From Roseinatronobacter monicus (lineage in GTDB: Bacteria; Pseudomonadota; Alphaproteobacteria; Rhodobacterales; Rhodobacteraceae), in assembly GCF_006716865.1 (NCBI RefSeq), contig NZ_VFPT01000002.1, positions 124,001 through 188,000 of the forward strand: a stretch of DNA of 64,000 nucleotides, in the 5' to 3' direction. A model generated the notes under the pieces. It searched no databases. It saw only the letters and a list, made by a program, of their open reading frames with translations, and was not told the DNA's origin. The translations under genes were made by a program, and so were the position numbers. This document shows, one piece after another, positions 1 to 64,000 of this stretch (position 1 is the first letter of the stretch; every line of letters begins with the position of its first letter).

Positions 1-1114
1 GGCCACGGGGATGCGTTGCGACAAGGGTGCTGCCCAAGAATGCGTCGAGGCGGTCATCATATAGATGGATGCGCAAACGCTGCCCGATGAGCTGTGATGG
101 CGCGCTGTAAAAGATGCTTTTGACCCTGAAGCCGCCCATTCTTGTGACCGGCACGATGACTTCCGTGTAGTCTGTGGTGCGCCGCGGCGGCAAAGGTTTA
201 AGATACATCTGCTCTACCTCAACCGCTTGCGTCCGCTGTCGGTTGCGCCGCGCCACCAGAATGTCAATGAAGCGACGATACTCGGCCACAGATGCAAAAT
301 CACGGCTGCCGCGCAGGATCAGTGCCTGTGCGATGGCCTTCTTCAAGTGACGGTTCTGCGATTCCACGGCGCCATTCTCATGGGCTTCACCACGATTGTT
401 GCGACTGGCATCCATACCATAATGACCGACGAAAGCTTCATAGCGCTTGGTAATATCCTCACACTCGTCACGCGTCAGATTACGAAATGCGGCTGAAAGA
501 CTATCCGTTCGATGGTTTTGTGGAACACCCCCCAAGGACCACAGCGCGTGCTGGAGGTTCTCGGCCAAGGCCGTAAAGCTCTCCCCGCCCAAGACAACAC
601 CAACATGTTCCCAGCGGCTATAGACCATAGCGAAATGATAAAGCAGGTGCGGGAATGGTGCGCCTGAAATGGTCACTTCCAGCTCGGCTGCTTGGGTGAA
701 GTCGGACTGTGCCATATAGCCTGGCTCTGGTGTCTGGCGGAAAATGATATCGCGCTCCGGGCCTTTGAGCGCGCGCCACTGCCGGACCCTTCGCTCCAGG
801 GTTCGGCGGATGCGATCATCTGGAAAAGCCAAAGGATGTAGACCCTGAAGGTAGCGCAACAACGTCACGGCCTGCAGGGCATTGTCGTTCTCCAGAACAG
901 GAAGGATGTCATTCTCCCAATACCCTTCAAGCGGATCGGATACTGTACGCCCGTGAACAATCTTGCGCTGTGAAGGGGGCGTTGGATCTGCATCAAATCG
1001 CCGAGCGGTTCTTTCGCTGAACCCAGCACGGGCGGCTGATGTGCATTGGCTGTGATTTTTGAGGTCGGTCATGTATAATCTCAATTGCTGGTCGGTGATG
1101 GATTGATAGGCCAA
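1..1114 (-). CDS. istA: IS21-family transposase IstA (3' end outside window)
   Basis: The reverse strand is open from 1114 to the window edge, about 371 codons. It begins with an N-terminal helix-turn-helix region (SITDQQLRLY, then SAARAGFSERTARRF), followed by an rve/DDE integrase core (YMAQSDFTQAAELEV, HENGAVESQNRHLKKAI). This is the order seen in IS21 IstA. The start chosen is a TTG at 1114 preceded by GGAGGA at good spacing. The first ATG, at 1072, would cut off the conserved ITDQQ segment. IstA catalyses IS21 transposition together with the ATPase IstB, which would be expected beyond position 1. About a quarter of a usual 500-aa IstA is missing because of the window edge, not because of damage. 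Confidence 0.85.
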   Translation of the reverse strand, partial: MAYQSITDQQLRLYMTDLKNHSQCTSAARAGFSERTARRFDADPTPPSQRKIVHGRTVSDPLEGYWENDILPVLENDNALQAVTLLRYLQGLHPLAFPDDRIRRTLERRVRQWRALKGPERDIIFRQTPEPGYMAQSDFTQAAELEVTISGAPFPHLLYHFAMVYSRWEHVGVVLGGESFTALAENLQHALWSLGGVPQNHRTDSLSAAFRNLTRDECEDITKRYEAFVGHYGMDASRNNRGEAHENGAVESQNRHLKKAIAQALILRGSRDFASVAEYRRFIDILVARRNRQRTQAVEVEQMYLKPLPPRRTTDYTEVIVPVTRMGGFRVKSIFYSAPSQLIGQRLRIHLYDDRLDAFLGSTLVATHPRG

Positions 1115-1291
1115 CCGGGGTCCTCCGTTGGAACGCAGAGGCTTCCGGCTTATCAACCCACAGCGACCAGCACCTAACCCAAAATCACCTTGGCCGGTGG
1201 CGCTGACCTCCAGGCGGGCAAGCCCGCCCTCCGATCAGCGCCACCGGCCAAGGTGGTTGTCGCTACCGGCCAAGGTGGTTGTCGCTCAACA
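1..1291 (-). mobile_element. IS21-family element, 5' part (runs off the left edge)
   Basis: The right boundary is set by the typical IS21 end architecture. Reading leftward from 1291 the element starts with TGTTGAGCGAC. It then carries a short sequence ending in ACCTTGGCCGG twice in direct orientation (1256-1285 and just before), with an inverted relative around 1187-1207. Multiple terminal repeats beginning with TG are a known feature of IS21 ends. The element interrupts an IS5-type transposase gene, whose 3' part resumes at 1292. The other end, and any istB helper gene, lie outside the window. Confidence 0.75.
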
Positions 1292-1577
1292 GCCTCCCAA
1301 GACTGCGGTTCTCAGCGCCGAGGCTGCGGACAATCCAACGCTGCGCGACCAGCGCATTGCCGCAATACGCACAGGCGGGCGTATTGCCTGGAAGGTGAGC
1401 AGCGGATACAATCAGCGCAGCCGCGGTGAAACACAAATGGGGCGCTGGAAGGTGGTCATCGGCCCCAAACTGAAAGCGCGCAGCTTTCCCAACCAGAAAA
1501 CCGAAGCCAAGATCGGCGCCCACATTCTGAACAAGATGACCGAACTTGGCCGTGCCAAGTTCGAGGTCGTAGCTTGA
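1292..1577 (+). pseudogene. IS5-type transposase, C-terminal remnant
   Basis: The reading frame ending at 1577 encodes the C-terminal third of an IS5-group DDE transposase. The motifs RDQRIAAIRTGGRIAWK, GYNQRSRGETQMGRWK, IGPKLKARSF and AKIGAHILNKMTELGR are typical of that family, including the Y-(2)-R-(3)-E signature around YNQRSRGE. The 5' part is absent: the frame starts exactly at the end of the IS21-type element. The right IS end is visible downstream (about 1607-1633, ending GCAACAACGCC). It is the inverted counterpart of the left ends seen at 5342 and 5774. Confidence 0.8.
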
Positions 1578-1869
1578 CCAAATGAGCGGGTAAGGGCCAA
1601 ACTCAAACCACCGTAGGTCCGTGCAACAACGCCGACAGAACCAATTCCACAACATCCGTAAGATCCTCACCCACCTGAGGGCCGTTTTGATTCTGCTCAC
1701 CTCAGAATCGCAGCCGTTTTCGCGACATTTTAGACTATTTCGCGACACAGGACCCGACACTGCGGGGGCAGGTAGCTAAGGTGAAATTCGCGATCGAGCG
1801 CACACTAGAATCGCCCTGAAAAAGGGTGCGTTAAAAACTCCTGAGATCCAATAAAAAGGAAACAACTAA
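1578..1869. other. IS5 right end and leader of the fimbrial genes
   Basis: Positions 1607-1633 are the IS5-type right terminal repeat. From 1634 to 1869 no convincing gene is present. Stop-rich sequence is followed by AATAAAAAGGAAACAACTAA directly before the pilin start, which provides an AAAGGA ribosome binding site. A promoter for the pilin must lie here, but I cannot place -35/-10 boxes confidently. Confidence 0.5.
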
Positions 1870-2367
1870 ATGAATGTAAAGCTCAAGCTGTCCGTTGCCG
1901 CTGCTGCCATCATGGTGTCGGGCAGCGCTTTTGCGGAAGAAGTCACCTATGAAACCACGCTGAACGTCGAAGAGCCAGCTCAAACCTGTGTTGTAGATCA
2001 CACCGGTGGTGACCAAGAAGTCACAAGGGAAGTTGGCGAAAACATGTTCGACAATCAGTTTGGCTCAGGGCAAATTGAAATTGTTTTTGGCCAAGTTACG
2101 TTGGCTTGCGAAGGAACGGTTGATATTGATGAAATTAATTATGAACAGAACTTCAGCCAGTCAATGATCGATGCAGGTATGACCGGAAACGTTACCCTGG
2201 GGCGCCGCTTGGACCCGGCGGACGAGGTGTCGGATGTTTTCTTCCCAAATCAGGCGGCACAAATCGTCACTCGCTACCTAGCTGAAGGTTTCGCAGACTA
2301 TGAGAATAATGTCATTCCGGCGGGCCAATACGTAATTACCAACCTGTTTACGATTGTATATAACTAA
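1870..2367 (+). CDS. Secreted fimbrial subunit (spore coat U / Csu-like pilin)
   Basis: A 165-aa protein with a clear Sec signal peptide (MNVKLKLSVAAAAIMVSGSAFA, cleavage after AFA). The mature part is acidic and beta-rich, with two cysteines (in TCVVD and LACEGTVDI) that could form the pilin-fold disulfide. It stands directly before a periplasmic chaperone and an outer-membrane usher, which makes it the likely major subunit of an archaic-type chaperone-usher fibre. Assignment to the spore coat U/CsuA-type family is by context and general pattern; primary sequence similarity is not obvious by eye. The gene is more AT-rich than the native genes further right, which suits horizontal acquisition. 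A hairpin follows the stop codon. Confidence 0.65.
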   Translation: MNVKLKLSVAAAAIMVSGSAFAEEVTYETTLNVEEPAQTCVVDHTGGDQEVTREVGENMFDNQFGSGQIEIVFGQVTLACEGTVDIDEINYEQNFSQSMIDAGMTGNVTLGRRLDPADEVSDVFFPNQAAQIVTRYLAEGFADYENNVIPAGQYVITNLFTIVYN

Positions 2368-2420
2368 TCGGTAGATATTCATATCGCTTTATTGCGAGTG
2401 ATTGTCTTTACATAAAAAGT

Positions 2421-2454
2421 AACGGTAGCAATATAGAAGTATTGCTACCGTTTT
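2421..2454 (+). terminator. Hairpin with T-run between pilin and chaperone genes
   Basis: AACGGTAGCAATA and TATTGCTACCGTT form a perfect 13-bp stem around a short loop, followed by TTTTA. This has the shape of an intrinsic terminator. Placed after the major subunit gene, it could act as a partial terminator or 3' stabiliser, so that the subunit is made in excess over chaperone and usher. Confidence 0.75.
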
Positions 2455-2503
2455 ATAGATAATTGGTTCATACCTTATGAATCAACGACGCATCGAGGGA
2501 ACC

Positions 2504-2944
2504 ATGATGAAAAGAACTAGCTATTCCGTATTGCATTTCCTGATTGCAATGCTCTTAATAAACTGGTTGCCCAATCAGGCCCTTGCTGCCCTTCTGGTGC
2601 ACCCCACACGACTTTCGCTTGATGCTGAAAGCAGAACGGCAGTTCTGAAGTTTGATAACACTGGAATACGACGTGAACTGGCCCAAGTCCGTGTGTTTCG
2701 ACAGATTGGTGACGACCCAAACCGGCTTGAGCGTACGAGTGGGTTCATTATCTCGACCACAAGTTTGGATGTTGGCCCTCGTGCTCGTCAGGAAATCTCA
2801 ATAATAGCCTCACCTTCGGTAAAGCCCGGATGCTATCGTGTGCTTGTCGACGTCGCCCCGACGCCACCGGGACCTTCTTCGGAGTCGGCTGTGACAACTG
2901 GGGCGTTGATTAGCGTCCGCCACTCCATTCCTCTCTGCTTCTGA
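2504..2944 (+). CDS. One-domain PapD-like periplasmic pilus chaperone
   Basis: A 146-aa protein. The start at 2504 is preferred over 2477 because GAGGGAACC precedes it and a signal peptide begins there (MMKRTSYSVLHFLIAMLL..., ending NQALA). The mature sequence matches the N-terminal immunoglobulin domain of pilus chaperones: HPTRLSL near the start, the QVRVFRQ strand, an SPSVKPGCYRVLVD segment and a final RHSIPLCF that corresponds to the end of domain 1. Usual members have about 230-250 aa and a second domain; here TGA follows at the inter-domain boundary. It would bind the pilin in the periplasm and hand it to the usher encoded 13 bp downstream. Whether one domain suffices is unknown. Confidence 0.75.
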   Translation: MMKRTSYSVLHFLIAMLLINWLPNQALAALLVHPTRLSLDAESRTAVLKFDNTGIRRELAQVRVFRQIGDDPNRLERTSGFIISTTSLDVGPRARQEISIIASPSVKPGCYRVLVDVAPTPPGPSSESAVTTGALISVRHSIPLCF

Positions 2945-2957
2945 AGGCGTTCTGTTC

Positions 2958-5327
2958 ATGGCATCGTACAGACCGAAGATACTAAAGCTCTCAAAGTTCA
3001 CATCTGTGTTGCTGCTGTCCACTGCGTTGCAGTCCGGAATGCTTCGTGCGGAAACACAATCGATTTTCAATTCTGGGCTGGTCTTCTCTGAAGAGAGAGG
3101 GTGGGTGTATGAACCCAGTTTAGCACGTTCTACGGTTTTCGAGTATGCACTGCTTATTAATGGGGAGCGAACAAATGTCTTGATTAAAGGCAAGAATGGT
3201 AATGCTCCGCCCCTAACGGCGCGCTTGCTAAAAGATAATGGTATTAAGCTGCCTTGGTATGTTCTCGGAAGAGTGGGGCCTGAGAGGGTAGACTATATGA
3301 AAGTTGTGGTAGATCACCGACAGCTTACAGTTAAAGTGTTTGTTCCCGACGAGTACTATGAAGCCCCCCACCAGAACCGTTCCATGCGGGCAGATCGGTT
3401 TGAGGCCGGATATGGTGCAGTTCTCAGTTATGACCTGAATTACCGCAACCGTCGCGCGGACACACAGTCGGTGGATGACAGCATCCAAGGCCGTTTGAAG
3501 GGTATTTTCTCCACGCCCTTTGGAACATTGGTGAACACCGGGCGGGTAAGCCTTTTGGATGGAGCGCTGGATTACCGGCGCAATGAAACTTATATCGAAG
3601 TCTTCAATCCTGATAAAGGCCGCATTTTCACCTTTGGTGATATGCAGATAACGCCGAATTCGGATCGTCGTGTCCAAATTGCCGGTGTCGGCGTTCGAAC
3701 CGAAATGCGTTTCCAGCAGGGCGGTAACCGGCGCACCAGACCTTATGTCTACTTCGACCGCGGATTGCAACGTACGGATGCGGAGGTGGTCTACGACTCG
3801 CTTTCGCTTGAAGACACTTGGACGCTTGATGATTACTCAGAGGCCCTGGGAATGCCGGTAACTCGAGCAGAAGATGGGGGCTTAGTCGCACGTGTAACCG
3901 ACGAGAACGGCAATGATGCCTACGTGGCTGTCAGCGCTGCCGATAATAGCCGGCTATTGCCAGAAGGCGCTATTGAATACCAATTACAAGCGGGTGTTGC
4001 ACGCAGAACCATCGGGAATACTGAAAGCTATACCAATATTCCTGTGTTCCATGGTAACCTAGTCTTTGGTTTAAGCGACAATTTGACTACGAAATTCGAG
4101 GGATCTTTCACCCAAGGTTATCAAAATATCGGTATTGGTGCATACACGATTTTCGGTCGCGGGGTGATTGCAAATGCCGATGTCAGCATAAGCCGGTTTA
4201 AAAGAAACCTAGCGGCAGCTGGTCGGGTTTCAATGGGTACCCGAATCGCAAACGGCAATGCCAGTTTGAATGTTACATACAGAGAGAAAGGCTATAGCGA
4301 TCTGGGCTACGCGGTCCAATTCAATGAAATACAAGGTCTTTCGACTTTGGCCGAGGCCCCGAGTCGCTTTGAGGCCTACGCGAACTACTCTACGACTTGG
4401 AATGATTATCGCTATAGCTTCACCGCCGCTTCCAGAAGCATTAATGGTGAAATGGCACACCGTGCAAATCTAAATATTTCTGGTAGTCCATCTGATCGGA
4501 TGAATGTTTTCGCGTCGCTTAGACATGATTTCAGCAGAAACGACACCTCACTTCGCGCGGGCGTATCCTTCAAGCTTGGTGGCCGGTCTGTTAGCAGCAC
4601 TGTAAGACGTGCTAACGACAGAACAGTTTCTACAGCGTCTATTCGTCAGCCACTAGGCCGCGAAATCGGTGATGTTGGATACTCGGCAATGTTGAGCCGC
4701 TCTGACAGCGGTATCCGCGGTGAAGCCCGTGCCCAAGTAAGAACAGTCGCGGGGACGGTCGAAGGCTCCATCGCAAAACGGGCCAGCTACAGTGAACAGC
4801 GGCTACGGTTGACCGGTTCGATTGGTGCCGGCGCGGGCGGTCTGTATTACGGCCAATACGTGCACGATTCATTTGCGCTGGTTGATACCGGGAGGCCAAA
4901 TGTCCGCATTACCCGTTCGGGCATTCATGTTGGCAGTAGTTCTGTGCTGGGTGGTGTTGTCGTCCCAATCGGTTCGTTCAATCGTCAACGGATTAGTCAC
5001 GAGCCAATATCTGGCACGTTCTCTGAAATGAGTTCTCGAACGCTCGCAGTGTATCCTAATTCAGGCCTAGCCCTTTCTATGGGTGTGCGCGAGATTAGTG
5101 GATTAACGATTAGGTTCGTTTCGACATCAGGTAAGCCTGTTTCGAGAGGAGCAAAGATAACCGTGGCGGGGCAGTCCGAAACTTCGGTAGTAGGTGTTGA
5201 TGGGGAAGCTTGGGTTAACTTTGCCACACCAGGAACACGAATAACGGTAACTGAGGATCGCAGCGCCTGTGCGGTAGAAGTGCCGGATTTTGAACCCGGT
5301 GCGATTTTAGAACTTTTGTGTCGTTAG
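2958..5327 (+). CDS. Fimbrial outer-membrane usher
   Basis: A 789-aa protein with a signal peptide (hydrophobic stretch around residues 14-30, ending near LRA). The mature protein is rich in short alternating beta strands throughout, as expected for the 24-strand usher barrel. Recognisable usher segments include GAVLSYDLNY, NPDKGRIFTFGDMQI, FDRGLQRTDAEV and a C-terminal domain ending AILELLCR with a cysteine pair (SACAVE...LLCR). The length is normal for the family. It would form the secretion pore and polymerise subunits delivered by the chaperone. It is the last intact gene of the cluster: an IS end begins 15 bp after the stop, so a tip adhesin gene, common after the usher in Csu-type operons, may have been lost. 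Confidence 0.85.
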   Translation: MASYRPKILKLSKFTSVLLLSTALQSGMLRAETQSIFNSGLVFSEERGWVYEPSLARSTVFEYALLINGERTNVLIKGKNGNAPPLTARLLKDNGIKLPWYVLGRVGPERVDYMKVVVDHRQLTVKVFVPDEYYEAPHQNRSMRADRFEAGYGAVLSYDLNYRNRRADTQSVDDSIQGRLKGIFSTPFGTLVNTGRVSLLDGALDYRRNETYIEVFNPDKGRIFTFGDMQITPNSDRRVQIAGVGVRTEMRFQQGGNRRTRPYVYFDRGLQRTDAEVVYDSLSLEDTWTLDDYSEALGMPVTRAEDGGLVARVTDENGNDAYVAVSAADNSRLLPEGAIEYQLQAGVARRTIGNTESYTNIPVFHGNLVFGLSDNLTTKFEGSFTQGYQNIGIGAYTIFGRGVIANADVSISRFKRNLAAAGRVSMGTRIANGNASLNVTYREKGYSDLGYAVQFNEIQGLSTLAEAPSRFEAYANYSTTWNDYRYSFTAASRSINGEMAHRANLNISGSPSDRMNVFASLRHDFSRNDTSLRAGVSFKLGGRSVSSTVRRANDRTVSTASIRQPLGREIGDVGYSAMLSRSDSGIRGEARAQVRTVAGTVEGSIAKRASYSEQRLRLTGSIGAGAGGLYYGQYVHDSFALVDTGRPNVRITRSGIHVGSSSVLGGVVVPIGSFNRQRISHEPISGTFSEMSSRTLAVYPNSGLALSMGVREISGLTIRFVSTSGKPVSRGAKITVAGQSETSVVGVDGEAWVNFATPGTRITVTEDRSACAVEVPDFEPGAILELLCR

Positions 5328-5341
5328 TTCATCCTGAACAA

Positions 5342-5402
5342 GGCGTTGTTGCATGGACCCTACGGTTTCTGTTAGGAGGCCGTTTCCCTGATCGATTGGA
5401 TA
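5342..5402 (+). mobile_element. IS5-type left-end fragment
   Basis: Sixty-one bases beginning GGCGTTGTTGCATGGA are repeated with one mismatch at 5774-5834, and the first 20 are inverted relative to the end at 1633. It breaks off at 5402, just before an IS6-end fragment. It is therefore the leftover end of an IS5-group element. Confidence 0.7.
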
Positions 5403-5411
5403 TACCGCGCT

Positions 5412-5449
5412 GGTTCTGTCGCAAATTTTCAGTCAGGTTGAGATCAGGC
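5412..5449 (-). mobile_element. IS6-type terminal fragment (short)
   Basis: GGTTCTGTCGCAAATTTTCA and the following bases are identical to the end of the complete IS6 element at 9757, for about 38 bp. The match then stops at CAGGCT. This is a broken IS end. Confidence 0.7.
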
Positions 5450-5592
5450 TCGGTGTTTGTCAAACAAGTTGTCCGCCGATTTCATGCAGCGTCTCTGATT
5501 TCAGGGGCGCTGATATCGGTTTCTGGATTGAGCCAGACGGGTCCAGCAGGTTGCCAGTTTCGGGTTTTGCCTGACCAGCGTTGCGGGTTTTG
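5450..5592. other. Unassigned sequence between two IS6 end fragments
   Basis: No start-to-stop gene and no family I recognise. It is bracketed by two copies of the same IS6 terminus in the same orientation, so it may be a small relic of older host or IS DNA caught between insertions. Confidence 0.3.
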
Positions 5593-5773
5593 GGTTCTGT
5601 CGCAAATTTTCAGTCAGGTTGAGATCAGGCTGGCGCTGGACATAATTATGCTGCGAGCTGGGCGAACTGCTGGAATGCGGTCATGCCGTTGGCGCCGAAT
5701 TGTCCCTTACGGATCATATGCGCGGTCTCGATTCCTTCAAGCGTAGCAGACGCCGAATGGAATGCCTTGAAGC
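5593..5773 (-). mobile_element. IS6-family right-end fragment with transposase C-terminus
   Basis: These 181 bp are a copy of 9757-9937. They contain the IS6 end and the reverse-strand codons for the last 43 residues or so of the transposase (from KAFHSASATLEGIETAHM to AQLAA). The copy is cut at 5774 by an IS5-type left end. It shows that more than one IS6 copy has been active at this locus. Confidence 0.85.
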
Positions 5774-5921
5774 GGCGTTGTTGCATGGATCCTACGGTTT
5801 CTGTTAGGAGGCCGTTTCCCTGATCGATTGGATAGCGTTGATGCCGCATAAATTCAATGACGGCCGCCGGCACAAATTCGAGAAGAAGCGGTACCCCGAA
5901 GTTCGACAGCAAATCCGGTAA
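5774..5921 (+). pseudogene. IS5-type left end with transposase N-terminal stub
   Basis: Terminal repeat GGCGTTGTTGCATGGATCC at 5774, then ATG at 5841 opening MPHKFNDGRRHKFEKKRY. This is the usual N-terminus of IS5-group transposases. After about 19 residues the similarity stops and the frame ends at 5921. Only the beginning of the element remains. Confidence 0.75.
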
Positions 5922-6064
5922 ATTCGCTGTCTGCAACTTTCTGACACTATAGTTTTCAATGAGTTACCGCCCTCTGGCCTCCTGCTTCGGCGAAGCTTTG
6001 TTGTAACACGTTTGACTGATAATTAGCTTGCATGTTTGGTGCATTCGGACTTAACGTTAGTCCA

Positions 6065-7420
6065 ATGTATACGCGCATCTCAAAATCAGGCGGGCGAAGC
6101 TATCTCCAACTGGTGGAGGGGCATCGCGACGCGGAAGGAAAGGTCAGGATCAAGGTGGTCGCCAACCTTGGTCGCTTGGACAGGCTGTCACCCGAGAAGC
6201 TCGACCCCCTGATCAACGGGTTGAACAGAGCCATCGGGCGCATAGAGAACACAGCGCACGAGATTACACACGATCCCGCCCGCACCTATGGCACGGTCTT
6301 TGCGCTGCATGAGCTGTGGAAAGACCTTGGGTTTGATCGCGCCCTCAACCGCGCGCTGCGCTCGGGCAAGCGCAGCATTGATGCCGAAGCACTCGTCCGG
6401 GCGATGGTGTTCAACCGGCTTTGCGATGCCAAAAGCAAGCTGGGTTGCCTGCGCTGGCTGGAGACCGTGGCCACGCCGGCCATGCCCGAGACCGTCACCC
6501 ATCAGCATTTGCTGCGCGCCATGGACGCGTTGATGGACAACGCTGAAGGGGTCGAGGAAGCTTTGGCGCGCCAGATCCGCCCGCTTGTCGATCATGAGCT
6601 GACGATGGTCTTTTATGATCTGACGACCGTACGCATTCATGGTGAGGCTCGACTGGAAGATGATGTCCGTGCCTTTGGCATGAACAAGGAAACCGGCGGC
6701 ATCGCACGCCAATTCGTGTTGGGCGTGGTTCAGACCGCTGAAGGCCTGCCGCTCATGCACACAGTCCATCCGGGCAATGTGTCCGAGACCAAGACCCTTC
6801 AGGGCATGCTCTCGACAGTGCTGGAACGCTTCCCCATCCAGCGCATCATTCTTGTCGCAGATCGGGGCCTGCTAAGCCTCGACAACATCCACCACCTAAC
6901 GGACATGGCCGATCAGGACGGGCGCAAGCTGGAGTTCATCCTGGCCGTGCCTGCACGGCGCTACAGCGACCTTCTGGAAACCTTCCAGAACTTCGACTTC
7001 AGCGACCGTGACGGGTTGCGCGAAGGCAGCTTTGAAGGGCACCGCCTGATTGTCGCGCATGATGCCGGGCGCGCGAAGGAACAGGGTGCGGCGCGTCGTG
7101 CAAGGATTGATGAGCTCGATGCCATGGGCAATGCCATGGTCGCCAAGCTCGATCGACAAGATGAAGGAAAAAGCGAGAAAGGCCGCCGCGCCTCAGACCG
7201 GGGGGCCTATAGCCGGTTTGTCCGCGCCATTTCAGACGCGGAACTGACGCGCTTCATCAAGGCCGATCTGACAGCGGATCGCTTCAGTTGGGACATAGAT
7301 GAAGACGCCATCGCTCGGGCAGCCCTGTTTGATGGGAAGCTCGTCCTGCTGACCAATGTCCCCGAGATCACCCCCGCTGACGCAGTCGGGCGCTACAAGG
7401 CACTGGCAGATATCGATATC
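6065..7420 (+). pseudogene. IS1634-family transposase, 3' truncated
   Basis: The frame from ATG 6065 (MYTRISKSGGRSYLQLVEG) shows the features of IS1634/IS1549-type DDE transposases: an N-terminal VANLGRLDRL segment, VFYDLTTVRIHGE with the first catalytic Asp, VLVADRG-like ILVADRGLLSLDNI with the second, and KLVLLTNVPEITPADAVGRYKALADI near the end. In relatives the sequence then continues with a GFR/E-containing segment. Here it breaks off near 7414-7420, where the serine-recombinase element begins, so the third catalytic residue is lost. The open frame carries on to 7597 only by reading antisense into the recombinase gene. It cannot be functional. Confidence 0.8.
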
Positions 7421-7438
7421 GACCAGACATTTCGACTC

Positions 7439-9595
7439 TCAAGTGATAAGTTTAAGTTGTTCTGCGCTTTGCCGGGGCGGCAGGCGCCTCAGGTGGGGCG
7501 GGCTCGCGCGGATCGCTTTAAGATCCTCGATCATTGTCGCGTCAGCAGTCACCAGCTTCACCGGTTTGCGGTCATGTTTAACCAGGCGGCTGCTTAGGCG
7601 GCCGTTGGCGACCCAATAATACAGGGTCGCTTGAGGCATGCCGATGGCTTCGGCTAATTCTCGGATTGTCCACTCGTCGGGTTCGCGCACAATCATCGCT
7701 GAGGCGCTGGGTTTTTTGCGCTGTGGTTTGGCGATGCCCGCCGCAACCAGGCGGTGGCGGACCATTTCGGGGGTATAGGTGTTACGACGCTTGGGGGGGA
7801 CAAAGCCTTCTTCGTTGAGAATATTGGCAATGCAGCGGCTACTGTGGCCAGCTTCGTAGAGTTCCTTCATGCGCGCAATCAGTGCCGGATAGCTGCTGAG
7901 CGCGGTGATCCGCGCGACAGGACGGATCACCTTGTGCATCGTTTGATTGCCGCCATGCCAATGACACGTGACCTCCACATGCTCGGTGTCATCAACCATC
8001 TTGATGATAACCCTTTCGAGCAGCAGCCGTACAATTTCCTGTCGTTCTCTTTGTGTGGTTGTTGCCGCCTGCCAAAGCGCGGGGAGATCTTGGGTAAGGG
8101 TACGGATCGCCTCCAGTTCAGTGCGGCTCGGTGCTTGCAGACGTTCGCGCTGGAAGCGGTCATAATCAACCATGAGGCGCGCTTGGCTCGCCAGCGCCTC
8201 TTCCCAACTCTTCTCGAGACTACGCGCAACCAGTCGGTTCTCTGGCTCGACGCTGGCATAACTCCGCCGGGCGCGATCAACCTCGAATTGGGCGCGCTCA
8301 AGACGCTGCTGCCATTGACGATCGAGAGATTTGCGTTCCGCTTCAAGGTCGCTGGCGACCGCAAGACTGATCTCGAGCGCGGCTGGTTCCAGCGATCGCA
8401 GGATAGCGCGCGACACAGCCTCATCAACCGGGGCCGCTTTAAGCGACTGACAGATTGGTTCTGCGTAGGCCATGTGCATGCCATTGCAGATGTAGCGCGC
8501 GACTTGACCATTGTTGTTATAGGTTGGCTGCATCCTCAAGCCGCACGCGCCACAAATCACCATGCCCGATAGCAAAGCGCTTCCAGCCCGGACCGGCCCC
8601 TGCGCGCTCGGCAGGTTGGCCCTAATCTGCGCTTGGATGCTCTCGAATTGCTCCAAGCTGATATAGGCCGGCAACCGGTCTGGCAGAAACACCTCGACAT
8701 TGTCCGGCGCCTTCACGCAGCGCCCGGTTCCAGGACGCCCCGGCTTCTGGCGCCGCCTGTCGACGGGCCGCGCACCCCAGGCATACACACCGGCATAAAT
8801 AGGATTGTTGAACAGGTTATGCAGCGTGGCTCGGCTTGGGCGGCGCCACTCAAGATCACCCTTGGTCGGGCCATCTTTCCTGCGTATCGGCATCTGTATA
8901 TTGTGCTCGTTCAGATACCGCAGCACACCTCCAACCGACCGCAGCCGCTCAAACAAATCAAAGATAAGACGGATGACGCCCTGGGCCTGTTCATCAGGTT
9001 CGAAGATGACCTCCCCCGACGGGCGCGCTACATAACCCGCTGGCAAACTCTTTGCGAGTTCGCCGCGCCGGGCCTTCGCACGTCGCCCCTCCAGCATTCT
9101 TGCCTTGATAATATGCAGTTCGGCCTCGCTCATTGTCCCCTTTAAGCCTAACAGGAGCCTATCGTTGAAATTCGATGGGTCGTAAACGCCATCGGCATCC
9201 GCAATCAATGTATCGAATAGGGAGCAAATCTCCAACAACTGGTGCCAGTCCCGGCACGAGCGCGCAAGCCGTGACATCTCGACCCCAAGGACCAATCCGA
9301 CACGACCCAGTCCGACTTCTGCTACCAGCCGCTGAAAGCCAAGCCGTCCCTCGATCGAGGCGCCCGAGCGTCCCAGATCATCGTCGACCACGACGATCGC
9401 TTCCCGCGGCCAGCCAAGTGCGAAAGCCCGGTCAACCAGAGCGTATTGCAGCCGTGTCGATTCCTGATTGCGCTCAACCTGCTGCAGCGTTGATTGGCGA
9501 ATATAAACGATCGCTTGGCGATCGCGATGCTGTCCGCAGACTTTCTCGGGTAAACTCTGGGCGCGCGGGACCATGATCGATTCTGACGTCATCAT
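7439..9595 (-). CDS. Large serine recombinase
   Basis: A 718-aa protein. Residues about 25-175 form a resolvase catalytic domain (IVYIRQSTLQQ with the nucleophilic Ser, DDDLGRSGAS, GVEMSRLARSCRDW). A recombinase domain with the insert-binding region follows (NLFNNPIYAGVYAWG), then a zinc ribbon-like segment (CGACGLRMQP...CNG...C) and a long coiled coil (about 430-530). At the C-terminus is a MerR-like helix-turn-helix (TIRELAEAIGMPQATLYYW). The start has AAGGAGAG before two ATGs. It overlaps the small gene upstream by about 120 bp. Such proteins excise or integrate DNA at att-like sites; no attachment site could be identified here. The last 20 residues or so may read past the original element end into junction DNA. 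Confidence 0.85.
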   Translation of the reverse strand: MMTSESIMVPRAQSLPEKVCGQHRDRQAIVYIRQSTLQQVERNQESTRLQYALVDRAFALGWPREAIVVVDDDLGRSGASIEGRLGFQRLVAEVGLGRVGLVLGVEMSRLARSCRDWHQLLEICSLFDTLIADADGVYDPSNFNDRLLLGLKGTMSEAELHIIKARMLEGRRAKARRGELAKSLPAGYVARPSGEVIFEPDEQAQGVIRLIFDLFERLRSVGGVLRYLNEHNIQMPIRRKDGPTKGDLEWRRPSRATLHNLFNNPIYAGVYAWGARPVDRRRQKPGRPGTGRCVKAPDNVEVFLPDRLPAYISLEQFESIQAQIRANLPSAQGPVRAGSALLSGMVICGACGLRMQPTYNNNGQVARYICNGMHMAYAEPICQSLKAAPVDEAVSRAILRSLEPAALEISLAVASDLEAERKSLDRQWQQRLERAQFEVDRARRSYASVEPENRLVARSLEKSWEEALASQARLMVDYDRFQRERLQAPSRTELEAIRTLTQDLPALWQAATTTQRERQEIVRLLLERVIIKMVDDTEHVEVTCHWHGGNQTMHKVIRPVARITALSSYPALIARMKELYEAGHSSRCIANILNEEGFVPPKRRNTYTPEMVRHRLVAAGIAKPQRKKPSASAMIVREPDEWTIRELAEAIGMPQATLYYWVANGRLSSRLVKHDRKPVKLVTADATMIEDLKAIRASPPHLRRLPPRQSAEQLKLIT

Positions 9596-9722
9596 CGCTC
9601 TCCTTGGTCTCGATCGCGCTGCGGATCTGGCGCAGCGCCATCCGCCCCAACAGTGCGATGGCCTCCTGCCGTCGATCCAACGGCAGCATCTGAAATTCTG
9701 GAACTGACGGTACTTCGCTCAT
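9474..9722 (-). CDS. Small protein preceding serine recombinase
   Basis: An 82-aa reading frame (MSEVPSVPEFQMLPLDRRQEAI...) that starts ahead of the recombinase and overlaps its first 120 bp in another frame. From memory of similar alphaproteobacterial recombinase modules, a short protein with a LPLDRRQEAIALLGRMALRQI-like helix commonly sits at this place. The N-terminal 40 residues look protein-like, while the overlapping C-terminal half is arginine/serine rich and may be only a shadow. Function unknown, possibly a partner of the recombinase. Confidence 0.5.
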   Translation of the reverse strand: MSEVPSVPEFQMLPLDRRQEAIALLGRMALRQIRSAIETKESDDDVRIDHGPARPEFTRESLRTASRSPSDRLYSPINAAAG

Positions 9723-9756
9723 CGCGTGATCCCATCCAGCGTGCGAGCGCGCGAAG

Positions 9757-10584
9757 GGTTCTGTCGCAAATTTTCAGTCAGGTTGAGATCAGGCTGGCGC
9801 TGGACATAATTATGCTGCGAGCTGGGCGAACTGCTGGAATGCGGTCATGCCGTTGGCGCCGAATTGTCCCTTACGGATCATATGCGCGGTCTCGATTCCT
9901 TCAAGCGTAGCAGACGCCGAATGGAATGCCTTGAAGCCGAGCATTCGACCTGTGATGCGCTTGATGAACCGGTGGTCCTGCTCGAGGATATTGTTCAGGT
10001 ATTTGACCTGCAGGATCTTGATGGTCTGCCCAGTTCCTGTGAATTTGAGGGTCACATTCACGGCTTCCAGGCCCGCCAGATTTGCCCCACTTTTGTCGAT
10101 AACGATGCGGTCGGGGATGCCGTTGTTGCCGATTGCACGTCGGAAGAAGCGCCGCGCCGCCGGCTTGTCACGCCGCTCAGATAGCATGAAATCAAGGGTT
10201 TGGCCGTTCCGGTCCACCGCGCGGTAGTGATACATCCACTTGCCCTTAACCTTGATGTAAGTCTCATCCATCCGCCAAGAGATGGCCGTCGGACGCTTTT
10301 TCGCCTGAGCTTTTGCCGCAATCAATGGGGAGTACTTGACCACCCAACGGTTCAGGGTTGCGTGGTCAACATCGACACCGCGCTCCTGCATTATCTCTTC
10401 GAGGTCACGATAGGACACAGGGTAGCGTAGATAGAAAAACACTGCGAACAAGACCACCGATTTCGGGTAATGTGCGCCCTTGAAGTCAATCATCGTTTCC
10501 ATCCAATCATCACTGCGAAGTCAGCTTCTACAGCGCCGCATCATGCCGTGCTACCCGCATGCACGAGATATTTGCGACAGAACC
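9757..10584 (-). mobile_element. Complete IS6-family element (828 bp)
   Basis: Perfect 14-bp terminal inverted repeats GGTTCTGTCGCAAA at 9757-9770 and 10571-10584 enclose one transposase gene. The flanking 8-mers (GCGCGAAG left, TTCAGAAA right) do not match, so there is no target duplication. IS6 elements often lose this through recombination between copies, and the extra IS6 ends at 5412 and 5593 supply such partners. Confidence 0.92.
9810..10502 (-). CDS. IS6-family (IS26-like) transposase
   Basis: A 230-aa DDE transposase of normal length. Landmarks: MIDFKGAHYPKSVV at the N-terminus, an HTH (DHATLNRWVVKYSP), WRMDETYIKVKGKW with the first Asp, PDRIVIDKSGAN with the second, and NILEQDHRFIKRITGRMLGFKAFHSA with the Glu. 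An alternative start at 10493 (MIDFKG) is also possible. It moves the surrounding element by replicative co-integrate formation, and the gene appears intact. Confidence 0.93.
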   Translation of the reverse strand: METMIDFKGAHYPKSVVLFAVFFYLRYPVSYRDLEEIMQERGVDVDHATLNRWVVKYSPLIAAKAQAKKRPTAISWRMDETYIKVKGKWMYHYRAVDRNGQTLDFMLSERRDKPAARRFFRRAIGNNGIPDRIVIDKSGANLAGLEAVNVTLKFTGTGQTIKILQVKYLNNILEQDHRFIKRITGRMLGFKAFHSASATLEGIETAHMIRKGQFGANGMTAFQQFAQLAA

Positions 10585-10875
10585 TTCAGAAACACTTTCT
10601 GCTGCACAAGAAGCAATCAAGCGCGGATACAATGAATTTAAAGAAGGTCTCAGCCATGCTTACCGGCAAATCGAAGACCTTGAGAATCGAACTGAAGCCG
10701 CCACCCGAACCATCATTGCCTCAGAACCAAAGCGGGAAATGCTGAAAGAGGAAATTGCGAAGGCATCGCAGGCCACTGTTACGCTGCAGGCCGCTCAAGA
10801 GCAGGCGCACAGAACCCTTAAACAAGCAAAAAACATGCTTTTGGGGGCCGTCATATTGATCGTGCTCAGCTTGCT
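10585..10875 (+). pseudogene. Fragment of a coiled-coil membrane protein between two IS
   Basis: Between the IS6 right end (10584) and the IS3 left end (10876) one frame is open without stop. It encodes a helical, Glu/Lys/Ala-rich coiled coil (EAIKRGYNEFKEGL..., QAAQEQAHRTLKQ) followed by one hydrophobic segment (NMLLGAVILIVLSLL). Both ends are cut by IS elements; the apparent start and stop at 10559 and 10978 lie inside them. The pattern resembles C-terminal parts of plasmid mobilisation or partition accessory proteins, but this is a guess. Confidence 0.45.
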
Positions 10876-10938
10876 TAGAGGTGGTCCTGGTTTTTCGACC
10901 AGTTTTATGCCGCGCAGCGCTCTGGCATGGGTTTCCTA

Positions 10939-11769
10939 TCACGCGGCAAGTTTCATGTTTGGTTTGCGATTATCATAAACTTCGTCCGGGGTCATCAGGC
11001 CGTGGGATGAATGCGGGCGTTCTTCATTGTAATAAGCGATCCAGGTGCCGATCCCCTGGCGCGCCTCCCGGCCAGTTTCGAAGGTGTTCAAGAAGACGCA
11101 TTCGTATTTCAAGGACCGCCACAGTCGTTCGATCATGCGGTTGTCGATCCAGCGGCCGCGCCCATCCATCGAAATCTTCACCTTTGCGTCTTTCAAAACG
11201 TCGGTGAAATCGGTGCTGGTGAACTGGCTGCCCTGGTCCGAATTGAAAATTTCGGGCGGGCCATAGGTGGCCAGTGCCTCCTTCAAGGCCTCGACGCAGA
11301 ACCCGGCATCCATAGTATTGGACAGCCGCCAGCTCAGCACCTTGCGGCTGTGCCAGTCCATGATGGCGACCAGATACAAAAACCCGCGCTGCATGCGGAT
11401 ATAGGTAATGTCCGTACACCACACCTGGTTGGGACGCGTGATGGGCAGATCTTTTAGAAGATATGGATAAACCTTGTGTTCGGGGTTTTTCTTACTGGTC
11501 TTGGGTTCCTGATAGATCGGCACCAAACGCATGAGCCGCATCAGCCGTCTTGCGCGATGGCGGCCGCATTTGTGACCCTCTCTTTGCATATGACGCGCCA
11601 TCTGCCGCGAGCCGTACCATGGCGTTTTCAGGAATTGCTCGTCGATGATCTTCATGAATTTCAGGTTTTCCGCGCTTTCACCGCAGGGCTGATAGTACAG
11701 CGTCGATCGGGCGAGCGACAGCAGTGTGCATTGCCGCCGGACACTCAGTTTGGGATGATCTTTCTTCAC
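10939..11769 (-). CDS. IS3-family transposase OrfB
   Basis: A 276-aa protein with an rve integrase core. Catalytic motifs: QVWCTDITYIRM (first Asp), IFNSDQGSQFTS (second Asp) and DNRMIERLWRSLKYECV (Glu), with the usual YNEERPHSSHGLMTPDEVY near the end. The N-terminal HTH_21-like part (YGSRQMARHMQREGHK) is complete. Its ATG overlaps the orfA stop (ATGA) at a GGCAAAAAGCC run, so it is probably made as an OrfAB fusion by -1 frameshifting, as is standard for IS3 elements. Confidence 0.92.
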   Translation of the reverse strand: MKKDHPKLSVRRQCTLLSLARSTLYYQPCGESAENLKFMKIIDEQFLKTPWYGSRQMARHMQREGHKCGRHRARRLMRLMRLVPIYQEPKTSKKNPEHKVYPYLLKDLPITRPNQVWCTDITYIRMQRGFLYLVAIMDWHSRKVLSWRLSNTMDAGFCVEALKEALATYGPPEIFNSDQGSQFTSTDFTDVLKDAKVKISMDGRGRWIDNRMIERLWRSLKYECVFLNTFETGREARQGIGTWIAYYNEERPHSSHGLMTPDEVYDNRKPNMKLAA

Positions 11770-12074
11770 GGCTTTTTGCCTCCAGTCCCGAGAATGAGCC
11801 TGGAGGCATCCGCCAAAAAATCCCGTTCCACTACCAATTGGCCAATCTTGGCGTGCAGCTTCTCTACATCCTTGCCGGAAATCACTGGTTCACCAACCGG
11901 CTTGGCGTCAAACGACTGCGCCATCTTGGCAATTGCCGTGCGTTTCCAGCCGTTGATCATCGTCGGATGTACTTCATATTTCTTCGACAGCTCTGCCGTC
12001 GTCAACTCTTCACGGATCGCTTCCAAGGCAACCTTCGCCTTGAATTCTGCCGTGTAACGCTTCTGTTTCGCCAT
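11766..12074 (-). CDS. IS3-family OrfA (HTH protein)
   Basis: A 102-aa protein with an HTH_Tnp_1 domain (YTAEFKAKVALEAIREELTTAELSKKY, then HPTMINGWK) and a C-terminal leucine-zipper-like helix (VEKLHAKIGQLVVERDFL). It binds the IS ends and provides the N-terminal part of the OrfAB transposase. It overlaps orfB by 4 bp. Confidence 0.92.
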   Translation of the reverse strand: MAKQKRYTAEFKAKVALEAIREELTTAELSKKYEVHPTMINGWKRTAIAKMAQSFDAKPVGEPVISGKDVEKLHAKIGQLVVERDFLADASRLILGTGGKKP

Positions 12075-12142
12075 ATCGATTGTTCGTCCTTCTTCAGTTG
12101 CCAGAGCTTAGCAACTGGTCCGAATTTCCGCGACCACCTCTA

Positions 12143-12608
12143 CCCCCCGCACCAAACGGATCAATTCAGCCGCGCGCGCCACAGCAGCACTGGCCGGAAC
12201 GCGGATAATGACATCAGATCCAATCGTCACCGTTATCTCATCACACGTCTCGTCGCGTTCACCGTACCCTGACATGCTGCCAGCGCCCTGTCGTGTCATT
12301 GCAACTTCCAATGGCACAAATGCAGGCTCAGACTTATCGGCTGACAGGGTTGCATCACTGACTGCTGTCATGACATCCGCAGGCAGAACCAATTTGCCAT
12401 CACGCGCCATCCGCCGCCAATCTGACAACTGATGTGGGACAATGTCATAGCGTTTCGCAACGTCCACAACGCGCGCACCAGGTTGAAAACTCTCTGCCAC
12501 AATCTGCGCTTTCACATCATCTGGCCAACGACGGTTGCCCCGAACAGGCTCAACGAGCCCCAGCCGTCCATCGAATCCACTTCCATCCGCCATAGCATCC
12601 TCCAACAA
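12143..12608 (-). pseudogene. tnpA: IS66 TnpA, 3' end removed by IS3 insertion
   Basis: From 12593 leftward the protein is identical to the intact IS66 TnpA at 36174-36632 up to LIRLVRGV. There the IS3 element begins, so the last residues, tnpB and tnpC of this copy are gone. The IS66 terminal repeat (GGCGCATAC, ending 12684) and leader are present, so the surviving IS66 part is 12143-12684. Confidence 0.85.
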
Positions 12609-12684
12609 TATCAGTCAGAGATTTATCGGCCCGAGACAGAAATGGCGAAAGACCTCAAATCAATGGGACGCAGACGGCGCATAC

Positions 12685-14037
12685 GTTGAACCGCATGGCG
12701 AAACGGCGCATCGTTGCGAAGGCGGGAGAGCCGGTTTTGAGCGCGTCAACTTTCCGCGCCTGATCCGGGGTGAGCTTTCCGCGGGGTTTGATGCACAGCG
12801 CGGCCGCGATGACCGGGGAAATCGCGTGCCCAGTTTCCGGGTCCCGGACTGGCTTAAGGATTTCGTGCTCTACCTTGGGGTCGATTGCTTGCTGTTCGGC
12901 TCTGCGCCAACCCGCCAGCAACCGCTGCAGATGCGTTAGACTCCCCTCGTAACCACGCTCTTGGATCAGACGGAACAGGGCGCTTCCAGTTCGAATGCCG
13001 TCCTGCCAGCTTTGGCGCAGGAACTCTTCAAAGTACCACGGCGAAGTCCGCTTCAAAGCTGCCCGCCTGCGGTCCGGTGGTGTCTCGAACTGCAGCCATT
13101 TCGCGATGCTGCGACGCGGGAACCCTGTTCGCCGCCCGATCTCGCTGCAGGAAAGCCCCTGATTTCGGAGCCCATGGATGGTCGTGAAAATCTCCTCTCG
13201 AGACGTCCTGTGCGCAAGGCGTGACTTCAGAAGGTTACCGGCCGCGGCGATGTTGTCGGCGTCGGACAGCAGCGCCCTGCCGGTCGCACGGCCGTGAAGG
13301 TTCATTTGCTCCTCAATGGCCTGCCGCAGGTTTTGCACGATATGGAACCGGTCCGCGACCTGCTTCGCCTGCGGTGCCCCTTGCCGTGCAGCCTGGGCGT
13401 AGAGACCACAGCGATCTCTGCTGATCACTTCCACCTCGGGGTGTCGCTTCAGCCAGTTGGTGCAGGTGACGACATCCCGATCCTCAAGAATGTCGATCAC
13501 CACGCGACGCTCCAGATCCACAATAATCGTGCCGTAGGTTTTCGACTTCCGCCAGCTCCAGTCGTCGATCCCGATGACCGTCGGCGCCTCGGCGATGTCT
13601 TGAGTACGCTTCTTCAGCTGCCTGAGCACCGTGTCATCGCTGACCCCAAGGCCCAAACGATGCAACAACCGCTCGGCAGGCCGTCCGCCGGTCGCATGCC
13701 CAAGATGGCTGACAATCTCCCCGACACGCGAAGTACGACGTGCAAATGGACGCGCAATCGAGACGACCTGGTCCGAGAAAGTCCGGCGCGGGCAAGCGGA
13801 CGCCAAACATCGCCAACGGCAAACCGCGAGATCAACCGTAACCCCATCTCCATGGGCGGGATAATCCTGCAGTCGCCGACGCCGCCAGCCGTGACGTCGT
13901 CGTGAATGCAATCCACAGTCTGGGCAAATGCCGTTGGGTGCCAAGACGCCAGATACAATCCACCCGCCGGATTCACTTCGCTCAACGCTTTGAACGGCAA
14001 CATCGCTCCCGGGCGACCAGTGCTTCTTCGAGCTCAC
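12685..14037 (-). pseudogene. ISL3-family transposase, 3' end interrupted by IS66
   Basis: A GTG at 14037 with GGAGGG upstream begins an ISL3 transposase of about 450 residues. It has an N-terminal zinc-finger region (CPDCGLHSRRRHGWRRRRLQD, then CRWRCLASACPRRTF), the DDE_Tnp_ISL3 core (VIGIDDWSWRKSKTYGTIIVD, ISRDRCGLYAQAAR, QVADRFHIVQNLRQA) and a C-terminal HTH-like part. The sequence breaks after AMRFN at 12685, exactly at the IS66 terminal repeat, so the last residues and one IS end are missing. The other ISL3 end is probably at about 14101 (GGCTCTGCCTCACTTTGTGT on the reverse strand). Confidence 0.85.
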
Positions 14038-14193
14038 GACTATCCCTCCTGAATTTTCCAGTTTCAGGATAGTTGTGCCACACAAAGTGAGGCAGAGCCG
14101 ATTTAAGGGCAAAGCGACACCCGCAGAATAAACCTGTAGCGGACCTCCATCATATGCATTGATGGTTACAACATAGCATTCAGCCCCTGCGGC

Positions 14194-15396
14194 TCAGAAA
14201 TTTTGACGATCGACCCACAGCAAACCAAATGCAAAAATGACGGCCGCTGCGATAAGACACCACGCTAGCGCAAACCCTCCGCTGGTTTCAACGATCATCC
14301 CGAACAGTGGTGGCGCCAGTACCCCGCCCAGATTGGTGGCAACCATATTGTAGCCAATCGCACCACCAGATCGTGGCGGGTCAATGCTCTGCAAGGTCAA
14401 TGCCACCTGCACCCCTGTCGCAGAGCAAATCGTAAGCCCGAGAACTGCGACCACAAGCGGAGCAAGCAGGACCGCATTGCTCGGACCGATAGTTGCCATC
14501 GCCAGCAAGCTGACTGCGGACACCCCGGTAACAATCATCAGCGTCAGGCGAGAGTCCGCGCGAAAGAACCAATCGGTGGCCCAGCCCCAAAAAACCCGTC
14601 CAGCTATGCTACAAATATGCAACAGACTGAGACAGGCATTCGCCATAGGCAGGCCAAACCCGGCACCAAGGCGCAAGAATTCTATCAGGTGGCTCCACAG
14701 GATGAACTGCGCGCCGTTATTCAGGCCGCTGGCCAAATTATTGCGGCCCAGAACCGGATTTCTGAACAACAACCGGATGGCTGCGAGTTCCTCTGACAGA
14801 GCAACTCTCGGAGTGGCATTTTTATCATTGTCAGCGGGTAAAAGCAGGAAGGCCACGCCGCAGGCGGCTGTCACAGCCCCGACGCCCATGACAACACCTT
14901 GCCAGCTTGCGACCGGGGCGAGCAATGCCGCGCTGGTGCCTAATGCGCCGCCCAATGGCACGCCGGTCTGCTTTATGCCCATGAGCGTGGCGCGGACCCC
15001 GGTCGGATACCACAGCATGACCGCACGCCCCGCTGCCGGATTGACAAGGCTGTATCCGGAACCGACAATGAACATCCCCGCAAACGCTTGGCCGATACCT
15101 TGCGCGAGTGCGAACACCACTGTCCCGGCCACCATGACCAGCCCCGCCAAAAGCAGTGACATCCGCACTCCGATGACATCGCTCAAGCGTCCGGCAGGAA
15201 TCGATAGCAAGGTGATACCCAGTGCATAGGCACTTGCGATAAGCCCGATCTCAGTTGCCGAAAGCTGGAGTTCTGCGGCAATCAATGGGCTGCAAGCCAG
15301 AACTGCCAGCAAATTCATAGCGCCCAGACAGTGCGCCCCGACAAGCAGGCCAAATTGCGGCCAGATCTGCTGGGGGCCCTTCGGGAATGCGGTCAT
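14194..15396 (-). CDS. MFS transporter
   Basis: A 400-aa integral membrane protein with about 12 hydrophobic helices. It has the MFS loop motif between helices 2 and 3 (GRLSDVIGVRMSLL) and a related loop (GRVFWGWATDWFFRADSR) in the second half. The start at ATG 15396 is preferred over the overlapping GTG at 15399. It is divergent from the tctC operon with a 370-bp spacer, so a shared regulatory region and related substrates (perhaps an organic acid) are plausible. The substrate cannot be read from the sequence. Confidence 0.85.
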   Translation of the reverse strand: MTAFPKGPQQIWPQFGLLVGAHCLGAMNLLAVLACSPLIAAELQLSATEIGLIASAYALGITLLSIPAGRLSDVIGVRMSLLLAGLVMVAGTVVFALAQGIGQAFAGMFIVGSGYSLVNPAAGRAVMLWYPTGVRATLMGIKQTGVPLGGALGTSAALLAPVASWQGVVMGVGAVTAACGVAFLLLPADNDKNATPRVALSEELAAIRLLFRNPVLGRNNLASGLNNGAQFILWSHLIEFLRLGAGFGLPMANACLSLLHICSIAGRVFWGWATDWFFRADSRLTLMIVTGVSAVSLLAMATIGPSNAVLLAPLVVAVLGLTICSATGVQVALTLQSIDPPRSGGAIGYNMVATNLGGVLAPPLFGMIVETSGGFALAWCLIAAAVIFAFGLLWVDRQNF

Positions 15397-15766
15397 CACA
15401 GAGATACCTTGTAATCAGGTCAGTAAGGGGGAACAATCGCATCAGACCTTTCAAAATGACATACCGATCAGACGGTGCTCTGCCAAAATGGCCAATTGCA
15501 GTCATCACTCCTGAATTTTCCAATTTCTTCGGTCCATTTCCTCATTTATATGTAAAATGTAGTCGAAAAGCCTTCTGTTTAGCTGCTAGCGTGTTCTTGG
15601 AATGGTTACCCATTCCAATCAACTGTAACACCAGCTCCGTCGCCTGACATCGTCTTAAACCGCTCCGAGATAATTTAAGATCCAGCAAATACCAATTCAG
15701 GAACAACCTGATCAGAGCAACCACCAACGCGACCCTTCGCCGCGAAATCCAACAAGGAAGAAAATC
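15397..15766. promoter_or_regulatory. Divergent intergenic region MFS / tctC
   Basis: A 370-bp spacer between oppositely transcribed transporter genes, without a credible gene of its own. It is more AT-rich than its neighbours and ends with AAGGAAGAAAATC as the tctC ribosome binding site. Promoters for both directions should lie here; I could not place boxes with confidence. Confidence 0.4.
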
Positions 15767-16744
15767 ATGTTCAACATCACACCCTCACTCAAAGGCTCTG
15801 CAGCGGTGATAGCTACAGCAGCTATGGCGTTTGCACCTGCGCTCGCAAGCGCAAGCCCGCTGGGTAGCGATCCGATCCGCTTGGTCATTCCGTTCGGCCC
15901 CGGTGGCGGCAGCGACATTACGGCACGCGTATTGTCCGCGACTGCACCCGAGTTTTGTGGCCCGCGGATCGACGTGGTCAGCATGTCGGGTGCCGCAGGC
16001 CTTGAGGCCGTAAATTTTGTCCGTAATGCCCCTGCCAATGGGCACACGCTGCTCGTCTCGGATTATGGCCCTGTTGTAACATCAGGCTTTCTTGATGATG
16101 TAGATTGGAGCCACGATGACTGGCAACCTGTCATGAATTTCACGGAATGGCTGCCGACTGTTTACACACGCCCCGACCATCCGATCCAAACCATAGAGGA
16201 CTGGGTCGCGGCCGCCGAAGCTGATCCTGGTAGCATCACTTTCGGCCATGCCAATCCTATGGGGCTGGTGCATCTGCCGCTCATCCTGTTTGAAATGGAA
16301 ACCGGGCTGGAAAATATTCACGTACCAACCTCTGGCGGCGGCGAAACCCGCAGTCTGATCATGGGTGGTCACATCGACCTTGGCATGACACTGCCGCCGA
16401 GCATTGCATCAGAAGTCGCATCTGGAGAATTGACAGCCTTGGGGGTTTTCTCGGCAGAACGTTCGCCTGTCCTACCCGATACACGGACATTCCGCGAAGC
16501 CGGATATGATGTTGTGTTGCCAGCATGGCTGATGGTGATCGCTACTTCTGACGTCCCTGCGGAAACGGTCGAATACTTGCAGGACTGCTTCATGGAAGCC
16601 CTGGCATCGCCCACGGCGATCGCAATGAGCGATCGTGTCAACGCGGGTATCGAGCCTCTGAACGCGGCGGATTCGACAGCGCTTTATCAGGCGACGGTTG
16701 CCTCGATTGGTGACATCCTACGCAGCATGGGCGAGATCGATTAA
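15767..16744 (+). CDS. tctC: Tripartite tricarboxylate transporter, substrate-binding protein
   Basis: A 325-aa periplasmic protein with a Sec signal peptide (hydrophobic residues about 8-26, ending ALASA). It carries typical TctC/Bug motifs: RLVIPFGPGGGSDITAR early, then ARV..., KPGAAGLEA-like SGAAGLEAVNFVRNAPANGHTLL, and a C-terminal domain with PDTRTFREAGYDV. It captures a carboxylate, such as a tricarboxylate or aromatic acid, and delivers it to the TctA/TctB membrane complex encoded downstream. A terminator-like hairpin separates it from tctA. Confidence 0.92.
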   Translation: MFNITPSLKGSAAVIATAAMAFAPALASASPLGSDPIRLVIPFGPGGGSDITARVLSATAPEFCGPRIDVVSMSGAAGLEAVNFVRNAPANGHTLLVSDYGPVVTSGFLDDVDWSHDDWQPVMNFTEWLPTVYTRPDHPIQTIEDWVAAAEADPGSITFGHANPMGLVHLPLILFEMETGLENIHVPTSGGGETRSLIMGGHIDLGMTLPPSIASEVASGELTALGVFSAERSPVLPDTRTFREAGYDVVLPAWLMVIATSDVPAETVEYLQDCFMEALASPTAIAMSDRVNAGIEPLNAADSTALYQATVASIGDILRSMGEID

Positions 16745-16752
16745 ACTGCTCC

Positions 16753-16787
16753 GGCCTCCGCAAGTGGAAACGCGCGGGGGCCTTTTT
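16753..16787 (+). terminator. Hairpin with T-run between tctC and tctA
   Basis: GGCCTCCGC (16753-16761) pairs with GCGGGGGCC (16774-16782), with one G-T wobble, around a 12-nt loop, followed by TTTTT. This is a strong intrinsic-terminator shape. Lying inside the operon, it probably reduces read-through so that the binding protein outnumbers the permease. Confidence 0.75.
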
Positions 16788-16856
16788 CGATCCCAAACAT
16801 CGGCGGTTCCCGATCCGCCAGATTGAAAATTCAAAACAACCATTCAGGCGGTCCCA

Positions 16857-18377
16857 ATGATGCTGGAAGCCTTTGTTGATGCGCTTTACCTTGCCTTCAG
16901 CCCCGAAGTCATTCTGTATGTGGCCATCGGTGTTTTCATGGGGGTTACACTGGGTGCAATCCCCGGCCTGAGCGGCGACATGGCAATCGCCATCTTGCTG
17001 CCGATCGTATTTTTCCTTGAACCGGCTGCGGCACTTGGATTGCTGACGGGCATTTATAAGGGGGGGATGTTTGGCGGGTCGATTTCTGCAATCTCATTCG
17101 GGGTGCCGGGCACGCCCGGCTCTGCGGCAACGGCGATTGATGGCTATCAGGCCAAGCTGAAAGGTTACCCGAACAAAGCGCTGAATACGGCGCTTTATTC
17201 GTCGGTGATCGGCGACACCACAAGTGACTTTGTGCTTATCTTCCTAGCGCTGCCGCTGGCTATTGTTGCGCTCACATTCGGGCCGGTGGAATTCTTCGCG
17301 CTCTATGCTTTCTCGCTTTTGCTGATCTCGGCGCTGACCAAAGGCAAAGTGGCGAAAGGGGTGGCGATGGCCGCGCTCGGCATTCTGCTGGCCATGATCG
17401 GTCGCGACCCTATCGGGGGCTCGGTCCGGCTGACATTCGGCATCCCTGAACTGTCGGGTGGCCTTGCGCTGATCCCTGTGCTTGTCGGCATATTCGCGGT
17501 GTCAGAACTAATCATACAGTTGTCGAAGGCGTGGATGGAGCGGGTCCGCCGGATCGTTGATGAGACCAAACAACAGGCGCAATCACTGCTGGGCGATTAT
17601 GACGCCAGCAAAGACAAGTTGACCTTCGCCGAGTTCCGCGCCACGATGAAGGCCACATGGATTGGCACAACGATGGGCACGCTAATCGGGGCCCTGCCCG
17701 GCGCGGGGTCATCTCTGGCGGCGTTCATCAGCTATGGGCTTGCACAACGCTTTTCACGGCACCCTGGCGAGTTCGGAAAAGGATCGCTTGAAGGTGTCGC
17801 TGCTGCCGAGGCCGGCAATAGTGCGACTTCCGGCTCCACGCTCATTCCGCTTTTTGCCTTCGGCATTCCGGGCAGTGCTACTGCCGCGCTATTTGGGGCG
17901 GCTTTTATCTTGATGGGGATGACGCCCGGCCCTCGACTGATCTATGATCATACTGAGGTCATCTATGCGCTGTTCCTGATCCTGATCTATGCCAACATCA
18001 TCAATCTCGCGCTATCGCATTTCCTGCTGCCACTGTATTCCAAGATTGCCATGATCAAGTCGCGTATTCTGCTGCCCATTGTCTGCGTGCTAGCTATTCT
18101 GGGCACCTTCGCTGCAGGCAATTCGGTGATTGATGTCTGGGTGCTGCTGTTTGCCGGACTGCTAGGGGTTGTGTTGCGGGTCTATAATTTTCCGCTGGCG
18201 CCGCTGATTCTTGGTTTCATCGTCGCACCCGGAGCAGAGCGCGCCTTGCGTCAATCGCTATTGATCGGTCGGGGTGAATGGACACACTTGCTGTCGAGCC
18301 CAATTGCCATTGGCCTGTATGCGACCGCTGCGATCATGATCTTCACCTTTACCGTGGTTATGCGCGAGCGAAAGTAA
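16857..18377 (+). CDS. tctA: Tripartite tricarboxylate transporter, large permease subunit
   Basis: A 506-aa integral membrane protein of the usual TctA length with about 12 helices. Two signature repeats are present: GVTLGAIPGLSGDMAIAILL near residue 30 and GTTMGTLIGALPGAGSSLAA near residue 270. Substrate-channel segments GTPGSAATAIDGYQA and GIPGSATAALFGAAFILMG are also seen. It uses an ion gradient to import the substrate delivered by TctC. The small subunit gene follows after about 25 bp. Confidence 0.93.
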   Translation: MMLEAFVDALYLAFSPEVILYVAIGVFMGVTLGAIPGLSGDMAIAILLPIVFFLEPAAALGLLTGIYKGGMFGGSISAISFGVPGTPGSAATAIDGYQAKLKGYPNKALNTALYSSVIGDTTSDFVLIFLALPLAIVALTFGPVEFFALYAFSLLLISALTKGKVAKGVAMAALGILLAMIGRDPIGGSVRLTFGIPELSGGLALIPVLVGIFAVSELIIQLSKAWMERVRRIVDETKQQAQSLLGDYDASKDKLTFAEFRATMKATWIGTTMGTLIGALPGAGSSLAAFISYGLAQRFSRHPGEFGKGSLEGVAAAEAGNSATSGSTLIPLFAFGIPGSATAALFGAAFILMGMTPGPRLIYDHTEVIYALFLILIYANIINLALSHFLLPLYSKIAMIKSRILLPIVCVLAILGTFAAGNSVIDVWVLLFAGLLGVVLRVYNFPLAPLILGFIVAPGAERALRQSLLIGRGEWTHLLSSPIAIGLYATAAIMIFTFTVVMRERK

Positions 18378-18402
18378 CTTGTGTTCCGAAAGGGTGCCAA
18401 AG

Positions 18403-18882
18403 ATGAAGAATATCTTTTCAACTGCCTTTACCCGTCTGGACTTTTTCACTGGGCTGGTCACCATAATTATTGGCGTGGTTGGCCTGCTGGACATCACCTA
18501 CGGCAACTGGCGTCCGGGGCCCGGACTGGGGCCTCATGCCTTTCCGCAGCTTGCCTACATCACCCTGATCATTGCAGGTCTTGCAATCTGGATTGATGTG
18601 CTGCGCGGCAAATCTGATGACCCCCCGGAAAACCTGCGCGCGATTTTGCTGACGGGCGTGGGGTTGGTCGCAATAGGCATGGGTATGTTCTGGTTGATTG
18701 GAAAACTGGGATTGATCGTCAGCGTGGCCGCGACGCTGATCGGAGCGAGCTTTCTGCTGACGCGCCATCCTTTTCAGCATTGGCCCAGTACAATTGTGGT
18801 TCCGATCATTGCCACAGCAGTAATCTGGGTTCTGTTTGTTCAACTGATTAACATACCTCTGCCACGTGGATTGCTATTCTGA
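18403..18882 (+). CDS. tctB: Tripartite tricarboxylate transporter, small subunit
   Basis: A 159-aa protein with four hydrophobic helices (about residues 12-32, 45-62, 84-106 and 118-145) and the short GPGLGPHAFPQL motif typical of TctB. ATG 18403 with AAAGG upstream is preferred over 18379. Gene order C-A-B places it last. It is required for transport together with TctA; its exact role is not known. Confidence 0.85.
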   Translation: MKNIFSTAFTRLDFFTGLVTIIIGVVGLLDITYGNWRPGPGLGPHAFPQLAYITLIIAGLAIWIDVLRGKSDDPPENLRAILLTGVGLVAIGMGMFWLIGKLGLIVSVAATLIGASFLLTRHPFQHWPSTIVVPIIATAVIWVLFVQLINIPLPRGLLF

Positions 18883-19386
18883 AGGTCTCGCTTCCGATAT
18901 ATGTTCTGGCATGTTGGAGATCCTTACAAAAGCACCGCCGTTTATTGTATGAATTGGAACTCGCTGATCCCCTAAAATGATGGTATCATTCAGGCACTCT
19001 TTCATCGGTAATTGCTTCGTATTCTGGTTATACAGCTACTTTCTGTAGACGCACCCGGCCTTTTGAAGCCTCTTTTTTCGGAGATTAGCGTAGCGACCAG
19101 AATCTGCCCACCTGCCGATACTGCCGCTTGCAGGCGTATTCGAAAGAGGCTGCCTCTCTGTCCGACGCTGCGCGGATTCTGAAAGACCGCTTCGCGGAAT
19201 GTCGCACCACAAGCCGGCCGGCCGCTTTGGGCCGGGCACGTCGATTACCTTACCTTCGACGCAAGGGGCGGAAAGCTGTCTGTTGCCGGTGCCGCATTGC
19301 GTCTGCAGAAACTCGCGAAAGCGGCCGGTCGCTGAGCTGTTTCCTTTCAACCAACGCAATAAGCGGGGCAATTTCAACATCCACCC
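18883..19386. other. Intergenic stretch with a possible decayed gene tail
   Basis: No intact gene. On the plus strand about 19199-19335, one frame ends HVDYLTFDARGGKLSVAGAA...LAKAAGR and then a stop. It looks like protein-coding composition but lacks a start and is preceded by a stop codon. It may be a fragment of a lost gene. The rest is unremarkable. Confidence 0.25.
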
Positions 19387-20260
19387 TCAAAGCCGTATCA
19401 ACCCCATCGACAGCTTTCCGCGCTGGCGGCGCCGATAAAGCCCTGCGAGCACCATTATGAACAGCCCGATGAAGCCAAATGTCAGTATGGGATAGTGCTC
19501 TGCTGGAATTACAGGCCGCAACAGGAACATCATCACAGCGCACCAGCCAGCAAGCGATAATGTTTCGCCTATAGCGTTTCGCGTTAAACCTGAATCACCT
19601 AACTCTGCCTGAAATCTTCGATTTCAACGCGTTACGTGATACGTGATGTTTCAAGGTAAACGCGAAACGCTTTAAGAGCAACGTCCAGTGGACCCGCGGT
19701 GCGCGATGGCGTCGGGGCAAGCTGTAGGGGAACAGTGTGTTCACCCCTGCGCCGAACAGGATCAGGATCGTCCACAGGCCGCCATTTTGCGGTGTCGCGA
19801 CGGCCAGTCCGAAGCCGAAAGCGAAAATCGTGGGAATAAGAAAAACGCTCCGAAGTGCTTTGCGCACGCGCCTTTGCGCGACGATCACGGGCAGGTAGTG
19901 CAAAAGCCACGCTGCGGTGAGCAGTGCAAGAATACTAAAGCCTGGCCACCACAGACGCAGATACTCCAACAGCGGCAGCCCATTTCGCGGGGTCATGGAA
20001 AGGTTCCACGCCAGCAGCGCCAGAATGAACATGGCATGGCGGCGGGCCATGCGTGGGCCTTTGGGGTTGGCTGGGTTGAAATGTTGCTGCAAGGCAAGCG
20101 GCATGAACACGACATAGGCCAGCGCCATCGCAAACGCCTGATGCCGCCATTCGGGGACAAAACCCCAGTGCAAATAGACCAACGCCCAAGCCAGTGCCAT
20201 GAGCACAGGAAAGCCAAAGATTATGGCCAAAGCGATTGTAGCGCCGCGATCTGTGGTCAT
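19387..20260 (-). pseudogene. Membrane protein paralog 1, interrupted by a MITE
   Basis: The start at 20260 (MTTDRG) matches the start of paralog 2 (MTTDRD). The protein has about six hydrophobic helices, the motif GPRMARRHAM after helix 2 and FPYSLPRRHRAP late in the chain. After HWTLLL the frame enters a 101-bp insertion and soon stops (19595). Removing the insertion and one TA joins HWTLLL to GETLSLAGWCAVMMFLL... and continues to a stop at 19387, aligning with TLLIGEWMS of paralog 2 and ISIGEHLS of paralog 3. It is thus a recently broken gene of the same unknown family. Last gene of the leftward operon. Confidence 0.85.
19572..19672. mobile_element. 101-bp MITE flanked by TA duplication
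   Basis: The ends TAGCGTTTCGCGTTAAACCT (left) and AAGCGTTTCGCGTTTACCTT (right end, reverse complement) form inverted repeats of about 24 bp with few mismatches. TA dinucleotides flank both sides (19570-19571 and 19673-19674). There is no coding capacity. Structure and TA target fit a miniature element mobilised by an IS630/Tc1-type transposase. Insertion into a gene whose reading frame is restored by its removal defines both ends precisely. Confidence 0.85.
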
Positions 20261-20280
20261 GGGGTGCTTTCTGGCACGGG

Positions 20281-21066
20281 TCAAAAACGGCGCGTATAGG
20301 CGGGTGGCTTGTTGTTGTTTTTGCGCGCATGGACGAAAATCATCGCCCCGATCCCCGCTCCGATCACGGCCCCAATAACACTTGCGACAGGGTCGTGATC
20401 AGGCCCCAACGTGAGCGTGAATATAATGCTGAAAAACGCGGCCGTAGACATCCATTCTCCGATCAGCAAGGTCAGGTTTGCCAGTGCGCTCGCACCGTGT
20501 CTTCGGGCAAGTGCCATGGGGAAAATCACATTTTCCAACAGGCCGATCATGAACACCCATGCCCAGATCATTTCAGCCACAGACCAGCCGCTCATGACCC
20601 CGAAAAATGCAGCAAGGGCAAGCGATGCCCCGATCAGCATGCTGATCTCTTTGAACAACACACGGCGCATTCGGGGGTTTTTCCGAATACTGGGAAGGTA
20701 ACGCCACAGCCACACAGCCCCGCCAACAGCAATCCATAGCAGAACCAGCCACCAGATGCTTTCGCGATCCAGTGCCACAGCCACCGGCAGAAACCCCACG
20801 GCGCCCATGAACAGGGACAGAATCCCGAAAATCACCATGATATGACGTCGGGCCATGCGTGGGCCATAGGTGGATGCGGGCCAGTTATGTTGCATCAGTA
20901 GGCCGGGCATCAGCATGACGACAAGGACTGACAGCCAGAGAAAATCATCTGAACTGCCTGCTGCCGGAGAATCCAACCACCACAGAAAAGCCCCCAATCC
21001 TACGAAAAGAAATACTACAAAGGCGAGCACGGCAAACGAGAGGTGGGTATCGCGGTCGGTTGTCAT
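20281..21066 (-). CDS. Membrane protein paralog 2 (unknown function)
   Basis: A 261-aa protein starting MTTDRD at 21066. The upstream in-frame extension overlaps the previous gene and is not conserved in the paralogs. It has six hydrophobic helices, GPRMARRHIM following helix 2, FPMALARRHGASA before the penultimate helix, LLIGEWMS leading into helix 5, and a basic tail. It is clearly related over its full length to its two neighbours. No catalytic motif is visible; the conserved Arg/His clusters lie at cytoplasmic loops and could bind a ligand or partner. Part of the leftward operon, 34 bp after paralog 3. Confidence 0.75.
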   Translation of the reverse strand: MTTDRDTHLSFAVLAFVVFLFVGLGAFLWWLDSPAAGSSDDFLWLSVLVVMLMPGLLMQHNWPASTYGPRMARRHIMVIFGILSLFMGAVGFLPVAVALDRESIWWLVLLWIAVGGAVWLWRYLPSIRKNPRMRRVLFKEISMLIGASLALAAFFGVMSGWSVAEMIWAWVFMIGLLENVIFPMALARRHGASALANLTLLIGEWMSTAAFFSIIFTLTLGPDHDPVASVIGAVIGAGIGAMIFVHARKNNNKPPAYTRRF

Positions 21067-21100
21067 TTGTTTATATCCATCAATAAAATCCGCCTCAGGG

Positions 21101-21910
21101 CTAATGGCGATAGAATTTATGAGGCCGGTTCGGGGTCTGCCCCCGCCAATCCAACCATGCAAAGACAAGCGTCACCGCAGTCAATGCCCCTGCAATCCCG
21201 ATGGTCGAGATGACGAGATAGGCAATCTGCTGATCTGGATCGTCAGGGCGGCCAAACCCGCTTAGCACAAGAAAAGTCAGTAGCGCCGCGCCAAAGGACA
21301 AATGTTCGCCGATGCTGATGACCCCGCGTCCAAGTCGGATGGCCCCATGCCGGGGCAGCGTTTCGGGCAGCACGACAGTGCTGACCACGCCCAGACATAT
21401 CAACCATATCCAAAGGGCGTGCGCCGGCGTGGACTGCGCAATCAGCCAAAGCGGCACGGCCAAGAGCGAGGTGATTCCCACTCGAAGCGCGGCGCGGCGG
21501 CCCAAAGCGCGGCGGGCAGACGGGCGTATGTGGTTGACATGAAAAAGAAGTTCCCACAGGCTCATAGCCGCAATCACCCCAAGAAAGGGCAACCATTTCA
21601 GAAGCATCGTTGCAAGGTCATCATTGAGCTGCGGTTCGCCGGGCGCCAATAGCAGGGCCAGAATGCCTGCAAAGCTGATAAAGCGCCGCCGCATCTTGCG
21701 TGGGCCGTTCGGCACCGCACTGTTTCGCTCTTGCCACAACGCAGAGGGCGCAAGCCAGATCAACGCCAAGGCCATGACCAGTGCGGTGTGATAAGGTTCG
21801 CGCGGGGTGTCAGGCATGGCTAGCGCCACCACTTGCATCGCCCCGAGGAACAACGCGGGCAGCCCGGCCAGGAAAACCAGCGACCAGAGCGCATCACGGT
21901 TGGTTTTCAC
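21101..21910 (-). CDS. Membrane protein paralog 3 (unknown function)
   Basis: A 269-aa protein with six or seven hydrophobic helices. The start is GTG at 21910, overlapping the TGA of the DUF6404-like gene (CTGTGAAAA), which implies translational coupling. It shares with paralogs 1 and 2 the N-terminal (K/T)T(N/D)RD, a GPRKMRRRFISF loop after helix 2, an LPETLPRHGAI segment and ISIGEHLSFGAAL. Family unknown to me. Confidence 0.75.
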   Translation of the reverse strand: MKTNRDALWSLVFLAGLPALFLGAMQVVALAMPDTPREPYHTALVMALALIWLAPSALWQERNSAVPNGPRKMRRRFISFAGILALLLAPGEPQLNDDLATMLLKWLPFLGVIAAMSLWELLFHVNHIRPSARRALGRRAALRVGITSLLAVPLWLIAQSTPAHALWIWLICLGVVSTVVLPETLPRHGAIRLGRGVISIGEHLSFGAALLTFLVLSGFGRPDDPDQQIAYLVISTIGIAGALTAVTLVFAWLDWRGQTPNRPHKFYRH

Positions 21911-22284
21911 AGCGTGTCCCAGTCGCGCAAGCGGTGTTTGCGGCGGTCATAAAGCAGCGACAGGGCCAAGCCCAAGCCCATCACACTCCAAAAAATGCCA
22001 GACCTGACAAGATACTCCCACGGGACCCCGACGAATCCCGCCGTAACCCACGCTTCCCGCCAGGCCCACATCCACATCAAGGCGCCCCACCCGATGACGA
22101 AAAACAGCGCATATCCAAGGAACACGCGCATGCATGACCGATAATGCGGTGGTCGCAACCGCAGGCCCAGTCTGCGTAAGGCGTGATCCATATGGGGGTC
22201 ATAATTCGCGGACCACATGCCGGTTGCCCGTAGCTCTGCCAGTGCAGCGGCCAGTTTGCGGTCGAATTCCGCCTTGTCTGTCAT
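21907..22284 (-). CDS. DUF6404-like small membrane protein
   Basis: A 125-aa protein. The N-terminal soluble part (residues 1-45) contains ELRATGMWSANYDP and LRRLGLRLRPPHY. Two transmembrane helices follow (about 50-72 and 85-112), then a basic tail ending RLRDWDTL. The TGMW..NY.P...RLG...PPHY pattern corresponds to what I remember of DUF6404. First gene of the leftward operon, translationally coupled to paralog 3 and transcribed from the 102-bp region shared with the rightward operon. Function unknown. Confidence 0.7.
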   Translation of the reverse strand: MTDKAEFDRKLAAALAELRATGMWSANYDPHMDHALRRLGLRLRPPHYRSCMRVFLGYALFFVIGWGALMWMWAWREAWVTAGFVGVPWEYLVRSGIFWSVMGLGLALSLLYDRRKHRLRDWDTL

Positions 22285-22321
22285 CGAAATACCCGAACGA
22301 TCCTCAACACGCGCAATATGA

Positions 22322-22373
22322 CTTGCATATCAAGCATCGTGCAAGCATAAATTCATGCATGACATGAATTTAT
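22322..22373 (+). promoter_or_regulatory. Promoter with two inverted repeats between divergent operons
   Basis: A perfect 11-bp inverted repeat ATAAATTCATG / CATGAATTTAT with a 5-nt spacer lies at 22347-22373, just upstream of the start at 22387. A second one, CTTGCA...TGCAAG, spans 22322-22345. A plausible sigma70-type promoter, TTGCAT (22324) - 17 bp - ATAAAT (22347), has its -10 box inside the first palindrome, so a dimeric regulator bound there would block it. The HTH protein encoded at 22914 is the natural candidate. Confidence 0.6.
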
Positions 22374-22386
22374 ACTCGGGGGGCAG

Positions 22387-22914
22387 ATGCAACGCATTCA
22401 ACGCATGGCGACAGCGCTTTTGCCCGTGATGGGCGTGTTCTGTCTGTTTTACGTTATCTTCACCGGGCATGATGCGCTTGATCTGGCCATCCTGACGCCC
22501 GAGCGCTGGCTTGAAAGCCGATATGCCGATCCGCAAGCGCAAATCGCGCAAAGCACGCGGATCATCGCGGCCTTTGCCATGCTTAGCCCGGTCATCGCGG
22601 GGCTCGTGGCCGTGTTCATGGCGATCTATGTGCTTAACCTTGTGCGCCAAGGCGTGCTGTTTGATGAACGCATCGCGCAGGGGTTCCGCGTGGCCGGGGT
22701 GGCGACAGCCGTTTCGGGCATTCTGGGCATGGCGATATCGTGGCTCAGGCCCACCATCCTGTCTTGGCACAACCAGGGCGGCGCGCTTGCGCCCGATGTC
22801 TTCTTCCACTCTGACACGGCCGGGCTGATCGTCTGCGGGGCCATGTTCTGGCTGGTCGGCTGGATCATGCGCGAGGCAATACGTATTGCCGATGACAATG
22901 AGGGCTTTGTCTGA
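22387..22914 (+). CDS. DUF2975-like membrane protein
   Basis: A 175-aa protein with four hydrophobic helices (about 9-29, 58-84, 100-118, 142-162). The order of helices and the segment LVRQGVLFDERIAQGFRVAG, which resembles the G.(L/V)F......LR..G loop of DUF2975, support that assignment. It is followed with a TGATG overlap by a short HTH protein, the arrangement usual for DUF2975 genes, where the pair probably forms a membrane-linked regulatory module. First gene of the rightward operon. Confidence 0.7.
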   Translation: MQRIQRMATALLPVMGVFCLFYVIFTGHDALDLAILTPERWLESRYADPQAQIAQSTRIIAAFAMLSPVIAGLVAVFMAIYVLNLVRQGVLFDERIAQGFRVAGVATAVSGILGMAISWLRPTILSWHNQGGALAPDVFFHSDTAGLIVCGAMFWLVGWIMREAIRIADDNEGFV

Positions 22915-23123
22915 TGCAAATCATCGTCAGGCTGGATGTGATGCTGGCCAAACGCAAGATGAAATCCAAGGATCTGGCCGAGGTCATCGGCATCAGCACC
23001 CAAAACCTCAGCCTGCTGAAAACCGGTCAGGTGCGCGGCATCCGGTTTGAAACGCTGGCGAAGATTTGCGCCGCGCTCGACTGCCAGCCGGGCGACCTGC
23101 TGGAAGCCATGCCTGACGACTGA
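22914..23123 (+). CDS. Small XRE-type HTH regulator
   Basis: A 69-aa protein that is essentially one Cro/C1-type helix-turn-helix (KRKMKSKDLAEVIGISTQNLSLLKTGQ..., then RFETLAKICAALDCQPGDLLE). It overlaps the DUF2975-like gene by TGATG. Proteins of this short YozG type commonly accompany DUF2975 and are assumed to repress their own operon. The palindromes at 22322-22373 are likely targets. Confidence 0.85.
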   Translation: MQIIVRLDVMLAKRKMKSKDLAEVIGISTQNLSLLKTGQVRGIRFETLAKICAALDCQPGDLLEAMPDD

Positions 23124-23147
23124 TCAAAACGCCTGCGGGATTTCAGA

Positions 23148-24446
23148 ATGACCCTTTTCAAGAAAATGAGCTTTTTTGCGCTCGCGCTCTGCGCCATGGG
23201 GGCCGGTGCATGGTATCTGATGCAGCCCATTCGTGCCATCAGCTACCATATCACCCCCACCGACACCGCTGGCCGCGCCGAGGTGATCTTGCGTATCGCG
23301 CGCCCCTTTGACCCGGATGAGCAAGTGGGGCTGGCCCATTATGCCGAGCATCTGGCGTGGTATTCCGCCATTGGCGAGGAGGCGCGCGGCCCGGATCGGC
23401 ATTCGGGCGCATGGACCAGCCACCGTGCGGTTTTCTACAGCCTGAGCGGCAAGCCCGAAGACCTGCCCGAACTGACCGCCACACTGGCGCGGGTGTTTGA
23501 CCCGATCACGCTTGCCCCACGTTTTGCCGAAGAAGAGCGCGAGATCATCCATCGCGAGTATCAGATGTTCTTGGGGCAAAACGTAGGGGCGCGCGCGGAT
23601 GAAGCGCTGTCGGAAATTCTGCACGCGGGTACGCCGCTTGGCCCCTCGATCATCGGCACGCCTGAGCAGATCGGCGCGCTGGATTATGACGCCGCGCGCG
23701 CGTGGCACAGCGCCACACACCTGCCGGAAAACGCCGCGTTCATCTTTCGCGGCGATGTCGGGCGCTTGCAGGTCTGGTGCGTCTTGATGGGGTTGCAGCT
23801 TGATCTGACGGGCGATGCGCGCACACCGCCCGCCTATGACATGGGGCAGGACCTGGTGCATCTGGCCGAATTCCCCGACCCGAGCGCCGCCCCGCGCATG
23901 ATCTGGCGGCGGGTGGTGGCGTTGGACACGCCTGTGCCCTACGATCTGCTGGAAGCGCAGCTTGCTCACCTGCGCGCGATGCTCGACACCAATCTGCCCG
24001 GTGGGTTGGCGGGGCCATTGCGGTTTGATGCCCGGATTGCGCGCGAGTTCCGGCTTGATCTGACCGCGATTGATGAGCGCCATATTGAACTGCGCTTTCA
24101 GGCCAGCCCCGATACAGGCACCAGCCTGCCAGGGCTGCGCGCCGCGTTTGAGGCCGCACTGGACGAAATCGCCGCCAGCGGCATCCCTGTGCCGACCTAC
24201 ACGCGCGTCATGGGGCGGATGGACCGCTATTGGCCCAACTGGAGCGACCGCGACAACACCCGCCGCTGGATGGCCGATTACACAACCGACCGTGTGCTGG
24301 CGCTGCGCGATCCGGCATCCAAACGCGTGTTGCAAGAGATCCCGCCACACATCACCCGCGAAAGCGTGAACACTATTCTTGCCGCGCTGTCCCAAAACGG
24401 CCGCACGGCCATCGCCTTCATTGCCCCAAAGGAGTTTTTGGAATGA
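23148..24446 (+). CDS. M16-family metallopeptidase, catalytic-type subunit
   Basis: A 432-aa protein with one N-terminal hydrophobic anchor (about 5-22, FFALALCAMGAGAWYLM). It has the inverted zinc motif HYAEH (HxxEH) at about residue 64 and the downstream glutamate cluster EEEREIIHREYQ, the third zinc ligand of M16 peptidases. The length fits one two-domain M16 half. It likely works in the periplasm or at the inner-membrane surface, as a heterodimer with the next gene product, which lacks the zinc motif and overlaps by 4 bp (ATGA). Substrate unknown. Confidence 0.85.
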   Translation: MTLFKKMSFFALALCAMGAGAWYLMQPIRAISYHITPTDTAGRAEVILRIARPFDPDEQVGLAHYAEHLAWYSAIGEEARGPDRHSGAWTSHRAVFYSLSGKPEDLPELTATLARVFDPITLAPRFAEEEREIIHREYQMFLGQNVGARADEALSEILHAGTPLGPSIIGTPEQIGALDYDAARAWHSATHLPENAAFIFRGDVGRLQVWCVLMGLQLDLTGDARTPPAYDMGQDLVHLAEFPDPSAAPRMIWRRVVALDTPVPYDLLEAQLAHLRAMLDTNLPGGLAGPLRFDARIAREFRLDLTAIDERHIELRFQASPDTGTSLPGLRAAFEAALDEIAASGIPVPTYTRVMGRMDRYWPNWSDRDNTRRWMADYTTDRVLALRDPASKRVLQEIPPHITRESVNTILAALSQNGRTAIAFIAPKEFLE

Positions 24447-25801
24447 TCCGTTTCGCCCTTGCCCTGCCGCTTGTCCTTGGTCTGTCCTTTTGTGACGGCG
24501 ACAAGACACCGACTGCGTCCGACCAGATCAGCCCGAATGGTACGCCCTACCGCCTGATCCAGATGCCCGGCAATGAGTATGCCGCGATTCTGGCCGCGTG
24601 GCCCAATGACTGGGTCTGGGCCGAGGGGCGCAACCCGACCGCGTCTTATATCGGGGCACAGCTTATCCTAGCTGGCGGGGCCGAGGGCTATCCGGCGGGC
24701 GAGGTGGTCGAGCGTTTCGCGGATATGGATGCCAATGGCGAATTGCCCGTCAGTGCCGACCATCTTTACGGGATGCTTGCTGCCAAGAAAGGCGATTGGT
24801 TAGACGCGATTGCAATCGCCAATGCCCATCTGACACAGCCAAGTTTTGACCCCGACTGGTTCGACCGCATTCGCACAGGGTTCGCGCAGAACATCGCAGA
24901 GGCGCAATCGCAGCCGATGCATCAGGGCTTTGATGCGTTGCGTTGGGCGATTCTGGGCGATCACCCGCTCCGCGCCATGTTGTCGCTTGATGACGCAGAC
25001 GCCTTCGAAAACCTGTCGCTGGAGGATCTGCGCGCATGGCACAGTGCCACAGTCACGGGACGGCCCGTTTCTGTTGTAATCACCGGCGACATTGCGCCCG
25101 AGCAGGCAGGCGCAGGGCTTGACGCACTTCTCGCAGGGCTGCCGGAAGGGAGTTCGCAGGCGCGCGAGATCGTGCTGGACTATCGCCCGCGCCAGATATT
25201 GTTGCACCTGCCGGATGTGACCGAGGCACATCTGACCTTCATCGCCCCCCTGCCTGCCACGCGCCTCGGCGGGGATCTGGAAGACCTGATCCTTGCCACG
25301 GCGTTTGGGGGCGGTGAAGACAGCGTCCTATTTGCCGCCGTGCGCGACGGGCTGCGCGCCAGCTACAGCTTTAACGCCGGACTGGCCAACTACAATCGCG
25401 AAAACCGCTTTGTGATAATGACCGGTGCGTTGGAGGCCGCCAAACTGGCCGAGGCTGTCGATGTCGTGCGCGCAGCTTACACGGGATTTCGGGACAGTGG
25501 CCCGGATGGCGATATCAAGGACCGCGCCGCGCCCTTTCGCGGCGCATTCGAGCAAAGCCAAAATTATGTCGTGGACCAGGGCCATATGGAGCTGGAAACG
25601 ACTTTGGACGGGTTCGCCACCGGCCATTCTCTGACCATGCTGGAAATGGTTGACGCGCTGACCATAAGTGACCTGCGCAACCGCCTTCAGGACCACTGGC
25701 CACGGGCACAGGATTTCGTGGTTATCGCCGTGTCACCTGATGCAGATGCCTTGTCGGGCGCTTGTGTGATTACACGGCCCCAAGACGCGAAGGAGTGCTG
25801 A
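24443..25801 (+). CDS. M16-family protein, inactive-type partner
   Basis: A 452-aa protein starting at ATG 24443 with AAAGGAG upstream. It has a signal sequence (ALALPLVLGLSFC), with Cys17 as a possible but non-canonical lipidation site. The two M16-like domains lack HxxEH and retain the C-terminal-half features (LLHLPDVTEAHLTFIAP, FGGGEDSVLFAAVRDGLRASYSF, resembling the R/Y region of inactive subunits). This matches the partner subunit of bacterial M16 heterodimers, where it shapes the substrate cavity. Confidence 0.8.
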   Translation: MIRFALALPLVLGLSFCDGDKTPTASDQISPNGTPYRLIQMPGNEYAAILAAWPNDWVWAEGRNPTASYIGAQLILAGGAEGYPAGEVVERFADMDANGELPVSADHLYGMLAAKKGDWLDAIAIANAHLTQPSFDPDWFDRIRTGFAQNIAEAQSQPMHQGFDALRWAILGDHPLRAMLSLDDADAFENLSLEDLRAWHSATVTGRPVSVVITGDIAPEQAGAGLDALLAGLPEGSSQAREIVLDYRPRQILLHLPDVTEAHLTFIAPLPATRLGGDLEDLILATAFGGGEDSVLFAAVRDGLRASYSFNAGLANYNRENRFVIMTGALEAAKLAEAVDVVRAAYTGFRDSGPDGDIKDRAAPFRGAFEQSQNYVVDQGHMELETTLDGFATGHSLTMLEMVDALTISDLRNRLQDHWPRAQDFVVIAVSPDADALSGACVITRPQDAKEC

Positions 25802-25802
25802 G

Positions 25803-26642
25803 ATGATCCCGGCAAAAACCGGCGCTTTCATCTTCATCCGCGCATTGGGGCTGGTCTGGCAGTATCGCGGCTTTGCCCTGCGGGTCTGCCTGCCGATTTA
25901 TCTGCTGGCCTTCGCCATCGACATATGGATACGCCTGCAGGTCATGGGGGAAATCACGCGCGGCCCGCTGCAATGGCATGTCAATGATCCCTATGTCGGC
26001 GCGCCTGAAAACGGGGCATCGCTGTCGCAGATCCTGACAATCTGGGTCGTCTGGCTGTCGAGCCTGATCACAATCGCGATCCTGTGGCACCGGCATGTAC
26101 TGGGCGCGCATGGCGTGGGGCCAATCGCGCCATTGGGGCTGCGTCATCCGATCAGCTATCTGGGGAAGTTGGCAGGCGCTACCATTTTGGGGGTGTTGCC
26201 AGTGGTGCTGATCTTTGGATTCGCGGTCTCTATTCTCTCTGTCGATTTCGCCCAGCATCAGGATGATGCGCGCCTTCCGGTATCATGGCTGTTCTTTGGC
26301 GCAGCCATCAGCATCATCGCGGGCTGGGTCATCATGCGCCTCAGCCTGGCGCTACCGGAGGCCGCCATCGGGCAGAAAGGATCCATCTTCGACAGCTGGT
26401 TCGAAACCCGCCCGCTGGCAGGAGCGTTATGGGTCGCCGCAGCGTTCGAAAGCGGGCTGTTAACGGCGGTGGAGCTTTTAGGGGCAGGAGCAGCGCGCAT
26501 AGATGTCCGTCTGGCCTATCTGGTCGAAAACCTGACATGGTTCGTTCCGCTGATGGTTGGTATTGCCATTCTGACACTGCTCTATGAGCATTTGTATCAT
26601 GGTCGGTCCCTGCGTGGCACCAGTCTTTCGGGGGACACATGA
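25803..26642 (+). CDS. Polytopic membrane protein of unknown function
   Basis: A 279-aa protein beginning 2 bp after the M16 partner gene, hence operonic. About six hydrophobic segments are seen (19-38, 75-96, 121-147, 160-182, 205-228, 240-258). A conserved-looking motif SWFETRPLAGALWVAAA sits before the fifth. General appearance is like YIP1/YckC-type or DUF4013-type proteins, but I do not recognise the family. Tn3 copy A begins 14 bp after its stop, so any further operon genes have been displaced. Confidence 0.65.
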   Translation: MIPAKTGAFIFIRALGLVWQYRGFALRVCLPIYLLAFAIDIWIRLQVMGEITRGPLQWHVNDPYVGAPENGASLSQILTIWVVWLSSLITIAILWHRHVLGAHGVGPIAPLGLRHPISYLGKLAGATILGVLPVVLIFGFAVSILSVDFAQHQDDARLPVSWLFFGAAISIIAGWVIMRLSLALPEAAIGQKGSIFDSWFETRPLAGALWVAAAFESGLLTAVELLGAGAARIDVRLAYLVENLTWFVPLMVGIAILTLLYEHLYHGRSLRGTSLSGDT

Positions 26643-26699
26643 AGCGCAAAAAAATCGGGTCCATCCCAACAAAGGTACGTAACCCACCACAGGATTTAA

Positions 26700-27302
26700 C
26701 TACGTTTGGTGGACTTCGGCATGGTCCGCGCATAGCTGTTTGATGCGATCTGTTGGGAAGTATCGATAGAACGCTGTTCGTCCGATCTTGAGCTGATCGA
26801 TTACATCTCCGATGAACGGGTAGTTTTCAGTGTCTTTGAGCATTGCCTCGGCATGTTTGATGGTTTGCTCATTCATAGCCCTTGGCCGTCCACCCCGTCG
26901 CCCACGTTTTGCAGCGGCCTTGAGACCGGCACGGGTATTTTCGACAATCAGTTCCCGTTGAAATTCATCAAAGGCAGCGGTCATGTGGAAGAACAACCGA
27001 CCTTCGGGTGTGCTGGTATCGATGTTTTGGGTAAGCACTTTCAATGCGATGCCACGTTCAGCGATATCTGCGGCGGTTTTGATGACTTGCGTTAGGGATC
27101 GCGCCAAACGCGATAATTTCCACACAACCAGAGTGTCGCCTTCCCGCAGATATTCGAGGGCTGCTTTGAGTTGGGGACGTTCCCGGTGAGAGCCGGATGC
27201 TTTCTCTATGTAGATTTTTTCACAACCCGCAGCCTGCAATGCATCCATTTGCAAAGCAGGGTTCTGATCCATGGTTGAGACACGAGCGTATCCGATGAGC
27301 AT
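26700..27302 (-). CDS. tnpR: Tn3-family resolvase (serine recombinase)
   Basis: A 200-aa protein: a catalytic domain with LIGYARVSTMDQNPALQ (nucleophile Ser9), KLSRLARSL and AFDEFQRELIVENTRAGL, then a C-terminal HTH (GDVIDQLKIGRTAFYRYFP). It resolves transposition co-integrates at a res site, which should lie in the tnpA-tnpR spacer, here broken up by IS630 elements. Differs from the copy B protein by a few residues (for example LTQNIDTS against LTKNIDTS). The gene end abuts the transposon terminal repeat. Confidence 0.93.
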   Translation of the reverse strand: MLIGYARVSTMDQNPALQMDALQAAGCEKIYIEKASGSHRERPQLKAALEYLREGDTLVVWKLSRLARSLTQVIKTAADIAERGIALKVLTQNIDTSTPEGRLFFHMTAAFDEFQRELIVENTRAGLKAAAKRGRRGGRPRAMNEQTIKHAEAMLKDTENYPFIGDVIDQLKIGRTAFYRYFPTDRIKQLCADHAEVHQT

Positions 27303-27316
27303 GATATTTATTCTTA

Positions 27317-28455
27317 TACTCCGAGTCCTGTGGAACCCGAGTTTTGCTTGACGGTTCGGTTTGATTGGATTCTGATGGGTTCATGCGTATTGAGCCGAAA
27401 TTCCTGACATCTTCAGAACGTGCTGAGCTGATGTCCTGTGTGCGACGCCATCGCGAGGATCACGGTGTTGCGCGTCGCGCCAATGCGATTTTGCTGCTGG
27501 ATGAGGGCAAATCCTGCCAACTGATCGCCGAATTTCTTTACCTTGACGATGATACGGTTCGTCTTTGGTACAAGGCTTACCGCGAAGGGGGCTGGGACCT
27601 CCTATCCACTGATGGATGGAAGGGCGGTCAATCCCGGATGACCTCGGCTCAGGAGGCCGAACTCAGCGCGTGGCTGGAGGATCGTTTTTGTCGTTCGACG
27701 ACCGAGGTCCGGGCCCATATCTCCGCGACGTATGGCTTGGAGTATTCCCATTCTGGCTGCATCAAGCTTCTGACGCGTCTGGGGTTTGAGTATCGCAAGC
27801 CGAAGGGACTTCCGCGCGTTGCGCCTGCCGCAGCACAAGCCGCCTTCATCGAGATGTATCAGCGCTTGCTGAACGAGTTGGGGGCTGATGAAGCTGTCTA
27901 TTTCGCAGATGCCGTGCATCCGGAGTATCAGACGAAACCGGCTTATGGTTGGGTGAAGGCCGGGACAAATCCTGCCGTGCAGACCACAGCAGGGCGTGGG
28001 CGTGTGAACATCCATGGTGCACTGAACTTGGAAACATTCGATTTGTCGTTTGTCGAGCCGATTACGGTAGACGGGATCAGCGCTGTCCAGCTCTTGGCCA
28101 AAATCGAGGCATCCAACCCTTACAAGCGCCTCATCCACGTGATCTGGGACAACGCGGCGTATCATAAAGGGCAAGAGGTGCGAGACTTCCTTGCAAGGCC
28201 GGACTGCCGCATCCACTTGATCCCATTGCCGCCATATTGCCCACATCTCAACCCGATTGAACGATTGTGGGCCGTCATGCACCGCTGTGTCACACACAAT
28301 CAGTATTATCCCACGCAAAAGCAATTTGCCGATGCGATACTCGCATTTTTTCGAAAAACCCTCCCCAACGAATGGCGGAGCTTCCGCGACACCATCTCCG
28401 ACAACTTCCGTGTCATCTCACACGACAATTTTCGGGTTTTCGCGTAAGGCGGGTA
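27317..28455 (+). mobile_element. IS630-family element 1
   Basis: Bounded by TA dinucleotides at 27315-27316 and 28456-28457, with imperfect inverted ends (TACTCCGAG... and TACCCGCC... on the opposite strand). Comparison with the uninterrupted tnpA-tnpR spacer of copy B (61860-61884) shows that this element and the next two all entered at the single TA of TTCTTAAAACC. Confidence 0.85.
27383..28447 (+). CDS. IS630-family transposase (single frame)
   Basis: A 354-aa protein from ATG 27383; a TTG at 27365 is an alternative start. N-terminal winged-helix/HTH domains (HGVARRANAILLLDEGKSCQLIAEFL, then STTEVRAHISATYGLEYS). DDE core with VYFADAVHPEYQTKPAYGW (Asp), HVIWDNAAYHKG (Asp) and PPYCPHLNPIERLWAVMHR (Glu). 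Apparently intact, unlike its frameshift-dependent neighbours. It catalyses cut-and-paste transposition into TA sites. Confidence 0.92.
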   Translation: MRIEPKFLTSSERAELMSCVRRHREDHGVARRANAILLLDEGKSCQLIAEFLYLDDDTVRLWYKAYREGGWDLLSTDGWKGGQSRMTSAQEAELSAWLEDRFCRSTTEVRAHISATYGLEYSHSGCIKLLTRLGFEYRKPKGLPRVAPAAAQAAFIEMYQRLLNELGADEAVYFADAVHPEYQTKPAYGWVKAGTNPAVQTTAGRGRVNIHGALNLETFDLSFVEPITVDGISAVQLLAKIEASNPYKRLIHVIWDNAAYHKGQEVRDFLARPDCRIHLIPLPPYCPHLNPIERLWAVMHRCVTHNQYYPTQKQFADAILAFFRKTLPNEWRSFRDTISDNFRVISHDNFRVFA

Positions 28456-28457
28456 TA

Positions 28458-29639
28458 TACCAATCAGCATTGATCAGAACTCTTGAGCCCAGTCGCGGGT
28501 TCCAATGGAGGTGATTGTGTCGGGCATGCTGACCAATTTGTTCCAAGCCTTGCAGCAATGATCTACGATGTCTTCATAGGTTTCGAAGATGAGGTTTGAT
28601 AGCCAGTTGTCTCGCATGAATTGCCAGATGTTTTCGACTGGATTGAGTTCTGGGCATTTTGCGGGGATCGGGATGATGGTGATGTTGTCCGGAATGACCA
28701 GCTTGTCAGTCATGTGCCATGCGGCTTGATCCACGAGCACAGCCCCATGTGCTTTGGGTGCGACAGTTTGGGAGATTTCAGCAAGATGCAGGGCCATCGC
28801 TTCGGTATTGCACGCTGGCAGCACAAGACCTGCAGCTTTCCCGAGGGCTGGGCAAATCGCTCCAAAGATGTAGCTTGAACTCGTGCGCTGATCATGTGGG
28901 GCGGAAGGTCGCGTACCGCGCTTCGCCCATCGGCGCGTGATCTTGTTTTTCTGGCCGACACGCGCTTCATCTTGGAACCAGACTTCGATCACAGTGCCTT
29001 GCAGGAGCCGTGCGCGGAGCTTTGCTACTGCGGCTGCAAACCCTTTTTTTTAAAGTCCTCCAGTGCGGCTGTATCTTGCGCGTGATGGCGCGGGCGTGCT
29101 GTGAGTTTGACATAACCAAGCGCCCTGAGTTCCCGGCTTATCGACGTCTCGTGAAGTGAAATCCCAAATGTGTCTGCAATCCATTTCCTCAGATCACTCA
29201 GGCGCCAGCGGACGACCCCATGGACCGATAAGGTCGGACCGCTCTCAACAATTGCAGCAAGCGCCCTGCGCTGCTCATCGTTAAGCTTAGACTGCTGACC
29301 AGGAGCTTTGCCGTTGATCAAGCCGTCAGGCCCGCGGGCATTAAACCGCTCCACCCAGTCACGGACAATTTGTAGGCCAACACCACCAATCCGAGCAGCA
29401 TCGCTGCGCCGACCGCCATCATAGATCTCCGCCAGCGCCAAAAGCCTGCGGGCTTGGTTGGCATCCTTTGTCTTTCGCGCAAGTTCTCTCAACTTCATGC
29501 CGTCGTAGTCTGTCCGTAACGCGAGCGCTGCGCCCATAGAGAGGCCCTCCCCAGAAAATCTGACGCCATTGAGTCAGATCTTCATAGATTTGGGAATCCC
29601 AAAACCCTCAGAAGAGTCAGATTTCGCGAGACTTGGTAT
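28458..29639 (-). mobile_element. IS630-family element 2, tandem copy 1
   Basis: 1182 bp with ends TACCAATCAGC (28458) and ACTTGGTAT (29639). It is followed by a single TA and then an identical copy. Two overlapping transposase frames, both leftward. Confidence 0.9.
28474..29537 (-). CDS. IS630 transposase OrfA-OrfB (-1 frameshift fusion), tandem copy 1
   Basis: OrfA (29537-29025, 170 aa) carries the HTH domains (MKLRELARKTKDANQARRLLAL, GLQIVRDWVERFNARGP, ISLHETSISRELRALGY). OrfB (ending 28474) carries the DDE core: EVWFQDEARVGQKN, HGAVLVDQAAWH and KCPELNPVENIWQFMRDN. At 29044-29051 an A8 run followed by GGG lets ribosomes slip -1, so FKKKG is followed by FAAAVAKLRARLLQGTVIEVW and the two parts join. 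OrfB alone would start only at MIEVW within the core. Confidence 0.85.
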
Positions 29640-29641
29640 TA

Positions 29642-30823
29642 TACCAATCAGCATTGATCAGAACTCTTGAGCCCAGTCGCGGGTTCCAATGGAGGTGATT
29701 GTGTCGGGCATGCTGACCAATTTGTTCCAAGCCTTGCAGCAATGATCTACGATGTCTTCATAGGTTTCGAAGATGAGGTTTGATAGCCAGTTGTCTCGCA
29801 TGAATTGCCAGATGTTTTCGACTGGATTGAGTTCTGGGCATTTTGCGGGGATCGGGATGATGGTGATGTTGTCCGGAATGACCAGCTTGTCAGTCATGTG
29901 CCATGCGGCTTGATCCACGAGCACAGCCCCATGTGCTTTGGGTGCGACAGTTTGGGAGATTTCAGCAAGATGCAGGGCCATCGCTTCGGTATTGCACGCT
30001 GGCAGCACAAGACCTGCAGCTTTCCCGAGGGCTGGGCAAATCGCTCCAAAGATGTAGCTTGAACTCGTGCGCTGATCATGTGGGGCGGAAGGTCGCGTAC
30101 CGCGCTTCGCCCATCGGCGCGTGATCTTGTTTTTCTGGCCGACACGCGCTTCATCTTGGAACCAGACTTCGATCACAGTGCCTTGCAGGAGCCGTGCGCG
30201 GAGCTTTGCTACTGCGGCTGCAAACCCTTTTTTTTAAAGTCCTCCAGTGCGGCTGTATCTTGCGCGTGATGGCGCGGGCGTGCTGTGAGTTTGACATAAC
30301 CAAGCGCCCTGAGTTCCCGGCTTATCGACGTCTCGTGAAGTGAAATCCCAAATGTGTCTGCAATCCATTTCCTCAGATCACTCAGGCGCCAGCGGACGAC
30401 CCCATGGACCGATAAGGTCGGACCGCTCTCAACAATTGCAGCAAGCGCCCTGCGCTGCTCATCGTTAAGCTTAGACTGCTGACCAGGAGCTTTGCCGTTG
30501 ATCAAGCCGTCAGGCCCGCGGGCATTAAACCGCTCCACCCAGTCACGGACAATTTGTAGGCCAACACCACCAATCCGAGCAGCATCGCTGCGCCGACCGC
30601 CATCATAGATCTCCGCCAGCGCCAAAAGCCTGCGGGCTTGGTTGGCATCCTTTGTCTTTCGCGCAAGTTCTCTCAACTTCATGCCGTCGTAGTCTGTCCG
30701 TAACGCGAGCGCTGCGCCCATAGAGAGGCCCTCCCCAGAAAATCTGACGCCATTGAGTCAGATCTTCATAGATTTGGGAATCCCAAAACCCTCAGAAGAG
30801 TCAGATTTCGCGAGACTTGGTAT
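29642..30823 (-). mobile_element. IS630-family element 2, tandem copy 2
   Basis: Identical by eye to copy 1 and separated from it by one TA (29640-29641). Followed by TA at 30824-30825 and then the Tn3 spacer sequence AAACCTATTTACG. Repeat period 1184 bp. Confidence 0.9.
29658..30721 (-). CDS. IS630 transposase OrfA-OrfB (-1 frameshift fusion), tandem copy 2
   Basis: Same two-frame gene as in tandem copy 1 with OrfA 30721-30209 and OrfB ending 29658. The A8 slippery run is at 30228-30235. No residue difference from copies 1 or 3 is seen in the translations, so the duplication is recent. Confidence 0.85.
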
Positions 30824-30825
30824 TA

Positions 30826-30889
30826 AAACCTATTTACGCAACCGTATCGGAACTTGTGTTTCAGAACAAGGTAACTGTGTATGAGTGAC
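30826..30889. promoter_or_regulatory. Surviving piece of the Tn3 tnpA-tnpR spacer (res region)
   Basis: AAACCTATTTACGCAACCG and following bases correspond, in reverse complement, to 61811-61876 of copy B, with a few substitutions. In copy A this segment is separated from tnpR by three IS630 elements and from tnpA by a fourth. The res site and the divergent promoters of tnpA and tnpR are thereby pulled apart. Confidence 0.6.
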
Positions 30890-30891
30890 TA

Positions 30892-32129
30892 GTCCTGCGA
30901 TTCACTCGATTTGCGGATAAAGCCGGATAAGCTTTGTGCGCGCGTCTTGAGTTGTGAACTGCCAGTTGGTTTTGGCGCGTTGGGAGTTGCGATTTGTTGT
31001 CCATGCATCGACTTCGGCCTTCAGCATAGTTTTGTCCGGGATGCGCCGGGCCAGACATTGGCGAGCGAGGACGCTGAGTTCACATTCAGCGATGTTGAGC
31101 CAAGACCCATGTTTTGGCGTGTAGTGCCATTCGAACCGTTGTGCGATGCGGCGCGCTTGGGCAGGCGGGAAAGCCTCGTACAGCGATGCAGGGTTGTGGG
31201 TGTTCAGATTATCCTGCACGAGATCGATCTTTTCGGCATAGGGAAAGTGGAGATCAGCCAGATCGCGCAGGATATGGGCATAATCGATGGCAGTGCGTCG
31301 ATCGCGTATCTCGACGTGGCGCCAGCCCTCCAGAGGAGCGAATAACATGAACAGGCTGGCGACACCTGCGCGTTCATATTCGTAGTCATGGCGCGCCTCG
31401 CGCCCTGGCTGCATGGGAATGGGTGTGCGGGTCTCACGGGTCAATTGTTTGCTGGTCTCGTCCAGACAAACCAGCGGACGGTTTTGATCGTGTGGACGGG
31501 TGTAGACGTCCAGCACATTCTCCATGGCCGCCACGAAACCAGCGTTGGCTTTGGGTGGGATTACCCAGTACCGGTTCCGGTGCGGTTTGAGCGCGTTTTT
31601 TTAAGCGTGCGTTGGATTGTGGTATCACTGGCCTGCTCAACAATGCCCAGTTCGACAACCCGCTTTTCCAACAACCTGAGTGTCCAGTGCGTATATCCTT
31701 CGGGTGGTTCGGAACAGGCAAGCGCGATCAGCTTGGCCTCGGCTTGCCCATCGAAGATCCGAGGTTGTGAAAGCGACGCTGGAACTTTGCGCGCTAAAGT
31801 CGCCTCAAGCCCTTCCTCCACAAGTTGGCGCCGGGTGCGGAAAACAGTCGAGAGACTGGTCTCTAATGCCTCGGCAATGCGCGCATCTTCCCATCCCGGG
31901 CCATCAGAGGACACATCCGCCTTCAGCAAAATCCGCGCCTTCAGCAGTCTGTAGGCGGCTTGCCGACCCGTTCTGATCATCCCTTCAAGGTGTTCACGCT
32001 CCTCTGTCGTCAGTCGAACTACATACTTCGGCTTGCACCCTCTTGTCATCATCTCACCCCCAGAAAGCTGCTACGCTCCACAGAGATTCAGGAAAAATCA
32101 AAGCTGTCAAATACCCCGAAGCGAGGCAC
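30892..32129 (-). mobile_element. IS630-family element 3
   Basis: Inserted in a CTAG of the Tn3 spacer, with CTAG on both sides (30889-30892 and 32129-32132). The ends are imperfectly inverted (GTCCTGCGATTC and GTGCCTCGCTTC). It is a different IS630 subgroup from elements 1 and 2. Confidence 0.85.
30902..32052 (-). CDS. IS630 transposase OrfA-OrfB (-1 frameshift fusion), element 3
   Basis: OrfA (32052-31561, 163 aa) has HTH domains (REHLEGMIRTGRQAAYRLLKARILL, DARIAEALETSLSTVFRTRR). OrfB (to 30902, 210 aa) has the DDE core: PLVCLDETSKQLTRE, KIDLVQDNLNTHNP and PKHGSWLNIAECELSVLARQC. An A7 run on the coding strand (31596-31602) precedes ACGCGC. A -1 slip there changes TRSNRT into NALKPHRNRYWVIPP, which continues without stop into AAMENVLDVY of OrfB. 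Full length then is about 380 aa, normal for the family. Confidence 0.85.
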
Positions 32130-32211
32130 TAGCTTTAATCCCGTGTTGCGTTCTGACGTGTTGGCATTCCCAAAACGACGGTTTTCAGAACATCAATTTT
32201 TTGGAGTGACC

Positions 32212-35200
32212 ATGGCCAGAATGCGGATTCTTACCGCCATTGAACAATACGCGTTTGATCAACCACCCGTCTTTGATCACAAGGAACGCAAGCAGCTCCT
32301 GACTCTCCCCAAAGGGCTGATGGATATCGCAAAGGGCCTGCGCACGCCTGATAGTCAGATCGGCTTCCTGCTGATGTGTGGGTATTTCAAAGCCACAAAG
32401 CGGTTTTATCAGCCCCAGGATTTTCGCGACCGCGACATTGCAGCAGCAATACACCAGTTGAAATTGACTGAAAGCGCATTTGAACCGACCCAATATACGG
32501 AGACAACCCGCCTGCGTCACCAACGTCAAATTCTGGATTTCCATGGGTTTGCGCCGTTTGATCAAAGTGCGAGCTATGCCCTCGCTACCGAGGTCGCGAC
32601 AATGGCACGGATGCATCTCAAGCTGCGTCTGATCTTTGATCGCTGCGTGGACTTCTTGATCCAGCACCGTGTGCAGGTGCCATCCGCCTATCGGCTGAAT
32701 GATCTAATCCGCGCCGGTCTGCATGATCGCAAAGCAGAGCTGATTGCATTGATGGACAGTCAGTTACCCGCCGAAGCGCGGCACCTGCTCGATGATCTGT
32801 TCACGGCTCCTGACGATCAGAACCGGTATCGCCTGACCCTTCTGAAGAAACTGTCACAATCGACCAGCCCCTCAAGAATCAAAGAGGCCGTGGCCGATTT
32901 CGAGGTCCTGTCAGAGTTGCATGATCGGCTGGACGCCGTTCTCTCAATACTTGACCTTGGCACAGCCGGTATCCGGTATTTTGCAGGCAGTGTCCTGCGA
33001 TCGGAAATCTTCCAGATGCAGCGCCGGGAGCGAAACGACCGTCACATCCATGCAGCCGCCTTTGTCGCCCATCAGTTCTATCGCTGTCAGGATAACATAA
33101 TCGATCTCTGGTTCAGCGTGATGGCGTCGTTCAAGTCAGCGGCTTCTCGGGACTATCAGGAAGCCCTGGTGCAAGAACGCAAGGATCAGCAGCGGCAGAT
33201 CGGCATTGTCATTGAGGGTCTGGAGAGAGCCGTCTTCGGTGTTCTGCGGGATATCCGCAGCGTCATGGCCGCTGCCAACCTGTCAGACGCAGAAAAGATC
33301 ACTGCAACGCAGGCCCTTCTCGATCAAGGCAAGACAGACGATTTCAGCCGGCTCAAGGATGATCTGGCTGCAACTACCGGTGAAGCCGGTTGGCATGACA
33401 TTCTGGAAGCGCGATCTGTGAAGCTGCAAAATCGCCTCAGCCCCTTGCTGCGGGCACTCACCTTTATGCCATCCAGTCGGGCGGCAGCGTTGCTGGAGGC
33501 GGTTGATCACTTCAGAAACGATGGGGATTTGTCCGCCAACCACGCGCCAATGGGTTTTCTCGACGCTGAACAGCGGGCGGCTGTTATGCGAGGTGATGGC
33601 TCTTTCCGGGTATCGCTCTACAAGGTATTTCTGTTTCAGGCAGTCACCGCTGCTATCAAGTCCGGTGATCTGAATGTCGAACGCTCGTACAAATACCGGC
33701 CCATGGACGCCTATCTGATCGACAAGAACCGCTGGCACCGGGAAAAGGCCCGGCTGTTGGAACGCGCAGGTCTAACGGAGTTTGCTGCTCCTGAACCCAT
33801 TCTGGCGAGGCTGAATGCGGCACTCACGGAACAATACAAAGCAACCAACGATCGCGCGGCGGGTAATCCCCATCTCAAACTGCGCAAAGACGGTACATTC
33901 CACATTGCCACCCCGGCGCTTGATGCCCGCGACACTGATCCATTGGGCGATCTTTTTCCGCAGCGCCATGACGTGACACTCGCGCAGGTGCTGGAGACCG
34001 TCAACAATCACTGCAGCATGCTGCAATCATTCAAACACTGGCAGCAAACCCATGTACGACAGGCTACATCGCATCCCGCGTTGCTGGCTGGGATCATGGG
34101 ACTGGGCTGCGGGATCGGCGTGCGCAAGATGGCAAGGATATCGTCCAGCGTCACAGAAAGCGAACTGGATCACACCGTGAATTGGCGCTTCTCACTGGAA
34201 AACATCCGGGCGGCCAATGATGCCGTGCTCAAGGCCATGGATGAAATGGAGTTGCCGAATCTTTATCGCCAAACACGGGATCAGCTCCATACCGCAAGTG
34301 ACGGTCAAAAGTTCGTGGTGCGCGGCGACAGCCTGCATGCCAGCCGATCATTCAAGTACTTCGGGCAAGGTCAGGGGGTCAGCGCCTACACCTTTGTCGA
34401 CGAGCGCAACTTCCTCTGGCATTCCTTGATGATCAGCGCCGCAGATCGCGAAAGCGCCTATGTGATCGACGGGCTCATGCACAACGACGTCGTGAAAAGC
34501 GATATTCATTCCACCGACAGCCATGGGTACACGGAAGCTGTCTTCGGGCTGACCCATCTGCTTGGGTTTTCATTTGCCCCACGTATCAAAGGCATCGGCA
34601 AACAGACCCTCTATATCTTCAAACCAAAAAACCAGGCCGATCCCGACTGGGTCATCCGACCGGACAAGACCATCAATGAGGACGCCATTCGCGACAACTG
34701 GGATGATCTTCTGCGCCTCGTGGCCACCATCAAACTCAAGGAAAACACCGCCTCCGATATTTTCCGGCGGCTGAATTCCTACTCGCGCCAGCATGCCTTA
34801 TACCAGACCCTGAAAGCCTTTGGGCAGATCATCAAATCCCTCTTCATTCTGCGCTATGTCGATGGGCTGGCGCTCCGACAGGCCATCGAAAAACAGCTCA
34901 ACAAGGTCGAACTCGCCAACCGTTTCACCCGCGCTGTGGCAGTCGGAAACCCACGCGAATACACCCAGACCGAAAAGGAAGAACAGGAGATCGCAGAGGG
35001 CTGTAACCGGCTGATCCGGAACTCCATCATCTGCTGGAATTATCTTTACCTCACCAGACAGGTCGAAAAGGCACCGGACGTCGGGGCCAGGGAAATTCTG
35101 CTGCGCCTGATTGCAGCCCACTCCCCCATGTCATGGGCTCACATCAACATGCTCGGCGAGTACGACTTCTCAGAAGAAAAGCTCCGCGACACGCTCGGTA

Positions 35201-35226
35201 TCCTGCCCCCGAAAAAAGCAGCGTAG
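32212..35226 (+). CDS. tnpA: Tn3-family transposase
   Basis: A 1004-aa protein from ATG 32212, preceded by TTGGAGTGACC; the longer open frame upstream reads through the IS630 element. It has an N-terminal DUF4158-type DNA-binding domain (ILTAIEQYAFDQPPVFDH), a long helical middle and a C-terminal DDE_Tnp_Tn3 domain (FVDERNFLWHSLMISAADRESAYVIDGLMHND, STDSHGYTEAVFGLTHLLGFSFAPRIK, NRLIRNSIICWNYLYLT). Length and motifs are complete. It catalyses replicative transposition of the 38-bp-ended element and could also act on copy B. Confidence 0.95.
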   Translation: MARMRILTAIEQYAFDQPPVFDHKERKQLLTLPKGLMDIAKGLRTPDSQIGFLLMCGYFKATKRFYQPQDFRDRDIAAAIHQLKLTESAFEPTQYTETTRLRHQRQILDFHGFAPFDQSASYALATEVATMARMHLKLRLIFDRCVDFLIQHRVQVPSAYRLNDLIRAGLHDRKAELIALMDSQLPAEARHLLDDLFTAPDDQNRYRLTLLKKLSQSTSPSRIKEAVADFEVLSELHDRLDAVLSILDLGTAGIRYFAGSVLRSEIFQMQRRERNDRHIHAAAFVAHQFYRCQDNIIDLWFSVMASFKSAASRDYQEALVQERKDQQRQIGIVIEGLERAVFGVLRDIRSVMAAANLSDAEKITATQALLDQGKTDDFSRLKDDLAATTGEAGWHDILEARSVKLQNRLSPLLRALTFMPSSRAAALLEAVDHFRNDGDLSANHAPMGFLDAEQRAAVMRGDGSFRVSLYKVFLFQAVTAAIKSGDLNVERSYKYRPMDAYLIDKNRWHREKARLLERAGLTEFAAPEPILARLNAALTEQYKATNDRAAGNPHLKLRKDGTFHIATPALDARDTDPLGDLFPQRHDVTLAQVLETVNNHCSMLQSFKHWQQTHVRQATSHPALLAGIMGLGCGIGVRKMARISSSVTESELDHTVNWRFSLENIRAANDAVLKAMDEMELPNLYRQTRDQLHTASDGQKFVVRGDSLHASRSFKYFGQGQGVSAYTFVDERNFLWHSLMISAADRESAYVIDGLMHNDVVKSDIHSTDSHGYTEAVFGLTHLLGFSFAPRIKGIGKQTLYIFKPKNQADPDWVIRPDKTINEDAIRDNWDDLLRLVATIKLKENTASDIFRRLNSYSRQHALYQTLKAFGQIIKSLFILRYVDGLALRQAIEKQLNKVELANRFTRAVAVGNPREYTQTEKEEQEIAEGCNRLIRNSIICWNYLYLTRQVEKAPDVGAREILLRLIAAHSPMSWAHINMLGEYDFSEEKLRDTLGILPPKKAA

Positions 35227-36173
35227 AAATGAAGTGAAAACAGGAGGACCAAAATCAACGAAAAGCGCATGAATGCAGGTCAACGCAGAAATTCCTGTGG
35301 TGGGTTACGTACCTTTGTTGGTATGAACCCGACTGGCCGCTGATCCTCCTACTCTGGACAACGGGCCTCCTGGTCGCATCGCAATTTGCCAAAGTGACCC
35401 TGACGCTGGACAGCTTGAAGTTAATCTATGCCGGTGCGCCAGTCGCCTATGCGGTGTCCGGTGTGGCGGTAGTGGGAATCTTGGGCGGGGCCATGGCGGG
35501 GTTCGTGGTGGCGCGGTTTGGACTGCGCCATGCAGTGCTCTGGGCCTGTGGGCTCTCGGCATTGCTGGCGCTGGCTCAAGGGCTGGAACTGCCGTTCTGG
35601 GCCTATATGACCCTGCGGATCGCTGAAGGGGTCGGGCATTTGCTGTTTGTCGTTGCCTTGCCGACCCTGATGGCCTCGCGGGCGCGCAAGACAGACAAAA
35701 GCGTGGTTATGGGACTTTGGGGCACGTTTTTCGGCGTCGGCTATGCGCTGATGGCGGTAGTTGTGCCGCCGGTAGAGGCTTGGGGCGGGCTGCAGGCGGT
35801 GTTTGTCGGCCACGGGCTTTTGCTTGTTGCGGTGTTTCCCTTGCTGTGGTGGGCCTTGCCGCGTGGCATCATGGCAGAGCGCACGCCTGTGCCCAACCCT
35901 GTCGAGATCCACCGCCGGATCTATACCAACCCGCGGCTGGCCGCATCGGGGCTGGGCCATGGCACCTACACGGCGCTCTTTATCGCCCTGGTGGCGTTTT
36001 TACCTGCCGCAATGGGGGCCGCGTGGCTTCTGATGGTGCTGCCGGTAGCCAATCTGCTGGGTACCTTTGCTGCGGGTTTTCTGTATGCGCCGTCTGCGTC
36101 CCATTGATTTGAGGTCTTTCGCCATTTCTGTCTCGGGCCGATAAATCTCTGACTGATATTGTTGGAGGATGCT

Positions 36174-36632
36174 ATGGCGGATGGAAGTGGATTCGATGGA
36201 CGGCTGGGGCTCGTTGAGCCTGTTCGGGGCAACCGTCGTTGGCCAGATGATGTGAAAGCGCAGATTGTGGCAGAGAGTTTTCAACCTGGTGCGCGCGTTG
36301 TGGACGTTGCGAAACGCTATGACATTGTCCCACATCAGTTGTCAGATTGGCGGCGGATGGCGCGTGATGGCAAATTGGTTCTGCCTGCGGATGTCATGAC
36401 AGCAGTCAGTGATGCAACCCTGTCAGCCGATAAGTCTGAGCCTGCATTTGTGCCATTGGAAGTTGCAATGACACGACAGGGCGCTGGCAGCATGTCAGGG
36501 TACGGTGAACGCGACGAGACGTGTGATGAGATAACGGTGACGATTGGATCTGATGTCATTATCCGCGTTCCGGCCAGTGCTGCTGTGGCGCGCGCGGCTG
36601 AATTGATCCGTTTGGTGCGGGGGGTGTCGTGA
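36174..36632 (+). CDS. tnpA: IS66 accessory protein TnpA
   Basis: A 152-aa protein. The start at 36174 is favoured by GGAGGA five bases upstream. HTH_Tnp_1-like domain (RWPDDVKAQIVAESFQPGARVVDVAKRYDIVPHQLSDWRR). It ends with a GTGA overlap to tnpB. Needed for IS66 transposition; exact role unclear. Confidence 0.9.
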   Translation: MADGSGFDGRLGLVEPVRGNRRWPDDVKAQIVAESFQPGARVVDVAKRYDIVPHQLSDWRRMARDGKLVLPADVMTAVSDATLSADKSEPAFVPLEVAMTRQGAGSMSGYGERDETCDEITVTIGSDVIIRVPASAAVARAAELIRLVRGVS

Positions 36633-36982
36633 TTGTTGCAGGGCAGCGACTGCCGATTGTGATTGCGACAAAACCAGTGGACTTCCGTCGGGGACATGAC
36701 GGTCTGGCCGCTACAGTGCAAAACGAACTGGGGTTGGATCCGCATTCTGGCCTGACGGTGGTGTTCCGCTCCAAGCGTGGTGACAGGTTGAAAATCCTGC
36801 TCTGGGATGGCACCGGACTGGTGCTGATTTACAAGCGGTTGGAGATTTCCAACTTCGTCTGGCCCAAAATCCAGGACGGCGTCATGCAGCTGTCTCGGGC
36901 TCAGTACGAGGCTCTGTTCGAAGGTCTGGATTGGCGACAAATGGTGCCCAAACGGGTTGCTCCGCCGACTGCGGCAGGATAA
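36629..36982 (+). CDS. tnpB: IS66 accessory protein TnpB
   Basis: A 117-aa protein beginning with GTG inside the tnpA stop. Typical IS66 Orf2 motifs: KPVDFRRGHDGLAATVQ, VVFRSKRGDRLKILLWDGTGLVLIYKRLE. Part of the three-gene IS66 set. Confidence 0.93.
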   Translation: MIVAGQRLPIVIATKPVDFRRGHDGLAATVQNELGLDPHSGLTVVFRSKRGDRLKILLWDGTGLVLIYKRLEISNFVWPKIQDGVMQLSRAQYEALFEGLDWRQMVPKRVAPPTAAG

Positions 36983-37045
36983 CTAATACACTGATTATAG
37001 TGTTATTTTGCTGGCCATTTCTGACGTTTCTTGGTAGAAATGGTC

Positions 37046-38728
37046 ATGTCAAAACTACTCGATCTCAGCCGATTTCCTGACTTGCCGTCCGAGGTCATCA
37101 AGGCCCTCGAGACGCAGCAAGCAGCGCTCGAAAAGGCCCAGTTCGAGGTCACTGTTGAGCGTGCAGCACGTCTGCATCATCAGGCGGAAGCCGAAGAAAA
37201 AGGTGCGCTGGTTGTCACGTTGACCGCGCTGGTCGAGAAGCTGGAAAGTCAGGTGGCCGACTACCGGCGCACAAAATTCGGACCCAAATCCGAAAAGCTG
37301 ACCCCTGATCAGCTGGAGCTGGCACTCGAAGATCAAGAGACCGCCATCGCCGAGACGCAGGCGGAAATCGAGGCTGTTCAGGCCGCGCTCGAGAAAAAAT
37401 CCCAAAACAAGAGCAAGGCTCCGCGCAAACCACGCAAGCCTCGCGCCCTTCCAGAGGGCTTGCCCCGGGTCGAGCGCGTGATTGAACCCGACAGCATCGC
37501 GTGTCCATGTGGTTGCGGCGATATGGTCAAGATCGGAGAGGATCGCTCGGAGCGGCTGGATATCATTCCCGCCCAGTACCAAGTCATCGTCACCGTGCGT
37601 CCAAAGTATGCCTGCCCGAAAGGCCGCACGGGCGTGACCCAAGCCAAAGCTCCTGCGCATCTATTGGAAAACAGCTGGCCGACCGAAGCCTTGCTGGCCC
37701 ATATCAGTGTAGCCAAATTCTGTGACTTCAACCCTTTGAACCGGCAATCCGTAGCAATGGCCCGCAATGGCGCCCCAATTGATCGCGCCGTCCTGTCAGA
37801 TTGGATGGGACGCACAGGGGCACTGCTTGCCCCTGTGGTCGATCACATGGCGATGGTTCTGCTTAAGGGCAGCACGCGGCTTTACGTCGATGAAACAACA
37901 GCGCCAGTACTTGATCCTGGTCGCGGCCAAACCAAGACGGGATATTTCTGGGCCGTGCTGCGAGATGATCGTGGTTGGAGCGGATCATCCCCACCTGGTG
38001 TCGTGTTCCACTATCGACCCGGGCGAAAGGGGGAATACGCGGCAGAAATCCTCAACGGCTTCAACGGCACAATCCAGGTTGATGCCTATGGCGGGTATAG
38101 CGCATTGGCGACGCCCAAGCGGGTGGGTGGCAAGCCCTTGAAACTGGCCTATTGCTGGTCGCATGGGCGAAGAGCCTTGATTAAAGCCCAGCCGAAAGCG
38201 GGATCGCCCATCGTTGATGAGGCTCTGGTGCGAATTGCAGCCCTATATAAGATTGAGGCCGAAATCCGAGGGGCGCCACCCGAGCAGCGTAGGGCCGTCC
38301 GGCAGGATCAATCCCGTCCACTGGTCGATAAATTCTTTGCCTGGCTCAATGCCCAAGCCGGCCGGGTGTCGCGCAAGTCCGAACTGGGCAAGGCTCTGGC
38401 CTATATGCTCAGCCGACAGGATGGCTTTTGCCTCTTTCTCGAGGACGGTCATGTGGACATGGATTCCAACCTGGTCGAAAACGCGATCAGAACCCCCGCA
38501 ATGACAAGGCGCAACACACTTTTTGCAGGTCACGATGACGGTGCCCGTTCTTGGGCGCGCTTCGCGAGCCTGATCGGAACTTGTCGCATGAATGGCGTCG
38601 AGCCATACGCCTATCTACATGACCTATACACAAAGCTGGCCAATGGGCATCTCGAAAAAGATATCGATGCTTTGATGCCATGGGCCTATGCTGCCGCCTC
38701 ACAAAGGAGCTCGCCCGGGACTCCCTGA
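37046..38728 (+). CDS. tnpC: IS66 transposase TnpC
   Basis: A protein of about 560 aa with an N-terminal leucine-zipper coiled coil (residues 20-120), a Lys/Arg linker and a zinc-finger-like segment (ACPCGCGDM...YACPKGR). The DDE_Tnp_IS66 core shows LYVDETTAPVLDPGRGQTKTG, IQVDAYGGYSAL and NLVENAIRTPAMTRRNTLFAG. The start at 37046 (MSKLLDL) is one of several close ATGs. Intact. Confidence 0.93.
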   Translation: MSKLLDLSRFPDLPSEVIKALETQQAALEKAQFEVTVERAARLHHQAEAEEKGALVVTLTALVEKLESQVADYRRTKFGPKSEKLTPDQLELALEDQETAIAETQAEIEAVQAALEKKSQNKSKAPRKPRKPRALPEGLPRVERVIEPDSIACPCGCGDMVKIGEDRSERLDIIPAQYQVIVTVRPKYACPKGRTGVTQAKAPAHLLENSWPTEALLAHISVAKFCDFNPLNRQSVAMARNGAPIDRAVLSDWMGRTGALLAPVVDHMAMVLLKGSTRLYVDETTAPVLDPGRGQTKTGYFWAVLRDDRGWSGSSPPGVVFHYRPGRKGEYAAEILNGFNGTIQVDAYGGYSALATPKRVGGKPLKLAYCWSHGRRALIKAQPKAGSPIVDEALVRIAALYKIEAEIRGAPPEQRRAVRQDQSRPLVDKFFAWLNAQAGRVSRKSELGKALAYMLSRQDGFCLFLEDGHVDMDSNLVENAIRTPAMTRRNTLFAGHDDGARSWARFASLIGTCRMNGVEPYAYLHDLYTKLANGHLEKDIDALMPWAYAAASQRSSPGTP

Positions 38729-39205
38729 CGAGCTCAAAAACGCGCCAACCCAAAGCATGTCAACCCGCGCGCATCGAAAAAAACAATGGGTCAGAAACGG
38801 CGCATACGGTTTTCTTGCCCGCCATGTGGCCGCACCGCGCATTGTGGTCTGGGGGTTTGGTATTTCGGCGCTACTTTTCGCAGCGATGGCGGTGAGCGGC
38901 CTCCCCACCCTAGCAGTGCTTGCATTCTTGGCCACAGGCGTCGTGGCGGGGGGTAATTTTGCTGCTATACCCCTGCTGAACAACGCCCCGCGTGATCAGG
39001 CATTGGCCAACGGGGCTATGGCGCAACTGGGCAATGTCGGAACATTCAGCGGCACGCCGCTCTTTGCGTTGGTGGCGGGCAGCCTGTGGGGACTGGCGGG
39101 CCTATCGATTGCCATCTGTATCTTTGGTGTGATTGTCGCCGGATATGTCTATCGCATGGCGGGTCGTGTTTAGTCTTCCTTCAGTTCGCGCAACGTTTTG
39201 AGAAA

Positions 39206-39457
39206 TCATAGGTCTACGCATCGCAACTTGCTAGCAGTCTCTGGCTGACCAAGGTTCCCGTGTGCTGTACCAATGGCCGAAAGCATGTCCGAGAAAAGGA
39301 TCATGCTGACCGCTTCCATTTCAGGCAAGCGGGACGAAGCGTCACGCCCTGCCATTCCCTGTCGCCCTACACCGCGCTCAGAGGATGCGGGCATAATATG
39401 CGCAGCTTTCATCAGAACTGCGGCCACTCTCAGTGCATTGCCAAAGGTGACCAGAGT
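39206..39457 (-). other. Unassigned stretch with an open frame after the sugar ABC operon
   Basis: A leftward frame (about 80 codons, ending CVDL at 39206) follows the ABC ATPase gene without a clear start signal. Its sequence (AVLMKAAHIMPASSERGVGRQG, MILFSDMLSAIGTAHG) has protein-like composition but matches no family I know. It may be the end of a lost operon gene. Confidence 0.25.
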
Positions 39458-40624
39458 TCAGGCGGCAGAGGTTTCCGTGACCTGCCAAACCCCTTCCCGA
39501 TCAATCATCGAGAACAGCCGCGCTCCGCTTGCGCTGTCAAAAACATGCACGCGTGCGTCCTGCCTCGACAGGACAGTGGTTCTTGTGCCTTCAGGCAATG
39601 AAACATGGGTTTCGCGGTGCAAAATCCGCAGCCCTTCAGGCTTGAGATCGACCGTATACAGCGTTTCCGACCCGAGCGGCTCTGCCGTAAGGCACACCCC
39701 TGAGGCCAGCCCATCAGCGGCTTCCGTTCCAGGCGCGAGCCTGACATCTTCGGGCCGGATGCCCAGCGTGATTTTCTGCTCTGGTCCGGACAGGCGCGCA
39801 GCAAGCGCTGCTGCCACGTCTCCAGACAAAGCCAGCTTCCAGCCATCGCCCTGAAGCGAGACATTCCCCCCAGACGCGGTGGCGGTTCCCGGCATCAGGT
39901 TCATGGCAGGGCTGCCGATGGTGCGCGCCACAGCCATGTCGGCTGGCAGCAGATAGACATCCTGCGGTGTGCCAATCTGTGCAATATTGCCACCAGACAT
40001 GACCACAATCCGGTCGCCCATGGTCATCGCCTCGACCTGATCATGGGTGACATAAAGCGCGGTCGAACCAACACGGCGCTGAATGCGCTTCAATTCGGAC
40101 CGCATGACCACACGCAAGCGCGCATCAAGGTTCGACAATGGCTCGTCCAGCAGCAGAACATCGGGGTTACGCACGATGGCGCGACCTAGGCTGACGCGCT
40201 GCTGCTGGCCGCCCGACAGACCGTCGGGCGTCTTGTCCAGATGCGCAGACAACTCGAGCATCTCAGCTACCTCGGTCACGCGGCGCCGGATTTCATCACG
40301 TGCAACGCCAGACGATTCCAGCGGAAAGGCAATGTTCTGGAACGTGGTCTTGTGTGGGTAAAGCGCGAAATTCTGGAACACCAGCGCCACGCCGCGCTTG
40401 GCCGGATGCAAGTCGTTGACCCGCTTGTCGCCCACCAGAATTTCGCCATCTGAAATCCTCTCCAGCCCTGCCACCATCCTCAGGGTGGTGGTCTTGCCGC
40501 AACCAGATGCACCGACCAGAACCATCAATTCACCCGGTTCAATCCGGAAATTAATCCCCTTCACAGCATGAATGTCACCCGGATAGGTTTTCCACAGATC
40601 GCGCGCTTCCACAGCTTTCGTCAT
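39458..40624 (-). CDS. Sugar ABC transporter ATP-binding protein (UgpC/MalK type)
   Basis: A 388-aa ATPase with Walker A GASGCGKTT (about residue 38), Q-loop LVFQNFALYPHKT, signature LSGGQQQRVSLGRAI, Walker B VLLLDEPLSNLDARLR, switch VTHDQVEAMTM and a C-terminal TOBE/OB domain (ITLGIRPEDVRL) of the MalK type. It energises the permease pair encoded just upstream. Last gene of the operon, 3 bp after the second permease gene. Confidence 0.93.
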   Translation of the reverse strand: MTKAVEARDLWKTYPGDIHAVKGINFRIEPGELMVLVGASGCGKTTTLRMVAGLERISDGEILVGDKRVNDLHPAKRGVALVFQNFALYPHKTTFQNIAFPLESSGVARDEIRRRVTEVAEMLELSAHLDKTPDGLSGGQQQRVSLGRAIVRNPDVLLLDEPLSNLDARLRVVMRSELKRIQRRVGSTALYVTHDQVEAMTMGDRIVVMSGGNIAQIGTPQDVYLLPADMAVARTIGSPAMNLMPGTATASGGNVSLQGDGWKLALSGDVAAALAARLSGPEQKITLGIRPEDVRLAPGTEAADGLASGVCLTAEPLGSETLYTVDLKPEGLRILHRETHVSLPEGTRTTVLSRQDARVHVFDSASGARLFSMIDREGVWQVTETSAA

Positions 40625-40627
40625 GTC

Positions 40628-41518
40628 TTATCCCTTAGAGCCGCTGACCGCCACGCCGCGGACCAGATGTTTTTGCCCGATGATGAACATCAGCACCAAG
40701 GGCAATATCGAGATGAGAACCGCTGACATCAGCAGGTTCCAGAGCACTGTTTCCTGGTCGGAGAAATCAGCGAGTGCTGTCTGGATCACCTTCATATCCG
40801 AGGTCGAGGTCATGACCAGCGGGATCAAAAACTCGTTCCAGACAGCGGTGAAATTGAACATGGCTATCACCGCCAGCGCAGGGGCTGCCAGCGGCAGATA
40901 GATCTTCCAGAAGATTGCAAATTCATGCGCGCCGTCCATGCGCGCAGCCTCGACCAGATTGTCGGGCAACATCTTCATGAAGGAGGTCATGAGATACGTG
41001 CCATAGGCCGTGGCCAGAAACGGCAAGATCATGGAGGGATAGGTGTTCAGGATACCAAAGCCGCCCGAGCCGAAAAGGTCATTCCCCCCCGCCAGCGGAA
41101 AGCTGCGGAACATGATGAACAGCGGAATAATTGTCACATGCACCGGGACCATCAGTGTTGCCAGGATCAGCAGGAACATGGTCGTGCGCCCCGGAAAGCG
41201 CATCTTGGCAAAGGCATAGCCTGCCAGCCCGTCAATGAACACAATTCCGATGGTCGAGATTGTGGCGATCATAAAGGTGTTCCACATCGCGCGCCCGAAA
41301 TTCGTGACCTCAAACACGCGCGCAAAATTGTCCCAGCGGATCGTGTCGGGCACGAGCACCGGGGGCCAGGCGAACACCTCTGCAGGGCTGGAAAGGGCCA
41401 ATACAAGGATCATCACGAAAGGTGCAAGAATGACGCCTGAGAGCGCGATCAACGCCATATAGACCAGTGTGCGGCGCGTGTTGCGAACAAGGGGCGGGGA
41501 ATAATCCAGATCGCTCAT
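40628..41518 (-). CDS. Carbohydrate ABC transporter permease (MalG type)
   Basis: A 296-aa protein with six transmembrane helices and the EAA loop EAARMDGAHEFAIFWKIYLPLAAPAL that contacts the ATPase. It has the N-terminal RRTLVYMALIALSGVILAPFVMIL helix typical of MalG-type subunits. Lies 9 bp after the MalF-type gene. Confidence 0.92.
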   Translation of the reverse strand: MSDLDYSPPLVRNTRRTLVYMALIALSGVILAPFVMILVLALSSPAEVFAWPPVLVPDTIRWDNFARVFEVTNFGRAMWNTFMIATISTIGIVFIDGLAGYAFAKMRFPGRTTMFLLILATLMVPVHVTIIPLFIMFRSFPLAGGNDLFGSGGFGILNTYPSMILPFLATAYGTYLMTSFMKMLPDNLVEAARMDGAHEFAIFWKIYLPLAAPALAVIAMFNFTAVWNEFLIPLVMTSTSDMKVIQTALADFSDQETVLWNLLMSAVLISILPLVLMFIIGQKHLVRGVAVSGSKG

Positions 41519-41527
41519 GAGGCCCTT

Positions 41528-42439
41528 TCAGCGTTTCTTGGCGCGCAACTGGCCGGAAAGCAGTAGCAACACGATGGACAGTCCCATGATCGCCAGAAAC
41601 AGCACCACGGCCACGGCTGCCGCGTAGCCCATGGCGAAGGACTGAAACGCCTGATTGTAGGAAAAAAGCACCGCCGTCGTTGTGGCGCGCCCCGGTCCGC
41701 CGCCGGTCAGAACCACCACTTGGTCAAAAACCTGTAGGTTGAAGATCACGGCAGTCACAACAACAAACATTGTCGTTGGCATTAGAATTGGTAGCGTAAC
41801 ATGCCGGAAGCTGCGCCATGCGGACGCGCCATCCATGATCGCGGCCTCGCGCAGATGCTGCGGGATGCCCTGAAGGCCGGCCAAAAAGATGACCACCGAA
41901 TAGCCCATCTGTCGCCATATCCCGATACCTATGAGTGTTGGCAAGGCCTGATAGCCGTCGGCAAGAAAGCCCTGACGCTCTATTCCCACGAGGCTAAGCA
42001 GATAGTTGAAAGGGCCAAAGGCCGGATTCATAATGTACAGCCACGCCACCCCGATCGCGACCCAGCTGGCAACCTGCGGCATGTAGAACACAGTGCGAAA
42101 GACTGCCATGCCACGCAGTTTCGTATCCAACATCACGGCGATTGCCAGTGACAAGATCGTGGCAGGCACCACCGTGCCCACGGTGTAGTAGAGCGTTACC
42201 CGAAACGCCTGCATCGCGCGTGGATCGTTGAACAGCCGCTCGTAATTCGCAAGACCAATGAAGCGCGGTGGTTGCAGCAATGAGTACTGTGTCAGGCTGA
42301 GATAGCCACCATACAGCAGCGGCGCGATTTTCAGTGCCAAAAACAGTGCCATAACAGGTAACACAAGGATCAGGCCCCAACGCGCCTCGGCGGGTGTGAC
42401 CCAATCGCGATTGTACCAGCCTTTGCCAGATTTGGACAT
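41528..42439 (-). CDS. Sugar ABC transporter permease (MalF type)
   Basis: A 303-aa protein with six helices (first: WGLILVLPVMALFLALKIAPLLYGGYLSL). EAA loop REAAIMDGASAWRSFRHVTLPILMP. Together with the next gene product it forms the membrane channel. Follows the binding protein gene after 53 bp. Confidence 0.92.
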   Translation of the reverse strand: MSKSGKGWYNRDWVTPAEARWGLILVLPVMALFLALKIAPLLYGGYLSLTQYSLLQPPRFIGLANYERLFNDPRAMQAFRVTLYYTVGTVVPATILSLAIAVMLDTKLRGMAVFRTVFYMPQVASWVAIGVAWLYIMNPAFGPFNYLLSLVGIERQGFLADGYQALPTLIGIGIWRQMGYSVVIFLAGLQGIPQHLREAAIMDGASAWRSFRHVTLPILMPTTMFVVVTAVIFNLQVFDQVVVLTGGGPGRATTTAVLFSYNQAFQSFAMGYAAAVAVVLFLAIMGLSIVLLLLSGQLRAKKR

Positions 42440-42492
42440 GCCGTCCCCTTATTGGCCCCTGTCGGGCGGCATGTGCCGCCCGACAGCGCAAC

Positions 42493-43785
42493 TCAGTTGA
42501 AGCCGATGCCGGAGCGGTCGATGATCTCAGACTGGATTTCGCGAGCGGCGTTGTCCATGGCTTTTTGCGGGTCCATACCGTTGAGCATCAACTCATCCAA
42601 CCAGACATTGATGATCGATTCATATTCTGAGAAATTCGGGTGCGCCGGATCGGGCGAGCCCCCCTCAAGCGCCAATTCAAGATACCGGGCGGCAAGCTGG
42701 TTCTCTTCGAAATACGGGTGACCTTCGGGGAGCAACGCGCCAGGGATCGACCCGCCAAGCCCGGCGAGCTGGACGATATTGTCAGGCTCGACGATCAGGA
42801 ATTGCAGCAGGGCTGCTGCCGCTTCCTTGTTTTGCGATGTAGAGGTAATGCCGATCACATTGGCCCCAAGGCCTGCGCCGGCCATATCGGGCGTGCCCTG
42901 TGGCCCAGGAGGGACCAACCCAAGGCCTGCATATTCCAGAACATCCGGGAATTCATTCTGCCAGTTGCGGAAGGCGAAATTGTTATACACCATCGCGGTG
43001 CGTCCCTGACCAAGGCCCACATTATCTGCTTCAATCGAGCGGGGGACGTCACAGCATTCCACAAGTTGCTGCAAAAAGGCCGCGGCCTCGACAGCCTCGG
43101 GCGAATTCATGGTGGCGGTCATGCCGTCGTCTGAGAACATCGCACCGCCATTCCCCTCGACCATGCGCGTGAACATGTTGGAGCGGTTGAACGGAAAGGA
43201 CGAGGAATAGAAACCCAACTGACTTATTCCACCATCGGCCCCGCGCACCGTCGCACCCTCAGCCCAGGCCAGCCATTCATCCCAGTCCTGGGGTGCCGCC
43301 GAGGCGTCATTGCCACCCGCCTCGATAAGGTCGGACCGCCAGCTCAGGCCATTTGCGGAAAACCATGTAGGAAGCATGGACCATGTGCCATTCCAAGTCG
43401 TCAACTCGACAGTTGCGGGCACAAAATCGTCAGGATCGAAGAATTCTGAATGATCGGCCAGCAATCCCCGTTCGGCAAAGCCTGCAACAAGGTTCGAGAA
43501 GCCGAAAATGATGTCAGGCAACGTGCCACCTGCTGCCGCAGTCGCAATCTGTTGCTGATAAGCCGACCATGAGGTGATCTCATAATCGACCGTGATACCG
43601 GGGTTGGCCTCCTCAAATGCCGGGATCAATTCCGCCAGCACAGCGCCATGCGCTTCTGGCGTGCCATTGAACCACATTCTGACCGTAGTGTCCTGCGCGC
43701 TTACGCTCGTCACGCCGATTGCTCCGATTGCACCTGCCAGCGCCGTACTCCGTAGCAACAACCCAAAATGCGTATTCATCATCAT
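42493..43785 (-). CDS. Sugar ABC transporter substrate-binding protein
   Basis: A 430-aa periplasmic protein (SBP_bac_1 type) with a signal peptide ending SVSAQ. Features: VRMWFNGTPEAHGAVLAELIPAFEEANPGITVDYEIT, then GTLPDIIFGFS, and GLGANVIGITSTSQNKEAAAALLQFL in the C-terminal lobe. First gene of the operon; GGGGGT lies just before the ATG. The actual sugar is not inferable. Confidence 0.92.
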   Translation of the reverse strand: MMMNTHFGLLLRSTALAGAIGAIGVTSVSAQDTTVRMWFNGTPEAHGAVLAELIPAFEEANPGITVDYEITSWSAYQQQIATAAAGGTLPDIIFGFSNLVAGFAERGLLADHSEFFDPDDFVPATVELTTWNGTWSMLPTWFSANGLSWRSDLIEAGGNDASAAPQDWDEWLAWAEGATVRGADGGISQLGFYSSSFPFNRSNMFTRMVEGNGGAMFSDDGMTATMNSPEAVEAAAFLQQLVECCDVPRSIEADNVGLGQGRTAMVYNNFAFRNWQNEFPDVLEYAGLGLVPPGPQGTPDMAGAGLGANVIGITSTSQNKEAAAALLQFLIVEPDNIVQLAGLGGSIPGALLPEGHPYFEENQLAARYLELALEGGSPDPAHPNFSEYESIINVWLDELMLNGMDPQKAMDNAAREIQSEIIDRSGIGFN

Positions 43786-43877
43786 ACCCCCTGTTTCAGA
43801 CTTCTGGTTTTTATTGGGACGATGCTGACCGTACGAATGTCGTTTTGCAAGACGGTTCTCGCTGAATCAGACATTGG

Positions 43878-43895
43878 TTTGATCGAATGATCAAA
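43878..43895. promoter_or_regulatory. Palindromic operator upstream of the sugar ABC operon
   Basis: TTTGATC and GATCAAA form a perfect 7-bp inverted repeat with a 4-nt spacer, about 95 bp upstream of the binding protein start. Size and symmetry suit a dimeric GntR- or LacI-type sugar regulator. No regulator gene is adjacent; it may have been removed by the insertions on the right side. Confidence 0.55.
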
Positions 43896-44273
43896 ATTTT
43901 TGCCGACTGGTCAGGCCAGAGTTCTGCCCGCGCCGCATGTCGCCTATATTCTCTGACCCATGATTGCCGATGGCTTGGGCGTACAGCGCCTATGCTAGGC
44001 AAGCAGTTCTGTCATGCTCTGGTGCCGCGTCCTGTCAGGCCAGTGTCCTGTAAATGTCCGGCGTGCCTGGTATAGCCCGGTTCGGTATAAGACGATCATC
44101 AAGGGATATTGGCATGGAAACAAATTTACTTCGAACCGACTTAAGAACATGGGCAAAGCCGGATTCTTCAAAGCGACGTTGCTACGCGACAACTGTCGAC
44201 CGAGAGCAGCACTAAGACTGGCCGCTATCGCCAAATGCCGTGATTGAGATGCCGCCAGGTCAAAGGCGGCTTA
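43896..44273. other. Gene-free stretch before the third IS630 copy
   Basis: Short frames exist in both directions but none has a convincing start, ribosome binding site or family motif. Perhaps the residue of a regulatory gene of the sugar operon. Confidence 0.3.
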
Positions 44274-45455
44274 TACCAAGTCTCGCGAAATCTGACTCTT
44301 CTGAGGGTTTTGGGATTCCCAAATCTATGAAGATCTGACTCAATGGCGTCAGATTTTCTGGGGAGGGCCTCTCTATGGGCGCAGCGCTCGCGTTACGGAC
44401 AGACTACGACGGCATGAAGTTGAGAGAACTTGCGCGAAAGACAAAGGATGCCAACCAAGCCCGCAGGCTTTTGGCGCTGGCGGAGATCTATGATGGCGGT
44501 CGGCGCAGCGATGCTGCTCGGATTGGTGGTGTTGGCCTACAAATTGTCCGTGACTGGGTGGAGCGGTTTAATGCCCGCGGGCCTGACGGCTTGATCAACG
44601 GCAAAGCTCCTGGTCAGCAGTCTAAGCTTAACGATGAGCAGCGCAGGGCGCTTGCTGCAATTGTTGAGAGCGGTCCGACCTTATCGGTCCATGGGGTCGT
44701 CCGCTGGCGCCTGAGTGATCTGAGGAAATGGATTGCAGACACATTTGGGATTTCACTTCACGAGACGTCGATAAGCCGGGAACTCAGGGCGCTTGGTTAT
44801 GTCAAACTCACAGCACGCCCGCGCCATCACGCGCAAGATACAGCCGCACTGGAGGACTTTAAAAAAAAGGGTTTGCAGCCGCAGTAGCAAAGCTCCGCGC
44901 ACGGCTCCTGCAAGGCACTGTGATCGAAGTCTGGTTCCAAGATGAAGCGCGTGTCGGCCAGAAAAACAAGATCACGCGCCGATGGGCGAAGCGCGGTACG
45001 CGACCTTCCGCCCCACATGATCAGCGCACGAGTTCAAGCTACATCTTTGGAGCGATTTGCCCAGCCCTCGGGAAAGCTGCAGGTCTTGTGCTGCCAGCGT
45101 GCAATACCGAAGCGATGGCCCTGCATCTTGCTGAAATCTCCCAAACTGTCGCACCCAAAGCACATGGGGCTGTGCTCGTGGATCAAGCCGCATGGCACAT
45201 GACTGACAAGCTGGTCATTCCGGACAACATCACCATCATCCCGATCCCCGCAAAATGCCCAGAACTCAATCCAGTCGAAAACATCTGGCAATTCATGCGA
45301 GACAACTGGCTATCAAACCTCATCTTCGAAACCTATGAAGACATCGTAGATCATTGCTGCAAGGCTTGGAACAAATTGGTCAGCATGCCCGACACAATCA
45401 CCTCCATTGGAACCCGCGACTGGGCTCAAGAGTTCTGATCAATGCTGATTGGTAT
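44274..45455 (+). mobile_element. IS630-family element 2, third copy
   Basis: Reverse-complement copy of the tandem elements at 28458-30823, same 1182-bp length, flanked by TA (44272-44273 and 45456-45457). A single insertion, giving the reference for both ends. Confidence 0.92.
44375..45438 (+). CDS. IS630 transposase OrfA-OrfB (-1 frameshift fusion), third copy
   Basis: OrfA 44375-44887 (HTH part) and OrfB ending 45438 (DDE part). A8 at 44861-44868 followed by GGG. A slip by -1 re-reads G44869 and continues GFAAAVAKL...VIEVWFQ. No coding difference from the tandem copies is apparent. Confidence 0.88.
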
Positions 45456-45616
45456 TAGTCCATCCGCCCCTTGCGACGATCGGACCCGACCTCGACGCGT
45501 TCGGCCCTTGCTGACGGTCGGCCTGTCAGGCTAGTGTCTCCAAAGCGGCCGCTCAAGAAGCAAGCACTGCGCTGTTACCTTTCAGCGCCCTGCTACTCGA
45601 GAGAAGGTCATAATCG

Positions 45617-45644
45617 ACCCGCCGCGGTCGCACCCGCGGCGGGT
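45617..45644. terminator. Strong GC hairpin after the EF-hand gene
   Basis: ACCCGCCGCGG and CCGCGGCGGGT form a perfect 11-bp stem with a 6-nt loop, 8 bp beyond the stop codon of the EF-hand gene on the reverse strand. No T-run follows, so it may be a Rho-assisted terminator or a 3' stabiliser. Confidence 0.55.
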
Positions 45645-45651
45645 GACTGTT

Positions 45652-46140
45652 TCAAAAATCGCTCAGGTCGACGCGTCCGTCGCCATTTCGGTCAAGCGCG
45701 GCAAACAGGCGCTCGGTCGCTGTCAGGAACTCTTCTCGCGAGATGCGTCCGTCACCGTTTGTATCGTTGAACTCCACCGACATTGCAGAGTGGATGATCG
45801 CACCGGTGGGGTTGGCATTCTGGCCCTGTCCGCGACGCCCCTCGCCCTGCCGCTCGGCGCGGTTCTCGGCCTGACGCTCCAGCCGCAATTCCCCTTGGGC
45901 AGTTACCGTCTCGGCCATCTGCGCCAACTCATCCGCCGCCAGATAACCGTTACCATCATGATCGAACATGTCGAACATATCCCCCCGGTGCGTCTGCATA
46001 TCGTCCAGCGAGACATAGCCGGTTTGCGACATGTCCCACGATGCGATGAAACTTGCGCCGCGCTGGCCGTTGCCTTGCGCCTGTGCGCCGGTCGCAAGCA
46101 TCAGGGCGACAGTGCCGGCGCTGATCAGGGTGTTTGTCAT
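45652..46140 (-). CDS. Secreted four-EF-hand calcium-binding protein
   Basis: A 162-aa protein starting at 46140 with AAAGGAAA upstream. Signal peptide MTNTLISAGTVALMLATGAQA. Four EF-hand loops follow in two pairs: DMSQTGYVSLDD and DHDGNGYLAADE, then after a Gln/Arg-rich helix (about 80-110) DTNGDGRISREE and DRNGDGRVDLSD. The last three keep the canonical D-x-D/N-x-D/N-G pattern; the first is degenerate. Likely a periplasmic calcium sensor or buffer. Divergent from the NMT1-type ABC operon. Confidence 0.88.
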   Translation of the reverse strand: MTNTLISAGTVALMLATGAQAQGNGQRGASFIASWDMSQTGYVSLDDMQTHRGDMFDMFDHDGNGYLAADELAQMAETVTAQGELRLERQAENRAERQGEGRRGQGQNANPTGAIIHSAMSVEFNDTNGDGRISREEFLTATERLFAALDRNGDGRVDLSDF

Positions 46141-46346
46141 CTGGTTTTCCTTTGTGATGTGGTGGCCTTTCAACGTGGTTGTGTGGCCTTTCTGTCGGGC
46201 ATGCGGCAGCGGGTCGCATCTGCGCCGCGACAGATGCGCACAGTTGACTAGTTCCAACCTTCCCACGCTGGAAGGTTTGATCTGTGTCATGGATGAAAGG
46301 GCGTGTGGCACCGCAATGCATCCCCAGCAACACAGAGGAATTTGTC

Positions 46347-47336
46347 ATGGCTTCATTCGACTTCACACGCCGCAAGGCGCTGCTTGCGGGCGCGGCGCTG
46401 CTGGCATCGCCTGCGATCTTGAGGGCGGGAGGGGTGCGTCTGCCACGTCTGGTGCTGCAAACGCCCGGCTCTGGCCCTGGCATCCTGATGGCACATGCAC
46501 GTGCTTTGGGCCTGTTTGCCCCGATCGCCGATGAGGTCGATCTGTCGATCTGGACAACGGGAGATGAAATGCGCGCGGGGCTGGTGTCGGGCAGTGTGCC
46601 TGTGGCCGTGGTGCCGACGCAGGCGGCGGCAAGCCTCCATAATCGCGGGTTTGGCATCAAACTGGTCGCCACGCTGACCGAGGGGCATTGCGGGCTGGTT
46701 GCGCGCGGGATGGAGGGTTGCACCATCCCCGATCTGCGCGGGAAATCGGTGGTGGTGCCTGCCTTCAACGATTTCACTGGCCATTTGATGCGGCTGGCGC
46801 TGGCGCATCATGGCGTGGGGCTGGATGCGCTGACGCTGATCCCCGCCACCACACAGATGGAGGCCGCGCAGGTGCTGCTGTCAGGCCGCGCCGATGTGGC
46901 GCTTCTGGCCGAACCGGGGGCCACGGCGGCCCTGATGCGGGCGCGCGCAGATGGACAAGACCTGCATCGCGGCGTGCAGATGCGTGATGAACTGGGCCTG
47001 GTGACCGGCCTGCGCCCGTCACTGCCGCAAGCCGCGCTGGCCATGCGCGCCGATTTCGCAGCCGAGTACCCGTGGCTGGCAGGCGCATTGACCGCGGCCC
47101 TGACCGAGGCAGCTGAAGACCTGAACGCCAAGCCCGATCAGGCCGCCGAGAACGCAGCCCCCTTTCTTGAGCGCGCCGCCCCCATGCTGGCGCAGGCGAT
47201 TCCTTTCGCCAATATCAACGTGCTGTCGGCCAGCGTTGCCCGCCCCGAGATCGAGGCGCTGTATCTGGCGCTGATTGCGGCTGATGCGGGCATCATCGGC
47301 GGCGCATTGCCGGATGACGGGCTCTATGCCCTCTGA
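46347..47336 (+). CDS. NMT1/SsuA-type ABC substrate-binding protein (Tat signal)
   Basis: A 329-aa protein from ATG 46347 with GAGGAA upstream. Twin-arginine signal FTRRKALLAGAALLASPA. NMT1-like fold: LVLQTPGSGPGILMAHARALGLF, SVPVAVVPTQAAASLHNRG, TIPDLRGKSVVVPAFNDFTG, LLSGRADVALLAEPGATAAL. Proteins of this class bind nitrate, sulfonates, pyrimidine precursors or similar. The Tat route suggests folding, possibly with a cofactor or metal, before export. It overlaps the permease gene by 11 bp. Confidence 0.85.
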   Translation: MASFDFTRRKALLAGAALLASPAILRAGGVRLPRLVLQTPGSGPGILMAHARALGLFAPIADEVDLSIWTTGDEMRAGLVSGSVPVAVVPTQAAASLHNRGFGIKLVATLTEGHCGLVARGMEGCTIPDLRGKSVVVPAFNDFTGHLMRLALAHHGVGLDALTLIPATTQMEAAQVLLSGRADVALLAEPGATAALMRARADGQDLHRGVQMRDELGLVTGLRPSLPQAALAMRADFAAEYPWLAGALTAALTEAAEDLNAKPDQAAENAAPFLERAAPMLAQAIPFANINVLSASVARPEIEALYLALIAADAGIIGGALPDDGLYAL

Positions 47337-48159
47337 TCTCGTCCTCCAGCGTGCAAGCGCGCGACTGGTGGAATGGGCAGAGATGGCGCCCACTCTCGCC
47401 GCGCGCGACCTGTTGCGTTTTGGGCCGCCAGCCTTGGGCATCATACTGTTTCTGGCGGCATGGCAAGCCGCGCATTGGCATTACGGGGGCTTCATCCTGC
47501 CTTCGCCATTGCAGACGGCACTGGCGGTCTCGGTCACGCTGTCCAGTGCCAGCGGCTGGGCTGCACTGGGGGCGACATTCGGACGGGTCGGGCTGGCGCT
47601 CGGGTTGTCGGGAGTAATCGGCGGGGGGCTTGGGCTGCTTGCGGGCTATCTGTGGCTGATCCGCGCGACACTGGCCCCGGTGGCTACGATCCTGCTGGGC
47701 ATGCCTGCGACAGCCTGGGTGATCCTAACGATGATCTGGTTCGGCCCTTCGCATGGCTCGATCCTGTTCACGATCGCCATCGTGATCGGCCCGATCCTCT
47801 ATATCGGCACGGTTGACGCCGTGCTGACCCGCGACCGGCGGCTGGAGGATATGGCGGCGAGTTTCGGCGCGTCCCGTTGGGCGCGCTTCCGCACGATCGC
47901 GCTGCGGCAAATCCTGTCCAGCCTTGGTCCGGTCTTCGGCATTGCTCTGGCGCTGGGGTTCAAGGTCGCGATTATGGCGGAACTGGTGACCAATGTCGCA
48001 GGGCTTGGCGCGCAAATGGCGCGGGCGCGGTCGCATATGGATATTGATATGGCGCTGGCCAATGTTGCACTGGCGGTGGTGGGGCTGGTCATCATCGAGC
48101 ATCTGGTCATCCGCCCGTTTCAGACGCGGCTGGGCGCATGGAAACGGGGTGCTGCATGA
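47326..48159 (+). CDS. ABC transporter permease (SsuC/TauC type)
   Basis: A 277-aa inner-membrane protein with about six helices. The BPD_transp_1 segment includes RRLEDMAASFGASRWARFRTIALRQIL as EAA loop. The start at 47326 lies inside the end of the binding protein gene; the stop overlaps the ATPase start (ATGA). Couples to the following ATPase. Confidence 0.88.
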   Translation: MPSDLVLQRASARLVEWAEMAPTLAARDLLRFGPPALGIILFLAAWQAAHWHYGGFILPSPLQTALAVSVTLSSASGWAALGATFGRVGLALGLSGVIGGGLGLLAGYLWLIRATLAPVATILLGMPATAWVILTMIWFGPSHGSILFTIAIVIGPILYIGTVDAVLTRDRRLEDMAASFGASRWARFRTIALRQILSSLGPVFGIALALGFKVAIMAELVTNVAGLGAQMARARSHMDIDMALANVALAVVGLVIIEHLVIRPFQTRLGAWKRGAA

Positions 48160-48944
48160 GTGGGCTGACCTTGGCCACGATCACCCAAAGCCTCAGTGGG
48201 CGTCGCGTGCTGGATACCGTTTCGCTGGTTATCCGTCCGGGCGAGCTGGTGGCGCTGGTCGGCCCTTCTGGCTGTGGCAAGAGCACACTGGCCGCAATTG
48301 CGGGCGGCATAATGAAGCCCGATCAAGGCCGCATCCTGCGCCAGTATCAGCGCCACGGCATGGTGTTTCAACAATCGCGCCTGCTGCCCTGGGCCAGCGC
48401 GCGCGACAATATCGCTTATCCGCTGACCGTTGGCAAACTGCCCCGCTCTCAGATCACTGCGCGCACGAATGCCGCCGCCCAAGCCGTGGCGCTTTTGTCC
48501 GAGGATCTGGACAAACTGCCCGCGCAACTCTCAGGCGGCATGCGCGCCCGCGTGGCTATTGCCCGCGCGCTGGTGGTCGAACCGGAATTCCTGATCTTCG
48601 ACGAACCCTTTGCCGCCCTCGACCCAGCGCTGCGCCGCCGGATGCAGGATCTGGTGCTGTCACTGGCGCAAACACGCGGCTTTGGCGGGCTGTTCATCAC
48701 CCATGATCTGACCGAGGCCGCGCGGCTGTCCCACCGCATCGCCGTAATGGACCGGCAGGGCAAGGGCATCCTTGGCAGCCTGACCCCGCCGGGCACGCCT
48801 GGCCAGCGCAATGAGGCAGAGATCTTCGGCTTCACTCAAGATGCACGAAATGACCCCTTGCTGCATGATCTGGTCAATGTGGATGAACGCGCCGTCACGC
48901 TCGACTGCGCCTGCGACACGCTAGGGTTTCAGCGCTGTTGTTGA
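48156..48944 (+). CDS. ABC transporter ATP-binding protein (SsuB/TauB type)
   Basis: A 262-aa ATPase with Walker A GPSGCGKST, Q-loop MVFQQSRLLPWASARDNI, signature LSGGMRARVAIARAL, Walker B FLIFDEPFAALDPALR and switch THDLTEAARL. The C-terminal tail has an unusual cysteine-containing end (DCACDTLGFQRCC) with four cysteines in the last 13 residues. Completes the three-gene importer. Confidence 0.9.
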   Translation: MSGLTLATITQSLSGRRVLDTVSLVIRPGELVALVGPSGCGKSTLAAIAGGIMKPDQGRILRQYQRHGMVFQQSRLLPWASARDNIAYPLTVGKLPRSQITARTNAAAQAVALLSEDLDKLPAQLSGGMRARVAIARALVVEPEFLIFDEPFAALDPALRRRMQDLVLSLAQTRGFGGLFITHDLTEAARLSHRIAVMDRQGKGILGSLTPPGTPGQRNEAEIFGFTQDARNDPLLHDLVNVDERAVTLDCACDTLGFQRCC

Positions 48945-49071
48945 GAAAGCTTGGAAGCGCCGTCGATCCCCGCCCGATGCGATTGATCAGCACCAGAGAT
49001 AGCGACTCATGCTATGCTTGTCCGTCGGCCTGGCCGAGGACGTGGCGGGTTTGGAGGACAGGAGAGAAGCC

Positions 49072-49704
49072 ATGTCCATCGAAACTTTACCTGCCCTTCG
49101 CCCCACTCGCGCCCCTTGGAACAAAGGCCGCATCATTGGCCAGAAGCGGCCACTTTTACCGAAACATGTCTGGTCCATCCGCGTCCGGCTGGAAATGGCT
49201 GACAACAGGCGCGATCTCGCGCTGTTCAATATGGCCGTCGACAGCAAACTCAGGGGTTGCGATCTGGTCTGCCTGAAGGTGAACGAAGTTTACGCCGCAG
49301 GCCGTGTCAAGGAACGTGCTTCGGTCACGCAGAGCAAGACGCGCAAACCTGTCCGGTTCGAGATCACCGATACGACGCGCGCGTCGCTGGAGCGATGGAT
49401 CAAGGATCCCGAAATGATCGGTTGTGAGTATCTCTGGCCAAGCCGTCTCCATGCCAGCCCGCACCTGTCCACGCGGCAATATGCGCGGATCATGCGCGAT
49501 TGGGTGCTCTCGATCGGGTTGGAACCAAGCGCTTACGGCACCCATTCTATGCGGCGCACCAAGGTTGCCCAGATTTACAAGAAGACCGGCAACTTGCGCG
49601 CAGTCCAACTGCTGCTTGGCCACACGAAGATGGACAGCACTGTGCGCTATTTGGGCGTTGATCTGGATGATGCGCTGTCCTTGTCGGAAGGGATCGATCT
49701 CTGA
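49072..49704 (+). CDS. Tyrosine recombinase (catalytic domain only)
   Basis: A 210-aa protein. The start at 49072 has GGAGAG upstream. Catalytic residues visible: Arg in SKLRGCDLVCLKV, Lys in TQSKTRKPVRFEI, HSMRR (H-x-x-R), LLGHTKMDSTVRYLG with His and the Tyr nucleophile. The N-terminal core-binding domain of full integrases is absent, as in a common class of short integrase-like proteins of alphaproteobacterial plasmids and islands. No att site recognised. Stands before a toxin-antitoxin pair. Confidence 0.88.
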   Translation: MSIETLPALRPTRAPWNKGRIIGQKRPLLPKHVWSIRVRLEMADNRRDLALFNMAVDSKLRGCDLVCLKVNEVYAAGRVKERASVTQSKTRKPVRFEITDTTRASLERWIKDPEMIGCEYLWPSRLHASPHLSTRQYARIMRDWVLSIGLEPSAYGTHSMRRTKVAQIYKKTGNLRAVQLLLGHTKMDSTVRYLGVDLDDALSLSEGIDL

Positions 49705-49736
49705 GCTTTGCCTGGCCGGTTCATACCGGCCAGGCA

Positions 49737-49792
49737 TGTCGCTAAGGGCGACAATTTTCTTGACTTTGGGTCGCATGTCGCTTACGGCTACA
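49737..49792 (+). promoter_or_regulatory. Toxin-antitoxin promoter with two operator palindromes
   Basis: A perfect palindrome TGTCGC-TAAGG-GCGACA (49737-49753) and an imperfect copy TGTCGC-TTACG-GCTACA (49776-49792) flank a TTGACT -35 element (49760-49765). The second copy covers the start region just before the toxin ATG at 49795. This is the arrangement expected for autorepression by an HTH antitoxin or toxin-antitoxin complex. Confidence 0.65.
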
Positions 49793-49794
49793 TC

Positions 49795-50046
49795 ATGAAG
49801 CAGATCAGCTACACGAAATCCGCCATCAAGGTATTGCGACGGATGCCGGCGAGCACAGCTATGCTGATCCGCACCAAAATTGAGGCATATGCGACAGACC
49901 CAGCCTCGCAGGCAAACAACGTGAAATCCCTGAAAGGCCGAGAGGGGATAAGACTGCGTGTCGGGGATTGGCGGGTGATCATGGACGATCAGGGCAATGT
50001 CCTGGCCGTGCTGGGCATCGGCCCTCGGGGCGGCATCTATGACTGA
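49795..50046 (+). CDS. RelE/ParE-type toxin
   Basis: An 83-aa basic protein with a RelE fold pattern: MKQISYTKSAIKVLRRMPAS, an internal ...VKSLKGREGIRLRVGDWRVIM core and a C-terminal IGPRGGIYD. The GREGIRLRVGDWRVI segment is typical of RelE/StbE toxins that cut mRNA. ATG 49795 is chosen over an upstream in-frame start because the operator lies in between. Followed after 11 bp by the antitoxin, a toxin-first order like HigBA. Confidence 0.85.
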   Translation: MKQISYTKSAIKVLRRMPASTAMLIRTKIEAYATDPASQANNVKSLKGREGIRLRVGDWRVIMDDQGNVLAVLGIGPRGGIYD

Positions 50047-50057
50047 AAGGGCATGAC

Positions 50058-50402
50058 ATGAACGAGATGGTGACGATTCCACGCGAAGAATATGATCGCC
50101 TGCGGGCCGCGGCTGAAGATCTCGCCGATTTGCAAGATTACGACAGCGCCAAGGCCGCACTTGCGGCGGGCGAGGATGAACTGATCCCAGCGGATTACGT
50201 GAACCGGCTGCTGAACGGCGAAAACGCTTTGCGCGTCTACCGGGACCTGCGCGGGATGACACAAGCCGCCCTGGCAGAAAAAGCGGGCGTGAACCGCGTG
50301 ACCGTCGCCGAGATCGAAACCGGCCGTAAGCAGGGCTCGGTCGCGACCCTTCGGGCCTTGGCCAATGCGCTCGGCGTAAGTCTGGATGATCTGGCTGAGT
50401 AA
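50058..50402 (+). CDS. XRE-family antitoxin
   Basis: A 114-aa protein. The N-terminal region (MNEMVTIPREEYDRLRAAAEDLADLQDYD) resembles Phd/PHD-like antitoxin helices. The C-terminal HTH_3 domain (RDLRGMTQAALAEKAGVNRVTVAEIETGRKQ...LRALANALGVSLDDL) would bind the palindromes upstream. It neutralises the RelE-type toxin encoded 11 bp before it. Confidence 0.88.
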   Translation: MNEMVTIPREEYDRLRAAAEDLADLQDYDSAKAALAAGEDELIPADYVNRLLNGENALRVYRDLRGMTQAALAEKAGVNRVTVAEIETGRKQGSVATLRALANALGVSLDDLAE

Positions 50403-50943
50403 GATCGGCCCTTTGGGGGTCGGTCCGCTCTCTTTGTCAGGTTACCAAAAGCTGCCATTCATTCGTCTCGCAGCATTTCTTTTTGAGCTTAGAAAGAGAT
50501 AGAGAGCGACGTCACATGCAGTTGAAGATTTAGTCAACTATCGCAAGCGTGCATCGAAATTTTTGGCCAGCAAAAGCGTGTCGAACTCGACATCCCGGAA
50601 CAGCCGTCCCTGCCATCGGGGGAAATCTTGGTTCCTCGGCGAAGCCTATGCCACCAAAACTGAACCCATGAAACTGCAATCTGATGTGAAACTGTATACA
50701 TCTCAAGCAGACTGCATAATGCTCGCAAAGCATGACCACATCCCTTTTACGCGCATGAGGGATTGCATCCCTCGGAAGGCTATGAAAACTGTTAAACTGT
50801 GCTTGGTGATGGGAGGCAAATACGCCCTGAGCGTCAGACTTCATTTGGCGACACGTTTCCAAAATCCATAACCCGCGGTAATAACCGTTCGGAACATACT
50901 CCGAGCCGGAACGATCTGTTGACATCACGATTGGCCAGCAAGA
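50403..50943. other. Gene-free region before the MFS gene
   Basis: No supported gene. A plus-strand frame at 50563-50871 has neither a ribosome binding site nor family motifs. A perfect inverted repeat GAGGGAT-TGC-ATCCCTC lies at 50757-50773, about 170 bp upstream of the MFS start, and could be an operator. Confidence 0.4.
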
Positions 50944-52176
50944 ATGCTCACTTTCCTGAAGACAAATCTGCGTTGGTTGGGAACAGGCTTCCTGCTGACC
51001 TTTGCCTCGGCATTTGGTCAGACATGGTTCATCTCGCTGTTCGCAAGCACCATAAAGGCAGAGCACGGGCTGACAGATGGCGCATGGGGCAGCCTTTACA
51101 CGGTGGCCACACTCTGCGCCGCCGGGCTGATGTTCTGGCGCGGATCAGTGGCGGATACGGTCCCACTGTCACGACTTGCCCCTATTATGGCGCTTGTGTT
51201 CGCGGTTGCTTGCGTCGGGATGGCGGCGACAGGATCGATTTGGATTCTGGGCATATCGCTTTTTTTGCTCAGATTCTGCGGCCAAGGCATGTTCAGCCAT
51301 ATTGCCATGACCGCCATGGGTCGTTGGTTCGAGGCGACACGCGGCAAGGCGGTTTCGCTTGCAAATCTTGGCCATCCCGCAGGCGAAATCATTGTGCCTA
51401 TCCTGATCGTCCTCTCGATTGCGGTGTTCGGTCCAAGGCCAGCTTGGCTGGGCACCGCTGCGGTCCTCGCCCTTGTCATCGCTCCGCTGCTCTGGGGATT
51501 GTTGCGAAATGATCGCGCGCCAAGGGGTCATGCCCGTGCGGCAAACACTCCCGGCCTTAAAGGCCGCCAATGGAAAAGGCGTGATGCCGCACAGCATTGG
51601 CTTTTGCCAGCACTTCTGCCGGTACTCCTTACGCCCGGCTTCATCAGCACAGTGACCTTTTTCCACCAGGCACATATCGCAGAGGTGAAGGGCTGGACTC
51701 TCGCCCTCATGGCACCCGGATACTCGGCCTTCGCCACTGCGACCGTGGCCTCTGCCCTCATCGCAGGATGGGCCGCTGACCGTCTGGGGCCACATCGTCT
51801 GCTGCCAATCCTGCTCTTGCCCATGGGGGTCGGCATCGCCCTGCTGGCGCCTTCGGGGCATGTGGTGGCGTGGTATGCAGCGCTTGGCTTTATCGGGATC
51901 ACACAAGGTATTTCGACCACTCTCTGGGGTGTCTTGTTGCCAGCGGTTTATGGCACCCAACATCTTGGCTCGATCCGCTCCCTAACCATGATCATCATGG
52001 TCATCTCGACAGCCATCGGGCCCGGCATCACAGGCATATTGATCGACTACAGGATCAATTTTCCAGTTCAGAGCCTTTTCATCGGGGGCTGGTGCCTCTT
52101 GCTTGCGCTGGGATGCTGGATGATCTCTCACCGTCTGGCCCAGGAGTTATCTTTGACCCGAATCGAGCCTGCGTAA
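50944..52176 (+). CDS. MFS transporter
   Basis: A 410-aa protein with about 12 transmembrane helices. The early segment LLTFASAFGQTWFISLFASTIKAEHGLTDGAWG and the loop RGSVADTVPLSRL fit the MFS; the mid-protein loop (residues 190-220) is basic. Monocistronic by appearance. Substrate unknown. Confidence 0.85.
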   Translation: MLTFLKTNLRWLGTGFLLTFASAFGQTWFISLFASTIKAEHGLTDGAWGSLYTVATLCAAGLMFWRGSVADTVPLSRLAPIMALVFAVACVGMAATGSIWILGISLFLLRFCGQGMFSHIAMTAMGRWFEATRGKAVSLANLGHPAGEIIVPILIVLSIAVFGPRPAWLGTAAVLALVIAPLLWGLLRNDRAPRGHARAANTPGLKGRQWKRRDAAQHWLLPALLPVLLTPGFISTVTFFHQAHIAEVKGWTLALMAPGYSAFATATVASALIAGWAADRLGPHRLLPILLLPMGVGIALLAPSGHVVAWYAALGFIGITQGISTTLWGVLLPAVYGTQHLGSIRSLTMIIMVISTAIGPGITGILIDYRINFPVQSLFIGGWCLLLALGCWMISHRLAQELSLTRIEPA

Positions 52177-52466
52177 TTACGTCCTTTACCCTGCTACGTT
52201 ATCTTTATAATCGGTGATTTTTAACCCACATCCACTGCCGCTTGGGAGATAGCATCGAAGATAACCTTAAGTCGGTCCTCTAGGTTGGACGTAAGCAATG
52301 AAGCTTTGGTGAAAGAATTTGATCGAATGGCCTTCGTATAGAATCTATTATTTTGAGCTGGGTATACCTTGGTGTGCGCTTTCTGTTATCAGTCACCCAA
52401 GGACGGGTACCTTGTACCTTATCCCCTGAGCGCAGACGCCCCGGAAATGGTTTAGATTGCTAACAT
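52177..52466. other. Intergenic region
   Basis: 290 bp, AT-richer than its surroundings, no gene or clear hairpin seen. It probably carries the promoter for the NYN-domain gene. Confidence 0.4.
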
Positions 52467-52997
52467 ATGACCGACCCTGAGGATTTTGAGCAGATAGTAT
52501 TGCTGATTGATGGCAGTCATGTAGATCGGCTGCGCTCAAAACTTGGCCGGGCACTTGATCTTATCAGGCTTCGAAAGTTCTTTGAGGGAGACGGTAAGAC
52601 TGTCTCGGTGATTTATTACCGGGATGCGCGTGATATGGATGAATACAATCGCTTGACGCGTTTTTTCGACTGGCTGGAACGGCACGACATCGAGCGCCGG
52701 GGAGCGCAAGATTTCAGCGAATCCTGGTATCAACGGGAGCGGTATGGGACAAATCTCGCCGAGCTTGCCGCGGACGCAATTATCGCCGCTCACAAAGGCG
52801 CTGAACTCGTGTTCGTCGCAGGAGATGCGAAACTTTTGCCTTTGTTCAGGCGGCTCGAAGAGATGGATGTTCCCGTCACACTGATCTCAACGCGCGCGAT
52901 CCCGAAGAGCATTGCGCCTCCACCGCCACTTATAGACTTGGCAGAGGACTTCATAGATATCAACGGGGACGCGCGCTTTTTCCATACTGGCGACTAG
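52467..52997 (+). CDS. NYN-domain (LabA/DUF88-like) protein
   Basis: A 176-aa protein of the PIN-like NYN family. Acidic residues expected for the nuclease-type site: IVLLIDGSHVDR (Asp near residue 15), YYRDARDMDEYNRL, NLAELAADAIIAAHKGAELVFVAGDAKLLPLFRRLEE with several Asp. It might cut or bind RNA; the exact role of LabA-like proteins is unsettled. Single gene. Confidence 0.8.
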   Translation: MTDPEDFEQIVLLIDGSHVDRLRSKLGRALDLIRLRKFFEGDGKTVSVIYYRDARDMDEYNRLTRFFDWLERHDIERRGAQDFSESWYQRERYGTNLAELAADAIIAAHKGAELVFVAGDAKLLPLFRRLEEMDVPVTLISTRAIPKSIAPPPPLIDLAEDFIDINGDARFFHTGD

Positions 52998-53217
52998 AAA
53001 TATAGCAACAGAAGCGGGCTTTGCCACACTGCTTCGGAAGTTTGCCCTTTTCGAGTTGCGCAAGATATGTCTTTTCGCGTAAGCGTCGCACTAATCGCAT
53101 GGACCCGGTGCAAGCCCGGGTGGCTCTTTCGGCCGCTGATCCGCCGGATAACCTGAATAAACACCATGAAACACCGGCGCACTGCGTGTCAGACACTGCC
53201 GGTCAGGAACCTATGAC

Positions 53218-54708
53218 ATGATTTCACTTAATGCTTACCGCGAGCAGTGGTTTGGCAATGTGCGCGGCGATCTGATTGCCGGGCTTGTTGTTGCGCTGGC
53301 GCTGATCCCCGAAGCGATTGCCTTTTCCATTATCGCAGGTGTGGACCCGAAAGTGGGCCTCTATGCCAGTTTCTCAATTGCTGTTCTGATTGCCTTTACC
53401 GGCGGCAGACCCGGCATGATCTCGGCGGCCACTGCGGCCACGGCTGTGCTGATGGTCACGCTGGTGCGCGATCACGGTCTGGAATATCTGCTGGCCGCCA
53501 CTGTGCTGGCAGGGTTGTTGCAGATTGGTGCGGGCATCCTGAAGCTGGGCTTCATCATGCGGTATGTGTCGAAATCGGTGATGACCGGGTTTGTCAACGC
53601 GCTGGCCATCCTGATCTTTCTGGCGCAATTGCCCGAACTTGACCCGCGCGAGGTGTCGTGGATCACCTATGTTCTGGTCGCTGCAGGGCTTGGTATCATC
53701 TATGGCCTGCCAATGCTGACCAAGGCAATCCCGTCGCCTCTGGTGACCATCGTGGTGCTGACCATCGTGGCCGTGGTGCTGGGGCTGGATGTGCGCACTG
53801 TCGGCGATATGGGCGAATTGCCCGACACATTGCCAGTTTTTCTGATCCCAAACATTCCGTTGACGTTCGAGACACTGATGATCATCCTGCCCTATTCGGT
53901 GGCCGTCGCTGTTGTGGGCCTGCTGGAAAGCCTGATGACGCAGAATATTGTCGATGACCTCACCGACACAAAATCGAACCGCGATCAGGAGTGCATCGGG
54001 CAGGGCATTTCCAACACCGCCACTGGTTTTATCGGTGGCATGGCAGGCTGTGCGATGATTGGGCAGTCCATCATCAACGTCAAATCCGGTGGGCGGGGGC
54101 GCTTGTCGTCCTTCGCTGCGGGCGTCTATCTGCTGTTCATGATCCTGGTGCTGGGCGATCTGGTGAAACAGATTCCGATGGCGGCGCTTGTGGCGGTGAT
54201 GATCATGGTGTCGATCGGCACATTCTCATGGTCGTCGATCAAGGCGCTGCGGGTGCATCCGCGCTCCAGCTCCATCGTGATGATCGCAACCGTGGTGACC
54301 GTTGTCTACACGCATAACCTTGCGATTGGTGTGCTGGTTGGCGTGTTGTTGTCGGGCATCTTCTTTGCCGGCAAGATTGCGCAGCTTTTCACCATGCGGA
54401 CAATGATCTCCAAGGATGGCAGCGAACGCACCTACATCGTCGAGGGGCAATTGTTCTACGGCTCGGTCGAGGATTTCATGGACGCCTTTGACTTCAAAGA
54501 AGCGCTGGACAAGGTCATCATTGATGTCAGCCGCGCGCATATCTGGGATATCTCTTCCGTTCAGGCGCTGGACATGGCAATCTTGAAATTCCGCCGTGAC
54601 GGGGCGGAGGTCGAGGTGATCGGCATGAATGAAGCGACCGAAACCATCGTTGACAAGCTTGCCATTCATGACAAGCCGGGCGCGATGGACAAGCTGATGT
54701 CGCATTGA
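53218..54708 (+). CDS. SulP-family anion transporter with STAS domain
   Basis: A 496-aa protein. The transmembrane part of 10-14 helices (residues 1-390) has the SulP N-terminal pattern ([39 protein letters not shown]). The C-terminal STAS domain (about 395-490) contains [21 protein letters not shown]. It transports sulfate, bicarbonate or another anion. Clustered with a universal stress protein 13 bp downstream, a frequent pairing. Confidence 0.93.
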
Positions 54709-54721
54709 AGGGGGACATGAC

Positions 54722-55585
54722 ATGACTGAACAACCACAGAAAATCGTGGCCCTTGTCGACGGGTCTGTCTATTCGGCCAGCCTGTGCGAACATGCAGCAT
54801 GGATTTCGCAACGTACCGAGGCACCAGTGGAGTTGATCCATGTGCTTGGCCGCCGCGAGGCGCCCGAGAAGCGCGATCTGTCTGGCTCTATCGCACTGGG
54901 CGCGCGTTCTGCACTGTTGCAGGAACTGGCAGATATTGATGCGCAACGCGCGAAACTGATCAGCCATCGGGGCCGGGCCATTCTGGAAGATGCGCGCGCG
55001 ATTCTGGATAAGGCCGGGGTCAATGAAATCACCACCCGGCTGCGCCAGGGGGATATTGTCGAAGCGATTGGCGAAATTGAGGAAGACGCCCGGGTTATCA
55101 TGATCGGCAAGCGCGGAGAGGACGCGGATTTGGCCAAGGGTCATCTTGGCTCTAATCTGGAGCGTATCATCCGCGCCAGCCACAAGCCGGTCTTTGTCGC
55201 CTCACGCGCATTCAAGCCCATCTCGAAAGTGTTGGTCGCCTATGATGGCGGCACATCCGCCATGAAGGCTGTCGATCATATTTTGCGCAGCCCTTTGTTT
55301 CAGGGCTTGACAGTGCATGTCGTCACAGTGGGCACAGCAACCGCAGAGGTCAAGAAAGGTCTAGCGGATGCAAAAGCCCTGCTGAAGGCGGCGGGACTGG
55401 ACGCAGAAACCTCGGTCCTCCCGGGCCAGCCTGAAACCGCATTAGGCAAAATGGTGGATGAGGCGGGTTTTGACATGCTGGTCATGGGCGCTTACGGTCA
55501 TTCCCGCATTCGCACGCTGATCATCGGATCAACCACAACCGCGATGATCCGGTCGTGCAAAGTGCCGGTTGTTTTGTTGCGCTGA
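54722..55585 (+). CDS. Universal stress protein, two Usp domains
   Basis: A 287-aa tandem UspA protein. Domain 1 is about residues 8-155, with IGKRGEDADLAKGHLGSNLERII as nucleotide-binding motif. Domain 2 is about 160-287, with MGAYGHSRIRTLIIGSTTTAMI (G-x2-G-x9-G-S/T), which indicates ATP binding. Co-transcribed with the SulP gene, so it may regulate that transporter. Confidence 0.9.
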   Translation: MTEQPQKIVALVDGSVYSASLCEHAAWISQRTEAPVELIHVLGRREAPEKRDLSGSIALGARSALLQELADIDAQRAKLISHRGRAILEDARAILDKAGVNEITTRLRQGDIVEAIGEIEEDARVIMIGKRGEDADLAKGHLGSNLERIIRASHKPVFVASRAFKPISKVLVAYDGGTSAMKAVDHILRSPLFQGLTVHVVTVGTATAEVKKGLADAKALLKAAGLDAETSVLPGQPETALGKMVDEAGFDMLVMGAYGHSRIRTLIIGSTTTAMIRSCKVPVVLLR

Positions 55586-55589
55586 TATT

Positions 55590-55940
55590 ATGAAGGAACC
55601 TACCGACTCTGAGTTGGCGCAACGCTACCGACCGCTTCTTGTGTCAGAAGCGAAGGAGTTGCGCGTAAGCTCGGAACAGACTTCGAAAGATCGGCGCCCC
55701 GTTGAGCTAGATCAGCAAAGCGTGGGTCGATTGAGCCGGATGGATGCGATGCAGCAGCAGGCAATGTCGGCGGCAAAGGAAGGCCGCCGACGCGCCCGGT
55801 TGATTGCAATTGAAGCAGCTTTGCGGCGGCTGGAGGAGGAAGGCGAGTTTGGCTGGTGTTCTGAATGCGGAGATTTCATCGGGACCGAACGGCTTGACCT
55901 TGACCCGGCGCTGATGCGCTGTGTCGACTGCGCACGCTGA
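55590..55940 (+). CDS. TraR/DksA-family zinc-finger protein
   Basis: A 116-aa protein with a helical N-terminal part and a C4 zinc finger near the C-terminus (WCSECGDFIGTERLDLDP...RCVDC). It begins 4 bp after the Usp gene, so it is operonic. DksA/TraR proteins bind the RNA polymerase secondary channel. This short form may act in the stringent or stress response. Confidence 0.85.
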   Translation: MKEPTDSELAQRYRPLLVSEAKELRVSSEQTSKDRRPVELDQQSVGRLSRMDAMQQQAMSAAKEGRRRARLIAIEAALRRLEEEGEFGWCSECGDFIGTERLDLDPALMRCVDCAR

Positions 55941-55961
55941 ACAAAAACCATGCGGCCAGTT

Positions 55962-56693
55962 TCAGGAAATCTGGTCGTTACTGTTACTTGCTAGATAAAC
56001 CGTCTGTGTGAAGGGACGGTTGGTCAGCGGGTTATGGAAGGTGACAGGCTCAGCCCATGCGGATGGGAAAACCTGAGACAGCCGGCTCAAGAACCCCTGA
56101 TCTGTGGGATCGTTTGACCACAAGCCAAAGATACCTCCGGGGCGCAGGTGCTTGCGGACCTTCGCAAGCCCCTCAGGCCGGTAGAAACTGTCGCTGCGCG
56201 CATCAAGCAGCATTTCCGGAGTATGATCAATATCCACCAGAACAACATCGAACAGCTTGCCTGGGCGGGTCGCATCGAAGCCAGTTTCGCTTGCCGCCAT
56301 CGCAAAGAAGTCGCCCTGCACCAGTCGACAGCGTGTGTCCTCAGCAAGCATGTTACCCATAGGAAGTATACCGCTCTGGTGCCATTCGATCACCGGCTCA
56401 AGGAATTCAACGACCACCAGCTCTTTCACCGCTGCATGTTCCAGCACGGCCTGTGCGGTATATCCAAGCCCGAGCCCACCAACCAACACATCGAGAGAGG
56501 TGCCCTGACACGCTGAAACCCCGAGCCGGGCCAGCGCGATCTCTGACGCCGTAAAATAGCTGGTCATCAGGAATTCGTCGCCAAGCTTTATCTCGAAGAC
56601 ATCCATACCGAGCCTCAGGTCATGTCTGCGTCGAAGGCTGAGCGCGCCAATCTGTGTAACGGAGTAGTCGAGTTCTTCAAAAAATTGGCTCAT
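55962..56693 (-). CDS. Spermidine-synthase-fold methyltransferase-like protein
   Basis: A 243-aa protein with a Rossmann-type SAM/dcSAM domain: SLDVLVGGLGLGYTAQAVLEH (glycine motif I), VVEFLEPVIEWH (acidic end of strand 2), RLVQGDFFAMA, FDVVLVDIDHTPEMLL (motif like the spermidine synthase D-loop) and LRPGGIFGLWSND. The N-terminal beta part is short. Polyamine synthesis is not certain. Convergent with the DksA-type gene. Confidence 0.78.
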   Translation of the reverse strand: MSQFFEELDYSVTQIGALSLRRRHDLRLGMDVFEIKLGDEFLMTSYFTASEIALARLGVSACQGTSLDVLVGGLGLGYTAQAVLEHAAVKELVVVEFLEPVIEWHQSGILPMGNMLAEDTRCRLVQGDFFAMAASETGFDATRPGKLFDVVLVDIDHTPEMLLDARSDSFYRPEGLAKVRKHLRPGGIFGLWSNDPTDQGFLSRLSQVFPSAWAEPVTFHNPLTNRPFTQTVYLASNSNDQIS

Positions 56694-57193
56694 GAGAATA
56701 GCCCGCGGGCCTTGCCACCTTTCCTGTAAGTCTATCAGGGGTAGGTTGAAAGTACATGTAAAAAGTTCACACTCGGTCGATAGTGCTGTTGCTCGAACAG
56801 TGCTTGATCACGTACCGCTGTGTCGCCGACAGGGCTGCACCCCGGTTTTGAACCTGTTTTTTATGGGCAATCGGCTGATATTTGAAACACCTGCCTCGGG
56901 GAGGAGTGTCAGGCGCGCAATCGCGTTTTCTGAAAAGACGTAATCGAGAGGGCAACAGTGAACGCTCACCATCATGCTGCAGGTCTGGTTTTGGCAAGCT
57001 CGGCCAGATTGCGTCGTCCACAAATGTTTTCCTTTCTGGACATCACAGCGCTATCGCCTAAGGCATTAAATATAAACATCTTTTTAAAAGCCTACGGCTG
57101 ACCCTTTTTTGGACACTCATGATCATGCCCCTGATCCGTGCGCCAAAGCGAGCTGTGCAGAGCACAAACCATCACACTTCGACACGCCACAGT
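56694..57193. other. Gene-free region left of Tn3 copy B
   Basis: 500 bp with many stops in all frames and no family motif. It includes a T-rich stretch around 57075-57110. The right border is the transposon end; whatever gene followed has been displaced. Confidence 0.4.
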
Positions 57194-58154
57194 GGGTTCA
57201 TACCAACAAAGGTACGTAACCCACCACAGGAATTTCTGCGTTGACCTGCATTCATGCGCTTTTCGTTGATTTTGGTCCTCCTGTTTTCACTTCATTTCTA
57301 CGCTGCTTTTTTCGGGGGCAGGATACCGAGCGTGTCGCGGAGCTTTTCTTCTGAGAAGTCGTACTCGCCGAGCATGTTGATGTGAGCCCATGACATGGGG
57401 GAGTGGGCTGCAATCAGGCGCAGCAGAATTTCCCTGGCCCCGACGTCCGGTGCCTTTTCGACCTGTCTGGTGAGGTAAAGATAATTCCAGCAGATGATGG
57501 AGTTCCGGATCAGCCGGTTACAGCCCTCTGCGATCTCCTGTTCTTCCTTTTCGGTCTGGGTGTATTCGCGTGGGTTTCCGACTGCCACAGCGCGGGTGAA
57601 ACGGTTGGCGAGTTCGACCTTGTTGAGCTGTTTTTCGATGGCCTGTCGGAGCGCCAGCCCATCGACATAGCGCAGAATGAAGAGGGATTTGATGATCTGC
57701 CCAAAGGCTTTCAGGGTCTGGTATAAGGCATGCTGGCGCGAGTAGGAATTCAGCCGCCGGAAAATATCGGAGGCGGTGTTTTCCTTGAGTTTGATGGTGG
57801 CCACGAGGCGCAGAAGATCATCCCAGTTGTCGCGAATGGCGTCCTCATTGATGGTCTTGTCCGGTCGGATGACCCAGTCGGGATCGGCCTGGTTTTTTGG
57901 TTTGAAGATATAGAGGGTCTGTTTGCCGATGCCTTTGATACGTGGGGCAAATGAAAACCCAAGCAGATGGGTCAGCCCGAAGACAGCTTCCGTGTACCCA
58001 TGGCTGTCGGTGGAATGAATATCGCTTTTCACGACGTCGTTGTGCATGAGCCCGTCGATCACATAGGCGCTTTCGCGATCTGCGGCGCTGATCATCAAGG
58101 AATGCCAGAGGAAGTTGCGCTCGTCGACAAAGGTGTAGGCGCTGACCCCCTGAC

Positions 58155-59557
58155 GAGCTATGCGGGAATTTGGGTGATGGCATGAATTGAAAGGCGGCGT
58201 ATTGTGGCGGGTGTCAAAGCCAGCCAGAACCTCACGAGGAGCAATACGCCTATGAAGAACGATACAACCATTCTACCGTTTCGCCAATCAGAAACTATCG
58301 TCGACCCGCTGACAGAACTGGCACGGGAAGGCGCACGCCGGATGCTGGCGGAAGCGCTGAAAGCCGAAGCTGATGCATTTGTGGCCAGCTTTGCGGACGA
58401 GAAGCTGGACGATGGCCGCCAGCGGATCGTCCGCCATGGACTTGGCCCTGAACGTCAGATCCAGACGGGCATTGGCGCTCTGAATGTGCAGCGCCCCAAA
58501 GTGCGTGACCGGATGGCGGCACTCGATCCTGCGCAAAAGATCCGCTTCACCTCGAATATACTGCCGAAATGGGCGCGCCGCTCGGTCAGCTTGGACGCGC
58601 TGTTGCCCGTTCTCTACCTGAAGGGCATTTCCACGGGCGATTTCCAGGAAGCGCTGTCAGCCATTATGGGCCGAGCTATGCACCCAACCTGTCTCCGAGT
58701 GTCATATCCCGCCTGACCGCAGGTTGGCAGGCAGAATATGATGCCTGGGCGCGGCGTGATTTGTCTGCGCGCAATTACGTCTACATATGGGCAGATGGCG
58801 TCTATCTGCAGGCGCGCATGGAAGAAAATGCCGAATGCATGCTGGTGATCATCGGAGCCACACCGGAGGGCAAGAAGGAACTGATCGGCTTTCAGGTTGG
58901 GCTTCGGGAAAGCTCGCAGAGCTGGCATGAATTGCTGAGCGATCTCAAGGCTCGGGGCCTGTCTGTCGCCCCCAAGATCGCGGTGGGCGATGGCGCCTTG
59001 GGGTTCTGGAATGCATTGGACAAGGCATTTGGCAGCACGAAGCACCAGCGCTGCTGGGTTCATAAGGTGAAGAATGTGCTGAACTGTTTTCCCAAGCAGA
59101 TGGCCGCAGCCGTGAAATCTGATCTCGATGATATCCAGCATGCCGCTACGAAAGCGGAAGCGAAGGCCGCAATGGATCTGTTCAGTGAGAAATATAAGCA
59201 GAAATACGAAAAAGGCGTGAATTGCCTGACCAAGGACAGTGACGCCTTGCTGGCTTTCTTCGACTTCCCGGCTGATCACTGGGGCCATCTGCGCACGACG
59301 AACCCCATTGAGAGCGTCTTCGCCACGGTTCGGCACAGAACGGTTCGCACAAAGGGTGCGCTCTCGCAAAAGACCGCGAAACTGATGGTCTTTACCCTCA
59401 TTCAGGCCGCGTCCAAGAAATGGTTGCGCCTCAATGGCAGAAATCAGTTGCCAAAAGTCATCGAAGGAATCACATTCAACGACGGCGTCGAAGTGATTTT
59501 TGACGCACCAAGCCGCGCCGCCTGAAAATGCGCGTCACCCAAATTCAAGCATAGCTC
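58155..59557 (+). mobile_element. IS256-family element (1403 bp)
   Basis: Inverted ends GAGCTATGCGGGAATTTGGG (58155) and GAGCTATGCTTGAATTTGGG (reverse complement, from 59557). Target duplication CCCCCTGAC at 58146-58154 and 59558-59566, verified against the intact tnpA of copy A. Confidence 0.93.
58252..59525 (+). pseudogene. IS256-family transposase with single-base frameshift
   Basis: ATG 58252 with GAGGAG upstream opens the frame. Mutator-type motifs: TELAREGARRMLAEALKAEADAFV, RQIQTGIGALNVQRPKVRDR, then in a second frame IWADGVYLQARMEE (Asp), IAVGDGALGFWNALD (Asp) and NPIESVFATVRHRT (Glu). The frame changes near 58660-58675 (EALSAIMG to GPSYAPNLSP), which needs one extra base, so a 1-bp deletion in a GGGCC run is the likely cause. 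With it restored the length is about 424 aa, normal. Inactive unless ribosomal slippage rescues it. Confidence 0.85.
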
Positions 59558-61724
59558 CCCCCTGACCTTGCCCGAAGTACTTGAATGATCGGCTGGCATG
59601 CAGGCTGTCGCCGCGCACCACGAACTTTTGACCGTCACTTGCGGTATGGAGCTGATCCCGTGTTTGGCGATAAAGATTCGGCAACTCCATTTCATCCATG
59701 GCCTTGAGCACGGCATCATTGGCCGCCCGGATGTTTTCCAGTGAGAAGCGCCAATTCACGGTGTGATCCAGTTCGCTTTCTGTGACGCTGGACGATATCC
59801 TTGCCATCTTGCGCACGCCGATCCCGCAGCCCAGTCCCATGATCCCAGCCAGCAACGCGGGATGCGATGTAGCCTGTCGTACATGGGTTTGCTGCCAGTG
59901 TTTGAATGATTGCAGCATGCTGCAGTGATTGTTGACGGTCTCCAGCACCTGCGCGAGTGTCACGTCATGGCGCTGCGGAAAAAGATCGCCCAATGGATCA
60001 GTGTCGCGGGCATCAAGCGCCGGGGTGGCAATGTGGAATGTACCGTCTTTGCGCAGTTTGAGATGGGGATTACCCGCCGCGCGATCGTTGGTTGCTTTGT
60101 ATTGTTCCGTGAGTGCCGCATTCAGCCTCGCCAGAATGGGTTCAGGAGCAGCAAACTCCGTTAGACCTGCGCGTTCCAACAGCCGGGCCTTTTCCCGGTG
60201 CCAGCGGTTCTTGTCGATCAGATAGGCGTCCATGGGCCGGTATTTGTACGAGCGTTCGACATTCAGATCACCGGACTTGATAGCAGCGGTGACTGCCTGA
60301 AACAGAAATACCTTGTAGAGCGATACCCGGAAAGAGCCATCACCTCGCATAACAGCCGCCCGCTGTTCAGCGTCGAGAAAACCCATTGGCGCGTGGTTGG
60401 CGGACAAATCCCCATCGTTTCTGAAGTGATCAACCGCCTCCAGCAACGCTGCCGCCCGACTGGATGGCATAAAGGTGAGTGCCCGCAGCAAGGGGCTGAG
60501 GCGATTTTGCAGCTTCACAGATCGCGCTTCCAGAATGTCATGCCAACCGGCTTCACCGGTAGTTGCAGCCAGATCATCCTTGAGCCGGCTGAAATCGTCT
60601 GTCTTGCCTTGATCGAGAAGGGCCTGCGTTGCAGTGATCTTTTCTGCGTCTGACAGGTTGGCAGCGGCCATGACGCTGCGGATATCCCGCAGAACACCGA
60701 AGACGGCTCTCTCCAGACCCTCAATGACAATGCCGATCTGCCGCTGCTGATCCTTGCGTTCTTGCACCAGGGCTTCCTGATAGTCCCGAGAAGCCGCTGA
60801 CTTGAACGACGCCATCACGCTGAACCAGAGATCGATTATGTTATCCTGACAGCGATAGAACTGATGGGCGACAAAGGCGGCTGCATGGATGTGACGGTCG
60901 TTTCGCTCCCGGCGCTGCATCTGGAAGATTTCCGATCGCAGGACACTGCCTGCAAAATACCGGATACCGGCTGTGCCAAGGTCAAGTATTGAGAGAACGG
61001 CGTCCAGCCGATCATGCAACTCTGACAGGACCTCGAAATCGGCCACGGCCTCTTTGATTCTTGAGGGGCTGGTCGATTGTGACAGTTTCTTCAGAAGGGT
61101 CAGGCGATACCGGTTCTGATCGTCAGGAGCCGTGAACAGATCATCGAGCAGGTGCCGCGCTTCGGCGGGTAACTGACTGTCCATCAATGCAATCAGCTCT
61201 GCTTTGCGATCATGCAGACCGGCGCGGATTAGATCATTCAGCCGATAGGCGGATGGCACCTGCACACGGTGCTGGATCAAGAAGTCCACGCAGCGATCAA
61301 AGATCAGACGCGGCTTGAGATGCATCCGTGCCATTGTCGCGACCTCGGTAGCGAGGGCATAGCTCGCACTTTGATCAAACGGCGCAAACCCATGGAAATC
61401 CAGAATTTGACGTTGGTGACGCAGGCGGGTTGTCTCCGTATATTGGGTCGGTTCAAATGCGCTTTGGGGCAATTTCAACTGGTGTATTGCTGCTGCAATG
61501 TCACGGTCGCGAAAATCCTGGGGCTGATAAAACCGCTTTGTGGCTTTGAAATACCCACACATCAGCAGGAAGCGGATCTGACTATCAGGCGTGCGCAGGC
61601 CCTTTGCGATATCCATCAGCCCTTTGGGGAGAGTCAGGAACTGCTTGCGTTCCTTGTGATCAAAGACGGGTGGTTGATCAAACGCGTATTGTTCAATGGC
61701 GGTAAGAATCCGCATTCTGGCCAT

Positions 61725-61884
61725 GGTCACTCCAAAAAACTGATGTTCTGAAAACCGTCGTTTTGGGAATGCCAACACGTCAGAATGCAAAACGGGATTA
61801 AAGCTAGTCAATCATACACAGTTTCCTTGTTCTGAAACACGAGTTCCGATACGGTTGTGTAAATAGGTTTTAAGAACAAATATC
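61725..61884. promoter_or_regulatory. Intact Tn3 tnpA-tnpR divergent spacer (res region)
   Basis: 160 bp between the divergent starts of tnpA (61724) and tnpR (61885), holding AT-rich sequence. By analogy with other Tn3-type elements it should contain the res site and both promoters. It is the uninterrupted reference for the IS-filled spacer in copy A. Confidence 0.65.
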
Positions 61885-62487
61885 ATGCTCATCGGATACG
61901 CTCGTGTCTCAACCATGGATCAGAACCCTGCTTTGCAAATGGATGCATTGCAGGCTGCGGGTTGTGAAAAAATCTACATAGAGAAAGCATCCGGCTCTCA
62001 CCGGGAACGTCCCCAACTCAAAGCAGCCCTCGAATATCTACGGGAAGGCGACACTCTGGTTGTGTGGAAATTATCGCGTTTGGCGCGATCCCTGACGCAA
62101 GTCATCAAAACCGCCGCAGATATCGCGGAACGTGGCATCGCATTGAAAGTGCTTACCAAAAATATAGATACCAGCACACCCGAAGGTCGGTTGTTCTTCC
62201 ACATGACCGCTGCTTTTGATGAATTTCAACGGGAACTGATTGTCGAAAATACCCGTGCCGGTCTTAAGGCTGCTGCAAAACGTGGGCGACGGGGTGGACG
62301 GCCAAGGGCTATGAATGAGCAAACCATCAAACATGCCGAGGCAATGCTCAAAGACACTGAAAACTACCCGTTCATCGGAGATGTAATCGATCAGCTCAAG
62401 ATCGGACGAACAGCGTTCTACAGATACTTCCCAACAGATCGCATCAAACAGCTACGCGCGGACCATGCCGAAGTCCACCAAACGTAG
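61885..62487 (+). CDS. tnpR: Tn3-family resolvase (serine recombinase), copy B
   Basis: A 200-aa protein with the same domains as the copy A resolvase (LIGYARVSTMDQ, KLSRLARSL, C-terminal HTH). It differs at least at LTKNIDTS and KQLRADH. Intact, with its spacer uninterrupted, so this copy can probably still resolve co-integrates. Confidence 0.93.
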   Translation: MLIGYARVSTMDQNPALQMDALQAAGCEKIYIEKASGSHRERPQLKAALEYLREGDTLVVWKLSRLARSLTQVIKTAADIAERGIALKVLTKNIDTSTPEGRLFFHMTAAFDEFQRELIVENTRAGLKAAAKRGRRGGRPRAMNEQTIKHAEAMLKDTENYPFIGDVIDQLKIGRTAFYRYFPTDRIKQLRADHAEVHQT

Positions 62488-62530
62488 TTAAATCCTGTGG
62501 TGGGTTACGTACCTTTGTTGGGATGGACCC

Positions 62531-62965
62531 CGCGTGTAGCTTATCCGGGCTCGCGGGCTGATCTGTGACCAGGGTGCTGATATCGAGCAGAACATAGCCC
62601 ATCCGGTCACTGCCGACATAAATCGCGTGGCCATACCGCCCGTCCGGCAGGTTAAAGGCAAAGCCGTGACCGGGTTTAATGCCGGTGCGCTTGGTGAATC
62701 TCTGGGACAGGATATCAAGCCCCTTGCCGACGCCCTCGGGGTCTTCGCCAAGCCATTCCCCATGCCCGTCATATTCGACACCATGCGCCGCGGCGAGGGC
62801 TTCGATCCTTAATATGGCGTCATCCAAGTCGTCTTCTGCGCCAAGCTCTTCGCGCAGAACAAGCCCGCCGCTGATGTCGCGGGTGGTCAGCCCATCGGGC
62901 AGGGCTGCGCGCAGGGCTTTGAGCTTTGCTCGCGTGCCGTAAAGGAAATGTTCAATCATCTGCAC
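62531..62965 (-). pseudogene. RraB/Imm26-like protein, 3' end cut by Tn3
   Basis: From 62965 the first 145 codons are intact and then run into the transposon end after PDKLHAG; the open frame continues artificially to 62444. The N-terminal part shows an RraB-like segment (DDAILRIEALAAAHGVEYDGHGEWLGE). The following part (GIKPGHGFAFNLPDGRYGHAIYVGSDRMGYVLLDIST) resembles Imm26-type immunity proteins. It overlaps the preceding membrane-protein gene by 14 bp, so it is the third gene of the rtcB group. Confidence 0.65.
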
Positions 62966-63311
62966 TTATCCTCTCTTGAAACACGCGCACGGCATCCAGC
63001 CGCACGAAAACCCGCCCACCGTCAGTGCGGTGAAATGCCGCCAGACCACGCAGGGGCCATTGGTCATGATCGTCGGTCGTGACCATGCCGTGAAACGCCA
63101 CGTTCTCAATGCTTTGCCCAGAGGACAAGAGAAGATCATACCGGCGGTCACGCCCGAACAGGTCACCCGCTTCTTGCAGCGTGACGCTGGCGGGCGTCCT
63201 GCCAATACGCGGCAGGAATTTGAAGAACAGGCTCAGGACCATGACCGCGCTGATGCCGACCGTTGCGAAGATCAGCGCGTGGATCAGAAAATCAATTGTG
63301 TCTTGCATCAA
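62952..63311 (-). CDS. Small membrane-anchored protein of unknown function
   Basis: A 119-aa protein with one N-terminal transmembrane helix (about 8-30, FLIHALIFATVGISAVMVLSLFF). A soluble beta-rich part follows (LLLSSGQSIENVAFHGMV...RVFVRLDAVRVFQE), reminiscent of a small SH3-like or WYL-type fold but not recognised. Lies between rtcB and the RraB-like gene in one transcription unit. Confidence 0.6.
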   Translation of the reverse strand: MMQDTIDFLIHALIFATVGISAVMVLSLFFKFLPRIGRTPASVTLQEAGDLFGRDRRYDLLLSSGQSIENVAFHGMVTTDDHDQWPLRGLAAFHRTDGGRVFVRLDAVRVFQERISADD

Positions 63312-63353
63312 TGCCTCCGCGCAAGCCCCCGCCCATGACAGGCGGGGGGAATG

Positions 63354-64000
63354 TTACCGGCGCTGGCGTTTGCTCGCCCAGAAGGGCGGCACGTCACCGG
63401 CCATGATGCAGCCATAAGGCTCGATCATGTCGACCACATCGGCCAGCGCGTAGTCGCGGATCTGGTCAACAACCGCGCCCGCGCGCTTGTAGCTCGATGG
63501 TAGTTCGGACGCGTCCACCCCGCCGCAGTGGAAACGTACATCCAGCCCCTGCGTTTCAGCGGCCAGCGCCTGCGCGGGCGTTCTCTCGCCCATCCGGCGG
63601 CGATGCTCGGTGCGCGAGAAGTTGCGCCCCGCGCCATGCGGCGAGAAGCCCAGCCCATGCGCCGCATTGCGCCCCTTCACGACCAGCACCGGCTCGGCCA
63701 TGTTCAAGGGCACCAGCGTCAGCCCCGTCGCATCTTCGGCATAGCTGTCCCATGCTGGGGTTGCCCCCTTGGCGTGGTAGAACATGTCGCCGCGCTTGAA
63801 GACGAAGTTGTGCTCGTTCCAGATGCGGTCGCCTGACGTGGCACGCGTAGCCTCGACCACGGCCTGATGCAGCGCATTGTGGTTGGCCTTGGTCCAGCGG
63901 CGCAGCAGTTGCAGTGCGTCCCAATAGGCAATGCCCTCGTCACTATCCGCCGGAATCCACGCGTTCTGCTTCAGCGTCGCAGGCGAAAGCACCTTGCGGA
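63354..64000 (-). CDS. rtcB: RtcB-family RNA ligase (5' part outside window)
   Basis: The frame is open to the window edge and encodes the C-terminal 215 residues. RtcB motifs: HNFVFKRGDMFYHAKGATPA, PLNMAEPVLVVKG and GLGFSPHGAGRNFSRTEH, which includes the guanylylated His of the HGAGR segment and metal-binding residues. RtcB joins 2',3'-cyclic phosphate or 3'-phosphate RNA ends to 5'-OH ends using GTP and Mn(II), for RNA repair. First gene of the leftward group. Confidence 0.9.
   Translation of the reverse strand, partial: RKVLSPATLKQNAWIPADSDEGIAYWDALQLLRRWTKANHNALHQAVVEATRATSGDRIWNEHNFVFKRGDMFYHAKGATPAWDSYAEDATGLTLVPLNMAEPVLVVKGRNAAHGLGFSPHGAGRNFSRTEHRRRMGERTPAQALAAETQGLDVRFHCGGVDASELPSSYKRAGAVVDQIRDYALADVVDMIEPYGCIMAGDVPPFWASKRQRR

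Follow-up and report, generated by a model that had tools for sequence, protein, structure and literature searches.

We describe a divergent locus of Roseinatronobacter monicus in which a DUF6404 gene and an array of three membrane paralogs (B1 to B3) face a DUF2975/HTH gene pair that is followed by two M16 peptidase halves (M16a, M16b) and a polytopic membrane protein (MP). The core of this locus, with the wider distribution, is the M16 pair; the two arms are not one conserved system. Tentatively, with a probability of little more than one in three, we read the locus as an autoregulated immunity or resistance derivative of a peptide cluster, without a precursor gene and with the M16 pair retained. 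The features below lie in the window, the whole 64,000-nucleotide stretch that was analysed (contig NZ_VFPT01000002.1, positions 124,001 to 188,000).

19570..19673 (about), no strand: insertion, about 104 bp long, whose ends are imperfect inverted copies of each other and which disrupts B3; from DNA comparison with the uninterrupted copy in genome G002
19595..20260, minus strand: B3, third membrane paralog, C-terminus lost; homologous to B1/B2, 74% identity to G002 B3 over the 198 codons before the insertion
20281..21066, minus strand: B2, second membrane paralog, 261 aa; 60% identity to G002 B2
21101..21910, minus strand: B1, first membrane paralog, 269 aa, GTG start; 63% identity to G002 B1; family alignments A5 and A6
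21907..22284, minus strand: DUF6404 protein, 125 aa, two hydrophobic segments; PF19942 at 95.6 bits, 49.5% identity to the G002 copy
22347..22373, no strand: probable operator ATAAATTCATG-CATGA-CATGAATTTAT in the divergent control region; one genomic site
22387..22914, plus strand: DUF2975 membrane protein, 175 aa; PF11188 at 28.9 against 27 bits; in 4 of 37 genus genomes
22914..23123, plus strand: Cro/C1-type HTH regulator, 69 aa; PF13443 (HTH_26) at 87.8 against 22 bits, 98.6% identity to the G002 and G035 copies
23148..24446, plus strand: M16a, active M16 half with N-terminal hydrophobic segment; PF00675, HYAEH at residue 64; profile A2 best matches the 3ami/3amj active subunit
24443..25801, plus strand: M16b, inactive M16 half with N-terminal hydrophobic segment; PF05193, no HxxEH; profile A3 best matches the 3amj inactive subunit
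25803..26642, plus strand: MP, polytopic membrane protein adjoining M16b; Pfam and NCBIfam gave nothing at E <= 1; protein matches at E <= 0.001 number 16

Gene order and intergenic region

The open reading frames named in a first-pass annotation of this DNA are present where it put them and on the same strands. By coordinates, DUF6404 and B1 overlap by 4 bp in the leftward arm, and 34 and 20 bp separate B1 from B2 and B2 from B3; in the rightward arm DUF2975 and HTH overlap by 1 bp, HTH and M16a are 24 bp apart, M16a and M16b overlap by 4 bp, and 1 bp separates M16b from MP. Comparison with G002 gave dN/dS values of 0.035 to 0.36 in all nine genes, which are therefore genuine and constrained. 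G002 is a mixed genome, 87% complete with 8% contamination, and comparisons under this name draw on three contigs: C512 for DUF6404, B1, DUF2975 and HTH, C146 for B2 and B3, and C299 (locus L023) for M16a, M16b and MP.

The shared control region proposed in the first-pass annotation is real. It holds one operator-like, perfect inverted repeat of 11+5+11 bp, common to both arms, which is found at a single site in the 4.7-Mb genome at up to three mismatches (reversed-pattern control, 0) and whose 9-bp arms are preserved in G002. This single site is counted in favour of shared, autoregulated arms. A sigma-70 scan of the divergent control region found no promoter-like site.

Pairs of DUF2975 and short HTH proteins are known (YoaS/YozG type), and the annotation of the two adjoining genes as such a pair is borne out by the scores listed above; a literature search found no function for these pairs. 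The HTH protein is 98.6-100% identical among the window, G002 and G035. A role in anti-phage defence was considered and rejected, as PADLOC-DB matches were limited to generic HTH proteins (14 matches to the HTH protein, best 3.3e-5) and eight of the nine proteins had none at E <= 0.1.

Array of membrane paralogs

B1, B2 and B3 are truly homologous, as had been claimed (pairwise identity 28-32%, BLASTP E 5e-14 to 3e-11), and family profile searches and alignments unite them in one unnamed family. None has a match above the Pfam cut-off, and at E <= 0.001 B1 matches only the three paralogs genome-wide. Assignment of B3 to Pyr4-TMTC (18.1 bits) or DUF3562 (16.5 bits) was rejected, both scores being below the Pfam cut-off and neither family being listed for B1 or B2. 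Of the motifs said to be shared, GPRxxRR and P..LxR(R)H occur in all three proteins and (I/L)GE in B1 and B2; the latter is missing from window B3 because the insertion, whose overlapping 36-nt inverted arms are 78% complementary, breaks this gene. For the same reason the left edge formerly drawn at 19387 lies beyond an in-frame stop at 19595.

The second slot of the array has two alleles with a common C-terminal part (103 of 125 residues) and an N-terminal part that is not common (41 of 111). Such a mosaic pattern is also known from recognition genes, an analogy that we count for the immunity reading. Against it we count the dN/dS values of B1 and B3 between G002 and G035 (0.69 and 0.68, at low dS of 0.11 and 0.07), which fit weak constraint and diversification equally. 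An apparent four-copy array in G002 was discarded: its two M16a stretches overlap at 92.7% identity over 586 bp, and the genome is likely two mixed strains, each of which seems to have B1, a second-slot gene and B3. On contig C146 the end of a B1 gene stands immediately before B2. Since G002 has no four-copy array, copy-number change gives no support to immunity.

The identity of the DUF6404 protein is firm (cut-off 27.6 bits), and we discarded it as a functional guide because its neighbours were unrelated in the nine other loci examined, which also counts against the preferred reading. At these nine of 13 non-own DUF6404 places, about 1.5 kb either side held no B, M16, DUF2975 or MP neighbour at E 0.01, the best neighbour score being that of the B profile in L066 (E 0.029). 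Pfam/NCBIfam and PADLOC-DB searches revealed no likeness of the B paralogs or DUF6404 to known immunity proteins, and a literature search found no account of DUF6404, a weak negative since subscription journals were mostly outside its reach. In strain NSM, DUF6404 and B2 are fused in what resembles a deletion product.

M16 peptidase halves

The distinction between an active and an inactive half holds: the HYAEH of M16a is followed by a downstream EEE..REY, and M16b is without HxxEH. Peptidase_M16 scored 27.5 bits (cut-off 22.3) and M16_C 51 bits (cut-off 23). HxxEH is preserved in 23 M16a rows out of 24; the remaining row is cut short. Among 25 M16b proteins, that of L026 is the sole one with an H..EH, near its C-terminus. 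In comparison with 3amj the M16a profile matched the active subunit at 51 bits and the M16b profile the inactive subunit at 33 bits; M16a and M16b are predicted to form a heterodimer. In R. thiooxidans a shortened M3-like gene with an internal stop lies beside the M16 pair.

Across six genus genomes M16a and M16b have no internal stop and dN/dS values of 0.12-0.34. For M16b these were 0.15-0.20 among three genomes lacking a precursor and 0.135 between two bearing one; for M16a, 0.26-0.34 and 0.22. The higher M16a values without a precursor leave room for some relaxation and are counted against our reading. If the locus were a decaying remnant of a peptide cluster retained by chance, the disrupted B3, which also counts against the immunity reading, would be accounted for, as would the truncated R. 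thiooxidans gene and the NSM fusion; the stop-free, constrained M16 genes, the preserved HxxEH and the nearly invariant HTH protein speak against such decay, however, and we consider it very unlikely.

Relatives in peptide clusters

Ten of the 25 M16b loci examined adjoin genes for an HlyC-family acyltransferase and for a glycine-rich peptide of 92-115 aa; their hosts are Rhodobacterales and Halomonadaceae. An M3-like HExxH gene is usual in these clusters and a cupin hydroxylase optional, and a type I ABC exporter (at E < 1e-60 in nine of the ten) and an HlyD adaptor are often present. HlyC exceeded the Pfam cut-off in all six HlyC proteins tested, and also in L037. The peptides start with M-x7-(M/F)(T/N/S)(D/A)L-x4-SF followed by a glycine-rich run; they are predicted to undergo HlyC-type modification and might, at a guess, be bacteriocins. 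Candidate immunity genes in full clusters are membrane ORFs of about 50-95 aa, unlike the B paralogs, which is counted against the immunity reading. A literature search found no account of a peptide/HlyC/M16 cluster, a weak negative with most subscription journals outside its reach.

The window has no leader-motif ORF, its genome no match to the precursor profile A4 at E <= 0.1 and none to the M3-like gene; HlyC, M3-like, cupin and HlyD have no match within the window, and ABC none at E < 1e-60. ABC-type genes were seen by eye elsewhere in the window (e.g. 39458-40624). G003, G004 and G023 matched A4 weakly (E 0.01-0.07) and were left out of the precursor count. The earlier suggestion of envelope peptide processing was a fair guess in that M16-pair relatives occur in peptide export clusters. 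The export genes of these clusters are absent from the locus.

The M16 pair could instead be the leader peptidase for an exported peptide encoded elsewhere, with DUF2975/HTH and the membrane proteins regulating or aiding export. Its place in full clusters, with the peptide gene on one side and the exporter on the other, speaks for this, and M16 peptidases have been proposed as leader peptidases in cacaoidin and lexapeptide (PMC8068269). We regard this as unlikely, given a genome without a precursor of the known family (the one covered by the search) and a locus without the cluster's exporter gene. That the pair is intact in such a genome favours an immunity protease, since an obligate leader peptidase would have no substrate.

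Occurrence in the genus

Seven genus genomes bear M16b: three have the M3-like gene/peptide arm, three have the DUF2975/HTH arm, and none has both. DUF6404 and the paralogs were found only alongside DUF2975/HTH, in all three of the 37 genus genomes that bear paralogs. In G002 the contig with this arm reaches the first 214 codons' worth of an M16a ORF, and M16b is on another contig. A single fixed system, as formerly proposed, does not survive the comparison, the DUF6404/paralog arm being on the same contig as M16b in the window only, among the 25 M16b loci. Homologs occurring apart, which the first-pass annotation named as grounds for giving up the single system, were seen in one direction: M16b is mostly without the paralog arm. 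In the other direction, the paralogs have so far always faced DUF2975/HTH.

This asymmetric association would also suit genes that are unrelated neighbours, M16 pair and MP cleaning up envelope proteins, DUF2975/HTH forming a local stress or selfish module, and DUF6404 and the paralogs being passengers in a transposon-rich region. Mobile DNA lies to the right of the locus; 71 of the 393 other family genomes (394 in all) have weak MP relatives, whereas in a smaller draw M16a relatives were found in 5 of 294 others. The unique operator-like repeat common to both arms and the constant facing of DUF2975/HTH and paralogs (3/3) tell against it, and we find it somewhat unlikely. Comparison of M16b and B2 with plasmid records gave no match, which has no bearing on the plasmid status of the 244-kb contig.

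Discussion

On the immunity or resistance reading, the core would be a two-part envelope M16 zinc protease whose family often serves clusters for making and exporting a glycine-rich peptide modified by HlyC. The arm that makes the peptide, upstream of M16a, would in this lineage have been swapped for an autoregulated one, with an HTH repressor and its DUF2975 membrane partner on one side and, under the same operator, DUF6404 and the mosaic membrane array opposite. The sequence of events that we infer, including cell location, repression by the HTH protein and the M16 substrate, would begin with the arrival at the membrane of a peptide from a relative, or of a similar insult; DUF2975 would then free HTH from the one operator, leading to expression of both arms, the M16 pair would cleave the peptide in the periplasm, and paralogs, DUF6404 and MP would provide protection or sensing at the inner membrane. 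The M16 pair, with a regulator and fast-changing membrane proteins, may thus be a resistance or sensing device, most likely destroying or processing incoming relatives of the lost peptide, and the paralogs are candidate immunity or sensing proteins.

A broader and somewhat improbable proposal is that the clusters of the relatives stand for a new class of glycine-rich peptide that is acylated by HlyC and exported, together with an M3-like protein, in some cases a cupin hydroxylase, and an M16 heterodimer devoted to it, the window being a non-producing, autoregulated resistance counterpart that retains the protease pair and whose mosaic array of genus-specific membrane proteins gives strain-specific immunity. 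If true, this would tie a paired M16 protease to exported ribosomal peptides of a new kind and would show a contest from both sides, with producers and resisters that make no peptide exchanging modules at one protease core. The pair occurs with and without the precursor within one genus, which makes its role, maturation or immunity, testable.

Several known systems invite comparison. The window's DUF2975 and HTH genes resemble YoaS/YozG-type pairs in belonging to the same two families and being adjacent, here with a 1-bp overlap; they differ in lying upstream of an M16 operon. The Sphingomonas zinc peptidase 3amj shows by profile the same pairing of active and inactive subunits and is distant in sequence. 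Window M16b matches YfmF (NF047422) at 26 bits and L027 M16a matches YfmH (NF047421) at 23 bits, but these scores are far under the curated cut-offs of 285 and 250. HlyC-family, ABC and HlyD genes around M16-pair relatives recall HlyC-HlyB-HlyD type I secretion, whereas the likely cargo is the 92-115 aa glycine-rich peptide and not an RTX protein, and the window locus has none of these genes. PqqF and PqqG form a heterodimer. In PQQ synthesis an M16-type protease acts on a small ribosomal precursor (PMC2294125). For M16a/M16b no PQQ family is listed, and no PQQ gene is among the locus genes. One inactive and one active M16 also occur together in ribosomal peptide clusters (PMC8068269): the lexapeptide cluster has the active/inactive pair LxmP1/LxmP2, for which heterodimer action is suggested, and cacaoidin Cao15 combines both domains, active and inactive, in one protein. 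Those are Streptomyces lanthidin clusters, whereas the window is without a precursor and its relatives accompany another peptide family.

Results

Every open reading frame named in the first-pass annotation was confirmed in the window, which spans bases 124001-188000 of contig C2 (244 kb); the genome measures 4.7 Mb, and its closest relatives with a name belong to Roseinatronobacter. The genes form two divergent arms:

Leftward arm: DUF6404, then the membrane paralogs B1, B2 and B3
Rightward arm: DUF2975, HTH, M16a (active M16 peptidase half), M16b (inactive half) and MP (polytopic membrane protein)

Of 24 M16a rows, 23 carry HxxEH and the remaining one is cut off at its N-terminus; the best matches of the M16a and M16b profiles are the active and the inactive subunit of 3ami/3amj, respectively. 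The pair is predicted to be periplasmic and membrane-tethered from the M16b N-termini, which show a lipobox-like LAAC, LAGC or a near form in 12 of the 15 rows from outside the genus that have a visible start, and LSFC in all seven genus rows. Weak relatives of MP occur in 71 further genomes out of 394; MP may therefore belong, as a divergent member, to a widespread family and is of little help in assigning a function.

A contig scan with four M16b proteins, by two short peptide patterns, gave at least 22 loci; these 22, together with G021, G353 and the window, make up the 25 M16b loci analyzed, all profile-annotated. A peptide open reading frame and an HlyC-family gene adjoin the pair in ten of them (L025, L027, L028, L031, L037, L038, L039, L040, L044 and L055). 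All the peptides begin with a common 18-residue segment that ends in SF and is followed by a glycine-rich run; since their profile was built on nine of the ten, the sole independent match is L055 (E 5e-11). The Pfam HlyC cut-off was exceeded by all six HlyC proteins tested and by that of L037, and the HlyC-family protein would modify the peptide. An M3-like gene was matched in nine of the ten loci, an assignment that is weak (at most 17.9 bits against a cut-off of 27; PepF, 20 bits), and the HExxH stretch is plain in these sequences. In L055 this gene is fused to HlyC in one 516-residue frame (6661-8208; HlyC at residues 378-503), a hint that the two proteins act together.

A cupin gene was matched in three of the ten (L025, L040 and, as a fragment, L055). 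ABC exporters were found at E < 1e-60 in nine loci (L027, L028, L031, L035, L036, L037, L039, L040 and L055) and HlyD proteins in seven of the 25. The L027 exporter resembles HlyB-type transporters at 460 bits, yet lies below the cut-offs of those models; the L027 adaptor exceeds the type_I_hlyD cut-off. The full cluster comprises the M3-like HExxH gene, the HlyC-family acyltransferase, the glycine-rich peptide and the M16 pair, optionally with a cupin hydroxylase, often with a small membrane open reading frame, and often with an ABC exporter and HlyD adaptor. Elsewhere, a shortened M3-like gene is the only cluster gene beside the pair (L024 and L032), the pair comes after an HTH end (L023), or no cluster gene was found despite visible flanks (the window, L030 with its short right flank, L033, L042 and L056). 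Seven loci with nearby contig ends were left unsorted (L026, L029, L034, L035, L036, L041 and L043), L035 and L036 among them showing the ABC gene.

All gene contexts were drawn from one genome per species, many of them fragmented, and the genus is represented by 37 genomes. M16b occurs in seven, DUF2975 in four, B genes in three and the M3-like gene in three; a convincing peptide gene is present in two (five at E <= 0.1). The seven genus M16b rows form one group in the tree (support 100/100), within which peptide-linked pairs (L025, L055) are intermixed with DUF2975/HTH-linked ones (the window, L023, L056). Among these seven genomes the M3-like gene is found in three (G010, G018, G021), DUF2975 in three (the window genome G000, G002, G353) and both in none; the seventh, G026, is represented by a short contig.

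DUF6404-B stands opposite DUF2975-HTH in all three B genomes (the window, L016 of G002 and L010 of G035). The G035 contig stops 53 bp past HTH; a search of this genome, which is 71% complete, gave no M16b. G353 carries IS3-like genes (by eye) followed by DUF2975-HTH-M16a-M16b; neither DUF6404 nor B nor MP was observed within the 19 kb available. A search of 5.8 billion proteins with B2 gave three matches, the window's own among them, and a profile of nine B proteins gave 14 among the best 8000 candidates, including window B2 and, judging by length and the lack of a stated source, probably window B1; most lie on contigs of 1-8 kb, with their neighbours out of view. In Roseinatronobacter sp. NSM, protein P0003, annotated as DUF6404 family, joins DUF6404 residues 1-72 in frame to B2 residues 114-261 (74% and 68% identity), as a deletion inside a DUF6404-B array would be expected to yield.

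B1, B2 and B3 are 28-32% identical to one another, and B1 as query against the whole genome matched the three B proteins only. G002 seems to be a mixture of two strains at the locus, each of DUF2975/HTH or B type: one contig (C512, L016) carries DUF6404-B1-Bx and DUF2975-HTH with the start of M16a, another (C299, L023) begins within the end of HTH and continues with M16a-M16b-MP, the two M16a sequences overlapping by 586 bp at 92.7% identity, and a third (C146, L015) opens in the end of B1, followed by B2 and B3. The G035 array is B1-Bx-B3. Two alleles of the second slot, B2 and Bx, therefore exist, which resemble each other in the last part (103/125) and differ in the first (41/111).

Left-arm proteins diverge faster between the window and G002 (identity 49.5% for DUF6404, 63% for B1, 60% for B2 and 74% for B3) than M16b (85%), MP (84%) or HTH (98.6%). 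The dN/dS values for this pair are 0.36, 0.25 and 0.23 for DUF6404, B1 and B2, which are rough because dS is high (1.1-1.4), 0.35 for B3 (part before the insertion described below), 0.28 for DUF2975, 0.035 for HTH, 0.34 for M16a, 0.15 for M16b and 0.19 for MP. Between G002 and G035, a closer pair, they are 0.69 for B1 (dS 0.11), 0.68 for B3 (dS 0.07) and 0.41 for DUF6404 (dS 1.5). An insertion some 104 bp long (approximately 19570-19673) disrupts window B3; it has inverted ends and is possibly a small transposon-like repeat, of which no second long copy was found elsewhere in the window. Among the window, G002 and G353, where the precursor was not found, dN/dS is 0.15-0.20 for M16b and 0.26-0.34 for M16a, against 0.135 and 0.22 in two precursor-bearing genomes; slight relaxation of the pair in genomes without precursor is possible.

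The divergent start codons are 102 bp apart, and between them lies an inverted repeat whose 11-bp arms match perfectly around a spacer of 5 bp (22347-22373), the sole site genome-wide at up to three mismatches (reversed-pattern control, zero). Arms of 9 bp are retained at the same position in G002 and, by eye, the repeat is retained in part in G035 and G353. A sigma-70 scan of the region found no promoter-like site. The repeat is a putative binding site for the HTH protein.

Immediately left of the B array lie genes resembling those of tripartite tricarboxylate transporters (15767-18882; by eye, TctA/TctB). To the right, mobile DNA seems to have been inserted (26657-62530, about 35.9 kb), because sequence that both L023 and R. 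thiooxidans (L024) have closer to their M16-MP operon picks up again at 62530. This segment is flanked by 660-bp inverted copies, 98% identical, carrying a resolvase gene. An IS630-like element (family by eye, ends approximate because the query stopped at 29600) is present in three copies 99.9-100% identical (28457-29600, 29635-30784 and 44312-45455).

Discussion

The M3-like gene and DUF2975 never occur together in the seven M16b genomes of the genus; on these small numbers, one protease core therefore has two alternative upstream arms, peptide and DUF2975/HTH, with DUF6404-B as an add-on to the latter.

For the M16 pair we favour immunity over maturation, because the window genome has a match neither to the precursor profile nor to the M3-like gene and the pair is nonetheless intact. 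Rival explanations are maturation of some other peptide, unrelated neighbours and decay of the locus. The mosaic second slot of the B array suits recognition or immunity genes, without proving such a role.

Among the papers listed in our literature search, none dealt with DUF6404 or described a cluster of HlyC and glycine-rich peptide genes. In the lexapeptide cluster, one M16 protein is reported to be inactive and another active, and the two have been suggested to form a heterodimer acting on the leader (PMC8068269).
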